This document shows, piece by piece, positions 1 to 64,000 of a stretch of DNA of 64,000 bases (positions within the stretch are counted from its first letter, which is position 1; the number at the start of each line of letters is the position of its first letter). This DNA is from Terriglobus albidus (GTDB lineage: Bacteria > Acidobacteriota > Terriglobia > Terriglobales > Acidobacteriaceae): NCBI RefSeq assembly GCF_008000815.1, contig NZ_CP042806.1, positions 5,704,001-5,768,000 on the forward strand. The letters are read 5' to 3'. The notes below the pieces were generated by a model. That model was given only the letters and a program-made list of their open reading frames with translations, had not been told where the DNA came from and made no database searches. A program made the position numbers and the translations under genes.

Positions 1-2427
1 GTTCTGGCCGCCGAGCACCGCGTCATTATCGATGGACTTCGCGAAGGTATACGCGACGCTTGCCGCAAAACCGCTACGCAGGCGGCGCCGGAGCTGGAAC
101 TTCCCTGCTTCACGCGTCGAGTTACCGCCGGAGCTGATATACGCAAATCCGACCGGACATGAAGGGCACGGATTGCCGGCGCCTGGAGCAAACGAGTTCG
201 GGTAGGACTTCTGCATCCCATGCGTGCCCTTGTTCCCGAGATAGCTCGCGTTCCATTGCAGCGACCACGGCAGATCACGCTGCACCTCGAGTGTCCATGT
301 CTGGATGCTGCCGATCTTCAGATTCGGATCAACGGCGAAAGTGTTCTGCGTTGTTGTGGCGCAGGGATTGAAGGCCGAAGCCAGCGTCAGCGGGCAGACG
401 GTACTGTTCTGAACGTTGAGGCTTTTGGAGAGAGGCGACTGTTGTGCAAGCTGCAGATAGAGCGATGGATAAACAGAGGTGTCGTAGTTAATGCCATAAC
501 CACCGCGCACCACCAGCGAGCCGCCAGTGTTCGGATGCCAGGCAAAGCCGATTCTCGGCTCCAGACCAAGACGGTACGGGCGCAAGAGCGAATCGGGATA
601 GTGCTGGCCCGTTACCGTTCCCAAAGGCGCACTTGCGAGAACGGGTGCGGCAGCGGAGAAACCATTTGAGAGATCAAGGTTGACGAGGCGATTTTTCAGC
701 TCCGTCATGGGTGCACCGAACTCCCAGCGGATGCCGGCATTGACACTGAATTCCGGACTCAGCCGCCAGTCATCATTCACATAGGCGTTGTAAACCGATT
801 GGCGCAGATACTTGTCGGCATTGCCAAACGAGATCGCGCTGGCGTCAGGAACACCAACCAGAAAGCCGGCCAGATCGGAACCGCTGCCGGGAACGTTGCT
901 CTTGCTTGTCGCGGTTCCCGTGAAGGTAAGAGTGCCGCGTGGGTTTGCTTGCGCAAGATAGTTGAACTGCTGCCTACGGAAGTCAAAACCGAATGCAAGG
1001 TTGTGCCCTGAGTGATTCCAGGTGAGGCTCGCGGAGACTTTGTTCGTTTCGTTGCGATTGTGCGCACTGATGCCGTCTGTCAGCGCAGCGATGCCGCTGC
1101 CGCCAGAGAAACTGAGAGTGGGCGGTCCCCAATCAACCGGCGCACGGCTGTTGCCTTTGATCCCCGCGCTTCCGGAGATATCTGCGCGGTTCTGCCAGTA
1201 GGGGGTGTCTGTCGTTGCCAGACGGCTGAAGTCATATGCGAGATCGAGACGAAGACGTTGATTGAAGCTGTGCAGCCAGTCGATGTTGCCGTTGTGGCCC
1301 AGAATGCGCTCGGTATCGGTGAAACCAAAGAGATTGTTTCCGCTGGTGCGCGTGCTGGAGAAGTTGAAGTACCCCCTGAGCTGGTTCTTTGTGTTGAGAT
1401 TTTTATCCATGTGCAGGTTTCCAGCATCAATGTGAGAACTGCTGAGAAGCGGAAGCTGGAAGTTGTACCGGCGATTGCCTGCAACATTCGGCAATGGATA
1501 GAGATTGAGAAGAGCCTGCGCCTGCGGCGTGACCGGCACCTTGTTGTTGAGGTACGGCTGTCCAGTCGCAGGGTCGTAGATAACAACTGGTTGCCCTGTA
1601 GCCGTTGTCTGGCCCGAAAGATCACCAGTACGCTCTGCGGCAGTCGGCACCAGCGCGGACGTAGTCGCAGCAGTGCTGACGCGATGCCACGTGTATTGCG
1701 CGAAGACGTATGGTCCATCGCGCAGCAGGTGCGGGATGCGCAAAGGACCGCCGGCGGTGACCGCGCCGGTGTAGTTGTTGTAGGTTGGCTTAGCGCCTTC
1801 GTTGCCGGCAAGCGAATACGAGCGTGCATCCAAAGCCGAGTTCTGTTCCTGGGCTACAAGGCTGAAGTTATACGGCCGGCGCCCGCCGGAGCGATTGTTC
1901 CCGAACGAACCCGGCAAGCGGAAGCTCGACGTTGCGCCATTGCTGACGCTGCCATTTACCAGCAACCCAGGCTCTGCACCAAAAGCAGCGGCGCCATCCG
2001 GGCGTAGCGAGTCTCCGCTTACGGAAGATACAGCAGTGACTCCTGCAGGCGGAGCGGGCTGCGTCGCGCGTTGTGGTGCGGGCGGTGCGATGGGCATGTG
2101 TTTCTCAAGCTCGCCGAGGGTAAGTAACGACAGCTCCCAGCGACGCGGTGCAATGTCAGAGCGGACATCCATCTGCTCGCGCACCGTCGTGAAGCCGAAC
2201 ATCTCCACGCTGACGGTCCACGGTCCATCGTTGAGATCTGTGAATGCATACGCACCCGAAGCATCCGTGACAACAGTGACCGTCTTGCCGTCATGCGATG
2301 CCGTGACCGACGCGCCCGGGACAGGCAGGCCTTTGAAGGTCACGGTTCCGCGAGTGTCAGCCGCATGAGCCTGCAGAACGAATGCCCCAAGCAGAGCGAG
2401 AACCAGCCAGAACCAATACGAGCGCAT
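1..2427 (-). CDS. TonB-dependent receptor, Oar-like (3' end outside window)
   Basis: The reverse strand is open from an ATG at 2427 to the window edge: 809 codons without a stop, so the C-terminus is missing. Residues 1-22 form a signal peptide (hydrophobic WFWLVLALLGAF, then QAHA). Residues about 24-95 look like a carboxypeptidase regulatory-like fold (GTVTFKGLPVPGASVT, then a TDASGAYAF strand). A Pro/Ala-rich linker follows and then outer-membrane barrel sequence with many Asn/aromatic strands (YVNDDWRLSPEFSVNAGIRW, RIGFAWHPN). Acidobacterial Oar-like receptors of this type are usually 1000-1200 residues, so roughly a quarter is cut off. They take up unknown substrates, often glycans, with TonB energy. 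The start overlaps the stop of the upstream TIGR03435 gene by one base (TGATG) and has a GGAGA ribosome site, so translation is probably coupled. The substrate cannot be inferred. Confidence 0.85.
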   Translation of the reverse strand, partial: MRSYWFWLVLALLGAFVLQAHAADTRGTVTFKGLPVPGASVTASHDGKTVTVVTDASGAYAFTDLNDGPWTVSVEMFGFTTVREQMDVRSDIAPRRWELSLLTLGELEKHMPIAPPAPQRATQPAPPAGVTAVSSVSGDSLRPDGAAAFGAEPGLLVNGSVSNGATSSFRLPGSFGNNRSGGRRPYNFSLVAQEQNSALDARSYSLAGNEGAKPTYNNYTGAVTAGGPLRIPHLLRDGPYVFAQYTWHRVSTAATTSALVPTAAERTGDLSGQTTATGQPVVIYDPATGQPYLNNKVPVTPQAQALLNLYPLPNVAGNRRYNFQLPLLSSSHIDAGNLHMDKNLNTKNQLRGYFNFSSTRTSGNNLFGFTDTERILGHNGNIDWLHSFNQRLRLDLAYDFSRLATTDTPYWQNRADISGSAGIKGNSRAPVDWGPPTLSFSGGSGIAALTDGISAHNRNETNKVSASLTWNHSGHNLAFGFDFRRQQFNYLAQANPRGTLTFTGTATSKSNVPGSGSDLAGFLVGVPDASAISFGNADKYLRQSVYNAYVNDDWRLSPEFSVNAGIRWEFGAPMTELKNRLVNLDLSNGFSAAAPVLASAPLGTVTGQHYPDSLLRPYRLGLEPRIGFAWHPNTGGSLVVRGGYGINYDTSVYPSLYLQLAQQSPLSKSLNVQNSTVCPLTLASAFNPCATTTQNTFAVDPNLKIGSIQTWTLEVQRDLPWSLQWNASYLGNKGTHGMQKSYPNSFAPGAGNPCPSCPVGFAYISSGGNSTREAGKFQLRRRLRSGFAASVAYTFAKSIDNDAVLGGQN

Positions 2428-3320
2428 CAGTTCTCCGTCGGCGTCTTCTCAATGTGATCCACGACAAGCTGCATCAGAGGCGCCTTGCGGGATTCGAGCC
2501 TGAGACCGTACTGTTGCAGCGCGTCGAAGATGGTGAGGCGTGGCTCGGAGTGAGTGTCAGCACCGCCGTCAGGCCCCTGTCTTGGACCACCAGGACCGCC
2601 AGCCCCGCCAGGGCCACCAGGGCCACCAGGTCCACCCGGTCCTCCGCCCATGCGGAGCATCATGTTCTCCGGAAAGAAGGTGAGATCGATGTCGTACTCT
2701 CCCGGTAAACCTGTCTGGTCTACGATCGGCTTATCGGTAAAGCCGGAGAGCGTTTCGCTCAGTCTGCTCATGGTCACGGCGGGTCCGGTCAGGTGCAGGC
2801 CAGACGGGCCACCCAGCATCTGAATGTCACCGCGCACGGGCGTGCCCGGGCGACGGTTGGGACTGTCAGGGTAGTCTGACGGCGGGATTGTCGTCGTCTT
2901 GAGCTTCGGTCCGTTCTTGCCCACGACCAGCGCGTAGACTGCCTGCTCTTTCGTCTCGCGATGTAGCTCTAGTTTGAAGCGGTCTCTCAACAGAGACTGC
3001 AGCATCTCCGGTACCTGGTCTCTTGTGGCGCCCTCGGGATACTTCGCCTCGATGTCGAAGCGGTTGCGTATCGACTCAGGGCCACTGACCTGGAACTCCT
3101 TCACTCCGTAGGCCACACGAATGAGATCCCGCACGGAGACATTCACGTAGTGAATCATCGAGCGGTCAGCGTTCATTCTGATCGCGATCATCTCCGCCGT
3201 TGCGGATGCTCCCGGGCGAATGGACGCGACCTCGAACGAACGGCTGCTTTGTGGCTGCTGCGCAGTTGCGGCCGCAAAGGAAGCGGCCAGCACGACGGGA
3301 AGGATCGAGAGCGGTTTCAT
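2427..3320 (-). CDS. TIGR03435 family secreted protein
   Basis: 297 residues with an N-terminal signal peptide (MKPLSILPVVLAASFAAATA). The body carries the family pattern of TIGR03435 'soil-associated' proteins: FEVASIRPG near the start, DLIRVAYGV, a LLRDRFKLELHRETKE block, YALVVGKNGPKL, a GLHLTGPAVTMSRLSETLSG block, VDQTGLPGEYDIDLTF, and a C-terminal GLRLESRKAPLMQLVVDHIEKTPTEN. These proteins are expanded in Acidobacteriota and have no established biochemical role. Residues about 228-250 are a low-complexity Gly/Pro tract (GGPGGPGGPGG type) not expected in the family core; it probably arose by slippage of a GGTGGCCCT-type repeat. The gene overlaps the TonB receptor start by one base, suggesting a shared envelope function. 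A second family member lies at 10846-11679. Confidence 0.85.
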   Translation of the reverse strand: MKPLSILPVVLAASFAAATAQQPQSSRSFEVASIRPGASATAEMIAIRMNADRSMIHYVNVSVRDLIRVAYGVKEFQVSGPESIRNRFDIEAKYPEGATRDQVPEMLQSLLRDRFKLELHRETKEQAVYALVVGKNGPKLKTTTIPPSDYPDSPNRRPGTPVRGDIQMLGGPSGLHLTGPAVTMSRLSETLSGFTDKPIVDQTGLPGEYDIDLTFFPENMMLRMGGGPGGPGGPGGPGGAGGPGGPRQGPDGGADTHSEPRLTIFDALQQYGLRLESRKAPLMQLVVDHIEKTPTEN

Positions 3321-3406
3321 AAGCCTGATTCTGGCGCGGGGCGCACGTCAGGCGTGCAAATTGTATGTAAGGAATGTAAAGTCGCGGCTGGGCTGCCGAA
3401 CCTATG

Positions 3407-3647
3407 CCCTCAGCGGCTAAAGCCGCGTCTCAATGGAGATCCTTATGGCATGGCTGAAGCCAATGCCCTTAAGCAAGGCATTCGCACCTTCGGCGCGAAA
3501 TGGTTGCGCTACGCGCAACGGAAGGATGGCGCTGAACACGATCCGCCCTGTTATCCGGTCGCGCGCAGCGCGATGTCGTGTTAAGGGCACGGCTTTAGCC
3601 GTGCCGTACAGAGCTAGAAAGAGACCGCGGCTTTAGCCGCTGAGGGC
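3407..3647. repeat. REP-A/B/C compound palindromic repeat
   Basis: Complete example of the dispersed repeat in the arrangement A-B-C-core-C'-B'-A'. CCCTCAGCGGCTAAAGCCGC lies at the left and its inverse GCGGCTTTAGCCGCTGAGGG at the right. Inside are GGCATGGCTGAAGCCAATGCCCTTAAG and its inverse around 3580-3605, then the GGTTGCGCTACGCGCAACGG hairpin at about 3503-3523. It fills the gap between the TIGR03435 gene start and the response regulator end. No gene is supported in 3321-3662. Confidence 0.8.
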
Positions 3648-3662
3648 CTCCACCATGATGCT

Positions 3663-3681
3663 CAGCAACAGGAAATGCTCT
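3663..3681. repeat. Right end of the AGAGCATTT-type element
   Basis: CAGCAACAGGAAATGCTCT matches the right terminus of the ~114-bp element seen whole at 12324-12436 and 22572-22685. Only this end is present. It runs into the stop codon (TAG) of the response regulator on the minus strand. Confidence 0.55.
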
Positions 3682-4360
3682 AGATCGTCAGTTTGTATCC
3701 AGCACCCTTGATGGTGAGCAGAAAGCGCGGATAGCGAGGATCGGCCTCGATCTTCTTGCGCAGGCCGGCTACATGCACATCGACCGTGCGGCTCAGCATG
3801 CCGCCATCGGCGGACCACACATTCTCCAGCAGCTCTTCGCGGGTGACGACGTTGCCACGACGTTCGAACAGATACTCAAGCAAGCGAAACTCTATCGGCG
3901 TAAGAACCACAGCAACGCCTGCGCGAGAGACTTCATGCTGGCGGAAATCAACGCGGATGTCGCCGAAAGACGCAACCTCCGGAGAAATCACCGACGATTG
4001 CGACCGGCGAAGCAGTGCTTCGATGCGCGCCATCAGTTCGATGGGTTCGCAGTTCTTCTGCACGTAATCGTCCGCGCCAAGCTTCAGGCCCAGCACACGA
4101 TCGATCACCTCGCCGCGTGCAGTAAGCATCAGTACAGGGGCGGATACGCCCTCACGCCGCAGATCACGGCAGATATCGAATCCGTTCTTACCCGGCAGCG
4201 ACACATCCAGCAGGATGAGGTCAAACGTATCCGCACATGCAGCCTGATACCCTGCACTTCCGTTGCTCTCCCATATGACGTCATAGCCGTCCGCACGCAG
4301 ACGATCGATCACACCGATCGCAAAAGCGGGTTCGTCTTCAATAAACAGAATGCGGGTCAT
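3680..4360 (-). CDS. OmpR-family response regulator
   Basis: 226 residues. The receiver domain (1-115) has the acidic pair E8/D9, the phospho-acceptor D52 in LILLDVSLPGKNG, T80 in MLTARGE and K102. The C-terminal winged helix (about 130-226) shows the OmpR pattern FRLLEYLFERRGNVVTREEL, then RTVDVHVAGLRKKIE and GAGYKL. An unusual point is that the conserved Lys-Pro after the fifth strand reads K102-N103 (YVQKNCEP), so the cis-proline is missing. The ATG overlaps the stop of the sensor kinase gene (ATGA, 4358-4360), so the pair is one operon. It presumably receives phosphate from that kinase and activates or represses unknown genes. Its TAG stop touches a repeat element end. Confidence 0.92.
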   Translation of the reverse strand: MTRILFIEDEPAFAIGVIDRLRADGYDVIWESNGSAGYQAACADTFDLILLDVSLPGKNGFDICRDLRREGVSAPVLMLTARGEVIDRVLGLKLGADDYVQKNCEPIELMARIEALLRRSQSSVISPEVASFGDIRVDFRQHEVSRAGVAVVLTPIEFRLLEYLFERRGNVVTREELLENVWSADGGMLSRTVDVHVAGLRKKIEADPRYPRFLLTIKGAGYKLTI

Positions 4361-6018
4361 GCGGGTATTCTCAGCGTAAAGGTGCTGCCTCGTCCTGGTG
4401 CGCTTACGACTGTAACGGAACCGCCGTGCGCCTCGGCGGCGGAGCGCACGAGGCTAAGGCCGATACCCGAACCCGAAGCGCCCGTCTCTACGGCAGTTCG
4501 GCCGCGATAGAAGGGCTCGAACAGGCGTTCCTGATCCGAGTCCTCGATACCCGGACCGTGGTCAGAGACATGAACAAGAATCACGCGTTCCTTCACAGAG
4601 TGTTCGGCCCGGATGCCGATCCACCGGCCACTCTTTGCATACTTGATGGCATTCGAAAGCAGATTGTCGATGGCAATGCGGAGCAGGCCTGCATCGCCGT
4701 GAACTGCGGGAAGTCCGTGAGGAACGACCTGCTCTACATGAAACTGCTCACGAGCAAGCTCTTCCTTGTGGGCATCCAGGGCGGCAGCGATCACTGCGTC
4801 AACATCGACAGACGTGCGCATTCGTGTGCCGAGGTGGGAGTGTATGCCGGCATATTGAAGCGTCTGCTCGATCATTTCGCTCAGCCGGCGTGACTGCTGA
4901 TGGATGAGCTCGCCGTACTGGGAGACCTTGTCCGCACCCGTCACCAGGCCGTCTGCCTGATTGCGCGAAAGCATGGAGATGGACGATACCGGCGTGCGCA
5001 GTTCATGCGAGATCGCGGCAACGAACTGCATTCTCTGCTCAGCAACCTGCTGCATCCGGTGCGCGCCAATCACAAGCAGAACGATGGCTGCGCCAAGCAG
5101 CAGTTCCGCCGCGACACCAATCAGGAGATCCCGCCGGCGCTCAAGTCTGAAAGCTGCAGGAAGCGACATACCGCGACGTGCGATCTGCAACTCCCAGATT
5201 CCATCTCCCAACTGAGGAGGCCCCGGCGCTCTGCGATTGATCGTTCCGATCTGATAGTGCTGGTAGAGGGAGATACCCCTGCCCGAAGTAGAGGGTGGGC
5301 CCTTTGGCGCCGGTAACAGACTCCGGAGCGGCACCGTGAAGAACGTTCGCCTGAGATCCGGCGTAACCCTCGGGCCATAGATCCGCTCGCCGTCACGATC
5401 CCGCGAGACGATCGCGAAATCATAGTCGTTCATGGAGGATTCGCCAAAGGTCTCCTGAAGCAGCGCCGGGACGAGCGTGTCCTTGATGAAGTCCTCGTTC
5501 AGCAACGCGACAAAGCAGCGGCCGCCACGTGATGTCCTGAGTACGATCTGACCTCGGCCGGGCGCGGCCTCTTCGCGGACAGAATCGAACAGGGGTGACG
5601 TGATTGCAAGCGGTTGCGTGGAAATCAAACTCATGCAGTCCACCGGCTTCATCCACTCGGGTATCGATACAGCAGCGAAAGCACCGGAAGCATCCGCGCG
5701 CCGAACCCGGGGCTGTGGACCAGAAGTATCCAGAAGATAGAGTTCCTTCAGAACCTTCGGCGAAGCGGGCAATGCCGCACCAGTTGACCATGCTGTTTGA
5801 GCGTCGTTCTGAAGGAATCCAACGACGTCGGCGATGTTCCGATTGAACCGCGTCACAAAAAGAGAAGCGGAAGCATTAAGGTGTTCGCGCTCACGCTGTA
5901 TATCTGCAGCGGCCACACGTTTCGACCATCGATACTGCACAAACGCGACGACGCCAAGCAGTATCGCCAACGTAACGCAAATAGCGATCAGAGTTCGGAA
6001 GCCGAAGCGTAGGTGCAT
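4357..6018 (-). CDS. Membrane sensor histidine kinase
   Basis: 553 residues from the ATG at 6018. An in-frame extension upstream runs through a repeat and is unlikely to be translated, whereas this start places a membrane helix at residues about 7-27. A periplasmic sensor region of about 270 residues follows, then a second helix at about 298-318. The HisKA motif ISHELRTPVSSI has His at about 338. The ATPase domain has the N box DNLLSNAIKYA, G1 DHGPGIED, the F box LFEPFYRG and G2 GSGIGLSLV. The periplasmic part has no domain I recognise, so the signal is unknown. The 3' end overlaps the response regulator start by four bases. The upstream gap 6019-6399 holds only a class 2 repeat. Confidence 0.9.
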   Translation of the reverse strand: MHLRFGFRTLIAICVTLAILLGVVAFVQYRWSKRVAAADIQREREHLNASASLFVTRFNRNIADVVGFLQNDAQTAWSTGAALPASPKVLKELYLLDTSGPQPRVRRADASGAFAAVSIPEWMKPVDCMSLISTQPLAITSPLFDSVREEAAPGRGQIVLRTSRGGRCFVALLNEDFIKDTLVPALLQETFGESSMNDYDFAIVSRDRDGERIYGPRVTPDLRRTFFTVPLRSLLPAPKGPPSTSGRGISLYQHYQIGTINRRAPGPPQLGDGIWELQIARRGMSLPAAFRLERRRDLLIGVAAELLLGAAIVLLVIGAHRMQQVAEQRMQFVAAISHELRTPVSSISMLSRNQADGLVTGADKVSQYGELIHQQSRRLSEMIEQTLQYAGIHSHLGTRMRTSVDVDAVIAAALDAHKEELAREQFHVEQVVPHGLPAVHGDAGLLRIAIDNLLSNAIKYAKSGRWIGIRAEHSVKERVILVHVSDHGPGIEDSDQERLFEPFYRGRTAVETGASGSGIGLSLVRSAAEAHGGSVTVVSAPGRGSTFTLRIPA

Positions 6019-6085
6019 GGACGTGGATTCTAAAGCATTTTTCCAGTTGTTGGTATTCCGGAAGAGGAGTGCGGCGGGGTTTAAC

Positions 6086-6242
6086 GGGTGGGAGCAGCGG
6101 GCTTTAGCCCGCTGATAAAGCACAAAAATAAATGGGCTTTAGCCCTGGGCCTTTTCCTGACGGATAGAAAAGACCCAGGGCTAAAGCCCGTCTCTCTTAG
6201 AGTCCGCAAAACGCGGGCTGAAGCCCGCGTCTCCCACCCATT
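6086..6242. repeat. Class 2 hairpin repeat (copy 1)
   Basis: GGGTGGGAG..AGCGGGCTTTAGCCCGCT, then TGGGCTTTAGCCCTGGGCC with its inverse after a 19-base A-rich loop, then CGCGGGCTGAAGCCCGCG and CTCCCACCC. Near-copies are at 10659-10811 and 26275-26408. It lies between the kinase start and the amidohydrolase end. The rest of 6243-6399 shows nothing I can name. Confidence 0.75.
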
Positions 6243-6399
6243 TCGAGCTCCGCTCGAATAGTTCACAGCCGCGAACCAAGTTCGGCGGGTTCCGGTACGA
6301 ATGGATGACGCCCAACGCATGGGTGCCCGAACGGCCCTTCATTTAGAGTAGCGAATTGCTACGGCTCGTATGAAATACAAGGCTCGTTCAGCGAATGAA

Positions 6400-7617
6400 T
6401 CACTTCGTCGGTCGATCTGCCTGCCAGATTACAACGCCTCCGCGGATTGTATAGAGAACGTGGTTGAATGTCTCTGGACGGCCCGATGCCGGATCATCTG
6501 ACAGAACCGTCAGATCGCCGCGCATTCCTGGCATCACTTTGCCTTCATGCTGTGAGAGATGAAACAGCGCAGCCGGAGCTGTCGTCAGCATGTCCAATAC
6601 ATCGCGAAAGGTAAATCCCGCAGCCATCAGCTGGCGAAATTCCTCGCTTTGATCGTAGTCGGCAAGAAATCCAGTGTCGGTACCATAAACCAGGCGCCCG
6701 CCAAGCTGGCGGAATTGATAATCCAGCCCGCGAATCTTCGCGATATCACTGTCCTGGGAAAATAGCTTCAGGGTCGGAATGATGGTCATTTGCTGCGCGA
6801 CCATACGCTGCAAGACAACTCCATCAATTCCGTTCACAGACTCTGGCGTATGAGCCAGAACATCCACGCCGGCATCGATCGCCACTTTCGTTCCTTCCAT
6901 GTTCGATGAATGCGAAAAAACCAGCCCTCCGCTCTTATGTTCCTCCTCGGTAGCTGCACGCGCGATCTCCACTTGCATGGGAGTGACTTGATTTGGACGA
7001 ACGATTGAACCGGTGAAGAGCTTGAGGATGTCCGCTCCGGCGGCGTGGTTCTTGTCGACAAGCGCCTTTGCATCGGCGGCAGTCTCTGGTTGTCCCAGCT
7101 TTGCTTTCACGTCTGCGGGAACGTCCGCTAAATAGAAAGGCAGCGCATGGGCAGGATAGAGTGGAATGCCCGCGGTGAAGATGCGCGGACCGAAGACTTC
7201 ACCACTTTCTATCCGCTTCCGCAGTGCAACGGTATTCTCTACCTCCGAACCCGTATCGACCACCGTCGTAAATCCTGAGTGGGTGAGCATCTCGCTCAAC
7301 TGGCGTGTCAATCTCTCTGCGGGTAGATGTGCGGCATCGTTCCACTTTGGCTCCATAAAATGCACGTGCGCATTCCAGAACCCGGCGAGCACAACACACC
7401 CCTGGCAGGAAATCCTTTGCATCCCCTTAGGAATGCGCACATGCTCTCCTGCATCCGCAATCACACCCTGGTGGATCACGATAGTCATATGCCTGCGCAG
7501 TGGCGCCTCTGGCGACGTATAAACAGCCGCGTCTTCAATCGCCAACTCCTGTGCCACACCAACCGCGGACGGAATGAGCAGCAACAACCCAAGCACTCTA
7601 TTGCACAGTCTTCCCAC
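6400..7617 (-). CDS. Secreted amidohydrolase (imidazolonepropionase-like)
   Basis: 405 residues starting at a GTG (7617). The start is supported by an AAGGAGGAG ribosome site about 9 bases upstream and by the signal peptide it yields (hydrophobic VLGLLLLIPSAVGVAQ). The metal-dependent amidohydrolase fold is shown by NAHVHF (HxH of the first metal site), a central Lys in DILKLFTG, His in VFSHSSN and LAHTPES, and the catalytic Asp in VYGTDTGF. C-terminal beta-sandwich strands (GKVMPGMRGDLTVLSDDP) complete the family architecture. Homologues hydrolyse amide or peptide-like bonds in small molecules; here the enzyme is exported and the substrate is unknown. No operon partner is visible. Confidence 0.88.
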   Translation of the reverse strand: MGRLCNRVLGLLLLIPSAVGVAQELAIEDAAVYTSPEAPLRRHMTIVIHQGVIADAGEHVRIPKGMQRISCQGCVVLAGFWNAHVHFMEPKWNDAAHLPAERLTRQLSEMLTHSGFTTVVDTGSEVENTVALRKRIESGEVFGPRIFTAGIPLYPAHALPFYLADVPADVKAKLGQPETAADAKALVDKNHAAGADILKLFTGSIVRPNQVTPMQVEIARAATEEEHKSGGLVFSHSSNMEGTKVAIDAGVDVLAHTPESVNGIDGVVLQRMVAQQMTIIPTLKLFSQDSDIAKIRGLDYQFRQLGGRLVYGTDTGFLADYDQSEEFRQLMAAGFTFRDVLDMLTTAPAALFHLSQHEGKVMPGMRGDLTVLSDDPASGRPETFNHVLYTIRGGVVIWQADRPTK

Positions 7618-7645
7618 CGTCGGACTCCTCCTTACATGCGCGATC

Positions 7646-7714
7646 GAGCATTTTCCCTGCAGGTGTAGTCGCTGCGCATTTTTTCCGGGATACCCAGCAA
7701 CAGGAAAACCCTCT
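7646..7714. repeat. Degenerate AGAGCATTT-type element
   Basis: GAGCATTTTCCCTGCAGGTGTAG at the left and CCGGGATACCCAGCAACAGGAAAACCCTCT at the right match the termini of the ~114-bp element. The internal ATCTATGGGCGTTTTC..GAAAACGCC hairpin has been deleted. It joins directly to a REP-C half. Confidence 0.6.
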
Positions 7715-7871
7715 AAGCGCGAAATGGTTACGCTACGCGCAACGGAAGGATGGAGCTGAGCACGATCCGCGCTGTCCCCGGTCGCGCGCAGCGCGATGTC
7801 GTGTTTAAGGGCATGGCTTTAGCCGTGCCGTACAGAGCTAGAAGAAGACCACGGCTTTAGCCGCTGAGGGC
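7715..7871. repeat. REP-C/B/A compound repeat, left arm lost
   Basis: GCGAAATGGTTACGCTACGCGCAACGG, core, GGTCGCGCGCAGCGCGATGTCG, TTAAGGGCATGGCTTTAGCCGTGCCG, then GGCTTTAGCCGCTGAGGGC. The core matches the one at 3520-3570. The remaining gap to the VWA gene (7872-8077) holds no gene or repeat I can support. Confidence 0.7.
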
Positions 7872-8077
7872 TTGCATCTAGTTAAGTGGTGAGTCATTAA
7901 TTCGCCGGCAGCGATGGAATCGCTCTCTGGCAGACAACGACGGCAAAGAGATTTTATTCCTCGCTATGACTCTCCCCTCGAATGACTATGGGAGACCATA
8001 GTACTCCACTCGAACATCTATGCGAAAGATTTTTATCTGCGATTTTAAGGATGGAGAGACTGGATTGACGCAAATTG

Positions 8078-9034
8078 TTATCGGCTGGCGAAATAGCCGG
8101 AGCGGACCTCAACACGATCTACGCGATCGGGCATTTGAAGTTCAATCGCATGGAACGCGCCATCGTGCTTAAGATTAGCTGGCGTATAGATAAGCCGGTA
8201 TTGGTTCCGCATCGCCGATTCAATCATTTTCAGGTCATTCCAGATTGCATCCGGTGTCTCGTCAGCTTGAAACACACGCCCACCGGTATTGGCGGCAAGG
8301 TCCGCCAGGGTCTTCGGTCCGGTTGAGTCTGGAGAAACGCTCGAGCGAACCCGAAAAGCGTAGATCACAGTGTTGCTATGCTGGCAGGCCCGCAGAGCTG
8401 ACTCAAGCGATGTCAGCCCGGCATTATCCTCGCCATCGGAAAACAGGAGAATGAAGTTCCCTGTCGCTGACGGATCTGCATTCTTTAGATCGTAGGCACA
8501 GGCGCGAAAGATCGCGCTGAAGATCGCCGTTCCCCGGAGAGAGCTCATCGCTCCCAGGTGCACATTCTGGATCGTTTGCGATAAAGACGATGGATCGCCG
8601 GTCCACTGTGAGGCAGTGTTTGCCGCATAAGCGAAATCAATCGCAATAGCCTGGTCCGATCCCTGCCGGAAGATACGTTCCGCGAAGCGCTGTGCGATGC
8701 GCTTACTGACCGGCAAAGCTTGCTGCATCGATCCGCTCGTGTCGATCAGGATCGCAGCCCGAATGGGTCGATTGACCACGGAGTCGAAGCTGACGATCCT
8801 GCGCGGAAGCGAGCCGTTATCGAGAAGGCGCACTTCATTGCCTTTGAGGTCGTTTACCGGAAGTCCGTGGCTATCAAGTACGTGGAAGGTCAGCACAACC
8901 TCATCGACAGAGACCTTTAGCGTGTAAGGATTCTGAGATCGATCCTCCGAAGGCGCGGTCTGCGCGCACGTGTGCCATGTGCAGAGTAAGAGAACGTAGG
9001 CCGCTATGGACCAGGTCAATGAACAACTACGCAT
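8078..9034 (-). CDS. VWFA-related acidobacterial secreted protein
   Basis: 318 residues. N-terminal signal peptide (AAYVLLLCTWHTCAQ), then a beta-rich segment (LKVSVDEVVLTFHVLDSHG, EVRLLDNG) and a von Willebrand A domain from about residue 90. The MIDAS metal site is complete: D98-T-S-G-S102, Thr in LRGTAIFSA, and Asp in LLFSDGEDN. The layout matches the VWFA-related Acidobacteria family (TIGR03436). VWA domains bind proteins through a divalent metal; the partner is not known. The ATG at 9034 has CAGGTAAGC just upstream. It is divergent from the small TonB-C-like gene at 9154. Confidence 0.88.
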   Translation of the reverse strand: MRSCSLTWSIAAYVLLLCTWHTCAQTAPSEDRSQNPYTLKVSVDEVVLTFHVLDSHGLPVNDLKGNEVRLLDNGSLPRRIVSFDSVVNRPIRAAILIDTSGSMQQALPVSKRIAQRFAERIFRQGSDQAIAIDFAYAANTASQWTGDPSSLSQTIQNVHLGAMSSLRGTAIFSAIFRACAYDLKNADPSATGNFILLFSDGEDNAGLTSLESALRACQHSNTVIYAFRVRSSVSPDSTGPKTLADLAANTGGRVFQADETPDAIWNDLKMIESAMRNQYRLIYTPANLKHDGAFHAIELQMPDRVDRVEVRSGYFASR

Positions 9035-9153
9035 GCTTACCTGAATATCGCAGCAGCCGTGGGAAGGTCGTAGCGATGATGAATAGACGCAAGCCTGCGC
9101 ATTTCGTCATACCTTACTTTCATTCTTGTCTCCCAAGCATCACCCAGCATACG

Positions 9154-9597
9154 ATGCTGCTCATGAGAAGACTTGCTCCGTTCCTTTCCGCCGTCTTGCT
9201 TGCAAATCCGTTTGCCGGCCCGCTGCAGGCTCAAACCTCCACGACACAAAGCGCACAGCAGTTATACGGGCCAAGGGTGACTCTCGATGTATTGAGCGAC
9301 GTGAAGGGCGCTCAACTCGATGCATATCGCAAGGAACTAGTTTTAGAACTTGAGCATGATCTCTCCGAGAAGCTAACCGCACTCGGAGTTCAATCGAGGG
9401 ATCAGCAAGAGGTGGAGTTGGTCCTGACGATTGAGTCCGCTGGAAATCTCTCATCATTGCGATTGGGCGCAGGCACGCAGGGTACACCTATGGCAAAAGC
9501 CGTTTGGGCGGCAGTAAGGGACGCCAAATACGCGGCGCTTCCACGTGGCCTCAATAATTCGAGCCTCAGAATCAGTGTCCACGTTGTGGCTTCCTGA
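9154..9597 (+). CDS. Small secreted protein with TonB-C-like fold
   Basis: 147 residues from the ATG at 9154 (an ATG at 9163 is equally possible). A signal peptide occupies residues 1-28 (FLSAVLLANPFAGPLQAQ). The mature part, VELVLTIESAGNLSSLRL then AVWAAVRDAKYAALPRGLNNSSLRISVHV, follows the alternating strand-helix-strand of TonB C-terminal domains, where the end of a periplasmic protein contacts outer-membrane receptors. The similarity is by pattern only. There is no TonB transmembrane anchor beyond the cleavable signal, so it is probably a free periplasmic protein. The next gene starts 18 bases downstream on the same strand and could be co-transcribed. Confidence 0.6.
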   Translation: MLLMRRLAPFLSAVLLANPFAGPLQAQTSTTQSAQQLYGPRVTLDVLSDVKGAQLDAYRKELVLELEHDLSEKLTALGVQSRDQQEVELVLTIESAGNLSSLRLGAGTQGTPMAKAVWAAVRDAKYAALPRGLNNSSLRISVHVVAS

Positions 9598-9615
9598 TCG
9601 CGCTTGCCGAACTTT

Positions 9616-10617
9616 ATGAGCTTTCAGCTACTCGTCCGCATTGTCGTCGCGACGCTGTTGTGCAGTCGCGTTTGGGCTCAAACATCCCAACCGAAAAGTG
9701 ACGCCGATTTCTCTCCTCATGAGGTGAGGATGATCCAGGTCGAGCCTGGGCTCAGGCTTGAGGTTCTCGATTGGGGTGGGACAGGCCGGTCTCTTATTCT
9801 TCTCGCAGGCATGGGAGACACCGCTCATGCGTTCGATACTTTCGCCCGGAAGCTCAGAACCAACTATCACGTCTACGGAATCACCCGGCGCGGGTTCGGA
9901 GCATCGGGCAAACCTGAGTTCGTGACCGCCAACTACAGCGCTACCCGCCTGGGAGATGACGTGATCGCCGTGATCTCGGCGCTTCATATCAATCGGCCGA
10001 TTTTGGCGGGTCACTCTCTCGCAGGAGAAGAACTCAGCGACATCGGCTTCCATCATCCTGATGTCGTCGCTGGCTTGATCTATCTGGACGCGGGCTACAC
10101 CTACGCTCTCTACGATCAGGCCCACGGTCAAGTTCTGCTCGACGGCCTGAAGCTGCGAGAGATGTTATCGCAGCTTGTACCGGGCAATATTCCCACAGAT
10201 GTCCCTAAATCCCTGAATGAAATAGAAGAGCAGCTCAAACTGCTGGAGAGGGAAATTGCGGAGTACCGATCCGAGCTTCCACCTACACCTACCGGTTCAG
10301 GTCAGAGGGCGGCGCCACCACCGTATCTGTATGCCATCTTCTCCGGCTTCGAGAATTTCCCCACCATTCACTGCCCGGCGCTTGTGATCTTTGCAGAACC
10401 GCATGATTTCGGACCAACACAGGACTACTCAGCATCGAGGGCGGCCTTCGAAGCACGCGACTTGCGTATAACGGAGTACCAGGCCAAAGCATTCGAGTCT
10501 CAAGTACCCTCCGCCCACGTCATTCGTATCCCACATGCGAGTCATTACGTATATCGATCACATGAGCAGCGGGTTCTACAAGAGATCGATGCGTTCATCT
10601 CTTCCCTTCCAAACTGA
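9616..10617 (+). CDS. Secreted alpha/beta hydrolase
   Basis: 333 residues from the ATG at 9616; an in-frame TTG at 9604 would add four residues. Signal peptide LLVRIVVATLLCSRVWAQ. Hydrolase landmarks are the oxyanion loop LLAGMGDTAH, strand/turn GITRRGFGASGKP, nucleophile elbow GHSLAGEE, and a terminal His in IPHASHYVYRSHE. The Asp of the triad is probably in VIFAEPHDFG. A cap region with Pro-rich ELPPTPTGS lies between. Substrate unknown. Such secreted hydrolases typically act as esterases or epoxide/lactone hydrolases. It ends in a convergent arrangement with the TIGR03435 gene, with a strong hairpin between them. Confidence 0.85.
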   Translation: MSFQLLVRIVVATLLCSRVWAQTSQPKSDADFSPHEVRMIQVEPGLRLEVLDWGGTGRSLILLAGMGDTAHAFDTFARKLRTNYHVYGITRRGFGASGKPEFVTANYSATRLGDDVIAVISALHINRPILAGHSLAGEELSDIGFHHPDVVAGLIYLDAGYTYALYDQAHGQVLLDGLKLREMLSQLVPGNIPTDVPKSLNEIEEQLKLLEREIAEYRSELPPTPTGSGQRAAPPPYLYAIFSGFENFPTIHCPALVIFAEPHDFGPTQDYSASRAAFEARDLRITEYQAKAFESQVPSAHVIRIPHASHYVYRSHEQRVLQEIDAFISSLPN

Positions 10618-10658
10618 TCACATTTCAGGTAAACGCTAAATGAAGAGTGCCCCGAATC

Positions 10659-10811
10659 GGGTGGGAGACGCGGGCTTCAGCCCGCGTTTATTGGCTCTAT
10701 AAGAAACGGGCTTTAGCCCTGGGCCTTTTTTCTTTATCAGGAAGGAGGCCCAGGGCTAAAGCCCATTTACTTTTACGTCTTTATCAGCGGGCTGAAGCCC
10801 GCTGATCCCAC
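10659..10811. repeat. Class 2 hairpin repeat (copy 2)
   Basis: Same order of palindromes as at 6086-6242, in opposite orientation: GGGTGGGAG, CGCGGGCTTCAGCCCGCG, a long central hairpin, then AGCGGGCTGAAGCCCGCT. It occupies nearly the whole gap between two convergent genes. Confidence 0.75.
10708..10764. terminator. Bidirectional hairpin between convergent genes
   Basis: A perfect 19-bp stem (10708-10726 with 10746-10764) with GGGCTTTAGCCCTGGGCCT as one arm. The loop begins with a T-run (TTTTTTCTTTATC). It sits between the stop codons at 10617 (+) and 10846 (-). The stem could terminate both genes, although the T-run lies in the loop and not after the stem. Confidence 0.5.
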
Positions 10812-10845
10812 CGAGCTCAGCACGCTCTGGTCTACGTTTCCTCGG

Positions 10846-11679
10846 CTAGTTCGGCGTTGGAGCCTCGACATGCTCTACAACCAGGAACTCCTGAGGCGAT
10901 TTGCCACGCTCGAGCTTCAGACCAAGCTGTTCCGCTAAGGCAGCCTCAACGGGAAGATAATCCTGTCCTGTCGAAGTGTCGTAGGAGGAGCTCCACTGAA
11001 GTTCAAAGTCCCAAAGGCCAGATAAATTGGTGCGGTCAACGACCGGTCCTGGTAGCTGGCCTCCAATCATCTCCGCGAGCCGCTCGATTGTCTGGCCGCG
11101 GGCGGCCAAGGCACAGCCGTGCGCAGAACAGGTCTCTCTGATGGCGGGCTGTGTAAGATCGTCTGGATTGTAGCGGCGCTCGTCGCCATCGACGAGTGGT
11201 TTCGCCGTCGACCGCCTGAGTTTGGGCTGCTTACCGGTAACGAGTAGAAAGCTGGGCGCCTCGCGCGTTTCGACATGATAACGAAGATGGAATCTGTCCC
11301 TGAGGATCTCCTGCATCATCGCTAGTTTGGCCTTTGCCGCCTCGTCATCCGTCATGGATTTGAGCGCTGCGTTTGTTTCTTCGCCGGGCTGTGCATGAAT
11401 GACATAGATGGCGTGGCGTAGCGAGTCGGGAACGCCCTCGATGTGATCGTACTGAAGGTGAAAAGCCCTGGACAGAAAGCCCTGCAGGCCCCAGTTTGTA
11501 AGCTCAAGGCGGCCGTTGTGGACGCCTTCCACGCCGCCATTCACCGTCAAAGACCCATCTCGAGCAACCTGGCCTTCGTGAATTGAAACGACCTCGTAGC
11601 GGAACGTAGTTATAGGTTGCTGTGAATATACGTACGCCGACGACAATATCAAAAAGATAGGAAGGATTACTCTGCTCAT
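10846..11679 (-). CDS. TIGR03435 family secreted protein (second copy)
   Basis: 277 residues from the ATG at 11679. This start has AAGAGG six bases upstream and begins a signal peptide (MSRVILPIFLILSSAYVYSQ); longer in-frame starts would bury it. Family blocks: FRYEVVSIHEG, LELTNWGLQGFLSRAFHL, a MQEILRDRFHLRYHVETREA block, SFLLVTGKQPKLR, IERLAEMIGGQLPGPVVDRTNLSGLWDFELQW, and GLKLERGKSPQEFLVVEHVEAPTPN. It is clearly diverged from the member at 2427-3320 and stands alone. Function unknown. Confidence 0.82.
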   Translation of the reverse strand: MSRVILPIFLILSSAYVYSQQPITTFRYEVVSIHEGQVARDGSLTVNGGVEGVHNGRLELTNWGLQGFLSRAFHLQYDHIEGVPDSLRHAIYVIHAQPGEETNAALKSMTDDEAAKAKLAMMQEILRDRFHLRYHVETREAPSFLLVTGKQPKLRRSTAKPLVDGDERRYNPDDLTQPAIRETCSAHGCALAARGQTIERLAEMIGGQLPGPVVDRTNLSGLWDFELQWSSSYDTSTGQDYLPVEAALAEQLGLKLERGKSPQEFLVVEHVEAPTPN

Positions 11680-11873
11680 CAATGCCTCTTCTTCCTGATC
11701 GTTCCTGCTAGGAAGCATACAAGACGCCGAAGCATCAGCCCGGCGCAGCAACGCCAGGTATCCGGCACATTGAAGGCCCAAGGGCTCTATAGGTTTCCAT
11801 GAAGGCCCAGACGAATCACCGCGAATTCCCTCAACTGGACTAATATGCTCAGGGTGCTGAAAGGAGAACCGCA

Positions 11874-12296
11874 TTGACACAGGAGAACTCGGCTATCGTT
11901 CGTCGCTTTGCAGAGGAAGTGATCACCCAGGGTCAGATCGATCGAACCGTGGAGTTCGTCTGGGAGGATGTCGTTGAGCAGGTTCCCCTCCCTGGTCAAG
12001 GTCCAGGGCTTGAGGGTGTGAAGGACATTATTCAAGCCTTCCGCACTGGCTTCCCCGATCTCGTCTTCTCCGTTTTAGAGCAGATTGCGGAGGGAGAGAA
12101 GGTGGTGAGCCGGTTCGAATGGACCGGGACACATCAAGGTGAATTCTTTGGAGTGCCTCCAACGGGAAGGCAGGTCCGGGTATGGGGCATCGTCATCGAT
12201 CGCCTGGAAAAGGCCCGGATCAAGGACACCCGCATCCTCATGGACACGATGGGATTGATGACGCAACTGGGCGTGATTCCGAGTCGCGCAGCATGA
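11874..12296 (+). CDS. SnoaL-like ester cyclase/NTF2-fold protein
   Basis: 140 residues from a TTG at 11874, chosen because AAGGAGAACC lies just upstream and no nearby ATG fits. The sequence has the SnoaL-like pattern: an N-terminal helix (ENSAIVRRFAEEVITQG), a cone-forming segment (GVKDIIQAFRTGFPDLVFSVLEQIAEGEKVVSRFEWTGTHQGEF) and a terminal strand (WGIVIDRLEKARIKDTRI). Members cyclise polyketides or act on small molecules; many are uncharacterised stress-linked proteins. No signal peptide, so cytoplasmic. No biosynthetic neighbours suggest a specific substrate. Confidence 0.75.
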   Translation: MTQENSAIVRRFAEEVITQGQIDRTVEFVWEDVVEQVPLPGQGPGLEGVKDIIQAFRTGFPDLVFSVLEQIAEGEKVVSRFEWTGTHQGEFFGVPPTGRQVRVWGIVIDRLEKARIKDTRILMDTMGLMTQLGVIPSRAA

Positions 12297-12323
12297 ACAC
12301 GCAATCAGAGAGCCTTCCGCTAT

Positions 12324-12436
12324 GAGTATTTTTCCTGTAGGTGTAGTGCAGGGCTTGTACATCTATGGGCGTTTTCCGCAATGAAAACGCCGCTGCATGC
12401 TCCTCCCGGGATACCCAGCAACAGGAAAAATGCTCT
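12324..12436. repeat. AGAGCATTT-type element, copy 1
   Basis: 113 bp with ends GAGTATTTTTCCTGT and ACAGGAAAAATGCTC and an internal GGGCGTTTTC..GAAAACGCC hairpin. The right end abuts the ATG of the ProC-like gene, so the element supplies the AGGAAAA sequence in the ribosome-binding position. Compare 22572-22685. Confidence 0.75.
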
Positions 12437-13264
12437 ATGAGTGAATTGCCAAAGGTCGGCATCATCGGTGTGGGTACCATCGCGGAGGCCCTGACGAACG
12501 GCCTGTGCGGGTTCGGTGAACGGCGTGCGGAGATTCTGCTGTCTCCTCGCAACGAAGTCATTTCGGCGCGGCTTGCGCTGCGGTATCCCGACGTCACGGT
12601 CGCTACCGATAACCAGGCCGTCGTGGATGGAAGCGAGATCGTCATCCTCGCGGTCAGGCCGCAGGTGACAGAGCAGATCGTCGGAGCGTTGCGTTTCCGG
12701 CCGGATCAGAAGATTGTCAGCCTGATCGCAACCTTCAGCGTCGAACGGTTGTCCCCGCTGGTGGCGCCGGCGAATGAGATCTCCCGCCTGATCCCGCTGC
12801 CTCCGGTTGCAGAGCGGCAGGGACCGCTGACGCTCTACACACAGTCGGAGGAGATCGCACGGCTGCTCGATGGGCTGGGCCGCCTGATCCGTGTTGACGA
12901 GGAAGCACACCTCGACCTGGTCAGCGCGGTCACCTCACTGATGGGCACGTACTTCGGCATGATGGGAGCGGTAGACGGCTGGCTGATCGAAGGTGGTTTC
13001 AAACCAGAGGCATCGCGCGCCCTCGTGGGTGAGTTGTTCTTCCTCCTCGCCCAGGCCGCGGAGAAGCGGTCCGAAGAATCGTTCAGCCGACTCAGCCGGG
13101 AGTACTCGACGCCGGGCGGGCTCAACGAGCAGGCCTGGCGCGAGTTGCAGGCCGCCGGATGGGCCGATCAGATCCAGGCCGCACTGGACCTGGTTCTGGA
13201 CCGCATCTACGGCCGGGCGACCTTTGACACCCGCCTTCCCCAGAACCGCGTCACCGGTGACTGA
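12437..13264 (+). CDS. Pyrroline-5-carboxylate reductase-like oxidoreductase
   Basis: 275 residues from the ATG at 12437; the upstream in-frame ATG lies inside a repeat element. The N-terminal Rossmann fold has GVGTIAEALTNGL, then LSPRNE and VVDGSEIVILAVRPQVTEQI. The middle has IVSLIATFSVERL and RLIPLPPVAERQGPLTLY in the position of the P5C reductase substrate loop. The helical C-terminal domain ends with TPGGLNEQAWREL, the counterpart of the family TPGGT motif. It probably reduces an imine or ketone with NAD(P)H; proline synthesis is possible but the C-terminal half is divergent, so a side-branch reductase is equally likely. Stands alone before a repeat and IS481. Confidence 0.75.
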   Translation: MSELPKVGIIGVGTIAEALTNGLCGFGERRAEILLSPRNEVISARLALRYPDVTVATDNQAVVDGSEIVILAVRPQVTEQIVGALRFRPDQKIVSLIATFSVERLSPLVAPANEISRLIPLPPVAERQGPLTLYTQSEEIARLLDGLGRLIRVDEEAHLDLVSAVTSLMGTYFGMMGAVDGWLIEGGFKPEASRALVGELFFLLAQAAEKRSEESFSRLSREYSTPGGLNEQAWRELQAAGWADQIQAALDLVLDRIYGRATFDTRLPQNRVTGD

Positions 13265-13311
13265 TTGGCAAACCGGCTTTAGGGGCCCTAGCCGAAGCGC
13301 CAAAGGCGCTT

Positions 13312-13451
13312 TGTTTTGCTTAAGGGCACGGCTTTTAGCCGTGCCGTATGGCCCTCCACTAAGACGCGGCTTTAGCCGCTGAGGGCGTAGCCTCGGTGCC
13401 TCAGCGGCTAAAGCCGCAGGTTTTCCTACGCTGTTTCGGCACGGCTAAAGC
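13312..13451. repeat. REP-B/A compound repeat, interrupted by IS481
   Basis: TTAAGGGCACGGCTTTTAGCCGTGCCG, GCGGCTTTAGCCGCTGAGGGC, then CCTCAGCGGCTAAAGCCGC and CGGCACGGCTAAAGC, where the IS481 copy begins. The other half continues at 14728 with GCTAAAGCCGTGCCCTTAAGCAAGGC. Confidence 0.8.
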
Positions 13452-14727
13452 TGTTCAGTTCCATGACATCCTTTACACCTTGTCTCCAGACATCCTTTAC
13501 AGGTTTATGCCTGTTTAGGGGTGTTTTTGGATGGCATGGAGGAAGGTGGAAGTGGAAGCGCAGCGATTGCGGTTTGTGGAGGCGGCGATGATTGGAGAGC
13601 GATCGTTTTCGTCTCTGTGTATGGAGTACGAGATTAGCCGTCCGACGGGTTATCTGTGGCTGAAGCGATACCGTGAGCATGGAGCGGCCGGCATGCAGGA
13701 AGCCAGCCGCAGGCCTCTGCTGAGTCCCCGTCAGAGCCCTGCCGAGTTGGAAGAGCAGATCGTGTCTTTACGGCGCCAGCATCCTGACTGGGGTGCACGT
13801 AAGCTTCGCGTTCTGCTCGGCCGATCTGGGGTGAAGGTGCCATCGTCGACCGTACATCGAGTGTTGCGTCGGCACGGTCTGATCCACCGGCTGGACAGCC
13901 ATCCACAGGCCACTGGCAGCTTCTGTCGCGAGGCGCCTAATCAGCTCTGGCAGATGGATTTCAAAAGCCCTAAGGGATGGAACGCGCATCTTGGCCCCTT
14001 ATCCGTGTTGGATGACCACAGCCGCTATGCCTTGGTGTTGGAGCAACTGTCCTCGGGTGAAGGTCTCGTCGTCCAACAGAGGCTGGATAAGGCGTTCTCT
14101 GACTGTGGGTTGCCCGAGGCCATGCTGATGGATCACGGCCAGCCCTGGTGGAACGCGCAGTCACCAGGAGGATGGACGCAGCTATCCGTGTGGCTGATGC
14201 GGCTGGGCATCCGGCTGTACTTCTCCGGAGTCCGCCACCCGCAGACCCAGGGTAAGGTGGAACGCTTCCACGGTGCCCTGGAGCGGGCACGGAGAAGGTG
14301 CGGGCCGATGGATACGCCGCCTGGCCAGTCATGGCTGGACCGCTTCCGGGAAGAGTACAACCATGTTCGTCCCCATGAAGCGCTGGACATGGAAACGCCA
14401 GCAGACCACTGGCACCCCAGCCAGCGAGAGTACACCGAACCACGTAACCCCGCGTATGCCCCGGATGCCGAAGTGCGCGAGCTCAACAGCAACGGAGCGC
14501 TCTGGCTGGACGGACGCAGCTGGCAGGTAGCCGGAGCCCTGGCTCATCAGCCTGTCCGTCTCGCTCGCATCGATCAACGCATCCTGATCTTCTACGGTGA
14601 CACGCCCATCCGGGAACTCGACCTCACGGGGCAGGGTTCCACGATCGTGGAACCCTGCCCCGCAAACTCACTCAATCTGTAAAGGATGTGTGGAGACAAA
14701 CTGTAAACCATCTCTGGAGACTAGACA
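13452..14727 (+). mobile_element. IS481-family insertion sequence, copy 1 (1276 bp)
   Basis: Ends read TGTTCAGTTCC and GGAGACTAGACA (5'-TGT...ACA-3', as usual for IS481). Each end carries subterminal copies of GACATCCTTTACA and GTCTCCA, the likely transposase sites. It is flanked by the direct repeat GCTAAAGC (13444-13451 and 14728-14735), so this insertion is intact. The target is the centre of a REP-B palindrome. It is nearly identical to the copies at 54514-55789 and 58050-59325 and has one orthodox ORF. Confidence 0.92.
13531..14682 (+). CDS. IS481 transposase
   Basis: 383 residues. N-terminal helix-turn-helix (SFSSLCMEYEISRPTGYLWLKRY) with a second HTH (VPSSTVHRVLRRHGLIHR), then an RNase H-like integrase core with catalytic D143 (QMDFKSP), D201 (LMDHGQPWW) and E244 (QGKVERFHGAL). 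A C-terminal beta-barrel-like tail (RELNSNGALWLDGRSWQVAG) follows. Full length and apparently functional. It differs from the other two copies at one residue seen by eye (Met31 here, Val there). It moves its element by cut-and-paste or copy-paste; the target preference is discussed under findings. Confidence 0.93.
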   Translation: MAWRKVEVEAQRLRFVEAAMIGERSFSSLCMEYEISRPTGYLWLKRYREHGAAGMQEASRRPLLSPRQSPAELEEQIVSLRRQHPDWGARKLRVLLGRSGVKVPSSTVHRVLRRHGLIHRLDSHPQATGSFCREAPNQLWQMDFKSPKGWNAHLGPLSVLDDHSRYALVLEQLSSGEGLVVQQRLDKAFSDCGLPEAMLMDHGQPWWNAQSPGGWTQLSVWLMRLGIRLYFSGVRHPQTQGKVERFHGALERARRRCGPMDTPPGQSWLDRFREEYNHVRPHEALDMETPADHWHPSQREYTEPRNPAYAPDAEVRELNSNGALWLDGRSWQVAGALAHQPVRLARIDQRILIFYGDTPIRELDLTGQGSTIVEPCPANSLNL

Positions 14728-14763
14728 GCTAAAGCCGTGCCCTTAAGCAAGGCATTCGGACCT
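14728..14763. repeat. REP-B half, right of IS481
   Basis: GCTAAAGCCGTGCCCTTAAGCAAGGCATTCGGACC. This is the other half of the palindrome split by IS481 copy 1. Confidence 0.75.
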
Positions 14764-14810
14764 AGGGTTGCGGAGGGTCGGCATCCAAGCTCTATAAACA
14801 AAATTCCGGC

Positions 14811-14841
14811 TTGACAATATATCCGTAACGGACATATTGTC
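14811..14841 (+). promoter_or_regulatory. Promoter within a 29-bp palindromic operator
   Basis: TTGACA (14811-14816) is followed 16-18 bases later by a -10-like CATATT/TATTGT. The stretch 14813-14841 is a near-perfect inverted repeat with arms GACAATATnTCCGT and ACGGAnATATTGTC around a T/A centre. A dimeric repressor bound here would cover both promoter boxes. The ATG follows at 14848, so the transcript would be leaderless or nearly so. Confidence 0.6.
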
Positions 14842-14847
14842 GATCGC

Positions 14848-15588
14848 ATGGCGAAGGTCCTGAACCAGCATTACCGAACGTGGTATGCGATGCTGCTGCG
14901 GCTGTATCCGCGGCGTTTCCGTGAACGGTTCAGCGAGGAGATGGCGCAGACCTTCGACGACATGTGCCTGGAGCGCCAAAACGCCAACCGTGGACTGTTC
15001 GGATTCGTATTGTGGATCTTTTTCGAGACATCCGTAGGAGCCATTCGGGAGAACACAACTCATATGACACAACTGAGCAAGACGATGCTGCGTGTGGCGC
15101 TGGTGGCGCTGTGCCTTTTGATGGTGCCGTTGGTGGCATCGCGTGTGGTGGAAGGATGGAACTGGCCCCCGCGTGCCTTTGTGCTGGTATATGTCCTGTT
15201 CTTCGGAACGGGGATGGCCTATGCACTGATCGCGCGAAGGATGGGCTCGTGGGCGTACAAGGCTGGCGTCGGTTTGGCGCTGGCGGCTGGGTTTGTCCTG
15301 GGATGGTCCAACATGGTCCATGTCGCGGACTCGGAAAATCCGGCGAACCTCGCGTACTTCAGCGTGCTCGTGGTGGGGATTGTTGGAGCCTCGCTGGCGC
15401 GCCTGCAGCCGCGAGGGTTGGCTCGCACATTGTTCGCGATGGCGGTGACACTTGCAGTGATTGCCGCCTTGCTGCCTTCGGGCGCGCCTCCCTACATGGC
15501 GCGGAATATGGTGATCGGGCATGTCATCCTGGTGGTGCTGTTCACCACCTCAGGCCTGCTGTTTCGGCGCGCGAGCTTGGCGGATTAA
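14848..15588 (+). CDS. Multi-pass membrane protein with permease-prefix-like N-terminus
   Basis: 246 residues. The first 65 residues are soluble and contain LLRLYPRRFRERFSEEMAQTFDDM, the signature found in front of acidobacterial MacB-like permeases and in small membrane proteins paired with PadR regulators. About five to six hydrophobic helices follow (VALVALCLLMVPLVA, AFVLVYVLFFGTGMAYALIA, AGVGLALAAGFVLGW, YFSVLVVGIVGASLA and others). No transport motifs are visible. No regulator gene is adjacent, but the promoter sits in a long palindrome. Function unknown; probably a stress- or regulator-controlled membrane protein. Confidence 0.75.
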   Translation: MAKVLNQHYRTWYAMLLRLYPRRFRERFSEEMAQTFDDMCLERQNANRGLFGFVLWIFFETSVGAIRENTTHMTQLSKTMLRVALVALCLLMVPLVASRVVEGWNWPPRAFVLVYVLFFGTGMAYALIARRMGSWAYKAGVGLALAAGFVLGWSNMVHVADSENPANLAYFSVLVVGIVGASLARLQPRGLARTLFAMAVTLAVIAALLPSGAPPYMARNMVIGHVILVVLFTTSGLLFRRASLAD

Positions 15589-15607
15589 AGCGCTGAAGGC
15601 CGAGGTC

Positions 15608-16798
15608 CTAAGGCAGTGTGTCATTCTGCGCAAACCCCTTTTCAAGTTCACCTCGTACTTCGGGAGTGTCTTCCCGCACACCGCATGGTTCGAACCTGAG
15701 CGGCGAATCCGTTGTCACAACTTGATCCTTTTGATCATTCCCAACGGGAAATACGATATATCGTCTTCCGGGAACCAGATGTTCCGCCTGCGGCGGTGAG
15801 TTGCTGAGGTATGCACTTACGATAGCGTCAGACGGCCAGGGGGCAGGCTCCTTGATCGAACCAAGAACCCGGACTTCTGCGATCTCGCCATCGTACCCGC
15901 CCTCCCTCACGACCTTCGTAGAGAGAGCCTCGATGGCCAGAACATAGCGAGCGTCCCGCGCCAATGCCCAGACAGGAATGTCGCAGGTTTTTTCCGGCAA
16001 AGCGCGTTGCTTCAGTTCATCTGCTTTATAGAGATGCCAATCTTTGGCCGCGGGTAATAAATCTTCAAGCTCTTCACATGGCGCAAACCGGGTAAAGCAG
16101 GAAAAGTTATACGACGTCAGACGCTCGATCTCGGCTGGTGGAGTATGGGTGGAGTAGTAAACAACTCCTATCTGGCAGTTGATCATGCAACCACCAGGCC
16201 TTCCCACTTTGTAGTACGGATGTTGGGCAAGATCCTCTGCGCCGCCCATAAAAACGAACGGGTTCTCCAATGTCCGGTGAAGCCGCTGGTAGCTCTCCGC
16301 GCCAACAGAGAGAGTCCGGTCGAAATCGTGTTCCCTTCGCATCCTGCGTCTGGGGACGCTGACACCGATCGCGGTGCTTTCCCTCCAGATGGTCCCGTTG
16401 TGAACCGTGAAGGAGGCATTGAAGGCTGCTCCGCGGCCGCCTAACCACTGGTAGACATTGAAGCGATCATGCACGAGGAGCCAGTCCAGCCAGGCATGGC
16501 GTGGAACACGCGGGTTATAAAAGACGAGGCTGTCCATTTCGATGCTGTACTTGCAGCTTTCAGCCGTGCAGCTTCCATCGTAATGGCCCCACGCGCCCCA
16601 GCGGCGCATCAACCGCTGCGCATCTGTCCAGGTGCTCTGGTAGAGGCGAATCTGGTGCATATCTGTGGACAGCCGCTCTGCACGCCAGCGCAAAGTTCGC
16701 TGCTGAATCTGCACAACCAAAATCGCGATCAGCACCAGCGACAGAGCCACCCCGCCCGCCAAGCGGACAATACGTACAGCCCACTCTCTAAGAGTCAT
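15608..16798 (-). CDS. Uncharacterised protein with one N-terminal membrane helix
   Basis: 396 residues from the ATG at 16798 (a GTG six codons upstream is also in frame; neither has a clear ribosome site). One membrane helix near residues 10-32 (IVRLAGGVALSLVLIAILVVQI); the rest is presumably outside the membrane. It holds several Cys, including the pairs CTAESC and CMINC, which fits an oxidising compartment. No domain was recognised. It is convergent with the membrane gene at 14848 and the two stop codons are 20 bases apart. The 3' part encodes a charged tail. Confidence 0.65.
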   Translation of the reverse strand: MTLREWAVRIVRLAGGVALSLVLIAILVVQIQQRTLRWRAERLSTDMHQIRLYQSTWTDAQRLMRRWGAWGHYDGSCTAESCKYSIEMDSLVFYNPRVPRHAWLDWLLVHDRFNVYQWLGGRGAAFNASFTVHNGTIWRESTAIGVSVPRRRMRREHDFDRTLSVGAESYQRLHRTLENPFVFMGGAEDLAQHPYYKVGRPGGCMINCQIGVVYYSTHTPPAEIERLTSYNFSCFTRFAPCEELEDLLPAAKDWHLYKADELKQRALPEKTCDIPVWALARDARYVLAIEALSTKVVREGGYDGEIAEVRVLGSIKEPAPWPSDAIVSAYLSNSPPQAEHLVPGRRYIVFPVGNDQKDQVVTTDSPLRFEPCGVREDTPEVRGELEKGFAQNDTLP

Positions 16799-16870
16799 AT
16801 GTGAGTTAGACACCAAAGACAGTAAAAATGCTCCGGGCTCTTGTGAGGGCCCGTCGAACTCGGGATCACT

Positions 16871-17320
16871 TCAAACGCCGAATTGATTCAGATGATGATC
16901 GAGATGTTTATACCCCATGGCCGCCCATTCGGCAGGGGTCATGGGTCCGAAAAAACAGTGCGGGTGCTTCGTACATCCGGCCGGTCCACCTGCCGAAAAG
17001 CGATCGACCCAACCGAGCAGACGCCGCTGCTCCGCACCGAAATCCTTATCACCCCGCATCATCAGGCTCTTCTCCGTGGGCATGTTCCGGCGAATCGGCG
17101 CGTCGCTTAAAACAGACTTCTTCGCCATCTTTCCGACGATCCGCCCAATGAAACTTCGTGGCGGGTTATTCAGCCCTGTGGCCTGTTCGAACCAGCCGGA
17201 ACAGTGCGCCAGCATCTGCGCCGGCGTCATTACGCCCCATTGCCTCTCGCTGCTCGGCTCTAGACTCTCGATTCGTTGCTTGATCTCCATCACCGAAGAA
17301 GGTTCAAACAGGTTTTTCAT
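16871..17320 (-). CDS. DUF1569 (DinB-superfamily) protein
   Basis: 149 residues. The pattern matches DUF1569: WGVMTPAQMLAHCSGWFEQATG near the N-terminus, HPHCFFGPMTPAEWAAMGYKHLDHHLNQFGV at the end. In this superfamily three His typically bind a metal; H39 and the C-terminal HLDHH are candidates. It is divergent from a TetR gene whose intergenic region carries operator-like repeats, so the regulator probably controls this gene. Molecular function unknown; DinB-fold enzymes include thiol transferases. Confidence 0.8.
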   Translation of the reverse strand: MKNLFEPSSVMEIKQRIESLEPSSERQWGVMTPAQMLAHCSGWFEQATGLNNPPRSFIGRIVGKMAKKSVLSDAPIRRNMPTEKSLMMRGDKDFGAEQRRLLGWVDRFSAGGPAGCTKHPHCFFGPMTPAEWAAMGYKHLDHHLNQFGV

Positions 17321-17339
17321 GAATGCCTCGCTAAATTAT

Positions 17340-17393
17340 TAGTACTAGACTGTCCAGTACTACTCTTGGCGCAAGACTAGACCGTGCAGTACT
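17340..17393. promoter_or_regulatory. Two TetR-type operators in a divergent promoter
   Basis: TAGTACTAGACTGTCCAGTACTA (17340-17362) has TAGTACT/AGTACTA arms. A second copy, AGACTAGACCGTGCAGTACT, is at 17374-17393. Both share AGACnGTnCAGTACT. They lie between the divergent DUF1569 and TetR genes and are the expected sites for that repressor. Confidence 0.6.
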
Positions 17394-17428
17394 GTATGTC
17401 AAGATGACAAGGTTTCAGCGAGGTGAAA

Positions 17429-18106
17429 ATGGCGCGTGCTGAGTTGGCGAGGCGTGGCCGGTCGGCAAATAAAGCCGAGGTAGCGGAGGAGACCGGCAGC
17501 TCCGAAAAGAAGCGCAAAGCGATTCTTGAAGCTGCGATGAGTGTCTTTTTGAAGAGCGGATATCTTGGCGCCAGCATGGATGAGATTGCCGCAATCGCAC
17601 AGGTATCCAAGCAGACCGTGTACAAACAGTTCTCCAGCAAAGAAGCCTTATTTGTTGGGATTGTTACCACCATGACCGGTACTGCGGGAGACACAGTTCA
17701 CAACAATGTGCCTGAACTCGCGGAGGGCGGTGACCTTTCGGAATACCTTCAGAGGTACGCCCTTCGGCAGTTGAACGTGGTGCTTACACCGCCCATCATG
17801 CAGCTGCGCCGCCTGGTGATCGGAGAAGTGAGCCGCTTTCCCGAGCTGGCGCGCATCCTTTATGAGCGCGGACCGCAGCGCGCCATGGCGATCTTTGCCG
17901 CGATCCTCGAGGATCTCGCCTCACGCGGTCTGCTGAAGATTGACGATCCCAAGACCGCGGCCTCGCATTTCAATTGGCTGGTGATGTCTGAGCCTCTGAA
18001 CCGGGCGATGCTTCTGGGCGATGACGCCATCCCGAAGCCCGCGGCGCTCCGTCGTCATGTGGCGGAGAGTGTGCGTGTCTTTCTCGCCGCGTACGGGGTG
18101 AAGTGA
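17429..18106 (+). CDS. TetR/AcrR-family transcriptional regulator
   Basis: 225 residues from the ATG at 17429, which has GAGGT five to six bases upstream (a GTG at 17423 is an alternative). After a charged leader the HTH reads RKAILEAAMSVFLKSGYLGASMDEIAAIAQVSKQTVYKQFSSKEALF, the textbook TetR N-terminus. The C-terminal ligand domain (QRYALRQLNVVLTPPIMQLRRLVIGEVSRFPELARILYERGP) resembles AcrR-type tails common in regulators of efflux or detoxification. It is divergent from the DUF1569 gene and probably represses both promoters through the two sites at 17340-17393. Confidence 0.88.
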   Translation: MARAELARRGRSANKAEVAEETGSSEKKRKAILEAAMSVFLKSGYLGASMDEIAAIAQVSKQTVYKQFSSKEALFVGIVTTMTGTAGDTVHNNVPELAEGGDLSEYLQRYALRQLNVVLTPPIMQLRRLVIGEVSRFPELARILYERGPQRAMAIFAAILEDLASRGLLKIDDPKTAASHFNWLVMSEPLNRAMLLGDDAIPKPAALRRHVAESVRVFLAAYGVK

Positions 18107-18298
18107 TGTTTTGTGGATCCGATTGATGAGTGAACGCGCTTAGGATAGGTGTTGTCGATTTGGCGGCTTTTGGGCGAAGTGATGTTATGTGGATGCGATT
18201 GATGCCTTCAGCGCTTAGGACCACGACACTCCTTTTGTTTCGTCATTTCGGAGCGCTGCGGAGAAGTCTGCTTGGTTATCGATTCTTCGCAGCCTCAC

Positions 18299-18476
18299 CG
18301 CGAAGAATCGAATATCGCGCTATGCGCGATTGTCTTGCTTAAGGGCACGGCTTCAGCCGTGCCGAACCAGGGTTTGAAAGATTTGCGGCTTTAGCCGCTG
18401 AGGTACCTGGTCTGAGTGACTGACCTCAGCGGCTAAAGCCGCGTCTCTTTCCTGATGTCACTGCGGGACGGCTGAA
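18299..18476. repeat. REP-C/B/A compound repeat, interrupted by IS5-type element
   Basis: CGCGCTATGCGCGATTGTCTTGCTTAAGG, GGGCACGGCTTCAGCCGTGCC, GCGGCTTTAGCCGCTGAGG, then CCTCAGCGGCTAAAGCCGC and GGGACGGCTGAA up to the IS. The preceding 18107-18298 has two partial direct copies of GTGATGTTnTGTGGAT and no supported gene. Confidence 0.75.
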
Positions 18477-19743
18477 CAGTTTGCGGAAAAACGCGTCTTT
18501 TCGCCTGCGGGTCAGTCTGTTGTGAGGGATCGGTGAGTTGTTTTGGTTCTCTATGGCACGTTGTTATGCGGTTTGGGTGGGTTTAGAGGGTGTTTAGACA
18601 CACTACGGCCGTGTCATGACTGTGCTGGGATGGGAGGTATCAGCTTCACCAGCCGCAGGAGATTATGGGCTGCGGCCATGAGCTGTACCATCCAGTCCAC
18701 CTTGCGTAGCCCACGCAGCTTGGTCTGTCGCATCGAACGGTCCAGCTTCATCCAACCGAAGACCTTCTCAACCAGTTTGCGTTTCCTCTGACTGATCGCA
18801 TATCCCGGCTCGCTGCGTTCCTTGCTGTTGAGCCAGTTGGGCCATTTGGGGTTCGGCTCATACTCGGCCACGTGCGGCCTGACCTTGCGACGGCGCAGGG
18901 CCTTGATGAACTTCTCGTACTGATAGCCCTTGTCGGCTCCCAGCGTGATCCGCTTTTTACGCTTGATCCGCTTCAACATCTTCAGAGCCGCTGCACGTTC
19001 CTCTGTCGTCCCGGCCTGTGTGGCCATGGCCGCCACCACCAGACCGTTGCGGTTCTCGGTGATCACATGGCCCAGATAGCTGGGAACCGATGCTCCGCTG
19101 GAGCTCTTGCGATACAGCCGCGCTTCCGGATCGGTAGAGGACTCATGAGTATCACGCAGTAGCTTCTTACCACCCGCTCCCGTCCCACGGTCCGGAGGAT
19201 CGGCCTTCTCATGGAAGCTGCGCCGGTTGGCCCATGCCTGGATCAGCGTGCCGTCCACCGTGAAGTGTTCTTCGCTGAGCAGCTTGTGCTGGCTAGCTTC
19301 CTCCAGCACCGCCAGCAGAAGCTTCTGGCTGGCTTCGCCGGCGATCAGACGCTCCCGGTTCTTGGTAAATACCGTCACGTCCCACACCGGATCGTCAATC
19401 TCCATGCCCACGAACCAGCGGAACAACAGGTTATAGTTCAGCTGCTCCATCAACTGCCGTTCCGAGCGAATCGAGTACAGCACCATCAGCAACTGCGCAC
19501 GCAGCAGACGTTCCGGCGCGATCGATGGTCGCCCTGTCGCCGCGTAAAGCTGCGACAACTCACCATCCATCCGCTTCAGTGCCGCATCCACCATAGTCCG
19601 GATCCTCCGCACCGGATGATCCGATGCGATCCGCTGCTCCATCGTTACGTAACTGAACATCCCGCTCTGCTTCGCTTCTTCTCCCCGCATACCTCTCTCT
19701 TACGACAATCCCCGAAAAACGAAAAGAGTTTTTCCGCAAACTG
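18477..19743 (-). mobile_element. IS5-type insertion sequence, copy A (1267 bp)
   Basis: Terminal inverted repeats CAGTTTGCGGAAAAAC at both ends and target duplication TGAA (18473-18476, 19744-19747). The host palindrome GGGACGGCTGAAGCCGTCCC is reconstructed when the element is removed, so the insertion is clean. Near-identical copies are at 53203-54469 and 56568-57834. Confidence 0.92.
18614..19690 (-). CDS. IS5-type transposase
   Basis: 358 residues. The DUF772-type N-terminal region (RPSIAPERLLRAQLLMVLYSIRSERQLMEQLNYNLLFRWFVGMEIDDPVWDVTVFTKNRERL block) is typical of IS5-group transposases. The DDE residues appear as D146 (FTVDGTLIQAW), D253 (GADKGY) and E308 (KLVEKVFGWMK). The ATG has AGAGAGAGGT directly upstream. 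Full length, apparently active. The assignment to IS5 versus the related IS1182 group rests on motif recognition only. Confidence 0.92.
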   Translation of the reverse strand: MRGEEAKQSGMFSYVTMEQRIASDHPVRRIRTMVDAALKRMDGELSQLYAATGRPSIAPERLLRAQLLMVLYSIRSERQLMEQLNYNLLFRWFVGMEIDDPVWDVTVFTKNRERLIAGEASQKLLLAVLEEASQHKLLSEEHFTVDGTLIQAWANRRSFHEKADPPDRGTGAGGKKLLRDTHESSTDPEARLYRKSSSGASVPSYLGHVITENRNGLVVAAMATQAGTTEERAAALKMLKRIKRKKRITLGADKGYQYEKFIKALRRRKVRPHVAEYEPNPKWPNWLNSKERSEPGYAISQRKRKLVEKVFGWMKLDRSMRQTKLRGLRKVDWMVQLMAAAHNLLRLVKLIPPIPAQS

Positions 19744-19885
19744 TGAAGCCGTCCCCTTAACTGCCCCAACCAGCAAAGCTGGCCGGGGACCCCGTCGCAA
19801 GGCATTCGCACCCTTGGTACGAACTGGCTGCACTACGTGCAGCGGGAAAAGCAGGTCCTTCACTATGTTCAGGATGACAACTCTT
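19744..19885. repeat. REP-B half plus other short palindromes
   Basis: TGAAGCCGTCCCCTTAA (right half of the split palindrome), CCCCAACCAGCAAAGCTGGCCGGGGACCCC, a REP-C arm (GGCTGCACTACGTGCAGC), then AAGCAGGTCCTTCAC..CAGGATGAC. These last motifs recur at 31691-31764 and 43650-43690. No gene is supported in 19886-20012 apart from the operator. Confidence 0.65.
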
Positions 19886-19979
19886 ATTACACGAACTTCT
19901 GAGACACGCCCCTAACTCATTGAGATAGTCTGTCCCCTCTAGTCGCTCTTGCGAGCAGGAATAAACGCGAGTACTATTC

Positions 19980-20006
19980 AAACAATTGTTTTAAACGATT
20001 GTTTAA
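19980..20006. promoter_or_regulatory. Operator of the TetR/export operon
   Basis: AAACAATTGTTT (perfect palindrome, 19980-19991) overlaps TTAAACGATTGTTTAA (19991-20006, six-base arms). It ends six bases before the ATG of the TetR gene, so it most likely mediates autorepression of the whole operon. Confidence 0.65.
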
Positions 20007-20012
20007 CTCACG

Positions 20013-20723
20013 ATGGTCATCAAGAAAAGGGCAAAAAAGACAGTGCGGGCCAGGGTGGTCCGCCAAAACGAAGTGACAGAACGAGACGACGCGCGGTCAC
20101 GTCTGATCGAGGCTGCGATGGAACTCTTTGCGGAGAAAGGCTACGAGGGAACGAGCGTGCGCGATCTCGCAACGGCGGCGGGTGTGAACGTAGCCGCAGT
20201 CAGCTATCACTTCGGCAGCAAGGATGCGCTCTACACCGAGACTCTGCGGGCGTGCCTGGCTCCCTGTGCCGAGATGCGAACGCGGATGCAGGCGCACCTC
20301 AATCTGGCGAAGCAGAAGAAAGGACGCAAAGCGGCGGAAGATGCGCTGCGCGGGTGTATCCGCGATTTTCTGGAACTGCTGGTGTCGCCCGCAGCCAAGC
20401 ACAGCCATCTGGTCATGCGCGAGCAGTCGGAAGCCAAACCTCGTTTCGAGCCGGTCATACGAGAGTTCTTTGAGCCCGTAGGAACCATCCTGCACGAGGT
20501 GATTTTGATGCTGGCGCCAGGGCTTCCGCAGCCGACCGTGTTCATGACGATCTCGGGAATCATCGGGCAGTGCCTGCACATCTTCAAGGCACGCGCGACC
20601 TACCGCGTGCTCGCGGGAGTTGATTCGCACAGCCCCGAGTACATCGAGATGGTGTCAAAACACATGGCACATTTCACCGCACTTGGACTGCTCGGACTCG
20701 AGCGCGAGAAAGGGACTAGCTAA
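20013..20723 (+). CDS. TetR regulator with CecR-type (DUF1956) C-terminus
   Basis: 236 residues. A basic leader (VIKKRAKKTVRARVVRQ) precedes the TetR HTH (RSRLIEAAMELFAEKGYEGTSVRDLATAAGVNVAAVSYHFGSKDALY). The C-terminal domain (FLELLVSPAAKHSHLVMREQSEAKPRFEPVIREFFEPVGTILHEVI, then GIIGQCLHIF) fits the DUF1956/CecR class that often controls ABC exporters and their HlyD adaptors. That is exactly what follows: permease, ATPase and HlyD genes, the first starting two bases after this stop. Palindromic sites lie immediately upstream of the start. Confidence 0.88.
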   Translation: MVIKKRAKKTVRARVVRQNEVTERDDARSRLIEAAMELFAEKGYEGTSVRDLATAAGVNVAAVSYHFGSKDALYTETLRACLAPCAEMRTRMQAHLNLAKQKKGRKAAEDALRGCIRDFLELLVSPAAKHSHLVMREQSEAKPRFEPVIREFFEPVGTILHEVILMLAPGLPQPTVFMTISGIIGQCLHIFKARATYRVLAGVDSHSPEYIEMVSKHMAHFTALGLLGLEREKGTS

Positions 20724-20725
20724 CG

Positions 20726-21850
20726 ATGTGGCGGATTGCAATCAAGATGCTGATGGGCGACCGCAGCAAATATTTCACGCTGGTGAGCAGCCTGGTTGTC
20801 GTATCGTTTCTGTTTCTACAGCAGGGCTCGATCTTCTGTGGGTTGATCCTGCGCACGGCCCGGCCGGTTGAAGTTGTCGGCGCGCCAATCTGGGTAAGCG
20901 ATCCGCAACTACGCAGCGTGGACGAGAGCAAACCGCTGCTCGATACCGACCTGCAGCGGATACGCAGCGTACCGGGCGTGAAGTGGGCGGTGCCTCTGCT
21001 GTTGCAACTCGTCTCGGCACATCTGCCGGATGGGAACTATCAAACGGTGCGGCTCTACGGCCTGGACAACGATACTTTTTTCGGCCGGCCCAGAATGATC
21101 TCAGGCAACGGACAACTGCTGACGCAGGATCAGGCGGTAATTATCGGGCGGGCGGAGTCGGAGAAGCTGAATAATCCCAAGCCTGGGCAGGTCTTCGAGA
21201 TGAATGACAACCAGGCGCGCGTAGTCGGGATTGCCGATGTGCCGCGTGATTTCTTTTCGTATCCGTTTGTCTATGCCTCGTACGACCGCGCGCTGCAGTA
21301 TGCGCCGCAGCAGCGCAAGCAGTTGAACTATGTGCTGGCTGCTCCGGCGGACGGATTACCAGTGAGCGAGGTAACCCGGCGCATTCGCCAGACAACAGGC
21401 CTGGCCGCTTACTCCGAGCAGGAGTTCCGCTGGCTGACGATGGATTACTACATGAAGAACACCGGCATTCCGGCCAGTATCGGGATCTCGCTCGCGATGG
21501 TCTTTCTTGTGGGCATGTCGATTGTGGGGCAGACCTTTTATCAGTTCGCTCTGCAGAACGAGCGCTATTTCGGCGCCCTGAAAGCGATGGGCACCAGCTC
21601 CATGACACTGACGAAGATGATTCTGCTGCAGGCGCTCCTGGTGGGCCTGGTGGGTTATGGCGCGGGAGCAGGACTGGGCGGCATCTTCGGACTGATTGCG
21701 GGCGGGCAGGACAGCAAGATCGCCTTTGCTACACCCTGGCCAATGGTGGCGATCAGCTTTGTGGCGGTGATCGCAATCTGTCTGCTGTCGGCGCTGATCA
21801 GCATTCGCAAAGTAGTGAAACTTGAACCGGCGGTGGTGTTCCGTGGCTAA
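20726..21850 (+). CDS. ABC exporter permease, DevC/FtsX type
   Basis: 374 residues. An N-terminal membrane helix (SSLVVVSFLFLQQGSIFCGLIL), a large extracytoplasmic domain of about 220 residues, then the FtsX-type permease part with three helices (GISLAMVFLVGMSIVGQTFYQFAL, ILLQALLVGLVGYGAGAGLGGIFG, MVAISFVAVIAICLLSALISI). The coupling segment NERYFGALKAMGTSS between the first two is typical of MacB/LolC-like permeases. With the ATPase and HlyD genes it forms a DevBCA-like tripartite exporter; the outer-membrane partner is not encoded here. The cargo is unknown (glycolipids for DevBCA, peptides or drugs for relatives). The stop overlaps the ATPase start region. Confidence 0.85.
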   Translation: MWRIAIKMLMGDRSKYFTLVSSLVVVSFLFLQQGSIFCGLILRTARPVEVVGAPIWVSDPQLRSVDESKPLLDTDLQRIRSVPGVKWAVPLLLQLVSAHLPDGNYQTVRLYGLDNDTFFGRPRMISGNGQLLTQDQAVIIGRAESEKLNNPKPGQVFEMNDNQARVVGIADVPRDFFSYPFVYASYDRALQYAPQQRKQLNYVLAAPADGLPVSEVTRRIRQTTGLAAYSEQEFRWLTMDYYMKNTGIPASIGISLAMVFLVGMSIVGQTFYQFALQNERYFGALKAMGTSSMTLTKMILLQALLVGLVGYGAGAGLGGIFGLIAGGQDSKIAFATPWPMVAISFVAVIAICLLSALISIRKVVKLEPAVVFRG

Positions 21851-22589
21851 TGGATGCGACACAGAAAACGGCACGCACGCAGCCTGCCTGCGAGGAGTAA
21901 CCAGGCTGTTCGGCGTAGGGACGACGGAAGTGCATGCACTGGATAACGTCGATTTCAACGTGCACACCGGAGAGCTGCTGCTGTTAGTAGGCCCATCGGG
22001 ATGCGGCAAGACAACGCTGCTGAGTGTGCTGGCCGGGATTCTGGATGCAACGTCGGGTGACGTCGACGTCTTCGGGACACGCATCGATCAGCTTAGCCAG
22101 CAGGAGAAAACCCAGTTTCGGCGCGACAACATCGGGTTCATCTTTCAGCAGTACAACCTTCTGCCTACCTTAACAGCGGCGGAGAACGTCGCGATTCCGC
22201 TGCTGATTCACAAGGTGGACTTCGAGGAAGCTGTAGCGAAGGCTCGGGTGTATCTCGAAAAAGTGGGGCTGGCAGAGCGTGCGGACTTTCTCCCCTCGCA
22301 GCTTTCAGGCGGACAACAACAGCGCGTGGCCATTGCGCGCGCTCTGATTACCGAGCCGCGCCTGATTGTGTGCGACGAACCGACGGCGGCACTCGATGGT
22401 GAGACGGGAAAGATGATTCTCGAGATGTTTCGCTCAACCGCGCTGACAAGCGACCGGGCCATCGTGGTGGTAACCCATGACAGCCGTATCTTTCCCTACG
22501 GCGATCGAATCGCCGAGATGCTGGATGGGCGGATTCTCTCGATTCACCAGAATGAATTTACGCCCGCTCATAGAGCATTTCTCCTGTAG
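21843..22589 (+). CDS. ABC transporter ATPase, DevA/LolD type
   Basis: 248 residues from a GTG at 21843, overlapping the permease stop by eight bases. Walker A GPSGCGKTT, Q-loop FIFQQYNLLPTLTAAENV, signature LSGGQQQRVAIARAL, Walker B LIVCDEPTAALD and the switch His in VVVTHDSR are all present, in the order typical of LolD/MacB-type ATPases. It powers the permease encoded just upstream. The last codons and the TAG stop lie inside the AGAGCATTT-type repeat element (from 22572), so the natural C-terminus has been replaced by the element-coded residues AFLL. The conserved core is intact, so activity is expected. Confidence 0.88.
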   Translation: MANGCDTENGTHAACLRGVTRLFGVGTTEVHALDNVDFNVHTGELLLLVGPSGCGKTTLLSVLAGILDATSGDVDVFGTRIDQLSQQEKTQFRRDNIGFIFQQYNLLPTLTAAENVAIPLLIHKVDFEEAVAKARVYLEKVGLAERADFLPSQLSGGQQQRVAIARALITEPRLIVCDEPTAALDGETGKMILEMFRSTALTSDRAIVVVTHDSRIFPYGDRIAEMLDGRILSIHQNEFTPAHRAFLL

Positions 22590-22685
22590 GTGTAGCGCAG
22601 GGCTTTTGCATCTATGGGCGTTTTCCTCAATGAAAACGCCGCTGCACTCCCCTTCCGGGATACCCAGCGACAGGAGAAATGCTCT
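22572..22685. repeat. AGAGCATTT-type element, copy 2
   Basis: 114 bp with perfect 16-base inverted ends (AGAGCATTTCTCCTGT and ACAGGAGAAATGCTCT) and an inner GGCGTTTTC..GAAAACGCC hairpin. It lies between the ATPase and HlyD genes of one operon and supplies the ATPase stop codon. Relative to copy 1, a base in each end has changed together so that pairing is kept. Confidence 0.8.
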
Positions 22686-22702
22686 AGTAAGGAGAACATT
22701 CA

Positions 22703-23767
22703 ATGACGAAGTGGCTAAGCATAGTCGGTCCGCTGTTGGGATTGGTTTTGATTGCCGCGTGGGTCACGGCTTCGGCACGCCGCGTACCGCATGAGAAGGC
22801 TCTGGCTGCACCGCCCACGGCTCCGTATGAGAACTCGATTGCGGCAACGGGAATCGTCGAAGCCTCAGACCGCAACTACAATCTGGCGCCGCCGGTATCG
22901 GGCCAGTTGAGCATGTTGTACGTAAAGGAGAACGACATCGTCCACCGTGACGACAAGCTCTACACCATCGATGACCGCGAGCAGCGCACCGTTGTTGAGC
23001 AGGCAGACGCAAATGTCCTCAAGGCGCGTGCAACGGTGCAGACAGCGCAAGCCGATATCCTGACGCAACAGGCAAACGTGAACAGCGCCACAGCTGCCGT
23101 GGATACCGCAAAAGCTACGTATGAGGATGCGGCCCAGATCGCCGAGCGCAATGAAGGGCTGCATCAGGGCGGGGTTATCTCCGACCAGGCAAACATGACC
23201 AGTGCCAAGACGCGTGATGCCGATCGAGCCCGGTGGCAGCAGACCGCGGCCCAGTTGAAGCAAGCCGAAGCGCAGTTGCATAATGCCGAGGCTGCACTGT
23301 CGGAACAACAGGCAAATCTGCAGACGATGATTGCCACCCGCAACCAGCAGAAAGTTCTGCTCGACAAGATGACAGTACGCGCTCCCGCAGACGGAAAGAT
23401 CCTGCAGATCAACAATCGCGTGGGGGAATATCTCTCCAGCACCTCCGGCACATCACCGGTACTGTTTGGCGACACAGATTCTCTGATGGTGCGAGTCGAT
23501 GTCGATGAGATCAACGCCTCGCATGTGCTTCCTGGATCGCTCGCAACCGCCATGCTGAAAGGCGATTCGACGCGGCAGTTCCCCATGCAGTTCGTACGGA
23601 TCGTGCCTTACATGGTGCCCAAGCAAAACCTGACCGGCTCTAATTCCGAGCGCGTCGATGTGCGCGTACTGCAGTTGGAGTTTCGCTTTGAGCCGCCGCA
23701 ATTCCCCGTCTATGTAGGACAGCAGGTGGATGTGTTCATCCACGCGCAGGAGCGGGCTTCGAGATGA
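22703..23767 (+). CDS. HlyD-family membrane fusion protein
   Basis: 354 residues; TAAGGAG lies about ten bases before the ATG. One N-terminal membrane helix (IVGPLLGLVLIAAWVTA), a lipoyl-like strand (YENSIAATGIVEASDRNYNLAPPVSGQLSMLYVKENDIVHRDDKLYTID), a long Ala/Gln-rich coiled coil (residues about 100-215, repeated QADANVLKARATVQTAQADIL-like heptads), then the second lipoyl half and a barrel (TVRAPADGKILQINNRVGEYL). It is the periplasmic adaptor that links the permease/ATPase to an outer-membrane channel. It is the last gene of the TetR-controlled operon. Confidence 0.9.
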   Translation: MTKWLSIVGPLLGLVLIAAWVTASARRVPHEKALAAPPTAPYENSIAATGIVEASDRNYNLAPPVSGQLSMLYVKENDIVHRDDKLYTIDDREQRTVVEQADANVLKARATVQTAQADILTQQANVNSATAAVDTAKATYEDAAQIAERNEGLHQGGVISDQANMTSAKTRDADRARWQQTAAQLKQAEAQLHNAEAALSEQQANLQTMIATRNQQKVLLDKMTVRAPADGKILQINNRVGEYLSSTSGTSPVLFGDTDSLMVRVDVDEINASHVLPGSLATAMLKGDSTRQFPMQFVRIVPYMVPKQNLTGSNSERVDVRVLQLEFRFEPPQFPVYVGQQVDVFIHAQERASR

Positions 23768-24171
23768 TCGCCAGGTGGTGTTCAGAAGTTCTTGTTATAA
23801 AGTTGTCATCCTGAACGTTCGGGGTCCCCAGCGGACTTGTTCGCTGGGGTGATTCGTGAAGGACCTGCTTTTCCAGGGTGTATCCCCTTCATTGAGAACT
23901 ATAGAGCCGAAAACCTGGGCGTTGCCCCAGGCTGGTATAGAGCGCGCCTTCAGCGCTTAGAACTGTGGCTTCCTTTGTTTGTCATTTCCTAGCGTTCGGG
24001 GCCCCAGCCAGCTTTGCTGGCTGGGGTGAAGCGTTGCGGAGAAATCTGCTTTTGATACTTTGTCCCTATCCCGGGTGCCCCACCCTCGGGGTCCCCAACG
24101 AACTTTGTTCGTTGGGGTGAACGCTCGCAACGCTAGGGTGGGCGGAGAACACCGGTGCATAATTTTTGGAT
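23768..24171. repeat. Gene-free stretch with CCCCAGCnnnnn-type hairpins
   Basis: Short palindromes of one type recur: GGTCCCCAGCGGACTTGTTCGCTGGGG at 23824-23850, CCCCAGCCAGCTTTGCTGGCTGGGG at 24002-24027 and CCCCAACGAACTTTGTTCGTTGGGG at 24093-24117. They are linked by GTTCAGAAGTTCTTGTTATAAAG and GGCTCTATAG-like stretches. No ORF with coding character was found. These hairpins may terminate the export operon. Confidence 0.55.
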
Positions 24172-24840
24172 ATGAACAGTCGAGAGTTTCTTGACGCTCC
24201 GCCGAATGAAATACCCGTTCGAGGGTACCTGCACCTGCCCACTCATCCTGGTGGCGATTGCCTCGTGCTGACGCACGGTGCGGGAGCGAATTGCAACGCT
24301 CCACTTCTCGTCGCACTGGCGGATGCGTTCTGCGCCTCGGGGATGACTGTCCTCCGCTGTGATCTCCCCTTCCGTCAGTTGCGGCCGCATGGGCCGCCAC
24401 CCCGTGGCAGCGCGGAGCGTGACCAGCAGGGACTGCAAGCCGCAGTGGCCTCCATGCGGCGACAGGGTGCGGGCCGTATCTTTCTGGGCGGCCATTCGTA
24501 TGGAGGAAGGCAAGCGTCGATGCTCGCGGCGGCTGAATCCGATCTTGTAGAGAAGCTCCTGCTGCTCTCATACCCGCTCCACCCTCCACAACGACCCAGT
24601 GAGTTACGCACCGGGCATTTCCCGGATCTCAAAACTCCTGCGCTCTTCGTTCACGGCGTGCGGGACGGGTTCGCCTCCAGCGACGAGATGGCAGTGGCGC
24701 TAAAGCTTATTCCGGCACAAACCGAACTACTTTCGATCGCCAGCGCGGGGCATGAACTCCTGACCAAGAAGAATCATGATGAGCTGCCCAAGAAGGTAGT
24801 CGAAGTGTTCCGGTCCTTTGCTTACGACGTAGTTGCTTGA
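24172..24840 (+). CDS. Small alpha/beta-fold hydrolase (Tex30/KANL3-like)
   Basis: 222 residues from the ATG at 24172 (an upstream TTG is less likely). Oxyanion strand VLTHGAGANCNAPLL, substrate loop CDLPFRQLRPHGPPPRGSAERD, nucleophile elbow GGHSYGGRQASM, acid in FVHGVRDGFASSDE and His in ASAGHELL. This combination, with the short length and no lid, fits the alpha/beta hydrolases related to eukaryotic Tex30/KANL3; the bacterial substrates are unknown. No signal peptide, so cytoplasmic. It stands alone. Confidence 0.82.
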   Translation: MNSREFLDAPPNEIPVRGYLHLPTHPGGDCLVLTHGAGANCNAPLLVALADAFCASGMTVLRCDLPFRQLRPHGPPPRGSAERDQQGLQAAVASMRRQGAGRIFLGGHSYGGRQASMLAAAESDLVEKLLLLSYPLHPPQRPSELRTGHFPDLKTPALFVHGVRDGFASSDEMAVALKLIPAQTELLSIASAGHELLTKKNHDELPKKVVEVFRSFAYDVVA

Positions 24841-25000
24841 TCAATCCCATTGCTCTGTCGTCGCGATGGCAGAGCCCTCGCCGATTTCCTGCGAAAAGTG
24901 ACAATGCCTTGACAATCCGCAGAACTGCCGCGGACTAGCATTAGCCGCTCGACAAACCCATCGATAACGTGTGGCGATTTCACTTGAGGAGGACATGAAT

Positions 25001-26125
25001 ATGTCAAGTGGAGAGAAGACGCATTTTAGGCGGATTGCAGCGGCAGTAGGATTCCTGGTGATCCTCTTGGCCACTACTCAAGTGGCTGCTCAAACATCCT
25101 ACAAGCGCACGAATCTGGTCTCGGATATCCCTGGCGTCGCTAACTTTGCCGACCCAAACCTGGTCAACGCATGGGGGATTGTCAATGCCGGCAGCGCCGG
25201 GCCCATCTGGATCGTCGACAATGGCACCGGACTCTCTCCGGTGTACAACGGGGAGGGCGTGGCATTTCCGACGAGCTCTCCGCTTGTGGTGACTATTCCC
25301 ACGCCGCCCAATAGCCCGGCCGGTGCGGTCGCCGCGCCAACGGGCATCGTGTTCAACAGTACGGGCAGTTTTGTTGTTTCCGCCGGCGGAAACTCCGGCG
25401 CGAGCCGTTTCATCTTCGCTACGGAAGAAGGCACCATAAGCGGATGGAACTCCACGGTGGACCGCACTCACGCGATCCTGGCGGTGAACAATTCGGGCCC
25501 GGGCGTCAGCGCGGGTCGCACCGGGCTCGGGGCCGTCTACAAGGGTCTGGCAAACGGCAACAACGGCTCCGGAGACTTTCTTTATGCGACCAACTTCCGT
25601 GATGGCGTGGTCGAAATGTACGACGCGCACTTTCAGCTTGTGAAATCGTTCACGGACAGCGAGATTCCCAGCGGATTCGCGCCGTTCGGCATTCGCAACA
25701 TCGACGGTAAGTTATTCGTGACCTATGCAAAACAGGACGCGAAACGCCATGACGACGTGAAAGGGCCAGGCAATGGGTTCATCGACATCTTCGACCTGAA
25801 TGGCAATCTGCAGAGCAGGTTTACCTCCAATGGAACACTGAACTCACCGTGGGGGTTGGCGGTCGCTCCCGTGAATTTCGGCGCGTTCAGCGGCTTATTG
25901 CTGGTCGGCAACTTCGGAGACGGCAGGATCAACGCCTTCAGTCTGAGCACGGGCAATCTTCTCGGCCAGTTGCAGGACACATTCGGAAACCCCATGACGA
26001 TCGATGGCCTGTGGGGATTGAACTTCGGGAACGGCGCCTTTCAGGCCCCGACGACGACGCTCTTCTTTACTGCCGGTATCGCTGATGAAAGTCACGGCTT
26101 GTTCGGAGCCATTACTACGCCGTGA
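25001..26125 (+). CDS. TIGR03118 family secreted beta-propeller-like protein
   Basis: 374 residues from the ATG at 25001, eight bases after GAGGAGG (an ATG at 24995 is too close to that site). Signal peptide VGFLVILLATTQVAAQ. The start of the mature protein, YKRTNLVSDIPGVANFADPNLVNAWGI, and repeated blades such as GSGDFLYATNFRDGVVEMYDA and SGLLLVGNFGDGRINAFS are hallmarks of TIGR03118. The family is widespread in Acidobacteriota and Proteobacteria and of unknown role, probably a periplasmic or surface propeller. A perfect hairpin follows the stop. Confidence 0.88.
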   Translation: MSSGEKTHFRRIAAAVGFLVILLATTQVAAQTSYKRTNLVSDIPGVANFADPNLVNAWGIVNAGSAGPIWIVDNGTGLSPVYNGEGVAFPTSSPLVVTIPTPPNSPAGAVAAPTGIVFNSTGSFVVSAGGNSGASRFIFATEEGTISGWNSTVDRTHAILAVNNSGPGVSAGRTGLGAVYKGLANGNNGSGDFLYATNFRDGVVEMYDAHFQLVKSFTDSEIPSGFAPFGIRNIDGKLFVTYAKQDAKRHDDVKGPGNGFIDIFDLNGNLQSRFTSNGTLNSPWGLAVAPVNFGAFSGLLLVGNFGDGRINAFSLSTGNLLGQLQDTFGNPMTIDGLWGLNFGNGAFQAPTTTLFFTAGIADESHGLFGAITTP

Positions 26126-26158
26126 GACGTGGGCATATACGCGCCAACTCGCAGTAGG

Positions 26159-26196
26159 CTCAAGTGTCCACTTTCTTCGGCAAGTGGACACTTGAG
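26159..26196. terminator. Perfect 15-bp hairpin after the TIGR03118 gene
   Basis: CTCAAGTGTCCACTT (26159-26173) pairs exactly with 26182-26196 around an eight-base loop containing CTTCGG. It starts 34 bases after the stop. The following sequence is TAGTTAGAGCATTTTT, so the T-run is displaced by about ten bases; termination is plausible but not certain. Confidence 0.5.
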
Positions 26197-26200
26197 TAGT

Positions 26201-26408
26201 TAGAGCATTTTTCCTGTAGGTGCGCTGGCCGGGGACCCCGCTGATCACCCCAGCCAGCAAAGCTGGCCGGGGACCCCGCTGACAAAGCGTAAAAGTAGAT
26301 GGGCGTTAGCCCTGGGCTTTTTCCTGATGGAGGAAAAAGGACCCAGGGCTAAAGCCCGTTTCTTTTAGAGCCAACAAACGCGGGCTGAAGCCCGCGTCTC
26401 CCACCCGA
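26201..26408. repeat. Element left end, CCCCAGCC hairpin and class 2 repeat (copy 3)
   Basis: AGAGCATTTTTCCTGTAGGTG (left end only of the ~114-bp element) runs straight into GCTGGCCGGGGACCCC..CCCCAGCCAGCAAAGCTGGCCGGGG and then a class 2 repeat (TGGGCGTTAGCCCTGGGCTTTTTCC, inverse, CGCGGGCTGAAGCCCGCG, CTCCCACCC). A nested stack of three repeat families. Confidence 0.7.
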
Positions 26409-26508
26409 TTCGAGCTTTGCTCGAATCGTTCACTCCTGAAAATCCGCTTTCGCCGTCATACACCAGCCACACAAATATCGTTTTGCACGGTTTAGACTGG
26501 TTGGCACA

Positions 26509-27201
26509 ATGAGACGACCGTTCTGGATATTGCTGAGCTTGAGTTCAGTTCTGCTCATCGCCGGCTTCTATGAGGCTGTGTTTGTCGCTCCAGTCGAAGC
26601 TACGATGGGATCGATCTATCGGATCTTCTATTGGCATGTACCTATTAATGTTGCCGCTGAAATCTTTCCGTATGTAAACATGCTCGCGTCCATCGCTTTA
26701 CTGTTGATGAAAGACAAGAAGCCGGATTTCGCGGGAAAGCTGGACGCACTTGCCCTCGCCACGGCAGAAGTAACCGTGCTGTACTCGTTTCTCGGGCTGG
26801 CTACCGGAATGTTATGGGGGCGTCCGGTCTGGGGAATCTGGTGGGCATGGGACGCTCGAATGACGAGCTTCCTGGCCCTCTTTTTGCTCTATGTCAGCTA
26901 CCTGATCCTTCGTCATTTCTCATCGAGTGAGCAGGTGACCCTGGTTGCGGCAGTACTAAGCATCTTTGCTGGTATCGATGTTCCAATCGTTTTCATGAGC
27001 ATTCGCTGGTGGCGGACACAGCATCCTTCGCCCGTCCTAAGTGGTGATGGATCGCTCGATCGCAGCATGTGGCCCGCAATCCTGATCAATCTGGCGGCGT
27101 GGTTTTTGTGGGGATGCACCCTGGTCTACGCGCGCTATGTCATCGTGAGACATGAACAGCGCGCTGTCGAGTGCGAAGCCATGGAAGGGATAACGGTTTG
27201 A
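26509..27201 (+). CDS. ccmC: Cytochrome c assembly protein CcmC (haem handling)
   Basis: 230 residues with six predicted helices. The tryptophan-rich haem motif WGIWWAWDARMTS lies between helices 3 and 4. The flanking His ligands of CcmC proteins are found in FYWHVPINV (first periplasmic loop region) and RTQHPSPV (third). In the system I pathway CcmC attaches haem to CcmE. A CcmD-like gene follows two bases downstream, as in classical ccm operons. No ccmA, B, E, F, G or H gene is nearby in this window, so the remaining genes must lie elsewhere. The next 300 bases upstream are repeats. Confidence 0.88.
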   Translation: MRRPFWILLSLSSVLLIAGFYEAVFVAPVEATMGSIYRIFYWHVPINVAAEIFPYVNMLASIALLLMKDKKPDFAGKLDALALATAEVTVLYSFLGLATGMLWGRPVWGIWWAWDARMTSFLALFLLYVSYLILRHFSSSEQVTLVAAVLSIFAGIDVPIVFMSIRWWRTQHPSPVLSGDGSLDRSMWPAILINLAAWFLWGCTLVYARYVIVRHEQRAVECEAMEGITV

Positions 27202-27203
27202 CC

Positions 27204-27350
27204 ATGGGGTATACGATCAACAATCTCCACTTCCTGTGGGCCGCTTATCTTCTCGTCGTGATTGCGAATGCCGGTTATGTTTTGTGGCTCAGGAAGCGTT
27301 GGGCAATCGCAAAACGTCAAACGAATGGCAGATCGCCTATCGACCGTTGA
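27204..27350 (+). CDS. ccmD: CcmD-like small membrane protein
   Basis: 48 residues, two bases after the ccmC stop. It has one hydrophobic helix, LHFLWAAYLLVVIANAGYVL, preceded by a short polar start and followed by a basic cytoplasmic tail (WLRKRWAIAKRQ). This is the pattern of CcmD, which stabilises the CcmABC-CcmE haem complex. The size and position make the call, since sequence conservation in CcmD is low. Confidence 0.72.
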   Translation: MGYTINNLHFLWAAYLLVVIANAGYVLWLRKRWAIAKRQTNGRSPIDR

Positions 27351-27399
27351 AGTTTAATGGGTGAGCCCATTGTCCAGAGACTATTCGAGCGCAGCTCCC

Positions 27400-27676
27400 G
27401 TTCGCGCACAGCGCGAATGTCTTGCTTAAGGGCACGGCTTTAGCCGTGCTGCACAGATGTCCCACCGAAATGCGGCTTTAGCCGCTGAGGTCAATGTGTG
27501 TGGGGACGCAGATTCTCCGCTTGCCACGAAATGATAGACAGAGGTATTGAGCGAGCCGTCGTACCTCTCATGAAGAGATCTTGACCTCAGCGGCTAAAGC
27601 CGCGCCTCTTACATTTCCTTTACGGCACGGCTAAAGCCATGCCCTTAAGCAAGGCATTCGCACCTGCGGCGCGAAG
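27400..27676. repeat. REP-C/B/A and A/B/C arms around a ~95-base spacer
   Basis: GTTCGCGCACAGCGCGAATG, TTAAGGGCACGGCTTTAGCCGTGC, GCGGCTTTAGCCGCTGAGG (to 27490), a spacer, then CCTCAGCGGCTAAAGCCGC, CGGCACGGCTAAAGCCATGCCCTTAAG and GCACCTGCGGCGCGAAG. Here the A palindromes face each other in the reverse order of the 3407 unit. 27677-27817 shows nothing recognisable except a GATGGCCGGGCCCC..GGGCCCCTATTACGGCCG stretch. Confidence 0.75.
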
Positions 27677-27817
27677 TAGATGTGTCCTGATTTGTTAGAC
27701 CGATCTACTCGCCGCAATATAAGCGCTGATGGCCGGGCCCCCGATGCTCCCGTTCGCGTACGGAGAGCATCGATAGGGCCCCTATTACGGCCGTATCGAT
27801 GCCACATACCAAATGCG

Positions 27818-27950
27818 TTAGTTGACAGTAATCGCTCGGGAAGCATCGTAGACATCCCCAGCCGTGTCCCACACTTTGAACACCAGCAGATGTGAACCAG
27901 AGGTGAGCCGCTGCGATGTGATCAGTGCAGAGCTTCCTTCGGACTTCGGT
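27818..27950 (-). pseudogene. C-terminal remnant of an Ig-like/secreted protein
   Basis: Read on the minus strand and ending in TAA at 27818-27820, this stretch encodes ALITSQRLTSGSHLLVFKVW, then DTAGDVYDASRAITVN. That is a typical last strand pair of an Ig-like domain (tSGsH-L-V-kaWD-sG-vy). It is open for about 45 codons and runs without a start into the 3' end of the LysR gene. The body of the gene is missing, so I read it as the tail of a deleted gene. Confidence 0.35.
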
Positions 27951-27951
27951 C

Positions 27952-28878
27952 TCAGGCCTTTGATTGTGCGGATCGAATTCCGTGTAGCCGAGGTCCATGG
28001 GCGGCCAACTCGTCTGCTCGAAGCAGAAATTTCTTGAGCAATGGAGAGGTATTCGACTTGTTGTACCCCATCACAAGATCGATGGTCGGAACCTCACCAT
28101 ACAGAGGCCGCGCGACGACTGAAGGAATCAGCGCATTTTGCACATAGCTTGGCAATAATGTGAAACCTCCTGTCGAGGCCACCAGCGACATTCCGCCGGA
28201 AAGAGTTTCGGCGTCATAAATCTGCTTCAATTTGATGCCAATCTTCGCCGCGTACTCCTCGATCACGGTCTTAAGCACGGGCGCTGCACGCGCTGTACTG
28301 ATAAAGTCCTCGCGACAGATGTCCTCCGGCCGTATTGTCTTGTGCCGCGCCAGCCGGTGGCGAGAAGGCAGGATCGCGACCAGAGGCTCCTTAACGAGAA
28401 GCTTGAAGTCCAGGCCGGCGGTGCGCTTCTCGCGCCTTAGCAGGGCTATGTCGATCTCTCCCTGCATCAATGCATTCGCGAGTTCGGGTGAGGATTTCGT
28501 TGTGATCGTGACGTCGACATCAGACGCCTCCTCGCGCAGGATTCGCAGCGCCTCTGCCAACCAGATAACTTCCTGTCCCGGCAGGAAGCCAAGTCCAAAA
28601 CCCGGTTTGTGTGGCCGTTCCGTGTTCCGTGCAGCTTCGCATGCTACCTCTATCTGCATCAGAGCCAGCCGTGCGTGATCGAGGAATACCCGTCCGGCCG
28701 CAGTGAGCTCAATGCCTCGCGCTTTTCGCTCCAGCAGCTTTACCCCTAGCTCCAGCTCGAGATCGCGAATCTGGCGACTCAGCGATGGCTGGGACGTATG
28801 AAGTCGCCGCTCAGCAGCGTGCAAAAGGCTGCCCTCCTCGGCAACCGCAATAAAGTACCTCAGGTGACGAAGTTCCAT
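27952..28878 (-). CDS. LysR-family transcriptional regulator
   Basis: 308 residues from the ATG at 28878, with GGAGG six bases upstream. The LysR HTH is clear: MELRHLRYFIAVAEEGSLLHAAERRLHTSQPSLSRQIRDLELELGVKLLER. The effector domain follows (GFGLGFLPGQEVIWLAEALRILREEASDVDVTI, then QGEIDIALLR). This subgroup, starting MELRHLRYF, often controls an adjacent divergent enzyme gene; here that is the alpha/beta hydrolase at 29011. The intergenic region has a T-N11-A box. Probably activates the hydrolase in response to a small aromatic or similar ligand. Confidence 0.9.
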   Translation of the reverse strand: MELRHLRYFIAVAEEGSLLHAAERRLHTSQPSLSRQIRDLELELGVKLLERKARGIELTAAGRVFLDHARLALMQIEVACEAARNTERPHKPGFGLGFLPGQEVIWLAEALRILREEASDVDVTITTKSSPELANALMQGEIDIALLRREKRTAGLDFKLLVKEPLVAILPSRHRLARHKTIRPEDICREDFISTARAAPVLKTVIEEYAAKIGIKLKQIYDAETLSGGMSLVASTGGFTLLPSYVQNALIPSVVARPLYGEVPTIDLVMGYNKSNTSPLLKKFLLRADELAAHGPRLHGIRSAQSKA

Positions 28879-28890
28879 CTGGCCTCCATC

Positions 28891-28907
28891 TATGCCTGAT
28901 AAGCATA
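28891..28907. promoter_or_regulatory. LysR-type T-N11-A box
   Basis: TATGCCTGATAAGCATA: five-base arms TATGC/GCATA with T28893 and A28905 separated by 11 bases. It is 13 bases upstream of the LysR start and about 100 bases from the divergent hydrolase start, as expected for an autoregulatory/activator site. Confidence 0.6.
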
Positions 28908-29010
28908 ACTCAAACATTCAAAGTATTTGTGCTGCTCCCTGCCGCGGCGGAATCTATAGCCAATGGATAACACTCGCGGGTTGTCCAAAATCAAATCTAA
29001 GGAGTATCCG

Positions 29011-29715
29011 ATGTCATTCCAACGCAAACCAACCATCGTCTTCTGTCATGGAATCTGGGCCGACGGTTCGTGCTTCAGCAAGGTCATCCCCGCACTGCAG
29101 ACGGATGGCTATGAGGTGATCGCGGTTCAATACAGTCTGGAATCGTTTGAGGAAGATGTAGCCATGGTGAAGCGGACCCTCAACCGCGTTGCTAGTCCCG
29201 TTCTACTCGTCGGCCACTCCTATGGCGGCGCCACCATCACGGCTTCGGGAATCGACGATCGCGTGGCAGGCCTCGTCTACATCGGAGCGGTTGCTCCGGA
29301 CGTCGGTGAAACCGTGCAACAGCAACTCGACAAGTATCCGTCGGATATTTTTTCTCGCGTCGAGATTGCGGACGGATACGCGTGGATGCTTCCGAACGGG
29401 ACCGAGTTTTTCTGCGGAGATCTCTCCAAGGAAGAACAGAAGCTCGTCTGGGCGACACATTTCCCGCCTCACGCCGACCTCTTCACGCAGCAGAATCTCC
29501 AGAGCACCCCGTGGAAGTCGAAGCCCAGCTGGTACATCTTGTGTCTGCAGGATCATACCGTCCATCCCGATCTTCAGCGGTGGGTCTCGAAGCGTATGGG
29601 AGCCACCGTGGTCGAGGTGGAAAGTAGCCACGTTCCCATGCTCTCCAAACCTGACGTTGTCATCGATGTAATCCGCAAAGCCGCCAGATCAATCCAAGGG
29701 AACACGACAGCCTAG
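29011..29715 (+). CDS. Alpha/beta hydrolase (LysR-linked)
   Basis: 234 residues from the ATG at 29011, preceded by CTAAGGAG at the right distance. Oxyanion segment IVFCHGIWADGSCFSKVI, nucleophile elbow VGHSYGGATIT, acid in ILCLQDHTVHPD and His in VESSHVPMLSKP. The combination 'HG.WADGSCWSKVI' and a short lid is shared with esterase-like hydrolases that are commonly induced by LysR regulators. Cytoplasmic (no signal peptide). A strong hairpin ends the transcript. Confidence 0.88.
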   Translation: MSFQRKPTIVFCHGIWADGSCFSKVIPALQTDGYEVIAVQYSLESFEEDVAMVKRTLNRVASPVLLVGHSYGGATITASGIDDRVAGLVYIGAVAPDVGETVQQQLDKYPSDIFSRVEIADGYAWMLPNGTEFFCGDLSKEEQKLVWATHFPPHADLFTQQNLQSTPWKSKPSWYILCLQDHTVHPDLQRWVSKRMGATVVEVESSHVPMLSKPDVVIDVIRKAARSIQGNTTA

Positions 29716-29731
29716 TCAGGCTGCGATTTTT

Positions 29732-29757
29732 GACAGACCGTCGTCGGGCGGTCTGTC
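29732..29757. terminator. Intrinsic terminator after the hydrolase
   Basis: GACAGACCG (29732-29740) pairs with CGGTCTGTC (29749-29757), followed by ATTTTAT. On the other side ATTTTT precedes the stem, so it could act in both directions. It starts 17 bases after the hydrolase stop. Confidence 0.75.
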
Positions 29758-29788
29758 ATTTTATGAGCGGTCATATAGATTTCAAATT

Positions 29789-29813
29789 TGTCTTGATATT
29801 CATATCCCGCGAC
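29789..29813 (+). promoter_or_regulatory. Possible ECF42 autoregulated promoter
   Basis: TGTCTT, 15 bases, CGAC. It resembles the TGTCGA...CGAC spacing found in front of the DGPF gene at 31177 and lies about 75 bases upstream of the sigma-factor ATG. Two bases of the -35 element differ, so confidence is limited. Confidence 0.35.
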
Positions 29814-29888
29814 ACACTCATGTTCACTCTCAACTGTTGCGAGCAGGCCCAGTTGTATCCAACTCCTTCGTTTGTTAGGTTGGCGTAC

Positions 29889-31151
29889 ATGCCGTCGCCT
29901 GTGCCCGAACAGCTCAGCAAGACCATTGAGACGCTTTACCGCTCGGAATCGGGCTGGGTTCTGGCGACGCTGGTGCGCCTGCTCGGTGACCTGGATCTGG
30001 CCGAAGAGTCGATGCACGAGGCCTTTGCTGCCGCATTGGACGCATGGCCGAAGACCGGCATTCCGGACAACCCGCGTCCCTGGCTGATTTCAACGGCACG
30101 CTTCAAAGCCATCGATGCCATACGCCGGCGCACGCGCTTCGATGGAGCACAGCGGGATCTTGTCGCCCACATGGAATCGCGCGTCAACAACGAGCCGGGC
30201 GGAAGCGAAAAGATAGAGGATGAAGAGATAGACGACGATCGCCTCCGACTGATCTTCACCTGCTGCCATCCCGCTCTGGCTCCGGAAGGACAGGTTGCGC
30301 TCACCTTGCGGGAGATCTGCGGCCTGACCACGGAGGAGATTGCCCGCGCCTTTCTGGTGACGCCGGCAACGTTGGCCCAACGCATCGTGCGCGCCAAGAC
30401 AAAGATTCGCGAGGCGCGGATTCCCTACGAGGTGCCGGCGCCGCAGGAGTTGCCTGGGCGTCTGAACGCGGTGCTTCAGGTCATCTACCTCGTCTTTAAT
30501 GAGGGCTACTCGGCTGCGGCGGGAGCGGAGGTCACGCGGGCCCAACTCACCGGCGAAGCCATTCGATTGGGGCGGCTGCTGATGGAGCTCCAGCCGGAGC
30601 CGGAGAGTATGGGGCTGCTTGCCCTGATGTTGCTGCAGGAATCCCGCCGCGCCGCGAGGACCTCTCCGACCGGAGAGCTGATCCTGCTGGAACATCAAGA
30701 CCGCTCGCTCTGGAACCGCGCGCAGATCGACGCGGGAGTGGCATTGGTGGAGCGCGCCCTGAGCTCTCGCCGCTTCGGCGTTTACACCCTGCAGGCTGCA
30801 ATTGCAGCCGTTCATGCGGAAGCGGAATCGATCGCCGTGACCGACTGGCGGCAGATTGTCGCGCTTTATAACCAACTGGTACGCATTCAGCCTTCGCCGG
30901 TTGTGTATCTCAACCGAGCCGTAGCCATTGCCGAGTGCGACGGTCCGGAGGCCGGCCTGACGCAGATCGACGCGGTGTTACAGCAGGGCGAATTAGCGAA
31001 TTATTACCTGGCACACTCCGCCCGTGCAGAGCTGTACCGCAGGCTAGGCAGGACCGCCGAGGCTCTGGCTTCTTACGAGAAGGCCCTGTCGCTGACCCAA
31101 CAGGAACCGGAGCGGCAATTCCTGCAGGAGCGGATCCGACAGTTGAAATAA
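29889..31151 (+). CDS. ECF42-type RNA polymerase sigma factor
   Basis: 420 residues from the ATG at 29889; longer in-frame starts have no family support. Sigma-2 region: LYRSESGWVLATLVRLLGDLDLAEESMHEAFAAALDAWP, then RPWLISTARFKAIDAIRR. Sigma-4 region: LPLTLREICGLTTEEIARAF-like segment here reading VALTLREICGLTTEEIARAF then TLAQRIVRAKTKIRE. A long C-terminal extension (about residues 185-420) has the DUF6596 pattern (VLQVIYLVFNEGYSAAAG) and TPR-like helices. This is the ECF42 group, which lacks a classical anti-sigma factor and is encoded beside DGPF (YCII-related) proteins; two such genes follow. The C-terminal extension is thought to be needed for its activity. Confidence 0.9.
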   Translation: MPSPVPEQLSKTIETLYRSESGWVLATLVRLLGDLDLAEESMHEAFAAALDAWPKTGIPDNPRPWLISTARFKAIDAIRRRTRFDGAQRDLVAHMESRVNNEPGGSEKIEDEEIDDDRLRLIFTCCHPALAPEGQVALTLREICGLTTEEIARAFLVTPATLAQRIVRAKTKIREARIPYEVPAPQELPGRLNAVLQVIYLVFNEGYSAAAGAEVTRAQLTGEAIRLGRLLMELQPEPESMGLLALMLLQESRRAARTSPTGELILLEHQDRSLWNRAQIDAGVALVERALSSRRFGVYTLQAAIAAVHAEAESIAVTDWRQIVALYNQLVRIQPSPVVYLNRAVAIAECDGPEAGLTQIDAVLQQGELANYYLAHSARAELYRRLGRTAEALASYEKALSLTQQEPERQFLQERIRQLK

Positions 31152-31176
31152 AAACTGAAATAAAAATCGGAGCGGC

Positions 31177-31202
31177 TGTCGAATTTCCGCCTCCCCCACG
31201 AC
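31177..31202 (+). promoter_or_regulatory. ECF42-type promoter before the DGPF gene
   Basis: TGTCGA (31177-31182), 16 bases, CGAC (31199-31202). This agrees with the signature described for ECF42 factors (TGTCGA at -35, CGA/TC at -10). It is 75 bases upstream of the first DGPF gene and inside the short gap after the sigma gene. Confidence 0.6.
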
Positions 31203-31276
31203 TATAGGCAAAAGAACGATGCGCTACGGTTCCTGAGTGAACAGGAAACGAACCGCAGAACCCAAGGAGAAAAGTC

Positions 31277-31630
31277 ATGCCGCAATATATGGTTTGCAAC
31301 TACCTTCCCGACAACTTCGACCCCTCCACCGTCACCGAACCGATGATGGAAGAGATCCACGCGCTCAACCGCGAAATGATCGCTGCCGGCGCCAGGAAGT
31401 TCGCCTGCGGCATTGCTCCGGCCGCCAACGCGAAGACGCTGCGGAAGCAGTCCGACGGCCAGGTGTTCATCACCGACGGGCCGTACATCGAGACCAAAGA
31501 GCACATGGGCGGATTCTGGATCCTGGAAGCCGCCAATCTGGACGAGGCACTTGCATGGGCGAAGAAGGCTGCCATCGTCTGCGATGTGCCCGGCGAGGTC
31601 CGCGAGCTTCTTTTCTTCCCTGCTCCGTAG
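31277..31630 (+). CDS. YCII-related DGPF-domain protein 1
   Basis: 117 residues with AAGGAGAAAAG before the ATG. It has the YCII/DGPF fold: N-terminal strand QYMVCNYLP, central VFITDGPYIETKEHMGGFWILEA (the family DGPF motif reads DGPY), then the helix LDEALAWAKKA and end VRELLFFPA. DGPF proteins are small cytoplasmic dimers of unknown chemistry, linked to ECF41/42 sigma factors as probable signal inputs or targets. It has a canonical ECF42-like promoter upstream. Confidence 0.88.
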   Translation: MPQYMVCNYLPDNFDPSTVTEPMMEEIHALNREMIAAGARKFACGIAPAANAKTLRKQSDGQVFITDGPYIETKEHMGGFWILEAANLDEALAWAKKAAIVCDVPGEVRELLFFPAP

Positions 31631-31690
31631 GGAGCATAAAGATGGTCTTCCTACGTGGCAGTCTCGTAAGAGCTTTTGCCAACCGAAGCA

Positions 31691-31764
31691 TCGAAAAGCA
31701 GGTCCTTCACTAATCACCCCAGCGAACAAGTTCGCTGGGGACCCCGAACGTTCAGGATGACAAC
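31691..31764. repeat. AGCAGGTCCTTCAC / CCCCAGCGAAC hairpin repeat
   Basis: CGAAAAGCAGGTCCTTCAC, CCCCAGCGAACAAGTTCGCTGGGG, then GAACGTTCAGGATGACAAC. The same words occur near 19840-19885, 23805-23870 and 43650-43685. Confidence 0.6.
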
Positions 31765-31830
31765 ATTTATGACCAGGGAAGGCCCGCTCTATAGTCCCTC
31801 ATTGAGGGTGGAAGGAAAAGGAGAAGAACA

Positions 31831-32250
31831 GTGAAATACCTCTGTTTTGGCTACTACGACAAAGGCAAATTCGATGGCCTGACTGATGCCGAGCGAAACA
31901 CCATGTTCGACACATGCTTTGAATACGACGACCATCTTCGCGCCAACGGGCACTGGGCCGGTGGCGAAGCGCTTCAGGGTCCGGAGACCGCATTGACCTT
32001 GTCCTGGAAGAACGGCAAGGTAGCAACGACTGACGGTCCCTATACTGAAACCAAAGAACACCTCGGCGGCATCCTCATCCTCGAGGCGAGGGACATGAAT
32101 CATGCTGTACAGCTTATGTCGCAGCATCCGGCGCTGACATACGGCAACAGCTTCGAGATTCGGCCGGCCGGGGATATGAGCGAAATCATCAAGGCAAGTG
32201 AAGTGCGACGGCGACAGAACGTTGCGCGAAACGAGAGACAAGCGACGTAG
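31831..32250 (+). CDS. YCII-related DGPF-domain protein 2
   Basis: 139 residues from a GTG at 31831 with AAAAGGAGAAG upstream. YCII/DGPF fold: MKYLCFGYYDKGKFDGL, KVATTDGPYTETKEHLGGILILEARDM, then a helix and the C-terminal EIRPAGDMSEIIKAS. It is longer than its neighbour and clearly diverged, sharing mainly DGPYxETKEHxGG. Second putative partner of the ECF42 factor; a repeat lies between the two, and no ECF42-type promoter could be seen in front of it. Confidence 0.85.
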   Translation: MKYLCFGYYDKGKFDGLTDAERNTMFDTCFEYDDHLRANGHWAGGEALQGPETALTLSWKNGKVATTDGPYTETKEHLGGILILEARDMNHAVQLMSQHPALTYGNSFEIRPAGDMSEIIKASEVRRRQNVARNERQAT

Positions 32251-32271
32251 CGTCTTTGGCCTTCACACACT

Positions 32272-32790
32272 CTAGTGGGCATAGCTAACGACACGTGTCA
32301 GCTTCCAGGTTCCATCTTTCAGTTGCCAGATATGCAGGAACTTGGCTTCTCCTACCTGCCACTCATCCGCGCCTGGATCCAAAAAGCGAGTCATGCCTAA
32401 TTGCTTTGCTGCGGGAAACTCTTTCTCGTGACCGGGGTGATGAAAGCGATGCGTTCCCATCTCGATCGCTCCATAGCCTTTGACCGGGTAGACCTGCAGA
32501 GTTCCGGGCACGAGTTCACGAACCATCACGCCGCAGGTGTTGCGCTTGATGGACTCCAGAAAGGCTTGCCTGCCCAGCATCAGGCCGCCCTGGTCGTGAT
32601 AGAACTCGAGGTTCTCGTCCACCAGCGCGGTCAGCTTCTCGTAGTCGCAATGATTCGCCGCATCGAACAACTGCGTATCGAGGCCCTGCATCGTTTCGAA
32701 CAGCTTGGACGGCTCGGTCTGAGAGAAAGCTGCGGTGGAACCTAGCAGCAGCAGAAGGCAAAGGAATGACTTCGGTAGTGCAAGCTGCAT
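32272..32790 (-). CDS. Secreted DUF4440/SnoaL-like protein
   Basis: 172 residues from the ATG at 32790 (GGGAGGA seven bases upstream). The signal peptide is MQLALPKSFLCLLLLLGSTA, cleaved near SFSQ-like AAFSQ. The mature part (DTQLFDAANHCDYEKLTALVDENLEFYHDQGGLMLGRQAFLESI, then HIWQLKDGTWKLTRVVSYAH) is the NTF2-like DUF4440 pattern. No catalytic residues are known for the family; several members are periplasmic. It is convergent with the second DGPF gene, 21 bases between stops. Confidence 0.82.
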   Translation of the reverse strand: MQLALPKSFLCLLLLLGSTAAFSQTEPSKLFETMQGLDTQLFDAANHCDYEKLTALVDENLEFYHDQGGLMLGRQAFLESIKRNTCGVMVRELVPGTLQVYPVKGYGAIEMGTHRFHHPGHEKEFPAAKQLGMTRFLDPGADEWQVGEAKFLHIWQLKDGTWKLTRVVSYAH

Positions 32791-33048
32791 GGATGGTCCT
32801 CCCTGTTCCTTGCGACGAATGGAAGGCAGTACGCAATTGAAGCCAAAAAGGTTCAATGCGTGTATCGACATACTAGCGATAACCGATGCACCGGGTGCCC
32901 CAGGTCCCTTAAGGGACCTGGGCCCGGCTTTTCCTGTCCCGGCCAAGAATTCTTCGGCCACATCGCATGAGAGTTATAGAGCGTGCCTTCAGCCCTTTAT
33001 TATTGGGCCGGAGACCTGGGCTGCCCTGGACTCGTATAGAACGCGCCT

Positions 33049-33756
33049 TCAGCGCTTAGCGCTGATTCCCAGCAGTCTCCGTACGCCCAGAATCAAGGCT
33101 CCCTCGCCAAGAATAATCAACACTGCAAGAACATAGTTAGGCCAGTGGTGGCGGTACCTGTCATAAAGAGCCCAGAAGCCATCCGTATCGAAACGTGCAT
33201 GCGTCTGAGCATCGCCCCATACTTCTCCAGCCTCATCGCCCCTGGCGCCAAAAGTTTTGTTTTGAGTAGATGCGCACTCGGGCGCCTCAAATCTCATCGT
33301 CTTCATGTCGAATCGAAAGGGCCGGATCGAATCGGTCTCAAAGCAATACTGATCGCCGACAAACTCGTCTCCATCAATTTTGAGATGGATGATTGACCTC
33401 ACATAACCGGGGCCGGCTATTGGAACATCGCTGTGGAAACCAGGAGCCACCAGCGTGTCGTCATATGTATTTCCGCTTTCCAGCCGGTATCCGTTGGGCA
33501 GCGTGACATAGGGATCGCCGCTCATTCCCGAATCCTGATGAGCCCATTTATTCGAAATCTTCACGTGGACGAACAGGACAATGAACGCCAACCACAATAG
33601 GCCAATGAATGGCACTGCTCCGCAGGAGACCACAGTCCAGAAGCTCTTTTGGAGTCTAGACGCCGATTTGACGAGAAGAACCGAGGAAATGCCAGCAATG
33701 AGCAGCCCCACAGCGCCCCAAAACACCACCTCCACCAAATAGGACAAGGCAGACAT
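33049..33756 (-). CDS. Uncharacterised membrane protein
   Basis: 235 residues. Two N-terminal helices (VVFWGAVGLLIAGISSVLL; CGAVPFIGLLWLAFIVLFV) and one near the C-terminus (YVLAVLIILGEGALILGV). Between them is a soluble part of about 140 residues with YVTLPNGYRLESGNTYDDTLVAPG and QYCFETDSIRPFRFDMKTM. No domain was recognised. The arrangement suggests an inner-membrane protein with an external domain. Short repeats flank it on the 5' side of the next gene. Confidence 0.65.
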   Translation of the reverse strand: MSALSYLVEVVFWGAVGLLIAGISSVLLVKSASRLQKSFWTVVSCGAVPFIGLLWLAFIVLFVHVKISNKWAHQDSGMSGDPYVTLPNGYRLESGNTYDDTLVAPGFHSDVPIAGPGYVRSIIHLKIDGDEFVGDQYCFETDSIRPFRFDMKTMRFEAPECASTQNKTFGARGDEAGEVWGDAQTHARFDTDGFWALYDRYRHHWPNYVLAVLIILGEGALILGVRRLLGISAKR

Positions 33757-33840
33757 TCCGGAAGTTTAGCAGTCCAGGTAAACCGCGATGAAGACACATC
33801 TCATAGGCCTTCGGTGCTACAAATAACACCAGAGGCGTTT

Positions 33841-33904
33841 TGTTTTGCTTAAGGGCACGGCTTCAGCGCCCTTAAGCAAGATAATCGCACCTGCGGTGCG
33901 AAGA
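33841..33904. repeat. REP-B/C arm pair, collapsed
   Basis: TGCTTAAGGGCACGGCTTCAG joins directly to CGCCCTTAAGCAAGATAATCGCACCTGCGGTGCGAAG. The A arms and the core have been lost, leaving a head-to-head B pair. Confidence 0.65.
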
Positions 33905-33959
33905 GGGATGCACTATTCGAACGCTCGAACCGAGCGGGAGCTCTGGACCATACATCGAG

Positions 33960-36842
33960 CTACATCCCATTCTCGTTCTCGATGCGCAGGGTCACCAGTT
34001 CCCATCCGCCAACAGGAATCTCCCCTTCCAGGACATCGAGCTTATCCTCTGCCAGATTGCTCTTCCAGCACTTGCCGGTAACAGCGGATGGCCACACCAG
34101 CTTCGCTTTGCTCTCCTGGCCCGAAGCTCCGAATAAGCGCAGGATCCATGCCTTTCCATCTTCACTCGGCTTTGAAGTGAGCACCAGAACATCGGAAGGT
34201 TCAATACGTGGTAGCGGTTGGGGTTTCGTTACGGCTGCACTTCCCTGGCGAACAACAAGAGGCTCAGACAAGCCGATGGCGAGCCTGCTTGCAGCGGCGA
34301 AATCGCGTTTGCGATGCGGCCGCAGCGCGTAGCGGAAGGTCACTGGCCCTTCCTGGTAGGCGCGATAGTTGGTTCCCCAATGGTTGTTCATCACCCAGGA
34401 GAAGAAGGTCTGCGACGGTTCAATCTGCTTTCGCCAGACGGTTGGATCGCGTTGCGAACCGAGCATGGTTGCGCTGATCTCACCCACTTCAATCAGCGGG
34501 GCATCCTGCGTCACCCACGTCACTCCGGATTCCTCGTTGGAGACATCGACCCAACGTCCGACCGGCAGCCAGTTCTTACACGAACCCGGCAGTTGATCCT
34601 TCTCCGGCTGCATCGCGCCGAGAGGAATATCAACCATCATCGTGCCGTTGGGAACAGCAAAGGGAAAGGCAAACTGAACGCTTTCCTTGGAGCCGCGCTG
34701 CGCGAACTCATCGCCGGGTCCGCCCACTCCGGGATGAGGATTCAGGGGAGCCTGCAGCTTGTCGACTGTATTGGCAATTTCCACGTAATCCATACCGGCC
34801 ACGAGACGAAGACGGCGAGTCAGGCTCTTACAACCTGGGGCCGATGCCTCGATGCGGAGAGAAACGAGTAACGAGCCACTCTCTTCCATGACGACCTTGG
34901 CCGAACCGCTGGACTGTAGGTGATCGATATCTTTCCCGTTGAGAAGGAGAAACTGATTGACCGCGTGCTTCCCCGTTTTGGCGGCGAGGTTCTGCGGTGT
35001 TCCATGCAGACGAAGATCGACGATGTCTCCGCTGGCGGGATCAACTGCAACATCAATCACCCCATTCGACAGCCGATGATTCGCATACGTGACAGGGCTG
35101 CGATGACTGTACGGCTTCTGATGCGAGACCTTGTAGCGGCGCGAGCCAAATGCCGGAAGATCGGTAACCAGCACGGCAAGCTCACCCGAGCTTAGCCGTT
35201 GCGAGGCAACCGGCCTTCCCTGCTCGTCTGCAACGTGGTCTCCTGCCGCGGAGAGCTCGCGCGAAAGATAGATGACTTCGGTGCGATTCCAGGAGCTGGC
35301 ATTCCAGACTTCGATCGTGCCGGTTACAGAGCCGTCACCAGACGCCTTCCGCAGCAGCTCTTCCGAATGCTTCTCCGCATCGACAGCAAACGCGCGTTTC
35401 ACCTCCCACTGTTTCCTGACGAAGCTGTTCTCCGAGTCGGAGACGCTGTTCCACGCTCCCCAGGTGTGTTCGGAGTAGAGCAGGACATTGCGCCATGCCT
35501 CGGCATAGTCTGCAGCGTTATAGGCCTTTGGATTAAGAAGCGCAGTAAGTGCTGCAGCCTCGCTGATACGGTCGGCGGCATTCCTGCTCATCGCTGTCTC
35601 CAGCGCCGAGGAACCCGCTCCGTCCTCCCAATAAGGCGTCAGATCGCCGCGATGCTGCGGTAGCTGGCTGCCATAACGTCGCTCCATCGCAGCAAAGGCG
35701 GTGCTGGTGGAAGCGATGGAGAAGCGCGGCCACTCATAGGTTGTATTCCAGTTCCTGATCCAGTCGCTGAGCTCAGGGTCGGGCTCGGCGTTATCGCCAT
35801 GTCCGGACCAGCGGATATAGGAGAGGTCATAGGGATACTGCACCTCATCCATGCGATCCTGGTACTTGGCCACCAGGTCATCGCCAAGCTTCATCACGTG
35901 CGATAGGGCATATCCCGTCCACGGCACCCAGAAGAGAACCTTTTCTTTTCCTGAGGGCGAGATCCACCAGAAGGGCTTATCCTGCCAGGCCATCATGAAG
36001 GCGCCAATGCGATCGAAGAAGTTAGGTGCAGCGGAGAAGTAGCGGATCCCCGCATGCGCCATCGCCGTCACGGTTCCCCACGAGAAGCCGGGAACATCGC
36101 TCATCATGGCGGAGTCGACCTTCACGCCGCACGTCCTGCCCAGCTCTCCGGAATAACGGAAGAGCTGCAACAGCTCTTCCGGCCGGCACAGCCCGGTCAG
36201 CTCGTTGGCATACGAGCCGTTGATTGCAATCCAGCCCTTTTGCACCGCTTCAATCAGCGCGCGGCGATCTGCCTCGGGACGGCGCTTCCTATAGAGATCG
36301 GTTCCCCACAGCGCTTCGAGATTCCAGACGAACCGCGCGCCCTCCGGATAGGCTGCAGACTTCCGCGCAAGCTCAATCCCCTTCAGGATGTTCTGGATTT
36401 GTTTCTCTTCGACATCTGCCTGCAGATCCGTATAGCCAAGATCGTGATGTGAGTGCGGCAGCACATAGATCAGCATCTTGCGCACCGGCTTGATCTCGAC
36501 CGCTTCCGAGAACTGCCTGCCGTCAAGCTCAACCGTGACGGTGGCGTGCCGCGTCTCATCCACGGCGGGTAGATGAAGATCGAAGCCATTCGGGCCGCTC
36601 TGAAGCGTGCGCCGGTCGATCTCCTTCGCATCGAGACGGGTAATAGCGACGCCTGGCTGGCCAGGATTCTCGATGTTAATACGCAGCGGCTGCATCAATG
36701 CGCCACCATCGCGAACCAGCGCGCGGATAGGCGTTGCCAGCGGCGTCTTGCCCTTCTGCTTCTCCTGCGCAAGCAAGGTGTATGGATGCAGCATCGCACC
36801 CGCAGCTATGGGCAAGCTCTTCAGTAGATCTCTGCGTTTCAT
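33960..36842 (-). CDS. Tat-exported GH38 alpha-mannosidase-like enzyme
   Basis: 960 residues from the ATG at 36842 (GAGGT nine bases upstream; an ATG three codons earlier is also in frame). The N-terminus MKRRDLLKSLPIAAGAM is a twin-arginine signal. The catalytic region has HSHHDLGYTD (zinc-binding His and Asp of GH38), the probable nucleophile Asp in MMSDVPGFSWG, and SEHTWGAW. The C-terminal half is the beta-sandwich of GH38 enzymes. These hydrolyse alpha-mannosides using zinc. Homologues in soil Acidobacteriota occur in polysaccharide degradation, but no other glycan genes are adjacent. Specificity cannot be read from sequence. The gene stands alone. Confidence 0.82.
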   Translation of the reverse strand: MKRRDLLKSLPIAAGAMLHPYTLLAQEKQKGKTPLATPIRALVRDGGALMQPLRINIENPGQPGVAITRLDAKEIDRRTLQSGPNGFDLHLPAVDETRHATVTVELDGRQFSEAVEIKPVRKMLIYVLPHSHHDLGYTDLQADVEEKQIQNILKGIELARKSAAYPEGARFVWNLEALWGTDLYRKRRPEADRRALIEAVQKGWIAINGSYANELTGLCRPEELLQLFRYSGELGRTCGVKVDSAMMSDVPGFSWGTVTAMAHAGIRYFSAAPNFFDRIGAFMMAWQDKPFWWISPSGKEKVLFWVPWTGYALSHVMKLGDDLVAKYQDRMDEVQYPYDLSYIRWSGHGDNAEPDPELSDWIRNWNTTYEWPRFSIASTSTAFAAMERRYGSQLPQHRGDLTPYWEDGAGSSALETAMSRNAADRISEAAALTALLNPKAYNAADYAEAWRNVLLYSEHTWGAWNSVSDSENSFVRKQWEVKRAFAVDAEKHSEELLRKASGDGSVTGTIEVWNASSWNRTEVIYLSRELSAAGDHVADEQGRPVASQRLSSGELAVLVTDLPAFGSRRYKVSHQKPYSHRSPVTYANHRLSNGVIDVAVDPASGDIVDLRLHGTPQNLAAKTGKHAVNQFLLLNGKDIDHLQSSGSAKVVMEESGSLLVSLRIEASAPGCKSLTRRLRLVAGMDYVEIANTVDKLQAPLNPHPGVGGPGDEFAQRGSKESVQFAFPFAVPNGTMMVDIPLGAMQPEKDQLPGSCKNWLPVGRWVDVSNEESGVTWVTQDAPLIEVGEISATMLGSQRDPTVWRKQIEPSQTFFSWVMNNHWGTNYRAYQEGPVTFRYALRPHRKRDFAAASRLAIGLSEPLVVRQGSAAVTKPQPLPRIEPSDVLVLTSKPSEDGKAWILRLFGASGQESKAKLVWPSAVTGKCWKSNLAEDKLDVLEGEIPVGGWELVTLRIENENGM

Positions 36843-36960
36843 CGCGCGCATACCTCGTTACGCATGGTAAATGGCGATGAGGGTGCAGCGGCACGGTCTT
36901 CGGCGCTTTAGAGTGTCTTCGTCGTCATCTCATAAGCGTGCGGGAAGCGCCAAAAGCGCT

Positions 36961-37140
36961 TTGTTTTGCTTAAGGGCACGGCTTCAGCCGTGCCGTAAAA
37001 GAACTACGTGGGAACGCGGCTTTAGCCGCTGAGGGCATAGCCTTTGGTACCTCAGCAATAAAGCCGCCGCCGTAGTAATGTCTGGAACGGGACGGCTGAA
37101 GCCGTCCCCTTAAGCAAGACATTCGCACCTACGGTGCGAA
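36961..37140. repeat. REP-B/A and A/B/C compound repeat
   Basis: TTAAGGGCACGGCTTCAGCCGTGCCG, GCGGCTTTAGCCGCTGAGGGC, a damaged A arm (CCTCAGCAATAAAGCCGCC), GGGACGGCTGAAGCCGTCCCC TTAAG and CACCTACGGTGCGAAG. The rest of 36843-37306 holds no gene, only the hairpin at 37267-37294. Confidence 0.7.
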
Positions 37141-37266
37141 GCTGAGAAGCGCTCTGCACACGCAGTTTCTCTGCAGTACGGCGTGCTCGATCACACGCCC
37201 TAAGCCTGACTCGCGGCCTAGATAAGTAGGCTCGCTTTTCGGATACCAATCCTCAGCACCAACCAT

Positions 37267-37294
37267 CTCTGCGCCGTTTACTCACGGCGCAGAG
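37267..37294. terminator. Hairpin after the DinB-like gene
   Basis: CTCTGCGCCG pairs perfectly with CGGCGCAGAG around an eight-base loop (TTTACTCA), 12 bases beyond the stop of the minus-strand DinB-like gene. No T-run follows in that direction, so it may be a processing or attenuating hairpin and not a true terminator. Confidence 0.45.
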
Positions 37295-37306
37295 AAAGCC
37301 CATCCA

Positions 37307-37846
37307 TTACTTCGACCACGGCGGCACAACATTGTTCATGCGAGCGTAAGCAATCGACTGGCCGAGATGCTCATGCTGATCCGACAGCAATATCATGATC
37401 GCGCTCTGCTTGGTCATATCCCTGCCGAACAGCTTGACCGGTGCGCTCAGATCGCTATCGGAGAGGCCGCTGATGGCCTTCTGCAGATCTGCATAAGAGC
37501 TCTTCAACGCGGCCTGCAGTTTGGCCGGGTCGGTGATCGGCTCCGGTCTGGGGCCTGACGGAGCCGCGGCGCCTGTGATCACGCGGGTCAGCATTCCGTT
37601 TTCCATCACGATCAGATTGAAGACCTCGCCAACCGACCGCACACCTTGACCCGGCTTCCAGTCATACTTACCGGTCATTGCTCCGGCAAGGCCAACGAAC
37701 TTTCCGGAGAGCCGATCTGCGTCCGATGCATATGCGCTCTGGAAACCTGGCTGTGACGCAGCGGTCTGGGCACGGAGACCCGAGGCGGCGAAAACGACTA
37801 GAAGTAAGAGCCCACACGCAAGCGAAGCGATTCTGTTCTGTCTCAT
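37307..37846 (-). CDS. Secreted DinB-family protein
   Basis: 179 residues. Signal peptide IASLACGLLLLVVFAASGLRAQ. The mature part is an all-helical DinB bundle: DADRLSGKFVGLAGAMTGKYDWKPGQGVRSVGEVFNLIVMENGMLTRVI, then ILLSDQHEHLGQSIAYARMNNVVPPWS. Of the three metal His of DinB proteins only the last pair, H158 and H160 (SDQHEHLGQ), is evident; the first His position seems to be replaced (EVFNLIVMEN, where family members read HVANANY). So metal binding is doubtful. Function unknown; periplasmic. Confidence 0.75.
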   Translation of the reverse strand: MRQNRIASLACGLLLLVVFAASGLRAQTAASQPGFQSAYASDADRLSGKFVGLAGAMTGKYDWKPGQGVRSVGEVFNLIVMENGMLTRVITGAAAPSGPRPEPITDPAKLQAALKSSYADLQKAISGLSDSDLSAPVKLFGRDMTKQSAIMILLSDQHEHLGQSIAYARMNNVVPPWSK

Positions 37847-37995
37847 GAATTTGTCCTCTTTCTACCTGCGGCGGTGCAGGCGGTTCGGATTTAACGGCAG
37901 ATGTGCTCGTACGTTGACCGAGAATCATCGGATAAGCGTGAATCCGAATTGTACTCGTAGCGAATGAATTCCCGGAACCGCGCGGCTCGCCCCGC

Positions 37996-38916
37996 TTACT
38001 TCTTCGTACGTCTCGGCGCAATGTCGTTTGCCTGCCGCATGAGGAAGTTCCGAAATGCTCCGACGCTTCCTACGGGCTCAGGCCCGGCTGGGTATGCCAT
38101 CGCAAACCGGCGCGATAGCTTCACGCCTTGAATGCGAGCAAGTTTGACCGTTCCCAGGGACAGTTGATTGCGCACCGCCCATCGCGAGACGATCGTTACA
38201 CCCAGCCCGGCCTCAACCGCGTTGAGCAGACCCTCCGTCGAGTCGAGCTCCATCGAGATCCTCAGATCCTTCAGCTTCAGTCCGGCTGTCGCGAAGGCAT
38301 GCTCGATCACCCGCCTCGACCCGGAGCCATACTCCCGCGTGAGCAGCGGCTGGCCTTTCAGGTCGTCCAGCGAGATCTCATGATCGGCCCACTCGTGCGA
38401 CGCGGGAACCACCAGGACCATGTGGTCCTCCATAAAGGGTTCAATGTGGATGTCTTTGCGCTGTTCCGGACCTTCGATCAGGGCGATCTGTATCTCACGC
38501 GCCAGCAGAGCTTCCAGCATCTGATCCGTGTTTCCGCTGCGAGCGCATACCTTGACCTTGGGATTCATGGCGGTAAATCCCGCGATGAACCTGGGGAGAA
38601 GATATTGGCCGATGGTTTGCGAGGCGCCGATGATGAGCTCACCCGCCTGCTGGCCGTAGGCTTCGGCGACCGCGGCGATCGCCTCGTCGCTCAGCGCCCT
38701 CATCCTCTCGGCGAATGGCAGCAGCGCCTGCCCACCCGGTGTCAGCGAGATGCGACCGCCGCCACGGTCGAACAGCGGAACTCCCAGTTCTTCCTCCAGC
38801 AGCTTGACCTGTTGTGTGACCGCGGGTTGCGTCAGCAGCAGCTCTTCGGCGGCTCGCGTGAAACTCAGGTGCTGGGCTACCGCCCGGAAGACACGGATGC
38901 GAAAGTTATCAATCAC
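37996..38916 (-). CDS. LysR-family transcriptional regulator
   Basis: 306 residues. HTH: FRIRVFRAVAQHLSFTRAAEELLLTQPAVTQQVKLLEEELGVPLFDR. The effector domain has GELIIGASQTIGQYLLPRFIAGFTAMNPKVKV and DSTEGLLNAVEAGLGVTIVSRWAV, the CysB/CbbR-like subclass. The gene is the third of a minus-strand set (FAD oxidoreductase, ClC channel, LysR), starting 47 bases after the ClC stop, so it may be co-transcribed. CbbR-like regulators respond to anions or metabolites such as sulfate, but the specific ligand is unknown. Confidence 0.88.
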   Translation of the reverse strand: MIDNFRIRVFRAVAQHLSFTRAAEELLLTQPAVTQQVKLLEEELGVPLFDRGGGRISLTPGGQALLPFAERMRALSDEAIAAVAEAYGQQAGELIIGASQTIGQYLLPRFIAGFTAMNPKVKVCARSGNTDQMLEALLAREIQIALIEGPEQRKDIHIEPFMEDHMVLVVPASHEWADHEISLDDLKGQPLLTREYGSGSRRVIEHAFATAGLKLKDLRISMELDSTEGLLNAVEAGLGVTIVSRWAVRNQLSLGTVKLARIQGVKLSRRFAMAYPAGPEPVGSVGAFRNFLMRQANDIAPRRTKK

Positions 38917-38963
38917 ACTCTCTCCTCAACGCAAGATAGCGCATGCATCATGCAGCAACTGCG

Positions 38964-40259
38964 TCATGCAGCAACACCTTCTGGTTCCAGCGGATCTGGC
39001 GTCGCAATCGCGTACAGCGAACGCGACGAGAGCCGTCGTGCGATCTCGCAGGCCAGCAAATTGTAGAGCAGCAGCAGTGGAAGCAGATGCCATTGGTCCG
39101 TCAGCTCAACCGCCATCATGGTTGCCATGAAGGGCGCGTGGGTCACCGCCGCAAGAAATGCCGCCAGGCCAATCACCGCAAAGAGGCTCGGCTGGGTAAC
39201 GCCAAACATCTGTCCGGCGATCAGACCGAGGGCAGCGCCCGTGAATAAGGTCGGTGTAAACACTCCGCCGGCGGTACCCGCACCGACGCACACGCCGGTC
39301 GCGATCGTTCTCGCAAGCAGGAGCGTGATGCTCGCCCCCACCAGACCGGAGCCGCTTAGAACCTGAACCAGGGCCATGTCGCCGTTACCCCACACCAGTG
39401 GTGTCATCAGGCTTAGAAGGCCCACCACAAGACCGGCCCACGCCATGGCGAAAGGCCGGTGGCACAGAAAGCAAAGCCCCCGGAAGAACCGGTGGTAGAG
39501 CGGCGCCAGGCATCCCAGTGCAATGGCGAGAAGGACTCCCCACCCAACCTGGCGATCGAGCGTGAAATGGCTGTGAACCGCGAAGATGGGTCCCCCTCCA
39601 AGCAGGGCTCGGCTCACAAGCCAGCCGGAAACGGAGGAGACTGCCAGAGGAGCCGCATCCTCCCATGACCATTCGCCAAGAACCACCTCGAAGGCGAAGA
39701 ACATCCCAGCAATCGGCGCAGAGTAGGCGGCGGCAATGGCTGCCGCAGCGCCGTAGCTGACCTGACGACCGAGCGACGCCCGCCGGACTCCCGATCGTTT
39801 CCCAACCCAGGATGCCGCCGCGGCAGCGAACTGAATCATTGAGCCTTCACGGCCGATCGCAGCGCCTGTGGCCACCGAGAACGCGGAAGAGAGGGTGCGC
39901 CAGAAGGTTGAGGGGAACGGAATCTCTCCATCGCCGAAGCGGACCGCTTCCACGTACTCGTGGAATGGCGCCAGGCGAAGACGCCGCTTCACGAACCACG
40001 CGATTGCTGTTGCCAGCAGCGCTCCCAGAATGGGTGTGACCAGGCGGCGTCCAAACGGAAGTGCCGCGGCAGCCGCCGGCAAAGAGCCTGCATGCTGAGT
40101 GAAGAGCCACTGCAAGCCACGCATCAGCAGACGGACAAGAACGCACGCCAGTCCGCTCACGACACCCAGCACAGCTGCCCATCCCGCTGCGCCCAGAATC
40201 CCCGCAAAGGTGCGGGAGGTGCGTGGTGGGGGTAAACAACAATCGTTCTCTGCGATCAT
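38964..40259 (-). CDS. ClC-family chloride channel/transporter
   Basis: 431 residues, about ten hydrophobic stretches. ClC signatures: TGAAIGREGSMIQFAAA (the GxEGP-type region; its Glu is the gating glutamate), APIAGMFFAFEVVLGEWSWED, and GAGTAGGVFTPTLFTGAALG (GxFxP). It probably exchanges chloride or another halide for protons, or acts as a channel; the first Ser-containing motif (GSGIP) is degenerate near the N-terminus. No CBS domains. The ATG overlaps the stop of the FAD oxidoreductase gene (ATGA), so the two are translationally coupled. Confidence 0.88.
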   Translation of the reverse strand: MIAENDCCLPPPRTSRTFAGILGAAGWAAVLGVVSGLACVLVRLLMRGLQWLFTQHAGSLPAAAAALPFGRRLVTPILGALLATAIAWFVKRRLRLAPFHEYVEAVRFGDGEIPFPSTFWRTLSSAFSVATGAAIGREGSMIQFAAAAASWVGKRSGVRRASLGRQVSYGAAAAIAAAYSAPIAGMFFAFEVVLGEWSWEDAAPLAVSSVSGWLVSRALLGGGPIFAVHSHFTLDRQVGWGVLLAIALGCLAPLYHRFFRGLCFLCHRPFAMAWAGLVVGLLSLMTPLVWGNGDMALVQVLSGSGLVGASITLLLARTIATGVCVGAGTAGGVFTPTLFTGAALGLIAGQMFGVTQPSLFAVIGLAAFLAAVTHAPFMATMMAVELTDQWHLLPLLLLYNLLACEIARRLSSRSLYAIATPDPLEPEGVAA

Positions 40260-41716
40260 GCGACTGCTCCGCGAGACACAAGGACCATCGACTCTGCATT
40301 GACCATCGACTCTGCGTTGTAGAGGGCAGCCGCCTTATGCGGCTCCGCTTCCGGCTGCTGCGTGGCCGTTTGCAGCGTGCAGGCCAGCTCCGCCGCCTGG
40401 GTACGAATCTCGGGAATGGCAATCGACTCCAGCAAGGTTCCCTGGCGGCCGGGCCCCAGACTAAACAGAATAGACGACTCCTGCCCAGCGGCATCGATCA
40501 CGGCTCCTGTCTGCGAAGTGCGAAGGCCACCACCCAGTGGGCCGGCGGCGATGAGCCCCTGCGCGAACAGACTGGTGAGTAGCGGCGAGCCTACCCTCCT
40601 GTAGTTCATGCTGGGGCCGGTGCAGTTGATCACGCGTGCAGTCTCGAAACGCTGATTCCCTTTCGGTGTTCGAATCGTGACGATGGCGCGCTCTCCGTCC
40701 AGCTCGACAGCCTGCAGCCCGCCTTCCCGAACCTGCAGCGTGCCGGCGCGTAACTCGGCCTCGATGATGTCGGCGATCGCCGGAGCCATGCGGTGCCGCA
40801 CCACATCCCACCGCCGCTGCAGATGGCGACGGAAGCGGCGCTGCTCCTCAACCGGAAGAGCGAGCCAGAGTTCATTGGTCGTCTCTCTCAGGCTGTCGAC
40901 CGCTGCGCGCCACTCCGCGCCATTGCGCAAAGCCTGGCGAAATGTACGTAGATAAGACAGGCAGGTGGCCGGAGTACCCCGCGGAATCGCACTTCGCTGC
41001 GTGGCTGCATATGCAGCGTGGCGCTTGGGAAAGATGCCGTGACGTGAGACCGCCGTGATGGTTCCGGTGTGCCCCAGCTCCCGAAGCCGCAACAGCACAT
41101 CCACACCGGTCAATCCGGTTCCGATGAGCGTGATGGGGGCCTGCGGGTCGAGCCCGTCGAAGGTGTCAGCAGCCCATGCATTGTGCCGATAGACACCGGC
41201 CGTCCGCGCCTGCTGCGCGATGCCGGGAAGTGGGGCAGGATCGAAATTGCCCAACGCCAGCACGACGGCTCTCGCTTCCAGGGTTCGGCCATCGTGGCAG
41301 GTCAGTACCGCCCTGTTTCGCGCAAGTTTCAAATCGACCACCCTGGCGCTGAGATGTTCGATTCCAGAGACAGAGGCCAGCAGCGACTGAATGTATCGCC
41401 CAAAGACGGCGCGCGGCGCGAAGGTCATGGGCTCCGCCGTCATGGGCTCCGCCTGCGGATCATGGTTCGCTCGCAGCCAGGTCAGGAAGTGATCGGGCTC
41501 GCTGGGCAACGCGCTGATCTTGCCTGCCGGCACGTTCAACAGATGTCTGTAGCTTGGGGTCGCATAGGCCAGGCCCAGTCCAGGCGACGGGCTGGGATCC
41601 ACCACAACGACGCGAACCTTCGGGTTCTGGCGGATGAGGTGATAGGCCGTGAGAGCTCCACTCACGCCACCACCAATGATTGCGATCGGTGCTGTTGCTG
41701 TCTCGTGCGTATCCAT
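40256..41716 (-). CDS. FAD/NAD(P)-binding oxidoreductase
   Basis: 486 residues. N-terminal dinucleotide fold IAIIGGGVSGALTAYHLI and a second Rossmann motif ITLIGTGLTGVDVLLRL, with YATPSYRHLLNVPAGKI after the first. This is the pattern of the FAD-NAD(P)-binding (NAD_binding_9, HpnW/SidA-like) family. Substrate unknown. Coupled by a four-base overlap to the ClC gene. Two recent in-frame micro-duplications are visible: PMTAEPMT (from repeated CCCATGACG-type units) and AESMVNAESMV near the C-terminus. Cytoplasmic or peripheral membrane. Confidence 0.82.
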   Translation of the reverse strand: MDTHETATAPIAIIGGGVSGALTAYHLIRQNPKVRVVVVDPSPSPGLGLAYATPSYRHLLNVPAGKISALPSEPDHFLTWLRANHDPQAEPMTAEPMTFAPRAVFGRYIQSLLASVSGIEHLSARVVDLKLARNRAVLTCHDGRTLEARAVVLALGNFDPAPLPGIAQQARTAGVYRHNAWAADTFDGLDPQAPITLIGTGLTGVDVLLRLRELGHTGTITAVSRHGIFPKRHAAYAATQRSAIPRGTPATCLSYLRTFRQALRNGAEWRAAVDSLRETTNELWLALPVEEQRRFRRHLQRRWDVVRHRMAPAIADIIEAELRAGTLQVREGGLQAVELDGERAIVTIRTPKGNQRFETARVINCTGPSMNYRRVGSPLLTSLFAQGLIAAGPLGGGLRTSQTGAVIDAAGQESSILFSLGPGRQGTLLESIAIPEIRTQAAELACTLQTATQQPEAEPHKAAALYNAESMVNAESMVLVSRGAVA

Positions 41717-41852
41717 AACTCGACACTAGGCCGAGATCGACGGCATTGGAATTCGCAAATTCTTATGCGGTATAAGCGGGCCGTGATGCCTTGTCGATCT
41801 CTCGGTTGGGAGAGCCTCAGCGGCAGTTGTCCATGTTCCGGAGATGGACCTG

Positions 41853-42460
41853 CCCTCAGCGGCTAAAGCCGCCGTTTTTTCTGCGCTGGTACGGCATGGC
41901 TAAAGCCATGCCCTTAAGCAAAACCATCGCGCAGGCGCGATAGATCACTCGAATGAACAAGTTCATTCGAGTAATTGAAGAGTCTGCCTCACATCCAGGG
42001 GAATCGCTTCTCTGTTCGCGCAACGCGCGAATGCCTTGCTTAAGGGGACGGCTTCACAGGCTGCGGAAAAACTCGATTTTCGAGAAGCGCAAAAAAACGA
42101 TCGCGTCAGAATGACCTATAAGCGATCCGGGGACATTGGGTGATGATTTTCTATCCCCAAATTTGACCCGATTATCCCCTCATATAGAGTTTTTCCGCAG
42201 CCTGTTTAGCCACGCTTCTTTCTGCGTCGGTACGGCATGGCTGAAGCCATGCCCTTAAGCAAGACATTCGCGCCTTGCGCGAACAGAAAAGCGATTCCGT
42301 TGGGTGTGAGGGAGACTTCCTAATAGCCGTCTCTAATCAGCTGAACGGACTTGTTCGTTCGGATGATCTATCGCGCACCGCGCGATTGTCTTGCTTAAGG
42401 GCACGGCTTTCAGCCGTGCCGTATACGGCGCGAAAAGGAATGCGGCTTTAGCCGCTGAGG
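41853..42460. repeat. Cluster of REP-A/B/C arms, with a MITE inside
   Basis: Sequential arms: CCCTCAGCGGCTAAAGCCGCC with a B arm (GGCATGGCTAAAGCCATGCCCTTAAG, 41890-41920), CGAATGAACAAGTTCATTCG, a C arm plus a TTAAGGGGACGGCTTCA half split by a MITE (42057-42204), a B arm (GGCATGGCTGAAGCCATGCC at about 42230), GCGCCTTGCGCGAAC, and a final C/B/A set ending at 42460. It fills the 830-base gap between the FAD gene start and the PadR gene; no ORF is supported. Confidence 0.75.
42057..42204. mobile_element. 148-bp MITE with IS5-like ends
   Basis: Perfect 18-base inverted ends CAGGCTGCGGAAAAACTC. The IS5-type elements in this window end CAGTTTGCGGAAAAAC, so the MITE differs at only three of the first 16 bases. 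It has no ORF. It interrupts a REP-B palindrome (GGACGGCTTCA on the left, TTTAGCCACG on the right); the flanking tetranucleotides are TTCA and TTTA, i.e. near-duplicates. Confidence 0.75.
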
Positions 42461-42547
42461 TCAAATCTATCCCCTGACACGATAGACAACTTCCCTATGA
42501 CCATCACATCTTGACAATCAAAATGTAAAGCTGCCAAGCTTGGTTCT

Positions 42548-42883
42548 ATGACTGAGCAGAATACCGATGTCATCCAGGGCACGCTCGACCTTCTGATCCT
42601 GAAGACACTGAGTCTGGAACCGATGCACGGCTTTGGCATCGCTCGCCGGGTCGAACAGGTTTCGCGCGGAGTCTTCAAGGTGAACCCCGGTTCCCTGCTC
42701 ACGGCGCTACAGCGGCTGGAACGCGCCGGCTGGCTCGATGCGGAGTGGAAGAACACGGAGAACTCGCGCCGCGCCAAGTTCTATACGCTTACGCGCGCGG
42801 GCAGGAAACAGTTGGAGATCGAAGAAGAGGACTGGAACCGGCGATCCTCTGCGGTAGCCAGGCTTCTCCGTCAGGAGGCCTAA
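42548..42883 (+). CDS. PadR-family transcriptional regulator
   Basis: 111 residues. The PadR winged helix is clear: VIQGTLDLLILKTLSLEPMHGFGIARRVEQVSRGVFKVNPGSLLTALQRLERAGWLDAEWKNTENSRRAKFYTLTRAGRKQL. In acidobacteria such genes usually precede a MacB-like permease; here none follows, only an orphan gene on the other strand. So it is an isolated regulator or its target has been lost. TTGACA at 42511 may be its -35 box, but I see no convincing -10. Short CAACTAGC-type tandem copies lie behind the stop. Confidence 0.88.
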   Translation: MTEQNTDVIQGTLDLLILKTLSLEPMHGFGIARRVEQVSRGVFKVNPGSLLTALQRLERAGWLDAEWKNTENSRRAKFYTLTRAGRKQLEIEEEDWNRRSSAVARLLRQEA

Positions 42884-42931
42884 CCCATACTCTGGGTGCC
42901 CAACTAGCAACCAGCAACTAGCAACCGGCAA

Positions 42932-43495
42932 CTAGCTGGCGTCCACCAACTGGATCCGATACGTCCTGCCAACTCGCAGGCTGCGGAACTCCTCTTCCGG
43001 GACGGAGAGGTTAGGGCCGTTCAGTAGTTCGTGGGAGGGAGCGTCCGAGGCGTCGCTGTCGCGCACGATGCGGGTTGAGGCGATGTACTCCTGTGGCTCC
43101 CATGATTCCAGGCCGACGACGCGTAGACCGATGACTGGCATAAAGACTCTGCACCCCTTGGAAGAAGATCTTGGAAGCCGCAGACTGGGCCGGTTGCGTT
43201 GTGCGAGGACGCGGCGGGCGCGGTCCAGTCTGCGGCAGTACACGATGCGGCGTGCCAGCACATCCTTCGCTTCGGCGTCCAGAGCGCTTACTGCCTCCTT
43301 CTCCTCGGCGGTTCCGAAGAGCTGCAGATCGCAGTGGCAGTAGCGCTCGCGCTCGCAACAGGTGGAGCGGTAGCGGGCCAGGATCACCGCCCGGCGACGG
43401 TCGGCTTCCAGATAGCTGCTCCATAAGCAGCCGGCTTCAGCCTCCCAGTCAGCCATTCGCTGCTCCAACGCGTCGAGATGTGACGGCACAGGCAT
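42932..43495 (-). CDS. Uncharacterised Cys-containing protein (orphan)
   Basis: 187 residues, no signal peptide or membrane helix. The N-terminal half is a charged helix with a Cys cluster CCERERYCHC (residues about 46-55), which could bind zinc or form disulfides; the C-terminal half (KGCRVFMPVIGLRVVGLESWEPQEYIASTRIV) is strand-rich. No domain recognised. Upstream is an operator-like sequence shared with the phage-type repressor region, so it may be part of that module. Real-gene status rests on length, codon-like composition and this promoter. Confidence 0.55.
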   Translation of the reverse strand: MPVPSHLDALEQRMADWEAEAGCLWSSYLEADRRRAVILARYRSTCCERERYCHCDLQLFGTAEEKEAVSALDAEAKDVLARRIVYCRRLDRARRVLAQRNRPSLRLPRSSSKGCRVFMPVIGLRVVGLESWEPQEYIASTRIVRDSDASDAPSHELLNGPNLSVPEEEFRSLRVGRTYRIQLVDAS

Positions 43496-43510
43496 CGTGT
43501 GTACGTCGCG

Positions 43511-43568
43511 CTTATCGGCTTAGCGATAAACGCGATAAACAAATGATAACCATACTAATCAAATTTAG
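43511..43568. promoter_or_regulatory. Operator-like sites upstream of the orphan gene
   Basis: CTTATCGGCTTAGCGATAA (TTATCG..CGATAA dyad, from 43511) and CTAATCAAATTTAG (43555-43568). The latter matches TTAATCAAACTTAG at 44500-44513 beside the repressor start in 12 of 14 positions. It suggests that the S24 repressor also controls the orphan gene. Confidence 0.5.
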
Positions 43569-43706
43569 CAAGAACGCTAAGCAGAATTTCCCTCGGGGAT
43601 GGTTTTCCTACCAGCCAGGGTGGGGCACCCGGTAGGGAGGAATATCGAAAAGCAGGTCCTTCGCGATGCTCAGGATGACAAGCCTGGAAGACCGTTCAAG
43701 GCCGTT

Positions 43707-43782
43707 ATTCAATCATTCAATTCTTCAATCATTCAATCGGGCGGAGGCCTATTCAACCATTCAACCATTCAACCATTCAACA
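43707..43782. repeat. 8-bp tandem repeat tract
   Basis: ATTCAATC/ATTCTTCA-type units (four), a short spacer with a GGCGGAGGCC palindrome, then ATTCAACC four times in a row. It sits just behind the repressor stop. The stretch before it (43640-43690) carries the AGCAGGTCCTTC..CAGGATGACAAG repeat words. Confidence 0.7.
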
Positions 43783-43787
43783 GGCGG

Positions 43788-44498
43788 CTAGAGGCCGCCC
43801 TCCCCCATCTTGTGCATCACCTGGCCGATGATGACGACGCGGTCGATCTCTTCGCTGTTGACGATCTCTTCGGCATAGGCCTTGTTGTCGCTGACGATGC
43901 GCAGGCGGCCGTCTGCCAGCCAGAAGAGGCGTTTGATGCGCAGGTCGTTGCCGTAAGCAAGCGCAAAGACGCGGCCGTCGACGACGTTACGCTGGTTGAT
44001 GTTGACTGCGACCTTATCGCCTCCCCACAGCGTGGGAACCATGCTGTCGCCTTCCACCGTAACGATGCGCAGATCGGCCTCGCGCAGGCGCTTCTTGCGC
44101 AGCCATGAGCTCTTGAAGGTGAGCCGTTCCAGCGTCTCGATAAACTCCGGCGGCTGTGCTCCGGGGCCGGCCTGCAGGCGGACGTCGTAGACCGGGATGC
44201 GGACCTCACCCTCGTCGTCATCCTGGTATTCGCTTTCGTCCACGGCCCGGACGCGCTGCATGGAGAACGGTTCATTCGGATGAGCGTCGCCCTTGCCCGA
44301 GATCAGGTAGTCGACCGTAGTGTTCAGCGCCTCTGCCGCCGACTCCAGCAGGGAGCGGCGAATGCGGTCGGGCTGCGTCGTATCCGACTCCCAGTTGAAG
44401 ATCGTCGGCCCGGTGGCGCCGATCAGCGTTCCCAGCTTGCGCTGCGAATAGCCCAGTTCTCGCCGCAACGCCTGAATCCGATGTCCGAAGGTTTGCAT
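43788..44498 (-). CDS. XRE/S24 LexA-like phage-type repressor
   Basis: 236 residues from the ATG at 44498. N-terminal HTH (GHRIQALRRELGYSQRKLGTLIGATGPTIFNWESDTTQP) and C-terminal S24 peptidase: Ser in VEGDSMVPTLWGGDKV, Lys in DLRIKRLFW. This matches CI/LexA-like repressors that cleave themselves after RecA activation. A longer upstream ORF is out of phase with the operator and is rejected. It is divergent from a cro-like gene 82 bases away, with operator repeats between: a classical immunity region. It controls itself, cro and probably the orphan gene at 42932. Confidence 0.88.
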   Translation of the reverse strand: MQTFGHRIQALRRELGYSQRKLGTLIGATGPTIFNWESDTTQPDRIRRSLLESAAEALNTTVDYLISGKGDAHPNEPFSMQRVRAVDESEYQDDDEGEVRIPVYDVRLQAGPGAQPPEFIETLERLTFKSSWLRKKRLREADLRIVTVEGDSMVPTLWGGDKVAVNINQRNVVDGRVFALAYGNDLRIKRLFWLADGRLRIVSDNKAYAEEIVNSEEIDRVVIIGQVMHKMGEGGL

Positions 44499-44499
44499 G

Positions 44500-44573
44500 T
44501 TAATCAAACTTAGCACGAAATTGCACAAGTTTCGATTAGAGTTATTGACTAATTTGGTTAGTACGCTTATCGT
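44500..44573. promoter_or_regulatory. Immunity-region operators and cro promoter
   Basis: TTAATCAAACTTAG (44500-44513) lies beside the repressor start. TTGACT (44545-44550) and TATCGT (44568-44573), 17 bases apart, form a cro promoter whose spacer contains the dyad ACTAATTTGGTTAGT (44548-44562). The ATG follows seven bases after the -10, so cro mRNA is nearly leaderless. Confidence 0.65.
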
Positions 44574-44579
44574 CTCTCT

Positions 44580-44759
44580 ATGACGAAACAAGAGGCGCTT
44601 ACCCTGCTGAGAATCAACCAAGCGCAGATGGCCCGGATCTTCGGTGTGAGCCGAGCCGCGGTCTCCCAGTGGCCCAGCGATGCGCCGCTGCCCCCCAAGC
44701 GCCTGATGCAGTTGAAATACGAGCTTCATCCGGAGCTCTTCGACCAAGAGGAGGCCTGA
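44580..44759 (+). CDS. Cro-like DNA-binding protein
   Basis: 59 residues. Contains an HTH, QAQMARIFGVSRAAVSQWPSD, with the YdaS/Cro spacing, then PPKRLMQLKYELHPELF. It is the divergent partner of the S24 repressor and starts from the operator-embedded promoter. In phage switches Cro opposes the repressor. Three bases separate its stop from the next gene. Confidence 0.8.
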   Translation: MTKQEALTLLRINQAQMARIFGVSRAAVSQWPSDAPLPPKRLMQLKYELHPELFDQEEA

Positions 44760-44762
44760 ACC

Positions 44763-45152
44763 GTGGAAACATCCTCCCGCGAGATCATCCGCTGCACCCG
44801 CTGCCGCCTGCAGCAATATATGACCCAGACCCAGCGCTGCCGCCGCTGCAGCGGAGACCTTCTGCCGCCTCCGCCGCCACCCGAACCCACAGGGCCTGAA
44901 ACAGTCACCGCATCGAACCTGATGGCCAGCCGCCTCCGCTTAGTCCGGCGCTGCCGCCACTTCAGCCAGCCCGAACTCGCAGAACGCGCCCAGGTCTCGC
45001 AGCAGTTCATCTCCGTGATGGAGAGGGGCCGCTCGCGGGTCACGCTTGAAACCCTGGAACGTTATGCCAGGGCGCTGAATCTTCCGCTCCATGTTCTGTT
45101 CGCACCGGCACCGCAGTTCGAGCGCTACCTGCAAAAACAAGGGATGGTGTAA
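44763..45152 (+). CDS. XRE-family regulator with zinc-ribbon N-terminus
   Basis: 129 residues from a GTG at 44763. Residues 11-29 hold CTRC..CRRC, a small zinc ribbon, then a poly-proline linker (LLPPPPPPEP) and an XRE HTH (RLRLVRRCRHFSQPELAERAQVSQQFISVMERGRSRVTLETLERYARALNLPL). The fusion of ribbon and HTH is unusual. It is sandwiched between cro and rep, in the place of a phage early regulator. Confidence 0.8.
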   Translation: METSSREIIRCTRCRLQQYMTQTQRCRRCSGDLLPPPPPPEPTGPETVTASNLMASRLRLVRRCRHFSQPELAERAQVSQQFISVMERGRSRVTLETLERYARALNLPLHVLFAPAPQFERYLQKQGMV

Positions 45153-46235
45153 ATGGCGCGCATCCGCACCATCAAACCCGACTTCTTCAAGCATGAGGAC
45201 CTCTTCGACCTGGAGCAGGAGACCGGCCTTCCCGTCCGCATCGCCTTCGCCGGGTTGTGGACCGTGGCCGACCGCGACGGACGCTTCGAATGGAAGCCGC
45301 GAACGCTGAAGACGGATGTCTTACCGCATGACCCGGTGGACTTTGCCAAGGTGCTCGACGCGTTGGAGACGCGTGGCTTCCTCAACACCTATGAGGTCGA
45401 GGGCAGACGCTACGGCGTCATCCCCTCGTGGGAGCGGCACCAGGTCATCAACAACCGCGAGTCGCAGAGCGTGCTTCCGCCTCCTCCACAGTTAGGCAAC
45501 GCGTCCGCTACGCGTGAGCCACGGGTGCAGGACGCGGAGAAAGATTCCCTTACGTCTGCACCAGCGGAAGGGAAAGGAAGGGAAGGGGAAAGGAAAGGAA
45601 GGGAGCAACGCGGACGGGCACGCGTTGACGCCGCCGGCCTGGCACGTAGCGTTCTCGAAGAGCTGCGACTCACCGGAGACGATCTGCTGCGCACACTCAC
45701 CGATGTCTGCAAGCTAGAGCTTCAGGCAGGCACGACGCCGGAGAAGCTACGCGAAAAACTCATCGAGAGCTTCCGCCACTTCAACCAGGCACGGCCGCGA
45801 TTGCAGATCACCTGGGGACCGGCACGCTTCTTCGGCGAAGGACACTGGCGCGATGCAACGCTGTGGCCGTGGAAAGACGGAGCCTCCAGCCAAGTCACGG
45901 TTGGTCTTTACCGGCAGTCTGAGGTTGCTGAAGAGGAAGCCAGGGCAAAGGCTGAGCGACGAAAGGCGGAGTTTGAGTTCCTTCAGGGCGCGAACGCGGA
46001 TGCCGGATATTCCGTCTGGCAGTCGATGCGGACACGACTGCAGGAGTCGCTTGACAGCCAGAGCTTCGATACCTGGATCAAGCCGCTGGGAACGGCCGGG
46101 ATCAAAGACGCCCAGTTGATTCTGGTGGCTCCGAACGAGGCATTTGGACAGGTGCCCGAGCGGTTTCAGTTCAACCGCTTCCTTCCCCACACTGTGCCGT
46201 CCATACGGATGATCTTTGGGGATAGTGGCGGGTAG
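45153..46235 (+). CDS. Phage-type replication protein with DnaA-N domain
   Basis: 360 residues, starting directly after the XRE stop. The N-terminal 100 residues (IRTIKPDFFKHEDLFDLEQETGLPVRIAFAGLWTVADRDGRFEWKPRTLKTDVLP, then VIPSWERHQVINNRES) are those of phage replication-initiation proteins of temperate phages. A basic linker follows (KGREGERKGREQRGR). Residues about 295-350 match the DnaA N-terminal domain (WQSMRTRLQESLDSQSFDTWIKPLG, then LILVAPNEAFGQV), which may contact the host helicase or DnaA. No integrase or structural gene follows, so this is a fragment of a prophage or an immobile cassette. Confidence 0.82.
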   Translation: MARIRTIKPDFFKHEDLFDLEQETGLPVRIAFAGLWTVADRDGRFEWKPRTLKTDVLPHDPVDFAKVLDALETRGFLNTYEVEGRRYGVIPSWERHQVINNRESQSVLPPPPQLGNASATREPRVQDAEKDSLTSAPAEGKGREGERKGREQRGRARVDAAGLARSVLEELRLTGDDLLRTLTDVCKLELQAGTTPEKLREKLIESFRHFNQARPRLQITWGPARFFGEGHWRDATLWPWKDGASSQVTVGLYRQSEVAEEEARAKAERRKAEFEFLQGANADAGYSVWQSMRTRLQESLDSQSFDTWIKPLGTAGIKDAQLILVAPNEAFGQVPERFQFNRFLPHTVPSIRMIFGDSGG

Positions 46236-46252
46236 CTCGAACCGCCTTTTTG

Positions 46253-46356
46253 TTTGTCATTTCGTAGCGACCAACGGGAGCGGAGAAATCTGCTTCTCCG
46301 ATGCTTCTTACTCAGATAAGACCTGAGAAAAGCAGATCCCTACGGGATGACAAAAA
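46253..46356. repeat. TTTGTCATTTCGTAGC inverted repeat pair
   Basis: TTGTCATTTCGTAGC..GCGGAGAAATCTGCTT at the left and AAAGCAGATCCCTACGGGATGACAA at the right, an imperfect pair. It lies between convergent genes and may serve as a bidirectional terminator. Confidence 0.55.
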
Positions 46357-46359
46357 AGC

Positions 46360-46950
46360 CTACAGAAAGAGAACGAACTTTGAGTCGTCCATATCGAGAG
46401 GCTGGTCATCTGAGCCCAGGAAGCGCACGCGATAGAGGCATGTGTCATCTTCCTGGATCGTGCATTTCAGCTGGTCGATCTCAATGGCATCGCCGAAGTA
46501 CTCGGCAGCACCGTCAGCCAGCCCTTCGGCCAGTCCGCAGAGATTGATCGGCGCGCGATATCCCACCAGCAACGCCTCGTTCTCTCCCTCGCAAACCGTG
46601 AACTCAGAAAAAATGTCTGTTGTATTGCTCATTCTTGACTCCGGATCCATCGTGTAGGGCAGGCTCAACAACAGATCTCGCAGCGTATTTGTCGCTGCAA
46701 ACGACATGGGATAGTGAATGGCCATCAAGGGCACGGCCCGCCGACCAAGCCAGCGCCAGGTCTCCACTAAGGTCTTACCGAGCATACCGGCAGTGATCTC
46801 TACCAGCCGTGTCATCTCTTCGTCCGGATAGCTCCCGAACGAGGCATAGATGCCATCACTACCGGCCTGATCCAGCAGCTCCTCCCACGTCTCCGGGTCG
46901 AACTCTGCGGTGACGATCTCTTCAAGCCAGTTAAATACGATGCCCTTCAC
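46360..46950 (-). CDS. H-NOX (haem NO-binding)-like protein, degenerate haem site
   Basis: 196 residues from the GTG at 46950, which has GAGGGAAG upstream and gives the canonical H-NOX start MKGIVFNWLEE (an ATG 20 codons earlier is less likely). H-NOX fold: IYASFGSYPDEEMTRLV, TLVETWRWLGRRAVPLM, then the C-terminal sheet ALLVGYRAPINLCGLAEGLADGAAEYFGDAIEIDQLKCTIQEDDTCLYRVRF. By eye, the position of the proximal haem His is Met101 (LLLSLPYTM) and the YxSxR motif reads YRAPI, so haem binding is doubtful. The gene is solitary, with no cyclase, kinase or chemoreceptor neighbour. It may be a haem-independent adaptor. Confidence 0.75.
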   Translation of the reverse strand: MKGIVFNWLEEIVTAEFDPETWEELLDQAGSDGIYASFGSYPDEEMTRLVEITAGMLGKTLVETWRWLGRRAVPLMAIHYPMSFAATNTLRDLLLSLPYTMDPESRMSNTTDIFSEFTVCEGENEALLVGYRAPINLCGLAEGLADGAAEYFGDAIEIDQLKCTIQEDDTCLYRVRFLGSDDQPLDMDDSKFVLFL

Positions 46951-47110
46951 AGCTACTTCCCTCAAAGCTTTCGGAGGATACTTCTTCGCCTCATCGGCGG
47001 TGGCGGGCATTGGATGAGAGAGGTTTGTGTAAATCGAACCATGGGCACGGTACGAAAGATTTTGGGGTGTGATTGCGTAAGTGGTTGAGATCTGTACGGA
47101 CTTGAAGACA

Positions 47111-47402
47111 AGCCCCCAGCGGCTAGAGCCGCGTGTTCCCTGAACTGGTACGGGACGGCTGAAGCCGTCCCCTTAAGCAAGACATTCGCACCTTTGGTGC
47201 GAAATGGTTGCGCTACGCGCACCAGAATGAATGCAGCTAAGTCCGATCCGCCGGTGACAAAGTATGCCTTTCCGTTCGCGCGTAGCGCGAATGCATTGCT
47301 TAAGGGCATGGCTTCAGCCATGCCGTAATAGCGCTCTCAAAAGAGACGCGGCTTTAGCCGCTGAGGTACCAAACCTCAGCCGCTGAAGCCGTGCCCTTAG
47401 GC
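47111..47402. repeat. REP-A/B/C compound repeat
   Basis: CCCCAGCGGCTAGAGCCGCG, GGGACGGCTGAAGCCGTCCCCTTAAG, GCGAAATGGTTGCGCTACGCGCAC, a core, GTTCGCGCGTAGCGCGAATG, TTAAGGGCATGGCTTCAGCCATGCCG, GCGGCTTTAGCCGCTGAGG, CCTCAGCCGCTGAAGCCGTGCCC. Complete compound unit with one hybrid A/B arm at the end. The gap 46951-47110 holds no supported gene. Confidence 0.75.
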
Positions 47403-47502
47403 TCGGGAAACTTGTTGCCTCCCCAGGTCACCTCAATGACAAGAGAGTTACATCCAAATTCTTCAACCACTAAAAGGCCTGCGTCTAAGATACTGAGACA
47501 TC

Positions 47503-48561
47503 GTGACCCAGGCTTATATTCATCGCATTGCAACAGCGGCTCCGGAGCATGAGGTTCATGGGGCCTTCGTCGCCTTTGCCGGCAAACTTCTGCAGGATGA
47601 CCGTGCGCGGTCACTCTTTCATCGCATGGCGGCGAAGGCGGAGATCGATCGCCGCTACTCCGTACTGCAGGTCGTGCCGCCCTTTGCGGACGATGCGGTG
47701 AATGCGCATGAGTTCTACCAGCTGAACGGCTTTCCCGGCACCGAGGAGCGTATGCGTGTCTATGAACGATGGGCTCCTCGGCTGCTCTACAAAGCGCTTG
47801 ACCGGCTGAAGTTGACGCCTGCGGAACGTGGCCGCATCCGCCATGTGATTGTGACTTCGTGTACCGGCCACTATGCGCCGGGCCTGGACTTCGCGATCAT
47901 CGACTATCTTGGCCTGTCGCGCGAGGTCTCGCGGACGATGGTTGGATTCATGGGCTGCTATGCCGCGATCAACGGTCTGCGTCAGGCACAGCACATTGTC
48001 CGTTCCGCGCCGGATGAGAGCGTTCTTCTGGTCAACCTGGAGCTGTGCACGCTGCATCTGCAGGAGTCACAGGACCTGGCTGAGGTGTTGTCGTTCCTGA
48101 TCTTCGGCGATGGCTGCGCGGTCAGCCTGATCTCGGGTGAACCCGGAGGCCTGGCCATCGATGCGTTCCGCACCGTGATGGTCGAAGGCACCCGCGATCT
48201 GATCACGTGGCGTATCGGCGATGGAGGTTTCCTGATGCATCTCTCAGGACAGGTGCCGGGTGAGATTGAGAAGTGGCTTCGCCAGGCCGGGGGAGAACTT
48301 GCAAACAACGGCACCTCACTCTGGGCGATTCATCCCGGCGGCAACTCGGTGCTGGATGCGGTGGAGCGCGGCCTCGATCTGCCGGACAAGTCGCTGGCTG
48401 CATCGCGGAACGTATTGCGGAGTTATGGCAATATGTCTTCCGCGACGGTGATGTTCGTTCTGGAGGAGCTGATGCGTTCGGCACAGGCGGGAGAGAAAGG
48501 TCTGGCGATGTCGTTCGGTCCGGGGCTCACGGCGGAGACGATGGAGTTCCATGCCGTCTGA
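47503..48561 (+). CDS. Type III polyketide synthase
   Basis: 352 residues from a GTG. Thiolase-fold enzyme with the full catalytic triad: Cys in MVGFMGCYAAINGL, His in WAIHPGGNSVLDAV, Asn in YGNMSSATVMFVLEEL. The size and motifs match bacterial alkylresorcinol/alkylpyrone synthases. It condenses an acyl starter with malonyl-CoA units and cyclises the product. It is first of a tight operon with a methyltransferase and a flavoprotein, the same order as srsA-srsB-srsC of Streptomyces griseus, which make methylated, hydroxylated phenolic lipids. Overlaps the methyltransferase by 11 bases. Confidence 0.9.
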   Translation: MTQAYIHRIATAAPEHEVHGAFVAFAGKLLQDDRARSLFHRMAAKAEIDRRYSVLQVVPPFADDAVNAHEFYQLNGFPGTEERMRVYERWAPRLLYKALDRLKLTPAERGRIRHVIVTSCTGHYAPGLDFAIIDYLGLSREVSRTMVGFMGCYAAINGLRQAQHIVRSAPDESVLLVNLELCTLHLQESQDLAEVLSFLIFGDGCAVSLISGEPGGLAIDAFRTVMVEGTRDLITWRIGDGGFLMHLSGQVPGEIEKWLRQAGGELANNGTSLWAIHPGGNSVLDAVERGLDLPDKSLAASRNVLRSYGNMSSATVMFVLEELMRSAQAGEKGLAMSFGPGLTAETMEFHAV

Positions 48562-49261
48562 ACGGAAGGACTTTACCCAGCGGGCCCACCTTTCGGAGTG
48601 GATGGATGAACCGTGTTCCTATCCAACCTTTCGTGAATGCCTGCGCGATCTGGAAGAGGTGAACCGTGTGCTGGGCGGATACACGCCTTCGCTTGCATGG
48701 ATTGAGGAGTCGCTGCAGCACTGCGAGGGGCCAGTTCATCTGCTGGATGTGGGCAGCGGCGGTGGAGGTCTGCTGCGCGCCGTAGAAGCTTCGGAGATAG
48801 CCCGCCAGCGTGGTGTGCACCTGACAGGCATTGATCTGAATCCGCATGCGGCCCAGGCGGCGAAGGAGTTCACGCCGAAGGGCTCTGCCATTGCGTGGAT
48901 CTCCGGAGATGTCTTTTCATACAAAGGCCCCACAACCCTGATCGTCAGCTCGCTGCTGACGCATCATCTGACCGAAGAACACATCGTACGTTTCCTGGCA
49001 TGGATGGAGGAGACGGCCACCGGTGGATGGTTCATCAACGATCTTCGCCGCAGCGCCAAGGCATACTACAGCTTCAAGGTGCTGGCATGGGCCTTACGCT
49101 GGCATCGCTTCGTGCGTCACGACGGGCCGGTATCGGTCCGCAGAGCATTTCTCGCGGAGGACTGGCAACGCATGTGTTCCGCGGCAGGGCTTCCCATGAA
49201 CGAGATCCGCATTGAAGAGAAGCCGTTTGCCCGGCTGTGTGTTTCGAGGCGGAAGTCATGA
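48551..49261 (+). CDS. SAM-dependent methyltransferase of the PKS operon
   Basis: 236 residues. Class I fold: motif I VHLLDVGSGGGGLLRAV, motif II GIDLNPHAAQAA, then WISGDVF and the downstream strand LIVSSLLTHHLTEEHI. It belongs to the methyltransferases found behind type III PKS genes (SrsB-like), expected to methylate a hydroxyl or ring carbon of the PKS product. It overlaps both neighbours (11 bases in front, ATGA behind), consistent with strict co-translation. Confidence 0.88.
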   Translation: MPSERKDFTQRAHLSEWMDEPCSYPTFRECLRDLEEVNRVLGGYTPSLAWIEESLQHCEGPVHLLDVGSGGGGLLRAVEASEIARQRGVHLTGIDLNPHAAQAAKEFTPKGSAIAWISGDVFSYKGPTTLIVSSLLTHHLTEEHIVRFLAWMEETATGGWFINDLRRSAKAYYSFKVLAWALRWHRFVRHDGPVSVRRAFLAEDWQRMCSAAGLPMNEIRIEEKPFARLCVSRRKS

Positions 49262-50424
49262 GCACGACGCTCGATGTGATCGTCGCCGGTGGCGGACCTG
49301 CTGGCGCGGCGATTGGCACGTTGCTTGCCGGACAGGGCCGTAGCGTGATGCTGTTTGAGAAGACAACCGCGGCGCAGGACAAGATGTGCGGCGAGTTCTT
49401 CAGCGAAGAAGGAGCTCGTTATCTTGCAGCTCTGGGTGTGGATCTTCGCGCGCTGGGAGCGGTCACTATCGATCGAGTCCGGCTGGCGGCGAGGGATGTT
49501 CTGGCCGAGTGTGCACTTCCCTTCCCCGGGCTTTCTCTTCCTCGCCGCGTCGTCGACGAACACCTGCTGCACCGCGCATCTGAAAGCGGAGTTGCTGTCG
49601 TGCGAGGAACGAGTGTGGAGCAGTTGACAGGCGCGCTGGGCGAATGGCGCGTACGTCTTAGCGATGGCGCTGAACAAACATCTAACGATGCCTTCGTCGC
49701 TACAGGCAAGTACGATCTTCGCGGACGGAGACGTAATGGCGGCTCACAGAATGACCTTGTGGCCTTCAAGATGTACTTCCAGCTGTCAGCAGAACAAGAA
49801 GAGCGCCTGCGAGGCTGGGTGGAGCTGATTCTCTTCCCCGGCGGCTATGCCGGGTTGCAGCTGGTTGGCCCGGGTTGCGCCAACCTCAGCCTGTTGCTCA
49901 CAAAGTTCGAGCTGAAACGCTGTGCAGCCGAGTGGTGCCGCGTGCTTGGACACGCCGTCGCATCGTCAGCCCATTTAGCAAGCAGACTTGCGGGTGCGGT
50001 ACAGTTACGTTCCAGGCCGATTACGCTCTCCGCGATTCCATATGGATATCGTCGGACCGCAACGGAGGATGCTCCCTGGTATCTAGGCGATCAGAGCGCG
50101 GTGATGCCGTCGTTCACAGGCGATGGTATGTCGATCGCGTTGCACTCCGCATTTCTGGCGGCAGATGCGTATCGGCGCGGCGTACCGGCTCATGCGTATC
50201 AAACGCTGCTGGCGCGGCAATTGAAGCGGCCCGTGCAGTTTGCGACGACGCTCTCGCGATGCATGGTCTCCACACCGGCGCTGGCGCATGCGCTTCGTCT
50301 TTATCCTGGCGCGATGGCGTGGATTGCCTCATGGACCCGCGTTCCATCACACTTTGTGAAGATTAGTGACGTTCACCGCACTTCACCTTACGCCTCATTT
50401 CACCGCTGTGCAGGAGATATCTGA
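49258..50424 (+). CDS. FAD-dependent hydroxylase/reductase of the PKS operon
   Basis: 388 residues from the ATG at 49258 (ATGA with the methyltransferase stop). GxGxxG motif IVAGGGPAGAAIGTLLA, FEKTTAAQDKMCGEFFSEEG (the C-G-E segment of geranylgeranyl reductase-like flavoproteins), and a second FAD contact YLGDQSAVMPSFTGDGMSIAL. Flavoproteins of this sort follow type III PKS genes (SrsC-like) and hydroxylate the aromatic ring to quinol or quinone. Its stop overlaps the ACP start by one base. Confidence 0.86.
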   Translation: MSTTLDVIVAGGGPAGAAIGTLLAGQGRSVMLFEKTTAAQDKMCGEFFSEEGARYLAALGVDLRALGAVTIDRVRLAARDVLAECALPFPGLSLPRRVVDEHLLHRASESGVAVVRGTSVEQLTGALGEWRVRLSDGAEQTSNDAFVATGKYDLRGRRRNGGSQNDLVAFKMYFQLSAEQEERLRGWVELILFPGGYAGLQLVGPGCANLSLLLTKFELKRCAAEWCRVLGHAVASSAHLASRLAGAVQLRSRPITLSAIPYGYRRTATEDAPWYLGDQSAVMPSFTGDGMSIALHSAFLAADAYRRGVPAHAYQTLLARQLKRPVQFATTLSRCMVSTPALAHALRLYPGAMAWIASWTRVPSHFVKISDVHRTSPYASFHRCAGDI

Positions 50425-50720
50425 TGGAGATGGAAACGATCCAGCAACTGGAAAAAATCCGGCAACACTGCATTGAACTGATCGCTGCGGCCAAGAAAGT
50501 TCCGCCGGAGACGCTTTCCCCTGCTTCGACCTTCGAGGAGATAGGACTGGACTCGCTGGATAAGGTGACGCTGGCCTTCGATGTGGAAGAGGCTTACGAC
50601 ATCGCCATTCCGGAGAGCGCGCTGGCCACGATCCAGAGCATCAGCGACATGGCGGCGGCTATTCAACAGGCGGTCGCGGCAAAGCCTGTCACCACTGATT
50701 CCCAAACGAGCCCGGCATGA
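50424..50720 (+). CDS. Acyl carrier protein
   Basis: 98 residues. Carries the phosphopantetheine site in GLDSLDKVTLAFDVEE (Ser44) on a four-helix ACP pattern. A flexible Ala/Thr-rich tail follows (about 15 residues). It starts on the stop of the flavoprotein gene and overlaps the KAS II gene by four bases. A dedicated ACP suggests that starter or extender acyl groups are handed over as ACP thioesters within this pathway. A phosphopantetheinyl transferase is not encoded here. Confidence 0.9.
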   Translation: MEMETIQQLEKIRQHCIELIAAAKKVPPETLSPASTFEEIGLDSLDKVTLAFDVEEAYDIAIPESALATIQSISDMAAAIQQAVAAKPVTTDSQTSPA

Positions 50721-51931
50721 GACGTGTCGCCATTACGGGCATGGGCTGTGTCACCCCCATCGGCATCGGCACGGAGAGATTCTTACGCTCGCTGCGTGAA
50801 GGGAGAGACGGCTTTGTTCCTCTCTCAGACCAGGAGCGCGTGGGGTTGAACTTCAGCTACACGGCGCGGGTGGATGACTTCCAGCCGGACAAGCTGCTCA
50901 CGCCGGACCAGATGCTGCTCTCTGAGCGATCGTCGCAGTTTGCCCTGGTGGCGGCGCATGAGGCGATCACGCAGTCGGGCTTGCCGGCTACGCTCGACGG
51001 CAGCCGAATTGCTGTTGTCTTTGGCTGCTCTGCCGGCGGCAGGCTGGCGGAAGAGCCGGCGCTGGAGAAGCTCTATACGCAGGGCGCTCGCGTTCATCCC
51101 CTGACCGTACCGCGTGCGATGGCCAATGCAGGCACGAGCCTGGTCTCGATGGAGCATGGCATTACCGGACCTGCGTATACCGTCTCCACCGCCTGCGCTT
51201 CGGCGACGCACGCGATTGGCCAGGCCTTTCACATGGTGCGCTCGGGCATGGTGGATGCTGCGATCACCGGAGGCCATGATGCAACGCTGACCTTTGGCTT
51301 TCTGCGGGCATGGAACAGCCTGCGTGTGGTGTCGCCGACCTTCTGCCGTCCTTTTGCCAAAGATCGCGACGGTATGACCCTGGGCGAAGGCTCCGCGGTG
51401 CTGGTTCTGGAAGAGATGGAGAGCGCCGTGCGCCGAGGAGCGCAGGTGCTGGGAGAGATCGCCGGCTTCGGCATGTCTTCCGATGCGCGGCACATCACAC
51501 AGCCTTCCCCCGGCGGACCCGCAGCCGCCATGCGCAGTGCGCTGCTGGACTGCGGCGAGCTGCGCGCGCCGGTACGCTATATCAATGCGCACGGTACTGG
51601 GACCATTGCCAACGATGGGACAGAGGCGGAGGCGATCCATATGGTCTTCGCGGAGGAGACCGGCAGAATTCCGGTGAGCTCGACGAAGTCGATGCATGGC
51701 CATGCGATGGGCGCCTCTGGAGCACTGGAGGCAGTGGCGACCGTGCTTGCGTTACAGTATGGCGAGCTGCCGCACACAGCGCATGCCAGCGAGATCGATC
51801 CAGAGCTTGGGCTCGATGTGATTACGGGCGAACCACGACGGATCGAGCGAACCAGTGAGCCGGTGCTCGCACTCTCTAACTCCTTTGCCTTTGGCGGGCT
51901 TAATGCTGTCCTGGCCTTTCGCTCGGTTTGA
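50717..51931 (+). CDS. Beta-ketoacyl-ACP synthase II (FabF-like)
   Basis: 404 residues. Catalytic Cys in VSTACASATHAIGQ, His in NAHGTGTIANDGTE, His in KSMHGHAMGASGALEA. All three residues are in place, with ITGMGCVTPIG at the N-terminus. It extends acyl chains bound to ACP by two carbons and probably makes the starter acyl group for the type III PKS, using the upstream ACP. Being separate from the chromosomal fab genes (none here), it is a pathway-specific KAS. The next gene starts eight bases later. Confidence 0.9.
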   Translation: MRRVAITGMGCVTPIGIGTERFLRSLREGRDGFVPLSDQERVGLNFSYTARVDDFQPDKLLTPDQMLLSERSSQFALVAAHEAITQSGLPATLDGSRIAVVFGCSAGGRLAEEPALEKLYTQGARVHPLTVPRAMANAGTSLVSMEHGITGPAYTVSTACASATHAIGQAFHMVRSGMVDAAITGGHDATLTFGFLRAWNSLRVVSPTFCRPFAKDRDGMTLGEGSAVLVLEEMESAVRRGAQVLGEIAGFGMSSDARHITQPSPGGPAAAMRSALLDCGELRAPVRYINAHGTGTIANDGTEAEAIHMVFAEETGRIPVSSTKSMHGHAMGASGALEAVATVLALQYGELPHTAHASEIDPELGLDVITGEPRRIERTSEPVLALSNSFAFGGLNAVLAFRSV

Positions 51932-51938
51932 GGTGTCT

Positions 51939-52370
51939 ATGTTGAAGCTGATTGCCGGTCTTTTCCTGGTGATTGCGGCCACAGCGCAGGCCGAGGAGCC
52001 CGGTGTTCTGGGTAACTGGGTGGAGCCTACGGGCTCAGTGATTCGCATTGCGCCGTGCGGACAGGAGCTGTGTGCGCGGCTGATTGCGATCAGCAAACAG
52101 GCTCCGACACGTTTCGACAGCAACAATCCGGATAAGGCGAAACGCAACCAGCCGCTGTGTGGGCTGACGATCGGCCATGGATTCCACCTCTCTGACCAGA
52201 ACCATGCGGATGGTGGCTATCTCTATGACCCGAAGTCGGGTAGAACGTACCACGGCTCGATGGCGCGCAATGGCGATCGGCTGGAGTTGCGTGGGTATGT
52301 GGGGATCAAGTTGTTTGGAAGGACTGAGGTGTGGAGCAGAGTGGGGAATGTGAGTGAGTGTATCGCTTAG
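51939..52370 (+). CDS. DUF2147 secreted protein
   Basis: 143 residues from the ATG at 51939 (GAGGTG seven bases upstream). Signal peptide MLKLIAGLFLVIAATAQA. Mature part: GVLGNWVEPTGSVIRIAPCGQELCARLIAIS, then DPKSGRTYHGSMARNGDRLELRGYVGIKLFGRTEVWSRV, the calycin-like DUF2147 pattern. The family is periplasmic or outer-membrane and of unknown role. It ends the PKS operon and could shuttle or anchor a lipid product. A REP array begins at once after the stop. Confidence 0.82.
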   Translation: MLKLIAGLFLVIAATAQAEEPGVLGNWVEPTGSVIRIAPCGQELCARLIAISKQAPTRFDSNNPDKAKRNQPLCGLTIGHGFHLSDQNHADGGYLYDPKSGRTYHGSMARNGDRLELRGYVGIKLFGRTEVWSRVGNVSECIA

Positions 52371-52379
52371 GCTTCAGAA

Positions 52380-52735
52380 CAGTACCTCAGCGGCTAAAGC
52401 CGCGTGTTTTGCGGCTTTTTTACGGCACGGCTGAAGCCGTGCCCGTAACCACCCCAGCCAGCAGTGCTGGCCGGGGACCCCGGAGCAAGGCATTCGCGCC
52501 TGCAGTGCGAAATGGTTGTGCTGCGCGCAACGGTTGGTTTGGCCAATGCTGAAGATCATTCGGAGGTTGAGTACCGCAAAGCTTCAAACAAGATGCGACG
52601 TCAGAATGTTGAGAATTATTATCGAGAGGCATTTCTCCGTTCGCGCGATGCGCGAATGTTTTGCTTAAGGGCATGGCTTCAGCCATGCCGTACAGAGCCT
52701 GAATGAGGATGCGGCTTTAGCCGCTGAGGTCCGCT
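52380..52735. repeat. REP compound unit before RAYT 1
   Basis: CCTCAGCGGCTAAAGCCGCGTG, CGGCACGGCTGAAGCCGTGCCC, CCCCAGCCAGCAGTGCTGGCCGGGG, a C arm, a core (about 52520-52640) that reappears at 55850-55970, a GTTCGCGCGATGCGCGAATG arm, TTAAGGGCATGGCTTCAGCCATGCCG, then GCGGCTTTAGCCGCTGAGG. The RAYT gene starts 33 bases later. Confidence 0.8.
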
Positions 52736-52760
52736 GTTCACGTCAAATAGAATGCTCGCT

Positions 52761-53201
52761 ATGGCTATCCCGGCACGTACGGCGAGACCTGGAACCTATT
52801 TCGTCACATCCTTAGTTACGAATCGACGAAGAATCTTTCAAGTTGCGCGGAATGCCGAGCTGTTCCTTGACACTCTGGATCACTACCGCGAGAACTACTT
52901 TCTGCATGCCTATGTCGTAATGCCCGATCATATTCATCTGTTGCTGACTCCGACGCAGATCACCCTTGAACGGACGATGCAATTGATCAAGGGTGGGTTC
53001 TCTCATCGTTTCCATTCATCTCAGCCTGTCTGGCAGCGAGGATTTACAGATCATCGGATTCGGAACGAGGAAGAGTATGCAATGCGGCTCCAGTACATTG
53101 CTCAAAACCCTGTGCGAGCGAGACTGTGCCCAACGGCTGAAGAGTATCTGTATTCCTCTGTAAAGCCAACGATTCGGTTGGACGAGTACCTCAGCGGCTA
53201 A
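52761..53201 (+). CDS. REP-associated tyrosine transposase (RAYT) 1
   Basis: 146 residues. Y1 (HUH) nuclease of the TnpA-REP type: HUH motif VVMPDHIHLLL (H57, H59), QRGFTDHRI, and a Tyr-containing helix QYIAQNPVRA, with Y112 as candidate nucleophile. The ATG at 52761 is chosen over one at 52752 because the second copy starts at exactly this point and the bases in front are alike. The last five codons and TAA (YLSG, stop) are written in a REP-A palindrome, TACCTCAGCGGCTAA. These enzymes cut and join REP sequences and are usually single copy; the two copies here are about 87 percent identical by eye. The 3' end is directly followed by an IS5-type insertion. Confidence 0.88.
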   Translation: MAIPARTARPGTYFVTSLVTNRRRIFQVARNAELFLDTLDHYRENYFLHAYVVMPDHIHLLLTPTQITLERTMQLIKGGFSHRFHSSQPVWQRGFTDHRIRNEEEYAMRLQYIAQNPVRARLCPTAEEYLYSSVKPTIRLDEYLSG

Positions 53202-53202
53202 A

Positions 53203-54469
53203 CAGTTTGCGGAAAAACGCGTCTTTTCGCCTGCGGGTCAGTCTGTTGTGAGGGATCGGTGAGTTGTTTTGGTTCTCTATGGCACGTTGTTATGCGGTTT
53301 GGGTGGGTTTAGAGGGTGTTTAGACACACTACGGCCGTGTCATGACTGTGCTGGGATGGGAGGTATCAGCTTCACCAGCCGCAGCAGATTATGGGCTGCG
53401 GCCATGAGCTGTACCATCCAGTCCACCTTGCGTAGCCCACGCAGCTTGGTCTGTCGCATCGAACGGTCCAGCTTCATCCAACCGAAGACCTTCTCAACCA
53501 GTTTGCGTTTCCTCTGACTGATCGCATATCCCGGCTCGCTGCGTTCCTTGCTGTTGAGCCAGTTGGGCCATTTGGGGTTCGGCTCATACTCGGCCACGTG
53601 CGGCCTGACCTTGCGACGGCGCAGGGCCTTGATGAACTTCTCGTACTGATAGCCCTTGTCGGCTCCCAGCGTGATCCGCTTTTTACGCTTGATCCGCTTC
53701 AACATCTTCAGAGCCGCTGCACGTTCCTCTGTCGTCCCGGCCTGTGTGGCCATGGCCGCCACCACCAGACCGTTGCGGTTCTCGGTGATCACATGGCCCA
53801 GATAGCTGGGAACCGATGCTCCGCTGGAGCTCTTGCGATACAGCCGCGCTTCCGGATCGGTAGAGGACTCATGAGTATCACGCAGTAGCTTTTTACCACC
53901 CGCTCCCGTCCCACGGTCCGGAGGATCGGCCTTCTCATGGAAGCTGCGCCGGTTGGCCCATGCCTGGATCAGCGTGCCGTCCACCGTGAAGTGTTCTTCG
54001 CTGAGCAGCTTGTGCTGGCTAGCTTCCTCCAGCACCGCCAGCAGAAGCTTCTGGCTGGCTTCGCCGGCGATCAGACGCTCCCGGTTCTTGGTAAATACCG
54101 TCACGTCCCACACCGGATCGTCAATCTCCATGCCCACGAACCAGCGGAACAACAGGTTATAGTTCAGCTGCTCCATCAACTGCCGTTCCGAGCGAATCGA
54201 GTACAGCACCATCAGCAACTGCGCACGCAGCAGACGTTCCGGCGCGATCGATGGTCGCCCTGTCGCCGCGTAAAGCTGCGACAACTCACCATCCATCCGC
54301 TTCAGTGCCGCATCCACCATAGTCCGGATCCTCCGCACCGGATGATCCGATGCGATCCGCTGCTCCATCGTTACGTAACTGAACATCCCGCTCTGCTTCG
54401 CTTCTTCTCCCCGCATACCTCTCTCTTACGACAATCCCCGAAAAACGAAAAGAGTTTTTCCGCAAACTG
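53203..54469 (-). mobile_element. IS5-type insertion sequence, copy B (1267 bp)
   Basis: Same ends as copy A; target duplication TAAA (53199-53202 and 54470-54473). The first duplicate includes the stop codon of RAYT 1, so the element landed in the A palindrome that closes the RAYT gene. Removing it restores CAGCGGCTAAAGCCGC. Confidence 0.92.
53340..54416 (-). CDS. IS5-type transposase
   Basis: 358 residues, same protein as at 18614-19690 (D146, D253, E308). Only isolated nucleotide differences were noticed, for example in the 3' region (GCAGCAGAT versus GCAGGAGAT) and around position 53890, which do not change the frame. Complete and apparently functional. Confidence 0.92.
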   Translation of the reverse strand: MRGEEAKQSGMFSYVTMEQRIASDHPVRRIRTMVDAALKRMDGELSQLYAATGRPSIAPERLLRAQLLMVLYSIRSERQLMEQLNYNLLFRWFVGMEIDDPVWDVTVFTKNRERLIAGEASQKLLLAVLEEASQHKLLSEEHFTVDGTLIQAWANRRSFHEKADPPDRGTGAGGKKLLRDTHESSTDPEARLYRKSSSGASVPSYLGHVITENRNGLVVAAMATQAGTTEERAAALKMLKRIKRKKRITLGADKGYQYEKFIKALRRRKVRPHVAEYEPNPKWPNWLNSKERSEPGYAISQRKRKLVEKVFGWMKLDRSMRQTKLRGLRKVDWMVQLMAAAHNLLRLVKLIPPIPAQS

Positions 54470-54513
54470 TAAAGCCGCGTGCTTTGCGGCTTTTTTTACG
54501 GCACGGCTGAAGC
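54470..54513. repeat. REP-A/B arms between two ISs
   Basis: TAAAGCCGCGTGCTTTGCGGC, then ACGGCACGGCTGAAGC up to the IS481 copy. These 44 bases are all that separates the IS5 copy B and IS481 copy 2. Confidence 0.8.
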
Positions 54514-55789
54514 TGTCTAGTCTCCAGAGATGGTTTACAGTTTGTCTCCAGACATCCTTTACAGATTGAGTGAGTTTGCGGGGCAGGGTTCCACGATCGT
54601 GGAACCCTGCCCCGTGAGGTCGAGTTCCCGGATGGGCGTGTCACCGTAGAAGATCAGGATGCGTTGATCGATGCGAGCGAGACGGACAGGCTGATGAGCC
54701 AGGGCTCCGGCTACCTGCCAGCTGCGTCCGTCCAGCCAGAGCGCTCCGTTGCTGTTGAGCTCGCGCACTTCGGCATCCGGGGCATACGCGGGGTTACGTG
54801 GTTCGGTGTACTCTCGCTGGCTGGGGTGCCAGTGGTCTGCTGGCGTTTCCATGTCCAGCGCTTCATGGGGACGAACATGGTTGTACTCTTCCCGGAAGCG
54901 GTCCAGCCATGACTGGCCAGGCGGCGTATCCATCGGCCCGCACCTTCTCCGTGCCCGCTCCAGGGCACCGTGGAAGCGTTCCACCTTACCCTGGGTCTGC
55001 GGGTGGCGGACTCCGGAGAAGTACAGCCGGATGCCCAGCCGCATCAGCCACACGGATAGCTGCGTCCATCCTCCTGGTGACTGCGCGTTCCACCAGGGCT
55101 GGCCGTGATCCATCAGCATGGCCTCGGGCAACCCACAGTCAGAGAACGCCTTATCCAGCCTCTGTTGGACGACGAGACCTTCACCCGAGGACAGTTGCTC
55201 CAACACCAAGGCATAGCGGCTGTGGTCATCCAACACGGATAAGGGGCCAAGATGCGCGTTCCATCCCTTAGGGCTTTTGAAATCCATCTGCCAGAGCTGA
55301 TTAGGCGCCTCGCGACAGAAGCTGCCAGTGGCCTGTGGATGGCTGTCCAGCCGGTGGATCAGACCGTGCCGACGCAACACTCGATGTACGGTCGACGATG
55401 GCACCTTCACCCCAGATCGGCCGAGCAGAACGCGAAGCTTACGTGCACCCCAGTCAGGATGCTGGCGCCGTAAAGACACGATCTGCTCTTCCAACTCGGC
55501 AGGGCTCTGACGGGGACTCAGCAGAGGCCTGCGGCTGGCTTCCTGCATGCCGGCCGCTCCATGCTCACGGTATCGCTTCAGCCACAGATAACCCGTCGGA
55601 CGGCTAATCTCGTACTCCACACACAGAGACGAAAACGATCGCTCTCCAATCATCGCCGCCTCCACAAACCGCAATCGCTGCGCTTCCACTTCCACCTTCC
55701 TCCATGCCATCCAAAAACACCCCTAAACAGGCATAAACCTGTAAAGGATGTCTGGAGACAAGGTGTAAAGGATGTCATGGAACTGAACA
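54514..55789 (-). mobile_element. IS481-family insertion sequence, copy 2 (1276 bp)
   Basis: Ends TGTCTAGTCTCC and GGAACTGAACA (5'-TGT...ACA-3'). Flanking octamers do not match: GCTGAAGC at the left, GCTTCAGC at the right, reverse complements of each other. So this copy lacks a proper target duplication, unlike copies 1 and 3. Confidence 0.9.
54559..55710 (-). CDS. IS481 transposase
   Basis: 383 residues, identical by eye to the 58095-59246 protein and one residue different from copy 1 (Val31). Catalytic D143, D201, E244 intact. Confidence 0.93.
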   Translation of the reverse strand: MAWRKVEVEAQRLRFVEAAMIGERSFSSLCVEYEISRPTGYLWLKRYREHGAAGMQEASRRPLLSPRQSPAELEEQIVSLRRQHPDWGARKLRVLLGRSGVKVPSSTVHRVLRRHGLIHRLDSHPQATGSFCREAPNQLWQMDFKSPKGWNAHLGPLSVLDDHSRYALVLEQLSSGEGLVVQQRLDKAFSDCGLPEAMLMDHGQPWWNAQSPGGWTQLSVWLMRLGIRLYFSGVRHPQTQGKVERFHGALERARRRCGPMDTPPGQSWLDRFREEYNHVRPHEALDMETPADHWHPSQREYTEPRNPAYAPDAEVRELNSNGALWLDGRSWQVAGALAHQPVRLARIDQRILIFYGDTPIRELDLTGQGSTIVEPCPANSLNL

Positions 55790-56042
55790 GCTTCAGCCGT
55801 GCCCTTAAGCAAGGCATTCGCGCCTGCGGTGCGAAATGGTCGCGCTACGCGCAACGGCTGGTTTGGCCAATGCTGAAGATCATTCGAAGATTGAGTACCG
55901 CAAAGCTTCAAACGAGATGCGACGTCAGAATGTTGAGAATTATTATCGAGAGGCGTTTTCTCCGTTCGCGCGAAGCGCGAATGTCTTGCTTAAGGGGACG
56001 GCTTTAGCCGTCCCGTACAGAGAGCTGGGGAGGAAGGCGGCT
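55790..56042. repeat. REP compound unit after IS481 copy 2
   Basis: GCTTCAGCCGTGCCCTTAAGCAAGGCATTCG, a CGCGCTACGCGCAACGG C arm, a core very like that at 52520-52640, GTTCGCGCGAAGCGCGAATG, TTAAGGGGACGGCTTTAGCCGTCCCG, and the beginning of the A palindrome (GCGGC) that closes RAYT 2. Confidence 0.8.
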
Positions 56043-56483
56043 TTAGCCGCTGAGGTACTCGTCCAGCCGAATCGTTGGATTGACGGAAGAATACGGATAC
56101 TCCTCCGCAGCAGTACACAGCCTAGCTCGCACAGGATTCTGAGCGATGTATTCAAGGCGCGTTGCATAGTCCTCTGCATTCCGAATCCGATGGTCCGTAA
56201 ATCCTCGCTGCCATACAGGTTGCGATGCATGAAAACGATGAGAGAACCCTCCCTTGACCAGTTGCATTGTTCGTTCGAGCGTTATCTGTGTCGGAGTCAG
56301 CAGCAGATGGATATGGTCGGGCATGACGACGTACGCGTGTAGAAGATAGTTCTCACCGTAATGATCCAGGGTTTCAAGAAGCAGCTCGGCATTGCGCGTA
56401 ACTTGAAAGACTCTACGTCGATTGGCTACTAAGGATGTGATGAAGTACGTCCCGGGTCTCGCAGTACGTGTCGGGATCGCCAT
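56043..56483 (-). CDS. REP-associated tyrosine transposase (RAYT) 2
   Basis: 146 residues, convergent copy of RAYT 1. HUH motif VVMPDHIHLLL, WQRGFTDHRI, Tyr in LEYIAQNPVRA. Differences from RAYT 1 are mostly conservative (V15/I, T20/A, D37/E and others). It again ends in YLSG and TAA inside a REP-A palindrome (56043-56058). Upstream, CGTCAAATAnAAT sits at the same distance from the ATG as in RAYT 1. No frameshift, so apparently intact. RAYTs lack classical IS ends; their substrate is the REP. Confidence 0.88.
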   Translation of the reverse strand: MAIPTRTARPGTYFITSLVANRRRVFQVTRNAELLLETLDHYGENYLLHAYVVMPDHIHLLLTPTQITLERTMQLVKGGFSHRFHASQPVWQRGFTDHRIRNAEDYATRLEYIAQNPVRARLCTAAEEYPYSSVNPTIRLDEYLSG

Positions 56484-56514
56484 AACGTGAATTGTATTTG
56501 ACGTTGACGAATTA

Positions 56515-56567
56515 GCCCTCAGCGGCTAAAGCCGCGTGTTTCGCGGATTTTATACGGCACGGCTGAA
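56515..56567. repeat. REP-A/B arms before IS5 copy C
   Basis: CCCTCAGCGGCTAAAGCCGCGTGTTTCGCGG, then ACGGCACGGCTGAA at the IS boundary. Seen from RAYT 2 this is its 5' REP, in inverted orientation to its 3' REP. Confidence 0.78.
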
Positions 56568-57834
56568 CAGTTTGCGGAAAAACTCTTTTCGTTTTTCGGG
56601 GATTGTCGTAAGAGAGAGGTATGCGGGGAGAAGAAGCGAAGCAGAGCGGGATGTTCAGTTACGTAACGATGGAGCAGCGGATCGCATCGGATCATCCGGT
56701 GCGGAGGATCCGGACTATGGTGGATGCGGCACTGAAGCGGATGGATGGTGAGTTGTCGCAGCTTTACGCGGCGACAGGGCGACCATCGATCGCGCCGGAA
56801 CGTCTGCTGCGTGCGCAGTTGCTGATGGTGCTGTACTCGATTCGCTCGGAACGGCAGTTGATGGAGCAGCTGAACTATAACCTGTTGTTCCGCTGGTTCG
56901 TGGGCATGGAGATTGACGATCCGGTGTGGGACGTGACGGTATTTACCAAGAACCGGGAGCGTCTGATCGCCGGCGAAGCCAGCCAGAAGCTTCTGCTGGC
57001 GGTGCTGGAGGAAGCTAGCCAGCACAAGCTGCTCAGCGAAGAACACTTCACGGTGGACGGCACGCTGATCCAGGCATGGGCCAACCGGCGCAGCTTCCAT
57101 GAGAAGGCCGATCCTCCGGACCGTGGGACGGGAGCGGGTGGTAAGAAGCTACTGCGTGATACTCATGAGTCCTCTACCGATCCGGAAGCGCGGCTGTATC
57201 GCAAGAGCTCCAGCGGAGCATCGGTTCCCAGCTATCTGGGCCATGTGATCACCGAGAACCGCAACGGTCTGGTGGTGGCGGCCATGGCCACACAGGCCGG
57301 GACGACAGAGGAACGTGCAGCGGCTCTGAAGATGTTGAAGCGGATCAAGCGTAAAAAGCGGATCACGCTGGGAGCCGACAAGGGCTATCAGTACGAGAAG
57401 TTCATCAAGGCCCTGCGCCGTCGCAAGGTCAGGCCGCACGTGGCCGAGTATGAGCCGAACCCCAAATGGCCCAACTGGCTCAACAGCAAGGAACGCAGCG
57501 AGCCGGGATATGCGATCAGTCAGAGGAAACGCAAACTGGTTGAGAAGGTCTTCGGTTGGATGAAGCTGGACCGTTCGATGCGACAGACCAAGCTGCGTGG
57601 GCTACGCAAGGTGGACTGGATGGTACAGCTCATGGCCGCAGCCCATAATCTCCTGCGGCTGGTGAAGCTGATACCTCCCATCCCAGCACAGTCATGACAC
57701 GGCCGTAGTGTGTCTAAACACCCTCTAAACCCACCCAAACCGCATAACAACGTGCCATAGAGAACCAAAACAACTCACCGATCCCTCACAACAGACTGAC
57801 CCGCAGGCGAAAAGACGCGTTTTTCCGCAAACTG
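56568..57834 (+). mobile_element. IS5-type insertion sequence, copy C (1267 bp)
   Basis: Ends CAGTTTGCGGAAAAAC; tetranucleotide TGAA on both sides (56564-56567, 57835-57838). The outer flanks are of different REP-B variants: GGCACGGCTGAA at the left but TGAAGCCGTCCCC at the right (would expect CCGTGCC). Confidence 0.9.
56621..57697 (+). CDS. IS5-type transposase
   Basis: 358 residues, same protein as the other two copies, inverted relative to copies A and B. Catalytic residues intact; ribosome site AGAGAGAGGT before the ATG. Confidence 0.92.
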   Translation: MRGEEAKQSGMFSYVTMEQRIASDHPVRRIRTMVDAALKRMDGELSQLYAATGRPSIAPERLLRAQLLMVLYSIRSERQLMEQLNYNLLFRWFVGMEIDDPVWDVTVFTKNRERLIAGEASQKLLLAVLEEASQHKLLSEEHFTVDGTLIQAWANRRSFHEKADPPDRGTGAGGKKLLRDTHESSTDPEARLYRKSSSGASVPSYLGHVITENRNGLVVAAMATQAGTTEERAAALKMLKRIKRKKRITLGADKGYQYEKFIKALRRRKVRPHVAEYEPNPKWPNWLNSKERSEPGYAISQRKRKLVEKVFGWMKLDRSMRQTKLRGLRKVDWMVQLMAAAHNLLRLVKLIPPIPAQS

Positions 57835-58049
57835 TGAAGCCGTCCCCTTAAGCAAGGCATTCGCACCTTCGGTGCGAAATGGTTGCGCTACGCGCAACGG
57901 TTGGTTGAGCCAAACGCAGGAATCATCTGGAGCTTGAACTACACTCCGGCTTCCAAGAAGACGCGGCGTCAGATCTTGCGGATTATTCCCAGGGCAGTCT
58001 CTCAGTTCGCGCGAAGCGCGAATGTTTTGCTTAAGGGCACGGCTTCAGC
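57835..58049. repeat. REP compound unit between IS5 copy C and IS481 copy 3
   Basis: TGAAGCCGTCCCCTTAAGCAAGGCATTCG, GCGAAATGGTTGCGCTACGCGCAACGG, a core different from the RAYT-flanking one, GTTCGCGCGAAGCGCGAATG, TTAAGGGCACGGCTTCAGC. A full C-core-C' with one B half at each side, each split by an IS. Confidence 0.8.
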
Positions 58050-59325
58050 TGTCTAGTCTCCAGAGATGGTTTACAGTTTGTCTCCAGACATCCTTTACAG
58101 ATTGAGTGAGTTTGCGGGGCAGGGTTCCACGATCGTGGAACCCTGCCCCGTGAGGTCGAGTTCCCGGATGGGCGTGTCACCGTAGAAGATCAGGATGCGT
58201 TGATCGATGCGAGCGAGACGGACAGGCTGATGAGCCAGGGCTCCGGCTACCTGCCAGCTGCGTCCGTCCAGCCAGAGCGCTCCGTTGCTGTTGAGCTCGC
58301 GCACTTCGGCATCCGGGGCATACGCGGGGTTACGTGGTTCGGTGTACTCTCGCTGGCTGGGGTGCCAGTGGTCTGCTGGCGTTTCCATGTCCAGCGCTTC
58401 ATGGGGACGAACATGGTTGTACTCTTCCCGGAAGCGGTCCAGCCATGACTGGCCAGGCGGCGTATCCATCGGCCCGCACCTTCTCCGTGCCCGCTCCAGG
58501 GCACCGTGGAAGCGTTCCACCTTACCCTGGGTCTGCGGGTGGCGGACTCCGGAGAAGTACAGCCGGATGCCCAGCCGCATCAGCCACACGGATAGCTGCG
58601 TCCATCCTCCTGGTGACTGCGCGTTCCACCAGGGCTGGCCGTGATCCATCAGCATGGCCTCGGGCAACCCACAGTCAGAGAACGCCTTATCCAGCCTCTG
58701 TTGGACGACGAGACCTTCACCCGAGGACAGTTGCTCCAACACCAAGGCATAGCGGCTGTGGTCATCCAACACGGATAAGGGGCCAAGATGCGCGTTCCAT
58801 CCCTTAGGGCTTTTGAAATCCATCTGCCAGAGCTGATTAGGCGCCTCGCGACAGAAGCTGCCAGTGGCCTGTGGATGGCTGTCCAGCCGGTGGATCAGAC
58901 CGTGCCGACGCAACACTCGATGTACGGTCGACGATGGCACCTTCACCCCAGATCGGCCGAGCAGAACGCGAAGCTTACGTGCACCCCAGTCAGGATGCTG
59001 GCGCCGTAAAGACACGATCTGCTCTTCCAACTCGGCAGGGCTCTGACGGGGACTCAGCAGAGGCCTGCGGCTGGCTTCCTGCATGCCGGCCGCTCCATGC
59101 TCACGGTATCGCTTCAGCCACAGATAACCCGTCGGACGGCTAATCTCGTACTCCACACACAGAGACGAAAACGATCGCTCTCCAATCATCGCCGCCTCCA
59201 CAAACCGCAATCGCTGCGCTTCCACTTCCACCTTCCTCCATGCCATCCAAAAACACCCCTAAACAGGCATAAACCTGTAAAGGATGTCTGGAGACAAGGT
59301 GTAAAGGATGTCATGGAACTGAACA
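58050..59325 (-). mobile_element. IS481-family insertion sequence, copy 3 (1276 bp)
   Basis: Ends TGTCTAGTCTCC and GGAACTGAACA; target duplication GCTTCAGC on both sides (58042-58049, 59326-59333). Clean insertion in the middle of a GGCACGGCTTCAGCCGTGCC palindrome. Confidence 0.92.
58095..59246 (-). CDS. IS481 transposase
   Basis: 383 residues, same as copy 2; D143, D201, E244 present. Complete. Confidence 0.93.
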   Translation of the reverse strand: MAWRKVEVEAQRLRFVEAAMIGERSFSSLCVEYEISRPTGYLWLKRYREHGAAGMQEASRRPLLSPRQSPAELEEQIVSLRRQHPDWGARKLRVLLGRSGVKVPSSTVHRVLRRHGLIHRLDSHPQATGSFCREAPNQLWQMDFKSPKGWNAHLGPLSVLDDHSRYALVLEQLSSGEGLVVQQRLDKAFSDCGLPEAMLMDHGQPWWNAQSPGGWTQLSVWLMRLGIRLYFSGVRHPQTQGKVERFHGALERARRRCGPMDTPPGQSWLDRFREEYNHVRPHEALDMETPADHWHPSQREYTEPRNPAYAPDAEVRELNSNGALWLDGRSWQVAGALAHQPVRLARIDQRILIFYGDTPIRELDLTGQGSTIVEPCPANSLNL

Positions 59326-59380
59326 GCTTCAGCCGTGCCGTACAGAGCCTGAATGAGTGTGCGGCTTTAGCCGCTGAGGT
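59326..59380. repeat. REP-B/A arms after IS481 copy 3
   Basis: GCTTCAGCCGTGCCGTACAGAGCCTG, then GCGGCTTTAGCCGCTGAGG. End of the repeat island; the beta-propeller gene stop follows at 59407. Confidence 0.78.
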
Positions 59381-59406
59381 ACTGAGAGAGTCTCCAAATT
59401 CACCGT

Positions 59407-60045
59407 CTATTTCTTCGACTTCCTCCGTACGGCGCGGATCACGCCGCTGCGGCCGCCGCCGCAGTAGAACTGGTCGCTGCCGTTCGATTCCAGGCCGGAG
59501 ACGACTGTGCCCTGTGGCATCTCGATCTGTTCCAGTACCTCGCCGGTCTTTGGGTCGATGTGGCGCAGGTTGCTCTCGTCGCCTTCCCATGTGCCGTGCC
59601 ATAGCTCGCCGTCGACCCATGTCACACCCGTAACGAAGCGGTTGGACTCGATGACGCGGAGCACCTTGCCCGTCTCAGGATCGACCTGGTGGATCTTGCG
59701 GCTGCGGTATTGGCCGACCCAGAGCGAGCCTTCGGCCCAGGCCATGCCTGAGTCGCCACCGCCGCCGGGAGCGGGAATGGTCGCAAGCACCGTGCCGGTC
59801 GTTGGGTCGATCTTGTGGATGCGGTCTTCGGCGATCTGGAAGAGATGCTTGCCGTCGAAGGCAGTTCCGGCGTGTCCGGCGACGTCGAGGGTGCGGACCG
59901 TCTCACCGCTTGCTGGATCGAGCGCGTTGATGCTGCCGCCTGCGGCGAACCAGATGTTCTGCCCGTCGAAGGTCACTCCGTGGACCTGGTCAACGCCCGG
60001 GAATGGGCCGTACTCGCGGACGATCTCTGCTTTGGTGCGGTTCAT
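59407..60045 (-). CDS. Beta-propeller (NHL/Vgb-like) protein
   Basis: 212 residues, no signal peptide. Repeated blades of about 40 residues: QVHGVTFDGQNIWFAAGGSINALDPASGETVRTLD, AGTAFDGKHLFQIAEDRIHKIDPTTGTVLATI, GMAWAEGSLWVGQYRSRKIHQVDPETGKVLRVI, GVTWVDGELWHGTWEGDESNLRHIDPKTGEVLEQI. The pattern is that of glutaminyl-cyclotransferase-like or Vgb-type propellers. Probably binds a small molecule or scaffolds. It is last of a minus-strand pair with the HTH regulator (27 bases between). Confidence 0.8.
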   Translation of the reverse strand: MNRTKAEIVREYGPFPGVDQVHGVTFDGQNIWFAAGGSINALDPASGETVRTLDVAGHAGTAFDGKHLFQIAEDRIHKIDPTTGTVLATIPAPGGGGDSGMAWAEGSLWVGQYRSRKIHQVDPETGKVLRVIESNRFVTGVTWVDGELWHGTWEGDESNLRHIDPKTGEVLEQIEMPQGTVVSGLESNGSDQFYCGGGRSGVIRAVRRKSKK

Positions 60046-60072
60046 GGTTCGATCCTCTCGTCAGCTCAAATC

Positions 60073-61293
60073 TTAGTCACCGGGAAGAGGAGATGGGAGT
60101 AACAATGTGGTCGTGAATCCCGGCAACGGTGGCGTCATCCAACGGCGGGCGCGTCCGTGTCCGAACCACTGTGTCTTGCCCGATGCCGCCAGTGAATCCA
60201 GCGCGCGCTGCACGGTGCGTTGACTGGTTCCCAAAGCAAGCGCCAGCGCCGAGCTGGACCACGATTCCCCATCCGCCAGAAAGGCTAACACCGCGGCATG
60301 TTCTTCTTCGACCGGCCGTGCCAGCACCACCACTTCGCGCGGGTGTGGAAGGGAGAAAGCAAAGCCCTTCTTCGTTGCATGGATGTCGGTGACAGGGCGA
60401 AGCATGCGGCGCAGGCGGCCTATCTCCACCCGCAGGCGGCCGCGGTGCGACTCATCCACGAACCTTGCTCCGAAGGCTCGTGCCAGCAGCACATCGCGTG
60501 CGACGTCGCCGGGCCAGGCCTCTGCCAGAGCCTGTGCCAGCGCGAAGAGCACCGGGCGGGTGGTCAGTGGGATTACAGTGCTGCCGCTGCGTACGGCATA
60601 ACGGCAGGCGTCAACGACCACTGTCTTTGAGGCAAAGAGAGCCTCTACCTCTTCCAGCAACAATGGACGTTCTTCGCCGTTGGCAATGCGGCGCGCCGCT
60701 GGTGTCTGCAAGGTGCTCCAGGCGTTTTCTACTTCCGCGAGCAGCATGGGGATGCGTGCCTGGCGAGCGGCCTGTTCTGCGCGAGTGAGTGCGGCGCGGG
60801 CGGGGCTGGTCTGCAGGCGGCGGAGGGCGATGCCGGCTACGGCCAGTTCGTGCACCGTCCGCAGGGCGGGCGGGAGAGGCGCGGGGTCGAGCGTGGAGAG
60901 CAGCTCCTCTGCATCATCGAGCCGGCCGATCAGCAGCAGACGGCGGACCTCGAGATAGCGTGCGTGGGCGGCGTTGAGGTGGTCGCCGTGTGCTTCCAGC
61001 ACCGCCCGGGCGGCATTGAGCGTCTTTGCAGACCAGCCCAGGTCACGCGAGGCCAGGGCGATCTCGGTTTCGGCGACGAGGCAGCGGGCGCGGGCGACAG
61101 CCTCCCTTGGCCCAAAGGCGCGGGCGGCGTTGCGCAGCAGCAGCTTTGCCCGGGCGAGGTCGCCGAGCTGGGCCATGGCGATACCACGAAGGGCGAGGGC
61201 CGGCGGGTCGTCGCGGAGGGCGATGCGCTTCAGGGCTCCAAGGGGATCGCCGGCGGCCAGGGCACGGGCGGCGGCGGTGATCAATGAGTCCAT
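60073..61293 (-). CDS. TPR-HTH transcriptional regulator
   Basis: 406 residues, very Ala/Arg-rich. The N-terminal half is helical and TPR-like (LALRGIAMAQLGDLARAKLLLRNAARAFG and similar). A middle part resembles an OmpR-type winged helix (DVLLARAFGARFVDESHRGRLRVEIGRLRRML), and the C-terminus has another HTH (SSALALALGTSQRTVQRALDSLAASGKTQWFGHGRARRW). The exact family is uncertain. It is divergent from a DUF899 gene and followed by the propeller gene, which suggests it controls one or both. Small 103-base divergent promoter region. Confidence 0.72.
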   Translation of the reverse strand: MDSLITAAARALAAGDPLGALKRIALRDDPPALALRGIAMAQLGDLARAKLLLRNAARAFGPREAVARARCLVAETEIALASRDLGWSAKTLNAARAVLEAHGDHLNAAHARYLEVRRLLLIGRLDDAEELLSTLDPAPLPPALRTVHELAVAGIALRRLQTSPARAALTRAEQAARQARIPMLLAEVENAWSTLQTPAARRIANGEERPLLLEEVEALFASKTVVVDACRYAVRSGSTVIPLTTRPVLFALAQALAEAWPGDVARDVLLARAFGARFVDESHRGRLRVEIGRLRRMLRPVTDIHATKKGFAFSLPHPREVVVLARPVEEEHAAVLAFLADGESWSSSALALALGTSQRTVQRALDSLAASGKTQWFGHGRARRWMTPPLPGFTTTLLLPSPLPGD

Positions 61294-61396
61294 CGGAATC
61301 CCGCCACAGTTGTCACTCCCACCCCGCGTTTGCCCTGCGCTAAATCTATCTCATCCTCGGTGCTGGATAGAGCGTGCCGACGAGAGGGAGAAGCCA

Positions 61397-62164
61397 ATGC
61401 CGACATTGACGAAGCACAAGGTAGGAACGCGGGAAGAGTGGCTGACGGAGCGGATCGCGCTGCTGGAGGCCGAGAAGGAACTGACACAGCGCAGCGATGA
61501 GCTGGCGCAGATGCGGCAGGAGCTGCCGTGGCTGCGTGTCGAGAAGGAGTACCGGTTCGATACTGAGGCCGGCACGGTCTCGCTGCCCGAGCTGTTTCAG
61601 GGGCGCTCGCAGCTGATGGTCTACCACTTCATGTTTGGGCCGGAGTATGCGGCGGGATGCCCCTCCTGCTCGATGATCGCGGACGGCTTCAACGGCTTTG
61701 TTCCGCACCTGGCGAATCATGATGTGACGCTGTGCGCCGTATCGCTGGCTCCGCTGGCGAAGCTGAAGGCTTACGAGCAACGCATGGGATGGAGCTTCCC
61801 CTGGGCCTCGTCGCACGACAGCAGCTTCAATCACGACTTCAACGTATCCATCACGGAAGAGCAGCAGAAGCAGGGCGGCTTTGAGTACAACTACCGCCGC
61901 AGCCGCCAGAAGATGGATACGCTGCCGCCTCCGGTGGTGCAGTTCGCGACGATGTGCGGAACGGATGGACCGACGTATATCCGCGAGCGCCCTGGGATGA
62001 GCACGTTTGTGATGGAGGATGGCGTTGTGTATCACACGTACTCCACCTATGCCCGTGGGTTGGATGGTTTGTGGGGTGCATACCAGTGGCTCGATCGCGC
62101 TCCGAAGGGACGGAATGAGAGTGGGGTGTGGTGGAAACGGCGGGATGAGTATGGACGGGTTTGA
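61397..62164 (+). CDS. DUF899 thioredoxin-like protein
   Basis: 255 residues from the ATG at 61397, with a GGAG site in front. DUF899 pattern: GTREEWLTERIALLEAEKELTQRSDELAQMRQELPWLRVEKEYRFDT, then VYHFMFGPEYAAGCPSCSMIADGFN (a CPSC pair in the thioredoxin position), and SHDSSFNHDFNV. The CxxC is consistent with a redox role, although the family has no proven activity. It is divergent from the TPR-HTH gene. Cytoplasmic. Confidence 0.88.
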   Translation: MPTLTKHKVGTREEWLTERIALLEAEKELTQRSDELAQMRQELPWLRVEKEYRFDTEAGTVSLPELFQGRSQLMVYHFMFGPEYAAGCPSCSMIADGFNGFVPHLANHDVTLCAVSLAPLAKLKAYEQRMGWSFPWASSHDSSFNHDFNVSITEEQQKQGGFEYNYRRSRQKMDTLPPPVVQFATMCGTDGPTYIRERPGMSTFVMEDGVVYHTYSTYARGLDGLWGAYQWLDRAPKGRNESGVWWKRRDEYGRV

Positions 62165-62211
62165 GTAGCGATGGATGAAGGTTTTATTGATTCAAGGTCT
62201 TGTTCGGTTCT

Positions 62212-62402
62212 TGTTTTGCTTAAGGGCACGGCTTTTAGCCGTGCCGTAACAGGTGGGCAAGGAATGCGGCTTTAGCCGCTGAGGTCATGGCTTTGAGTAC
62301 CTCAGCGGCTAAAGCCGCGTAGTTGCAGGGCTTTTTGCGGCACGGCTAAAAGCCGTGCCCTTAAGCAAAACGAAAAGCGATTCGAGCTTCGCTCGAACGT
62401 CC
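62212..62402. repeat. REP-B/A and A/B arms
   Basis: TGCTTAAGGGCACGGCTTTTAGCCGTGCCG, GCGGCTTTAGCCGCTGAGG, CCTCAGCGGCTAAAGCCGC, GCGGCACGGCTAAAAGCCGTGCCCTTAAGCAAAACG. Two REP-B arms bracket two A arms; no core. Fills 62165-62463. Confidence 0.75.
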
Positions 62403-62463
62403 CACATAAGCTTCGCGTATGTGGGGCACCCAGTGTGGTGGTTAGTCAGATGTGAGGTGAAGG

Positions 62464-62754
62464 ATGAATTGCTTACAGAGAGACGATCGGGCTTGCTGCC
62501 GTGCGGTGTCACAACACGGCATGTTGCAGCGCTGGTGGAAAAACGCAGGTGCATCCGCCGGTTCCGGCGTGCTGCTGCTCCTGTTGCCGAAGTGCCCGTT
62601 GTGTCTGGCCGCGTATCTTGCCGTGTGGATGGGAGCCGGCGCGGCGATGTCGATCGCCACGCAAGCCAAACCGGTGTTGGAGCTGCTGTTTGTTGCTTCC
62701 CTGATTCTGCTGGCCATACGCTTCTGGCGGCAGCCACGCAGAGTTGTGTCCTGA
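62464..62754 (+). CDS. Small membrane protein with CPLC motif
   Basis: 96 residues from the ATG at 62464 (GAGGTGAAGG directly before; an ATG at 62521 is an alternative). Two helices: the first carries LLLLLPKCPLCLAAYLAVW, the second LLFVASLILLAIRFW. The PKCPLC-in-a-helix motif is shared with small membrane proteins related to mercury/thiol transport and redox partners, but assignment is uncertain. Stop codon one base from the convergent cupin gene. Confidence 0.55.
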   Translation: MNCLQRDDRACCRAVSQHGMLQRWWKNAGASAGSGVLLLLLPKCPLCLAAYLAVWMGAGAAMSIATQAKPVLELLFVASLILLAIRFWRQPRRVVS

Positions 62755-62755
62755 T

Positions 62756-63214
62756 CTACTTCTTGTCCTTGTTCGGCGACCAGTTGATGACGTGGTACTG
62801 GGCGGGAACCTTGCCGACGTTGCGGAACTGGTGCAGGCTGTTCGAGGCGTTGAAGATGATGTCGCCCTTGGTCACCTTGATCCACTTGCCGTCGGAGAGC
62901 GTCTCGCACTCGCCGCTGTCCATGATGATGAGCTCTTCGTTCACGTGACGATGCGCGGGGTGTGAGGTCTGGCCCGGGTTCAGCGTGGTGATGTGCATCT
63001 CCAGTTGGTCGACGGTGGCCGTGGGCTGCTTGACCACGGAGCGGACCTCGCCGGTGGCATTCTTCGTGACCGGCAACTGGTCGAACTTGAAGACCGTGGG
63101 GCCGAGGATGGAGGTCTTTTCTACGCCGACGGCCTCAGGGGCCTTGTTCTGCGCCAGGGCAGAGACTGCGGTCAGCAGAACTGCGGCCGCAATGCTGCGA
63201 ATCTCAAGCTTCAT
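62756..63214 (-). CDS. Secreted cupin-domain protein
   Basis: 152 residues with AAAAGGAGC before the ATG. Signal peptide IRSIAAAVLLTAVSALAQ. Cupin motif 1: PGQTSHPAHRHVNEELIIMDSGECETL (His-x-His with Glu as metal ligands), motif 2: KGDIIFNASNSLHQFRNVG (His). It probably binds a metal and acts as a dioxygenase, isomerase or sensor; substrate unknown. Convergent with the small membrane gene. Confidence 0.85.
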   Translation of the reverse strand: MKLEIRSIAAAVLLTAVSALAQNKAPEAVGVEKTSILGPTVFKFDQLPVTKNATGEVRSVVKQPTATVDQLEMHITTLNPGQTSHPAHRHVNEELIIMDSGECETLSDGKWIKVTKGDIIFNASNSLHQFRNVGKVPAQYHVINWSPNKDKK

Positions 63215-63335
63215 TGTCGTGCTCCTTTTTTTGTGACGAGACCATCGTAGATCAGGAGGGTTGGTTGGGGTTGATGGGGGCTGAAGCAGGGGTTTCTTGT
63301 CTTACGGTTGAAGGTCTTGTTGGGGTTCTTGGTCT

Positions 63336-63535
63336 TGCTTAAGGGCACGGCTTCAGCCGTGCCGAACGGGGTTGAGAAGAAGCGCGGCTTTAGCCGCTGA
63401 GGGCATAGTTCTGGGTACCTCAGCGGCTAAAGCCGCGTCTTTGCAGGGCTTTTTACGGCACGGCTGAAGCCGTGCCCTTAAGCAAAACGGTTCGCGCGAA
63501 GCGCGAATGCCCAGGTCCCTTTAGGGACCCCGGGG
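63336..63535. repeat. REP-B/A, A/B/C arms and an AGGTCCCT hairpin
   Basis: TTAAGGGCACGGCTTCAGCCGTGCCG, GCGGCTTTAGCCGCTGAGGGC, CCTCAGCGGCTAAAGCCGC, CGGCACGGCTGAAGCCGTGCCCTTAAG, GGTTCGCGCGAAGCGCGAATG, then CCAGGTCCCTTTAGGGACCCCGG. The last hairpin is akin to CAGGTCCCTTAAGGGACCTG at 32899-32925. No riboswitch pattern was recognised in 63536-63670 before metH. Confidence 0.7.
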
Positions 63536-63670
63536 CACCCAGCCCTTGCCTATCAGACCTGTCGATACGTGACCGGCCATGACCACACCCCCACTTGCCA
63601 TGAATGAGATAATGAAGAGTGGCCTACAGGCGCTGTTGCGTGGGTCAGGATATGGGGGCATTCGGAAGCT

Positions 63671-64000
63671 ATGACCAATCCACAGCATCCTCTTCAGAAG
63701 ATTCTGGAAAATCGGATCGCCATCATCGATGGAGCGATGGGTACCACCATTCGCACCTACGGGATGAAGGAAGCCGATATCCGTGGAGAGCGCTTCAAGA
63801 ATGCCACCAAAGACCTGCTGAACAACGGCGACCTGTTCTCGCTGACGCAGCCGGAGATGATCGGCGATATCCATCGCCGCTTCCTCGAAGCCGGTGCCGA
63901 CATCATCGAAACCAATACCTTTGGCGCCACCAGCATTGCGCAGAGCGAGTTCTTTGTCGACGATCCGCGTGAGCATGGCGGCCGTAAGGACCCTGAGTTC
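63671..64000 (+). CDS. metH: MetH-like methionine synthase, N-terminus (3' end outside window)
   Basis: 110 codons are visible from the ATG at 63671, still open at the window edge. The sequence is the homocysteine S-methyltransferase barrel start of cobalamin-dependent MetH: LQKILENRIAIIDGAMGTTIRTYGMKEADIRGERF, then DLFSLTQPEMIGDIHRRFLEAGADIIETNTFGATSIAQSEF. It transfers a methyl group to homocysteine; the full enzyme would be about 1200 residues with folate, B12 and activation domains, none of which can be checked here. A stand-alone N-terminal protein remains possible. Confidence 0.82.
   Translation, partial: MTNPQHPLQKILENRIAIIDGAMGTTIRTYGMKEADIRGERFKNATKDLLNNGDLFSLTQPEMIGDIHRRFLEAGADIIETNTFGATSIAQSEFFVDDPREHGGRKDPEF

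Follow-up and report, generated by a model that had tools for sequence, protein, structure and literature searches.

Two-hairpin repeat arms at a RAYT locus of the acidobacterium Terriglobus albidus

Introduction

The genome of the soil acidobacterium Terriglobus albidus (G000 in the labels used here; other G-numbers denote relatives) contains an island of RAYT genes, palindromes and insertion sequences (ISs), which raises the question of what repeat unit its transposases recognize and how this unit is spread. The island was analyzed within a window of 64,000 nt (NZ_CP042806.1 of GCF_008000815.1, positions 5,704,001 to 5,768,000, forward strand), to which the coordinates refer. The question bears on how RAYTs choose and spread repeats in general: The bacterial family supplies several natural pairs of enzyme and arm in which the inner part stays constant and the outer part changes, and a related species pair possesses one repeat family with its enzyme in both species and another with the likely enzyme in one only. 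In consequence, both recognition and what becomes of repeats once the enzyme is lost are directly testable.

A sequence-only reading had regarded the island as an acidobacterial counterpart of known RAYT/REP systems. It is indeed a RAYT/repeat system of Acidobacteriaceae; the novelty was overstated, since tyrosine transposases with terminal inverted repeats on either side have been described in Acidobacteria, including Terriglobus saanensis (De Nocera et al. 2013, PMC3733652), and REP-targeting ISs are likewise already published. What sets the system apart is an arm of two successive hairpins, whose outer part differs among lineages and mostly varies together with the enzyme.

Results and Discussion

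Transposase genes of the island

The two island genes, RAYT1 and RAYT2 (see Table 1), are true RAYTs. Both matched the Pfam profile PF01797 above cut-off and the NCBIfam profile NF047646 (REP-associated tyrosine transposase) with 109 and 114 bits (cut-off 80); residues H57, H59, W91, Q92, Y112 and N116, representing the HUH motif and the catalytic tyrosine, were invariant across 20 aligned rows. The closest solved structure was TnpAREP 4er8 (sequence E 4e-9), which was also the top fold match of the structure model (E 9e-10; pLDDT 91.4). The motifs DHIH, WQ and YIAQNP correspond exactly to no row of the subclass Table 1 in PMC6006769, the nearest subclasses being 2.5, 2.6 and 2.7. The opposite orientation of the genes and their claimed identity of about 87% were borne out (86% in protein; 82.6% in DNA), and one more RAYT of this type, the third, is located beyond the window at position 5,797,319 of the contig.

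Table 1. Features of the RAYT island and selected repeats elsewhere in the window (A, inner hairpin; B, outer hairpin; k, tail).
Feature	Position	Strand	Details
Family II dyad	6100-6225
Family II dyad	10673-10799	.	outer GCGGGCTNNAGCCCGC, inner GGGCTTTAGCCCTGGGC
Third IS481 of window	13452-14727	+	in B hairpin of family I dyad; 8-bp flanks GCTAAAGC/GCTAAAGC
Third IS5 of window	18477-19743	-	in B hairpin of family I dyad; flanks TGAA/TGAA
Family I arms (X pair) left of RAYT1	52385-52729	.	A 52385-52403 and 52711-52729; B 52424-52443 and 52670-52689; C-like hairpins 52493-52530, 52640-52656; k 52661-52669
RAYT1	52752-53201	+	149 aa; alternative start 52761; PF01797, NF047646
A hairpin right of RAYT1	53189-54478	.	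halves 53189-53202 / 54470-54478, split by first IS5
IS5-family element, copy a	53203-54469	-	transposase 53340-54416; flanks TAAA/TAAA
B hairpin right of RAYT1, with k	54500-55812	.	halves 54500-54513 / 55790-55803, split by first IS481; k 55804-55812
IS481-family element, copy a	54514-55789	-	1276 bp; 8-bp flanks GCTGAAGC/GCTTCAGC, not identical
Arm left of RAYT2 (its 3' side)	55986-56055	.	k 55986-55994, B 55995-56014, A 56037-56055
RAYT2	56043-56483	-	146 aa; PF01797, NF047646
Arm right of RAYT2 (its 5' side)	56517-57855	.	A 56517-56535; B halves ~56556-56567 / 57835-57846, split by second IS5; k 57847-57855
IS5-family element, copy b	56568-57834	+	transposase 56621-57697; flanks TGAA/TGAA
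C-type hairpins between two last arms	57860-58022	.	57860-57878, 57883-57897, 58006-58022; variable, outside conserved arm
Last arm of island	58027-59379	.	k 58027-58035; B halves 58036-58049 / 59326-59339, split by second IS481; A 59361-59379
IS481-family element, copy b	58050-59325	-	1276 bp; 8-bp flanks GCTTCAGC/GCTTCAGC
Intact family I dyad without RAYT	62216-62368
Intact family I dyad (k B A - A B k) without RAYT	63335-63485	.	predicted single long hairpin

Anatomy of the repeat arms

The palindromes of the window fall into no fewer than two families: family I (REP-A/B) and family II, which forms its own dyads. Their density, as pointed out in the sequence-only reading, was far above expectation (21 exact REP-A copies versus none in 20 dinucleotide shuffles; 62 GGCT(2-4 nt)AGCC cores versus a shuffle mean of 4.9 and maximum of 7), and their presence in most long intergenic gaps was confirmed: A core was present in 16 of 22 gaps of at least 150 bp, as defined by a greedy longest-ORF set instead of a gene finder. 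The proposed three-palindrome unit, by comparison, had to be abandoned. The repeat unit directly visible in the sequence is a two-hairpin arm, consisting of the inner hairpin A, a linker of about 20 nt, the outer hairpin B and a short tail k; the spacing of A and B is fixed (cores about 37 nt apart), whereas the C hairpins vary in sequence and are absent beside many copies. While hairpin A is near-constant, B and k are lineage-specific. The RAYT is flanked by two arms that face each other with A next to the gene (the stop codon of RAYT1 falls within the adjoining A hairpin), and this position between arms is shared by all three family I RAYTs of T. albidus and those of G008 and G015; the X pair is found at the equivalent position in both relatives. 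The arms also pair as inverted, REPIN-like dyads, many of which lie in intergenic gaps without a RAYT gene (window counts: 19 dyads, 20 stretches). By predicted folding of three dyads, two pair along both arms and the third, which was cut short, along A only.

The canonical GTAG tag is absent, which distinguishes the arms from GTAG-tagged REPs: GT[AG]G occurred 5' of the REP-A hairpin in 0/82 cases before the CCTCA foot and in 0/82 on the opposite strand, 5' of the B hairpin in 0/55 and 0/48 cases, and in 2 of 40 arms of relatives. An Rfam search of positions 50001-64000 gave no match.

Among known systems, the REPtrons of Escherichia coli (group 2) and of Stenotrophomonas and Pseudomonas (group 3), as described in PMC8266576, likewise combine an HUH Y1 transposase with oppositely oriented flanking hairpins, genome-wide dispersal of the repeats (130 REP-A copies in T. 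albidus) and a link of repeat type to enzyme type. In contrast to the two hairpins and tail of the arms, they carry a single hairpin with a 5' GTAG-type tag, and the same account gives mostly one RAYT per genome versus three in T. albidus. REPINs (Bertels and Rainey 2011, PMC3116915) resemble the dyads as gene-less inverted doublets with a predicted long hairpin and a matching RAYT in the genome; unlike them, each half of the dyads is a tandem double hairpin, and the dyads measure about 150 nt or more. The flanking of RAYT-like genes by inverted repeats that bear no relation to GTAG REPs, as found here, characterizes the TIRYTs/TIRtrons of PMC3733652, which include Acidobacteria and some repeats of which are double palindromic, bear a GGGGWSAS motif or form repeat families; the likeness to that acidobacterial group, which may be this clade or a different one, concerns its description in the text.

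Arms at other RAYT loci

The arm is conserved within the clade: A detector written once the 25 acidobacterial RAYT loci had already been seen located it at 24 of them (40/50 flanks; both sides at 16 loci), and at none of 21 other loci (0/42 flanks; shuffle means 0.0 and 0.05). The 25 loci comprised 20 of 24 acidobacterial loci from one search and 5 of 30 from another, with the exclusion of L047 (masked flank), L091 and L102 (27-30% identity) and L012 (inspected, not counted); the controls were 20 of 52 non-acidobacterial loci and L086 from a distant acidobacterium. The sole locus without a detected arm, L034, has outer hairpins that differ in their core. Applied in finished form to eight further loci (L245, the same gene as L035, was left uncounted), the detector found an arm on at least one side at seven and on both sides at four, and none at L244, the RAYT of which is 33% identical. 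A blind two-hairpin detector that made no use of sequence yielded a weak signal (14/50 flanks; shuffles 0.2; controls 2/42).

The left and right arms of the same RAYT are more alike than arms of different RAYTs, with an agreement of 0.80 versus 0.61 for B plus k (permutation p 5e-5, 16 loci) and 0.77 versus 0.41 for k alone; the 42 arms compared include two misassigned ones that were kept in the count (L031 upstream, L033 downstream).

Repeat type and RAYT type among genomes

The expectation that repeat abundance tracks RAYT presence was correct for family I and failed for family II. REP-A copies numbered 130 in T. albidus, 114 in G008 and 63 in a third genome, the three with a RAYT at least 86% identical; the remaining 38 of the 41 genomes had 0-20. 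Copies of the own outer type amounted to 116, 94 and 44 in the three genomes with matching RAYT, 10 in one other and none in 37, and three other outer types were distributed similarly. Own-type outer hairpins also occurred in small numbers in the genomes g42 and g75. Outer hairpin and tail mostly follow the RAYT type, and each outer type is near-restricted to genomes with a matching enzyme. Exceptions are G012 (17 REP-A and 10 own-type outer hairpins; best RAYT match 33% identical), G002 and G013 (three G007-type outer hairpins each; no match to RAYT1), and G004 and G010 (only a single copy of the third outer type per genome, despite RAYTs of 53-54%). The likely family II RAYT, present in G008, was not found in T. 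albidus, although the density of family II in the latter is about equal to that in the fetched part of G008.

Mobility of RAYT and repeats

We consider it likely that the island is a locus of an acidobacterial RAYT clade whose recognition unit is the two-hairpin arm. The enzyme would bind and nick single-stranded arms via its HUH/tyrosine site and may shift pairs of arms in trans, in keeping with the proposal for REPINs; movement of the repeats is an inference.

G008 and G015 carry one RAYT at the shared locus, and RAYT2 is 92.5% identical in DNA to the single RAYT of G015 there; compared with both relatives, the T. albidus locus exhibits an extra RAYT-plus-arms module. The island probably grew from a single RAYT, a state kept in G015, through gain of this module and of four ISs. 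The extra module would also be in line with a RAYT that has remained mobile as an insertion sequence and leaves dyads as deletion derivatives (MITEs), as would the three T. albidus copies, each between inverted arms. This is, however, a rather improbable explanation: The copies are not near-identical (82.6-90.9% DNA identity, n=3; RAYT1 with a dS of about 0.9-1.0 to each of the others), and the junction in G008 is as expected from recombination between direct RAYT copies. IS200/IS605 elements (IS608, ISDra2) resemble the system in fold and hairpin ends; unlike their near-identical copies at several sites, the RAYT copies here have diverged. An origin of the dyads by internal deletion of the RAYT gene was rejected, as their spacers, inspected by eye, contain no RAYT sequence beyond the arms.

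RAYT is under purifying selection (dN/dS 0.05-0.15 among family I RAYTs). Together with the single gene at a locus common to G008 and G015 and the persistence of family II without a likely RAYT, this low ratio would suit a fully domesticated RAYT that no longer moves repeats, the arms being old dispersed hairpins that the host retains for functions of its own (at transcription ends, at mRNA ends or in nucleoid structure) and that recombination and ISs reshuffle. We regard such domestication as unlikely. The search for empty sites yielded alignable flanks on both sides for 12/82 clusters of T. albidus and 14/51 of G008, and at seven opened intergenic sites of the 12, chosen for differing, the occupants differ between the two species (family I versus II or III, X pair versus dyad, dyad versus nothing). 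Further arguments against domestication are that outer types follow the RAYT type and that no strong convergent-gap excess was found among neighboring ORFs: With 6/18 repeat clusters between convergent ORFs versus 13/62 neighboring pairs (greedy ORFs), a transcription-end role is weak at best. The search turned up no clean empty site, as the gaps have changed too much for junctions to be defined, a point against the RAYT-arm reading. In eight sampled stretches, dnaA motifs were absent.

As a tentative extension of the RAYT-arm reading, the sequence pattern might reflect a two-part address, in which the enzyme docks on the constant inner hairpin, and the outer hairpin with tail, varying along with the enzyme, sets specificity or the cleavage site. 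Several families would then be able to share a genome, each with its own RAYT, and after loss of the RAYT, as possibly in family II, orphan repeats might serve as harmless IS landing sites.

Insertion sequences in the hairpins

Two IS5 and two IS481 elements had been recognized as inserted in the palindromes; insertion into hairpin loops was confirmed, and the window holds a third element of each family (see Table 1), both families being named by NCBIfam above cut-off. The ISs were absent from the RAYT loci of G008 and G015 and from 371 kb of G008. That the palindromes are unrelated to RAYT, as targets or relics of IS5 and IS481, would agree with the residence of all 24 full IS copies in palindromes. 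It is nevertheless highly improbable, as the arms flank RAYTs in genomes and at loci that lack these ISs, with 114 REP-A copies in G008, and the IS end sequences are unlike the arms. On the preferred reading of a RAYT system, the two unrelated ISs of this genome land in the loops of the hairpins.

ISs within REP palindromes, with IS5 as one of five families, were reported by Tobes and Pareja (2006, PMC1525189), the text of which does not name IS481; here, IS481 targeted hairpins as well. Genome-wide, 14/14 full IS481 copies were situated in palindrome cores and 10/10 full IS5 copies in hairpins, illustrating how strongly such hairpins are able to channel IS insertion. The insertions are accompanied by target duplication, with identical 8-bp flanks in 8/14 IS481 and identical 4-bp flanks in 8/10 IS5 copies (compared by eye).

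Double-hairpin arms flanking the RAYT genes

The assignment of RAYT1 and RAYT2 as RAYT genes, made in the sequence-only reading, held: both matched Pfam Y1_Tnp and scored above the cut-off of NCBIfam REP_Tyr_transpos, the HUH and tyrosine residues were invariant across 20 aligned rows, and TnpAREP (4er8) ranked first in the PDB in both the sequence and the fold comparison. The genome under study (G000) is a single contig of 6,405,582 bases holding the window (5,704,001-5,768,000); the closest named genome by RAYT was Terriglobus albidus DSM 26559 (88% amino acid identity; locus G008:C37). In a 47-row tree, a branch with support 93/99 set 25 rows (from other phyla, or further acidobacterial Y1 genes, three of them in G000) apart from the Acidobacteriaceae RAYTs of the RAYT1/RAYT2 type; the remaining deep forks were unresolved and one row was very long. 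A Y1_Tnp match in G024 lies within a 546-aa open frame, much longer than usual (see Table).

Coordinates of the features discussed (G000 unless another genome is named)
Feature	Position	Strand	Locus
RAYT1	52752-53201 (window)	+	
RAYT2	56043-56483 (window)	-	
Y1_Tnp match in long frame	G024:C23:636616-636945		
RAYT 47% identical to RAYT1	G008:C34:11986-12387		L237
RAYT 47% identical to RAYT1	G015:C23:2030-2431		L238
Arm with two IS5 copies	5,851,740-5,854,314		L186
Y1 gene with YIDSQAEHH	5,858,892-5,859,227		L186
Further Y1 gene	4,530,246		
Further Y1 gene	1,097,465		
Further Y1 gene	1,108,948		

When GGCTNNAGCC cores, CCTCAG feet and CTTAAGCAA tails were marked across the window plus 20 other stretches, 443 kb altogether, a regular arm emerged, in which the inner hairpin A is followed about 37 nt on by the outer hairpin B and the tail k lies about 15 nt past the B core; the same stretches contained 19 dyads (A on the inner side, with A cores separated by 37-118 nt) and 8 X pairs (A outside). 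All three family I RAYTs of G000, as well as those of G008 and G015, are placed between two arms with A adjoining the gene, and the A hairpin contains the stop codons of both RAYT1 and RAYT2. The three-palindrome A/B/C unit proposed earlier had to be abandoned: C comprises many sequences, stands next to k in many but not all cases, and is absent from the arms of many relatives.

Acidobacterial RAYTs with 38-88% identity have the same layout on their flanks. A detector (GGCT, 2-3 nt, AGCC, then a hairpin of 9 positions, at least 8 of them paired), written after the 25 acidobacterial loci had been viewed, found the arm on 40 of their 50 flanks and at 24 of the 25 loci (both sides at 16); shuffled flanks gave means of 0.0 and 0.05, and 21 other RAYT loci (42 flanks) gave no hit. 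Applied in finished form to 8 further loci, the detector found the arm in 7, on both sides in 4. The RAYT system is well supported and has a double-hairpin arm throughout the clade, in contrast to the single hairpins (e.g. GTGCCGACCAACGGTCGGCAC) of Stenotrophomonas RAYTs. The kind of system is known (published work covers RAYTs, REPINs, REP-targeting ISs and acidobacterial TIRYTs; PMC3733652, PMC6006769, PMC8266576, PMC1525189 and PMC3116915). Within the open-licence literature, no paper was found for Terriglobus with repetitive extragenic palindromic, and none on a double-hairpin arm of a RAYT, REPIN or TIRYT by title and opening of the abstract. Part of the arm may already be drawn in Figure 9 of De Nocera et al., which mentions double palindromic TIRs (PMC3733652).

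Specificity of the outer hairpin

At the 16 two-arm loci, agreement of B plus k was 0.80 between the arms of one RAYT versus 0.61 between different RAYTs (p 5e-5), and of k alone 0.77 versus 0.41. Among 41 genomes, the family I outer type AGCCGTSCCCTTAAGCAA occurred 116 times in G000, 94 in G008, 44 in G015 and 10 in G012, and was absent from the other 37; a second type occurred in G007 (12), G002 (3), G013 (3) and G016 (1), a third in G011 (9), G004 (1) and G010 (1), and a fourth in G019 alone (8), with reversed-pattern controls at zero for every type. Of 200 genomes drawn from the family, G012 and G015 not among them, six contained the family I type: G000, G008, three of genus g42 (7, 5, 2) and one of g75 (3).

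Repeat numbers and RAYT presence

The prediction that the repeats track the RAYT was supported for family I, REP-A numbering 130, 114 and 63 where the RAYT was at least 86% identical and 0-20 in the other 38 of 41 genomes. Against it stand G012, with 17 REP-A and a best RAYT match of at most 33% (the gene may be missing from this 720-contig assembly), and family II. This second family counts 94 exact inner hairpins in G000, where no RAYT above 36% identity to RAYT1 was found apart from the three family I genes; G008 and G015 each hold a RAYT 47% identical to RAYT1 with family II arms near both sides. Since family II reaches a similar density in the repeat-rich portion of G000 (30 in 0.66 Mb) and in G008 stretches picked for holding REP-A (16 in 0.37 Mb), the repeats seem to persist beyond the loss of their likely enzyme, family II seemingly being an orphan in G000.

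Along G000, the segment 5.21-5.88 Mb (10.3% of the genome) holds 78 of 130 REP-A and 30 of 94 family II sites, and 2.81-4.60 Mb (1.8 Mb) holds none of the 94 family II sites and none of the 100 listed family I places (in ascending order; the other 30 lie past the last one). The region 5.2-5.9 Mb is permissive for families I and II alike, and family I shows an additional excess near its RAYTs.

Insertion sequences and history of the island

All 14 full IS481 copies of G000 break a GGCT..AGCC palindrome core of B type, and each of the 10 full IS5 copies is inserted in the loop of an A or a B hairpin. The copies round to 100% identity and are therefore recent. Flanks compared by eye were identical in 8 of 14 cases for IS481 (8 bp; differing in 6) and in 8 of 10 for IS5 (4 bp); the unmatched ones suggest recombination between copies. 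Neither element was found at the G008 and G015 RAYT loci, nor within 371 kb of G008 sequence. REP-targeting ISs are known from five families including IS5 (PMC1525189). IS481 does not occur in that text, and titles and abstracts of the open-licence literature yielded no report of IS481 insertion into palindromes. One arm of G000 carries two IS5 copies, one in its A and one in its B hairpin.

In G015, a single RAYT oriented like RAYT2 is flanked by the genes that in the window stand left (up to 52730) and right (from 59420) of the island; its DNA identity is 92.5% to RAYT2 and 82.2% to RAYT1. The simplest reading is an ancestral state of X pair, RAYT and arm, to which G000 added one more RAYT-plus-arms module and four ISs. 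RAYT1 is either an old copy or arrived from another lineage, given its dS of about 0.9-1.0 to every other family I RAYT. In G008 the left genes of the window are joined to one RAYT and, beyond it, to what flanks RAYT3 (the family I gene outside the window) on the right, an arrangement expected if direct RAYT copies some 40 kb apart had recombined. Movement is putative, as are the functions of the individual hairpins.

Other Y1 transposases of G000

The Y1 transposase with the motif YIDSQAEHH has inverted sets of three hairpins on each side, and 371 kb of G008 contain 33 matches to its hairpin family; the gene resembles subclass 1.2 of the IS200 type, which has no REPs listed in Table 1 of PMC6006769. 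Three more Y1 transposases (31-36% identical to RAYT1) lie near inverted repeats ending in the GGTGCCCCA type and are perhaps of the TIRYT type of De Nocera et al.
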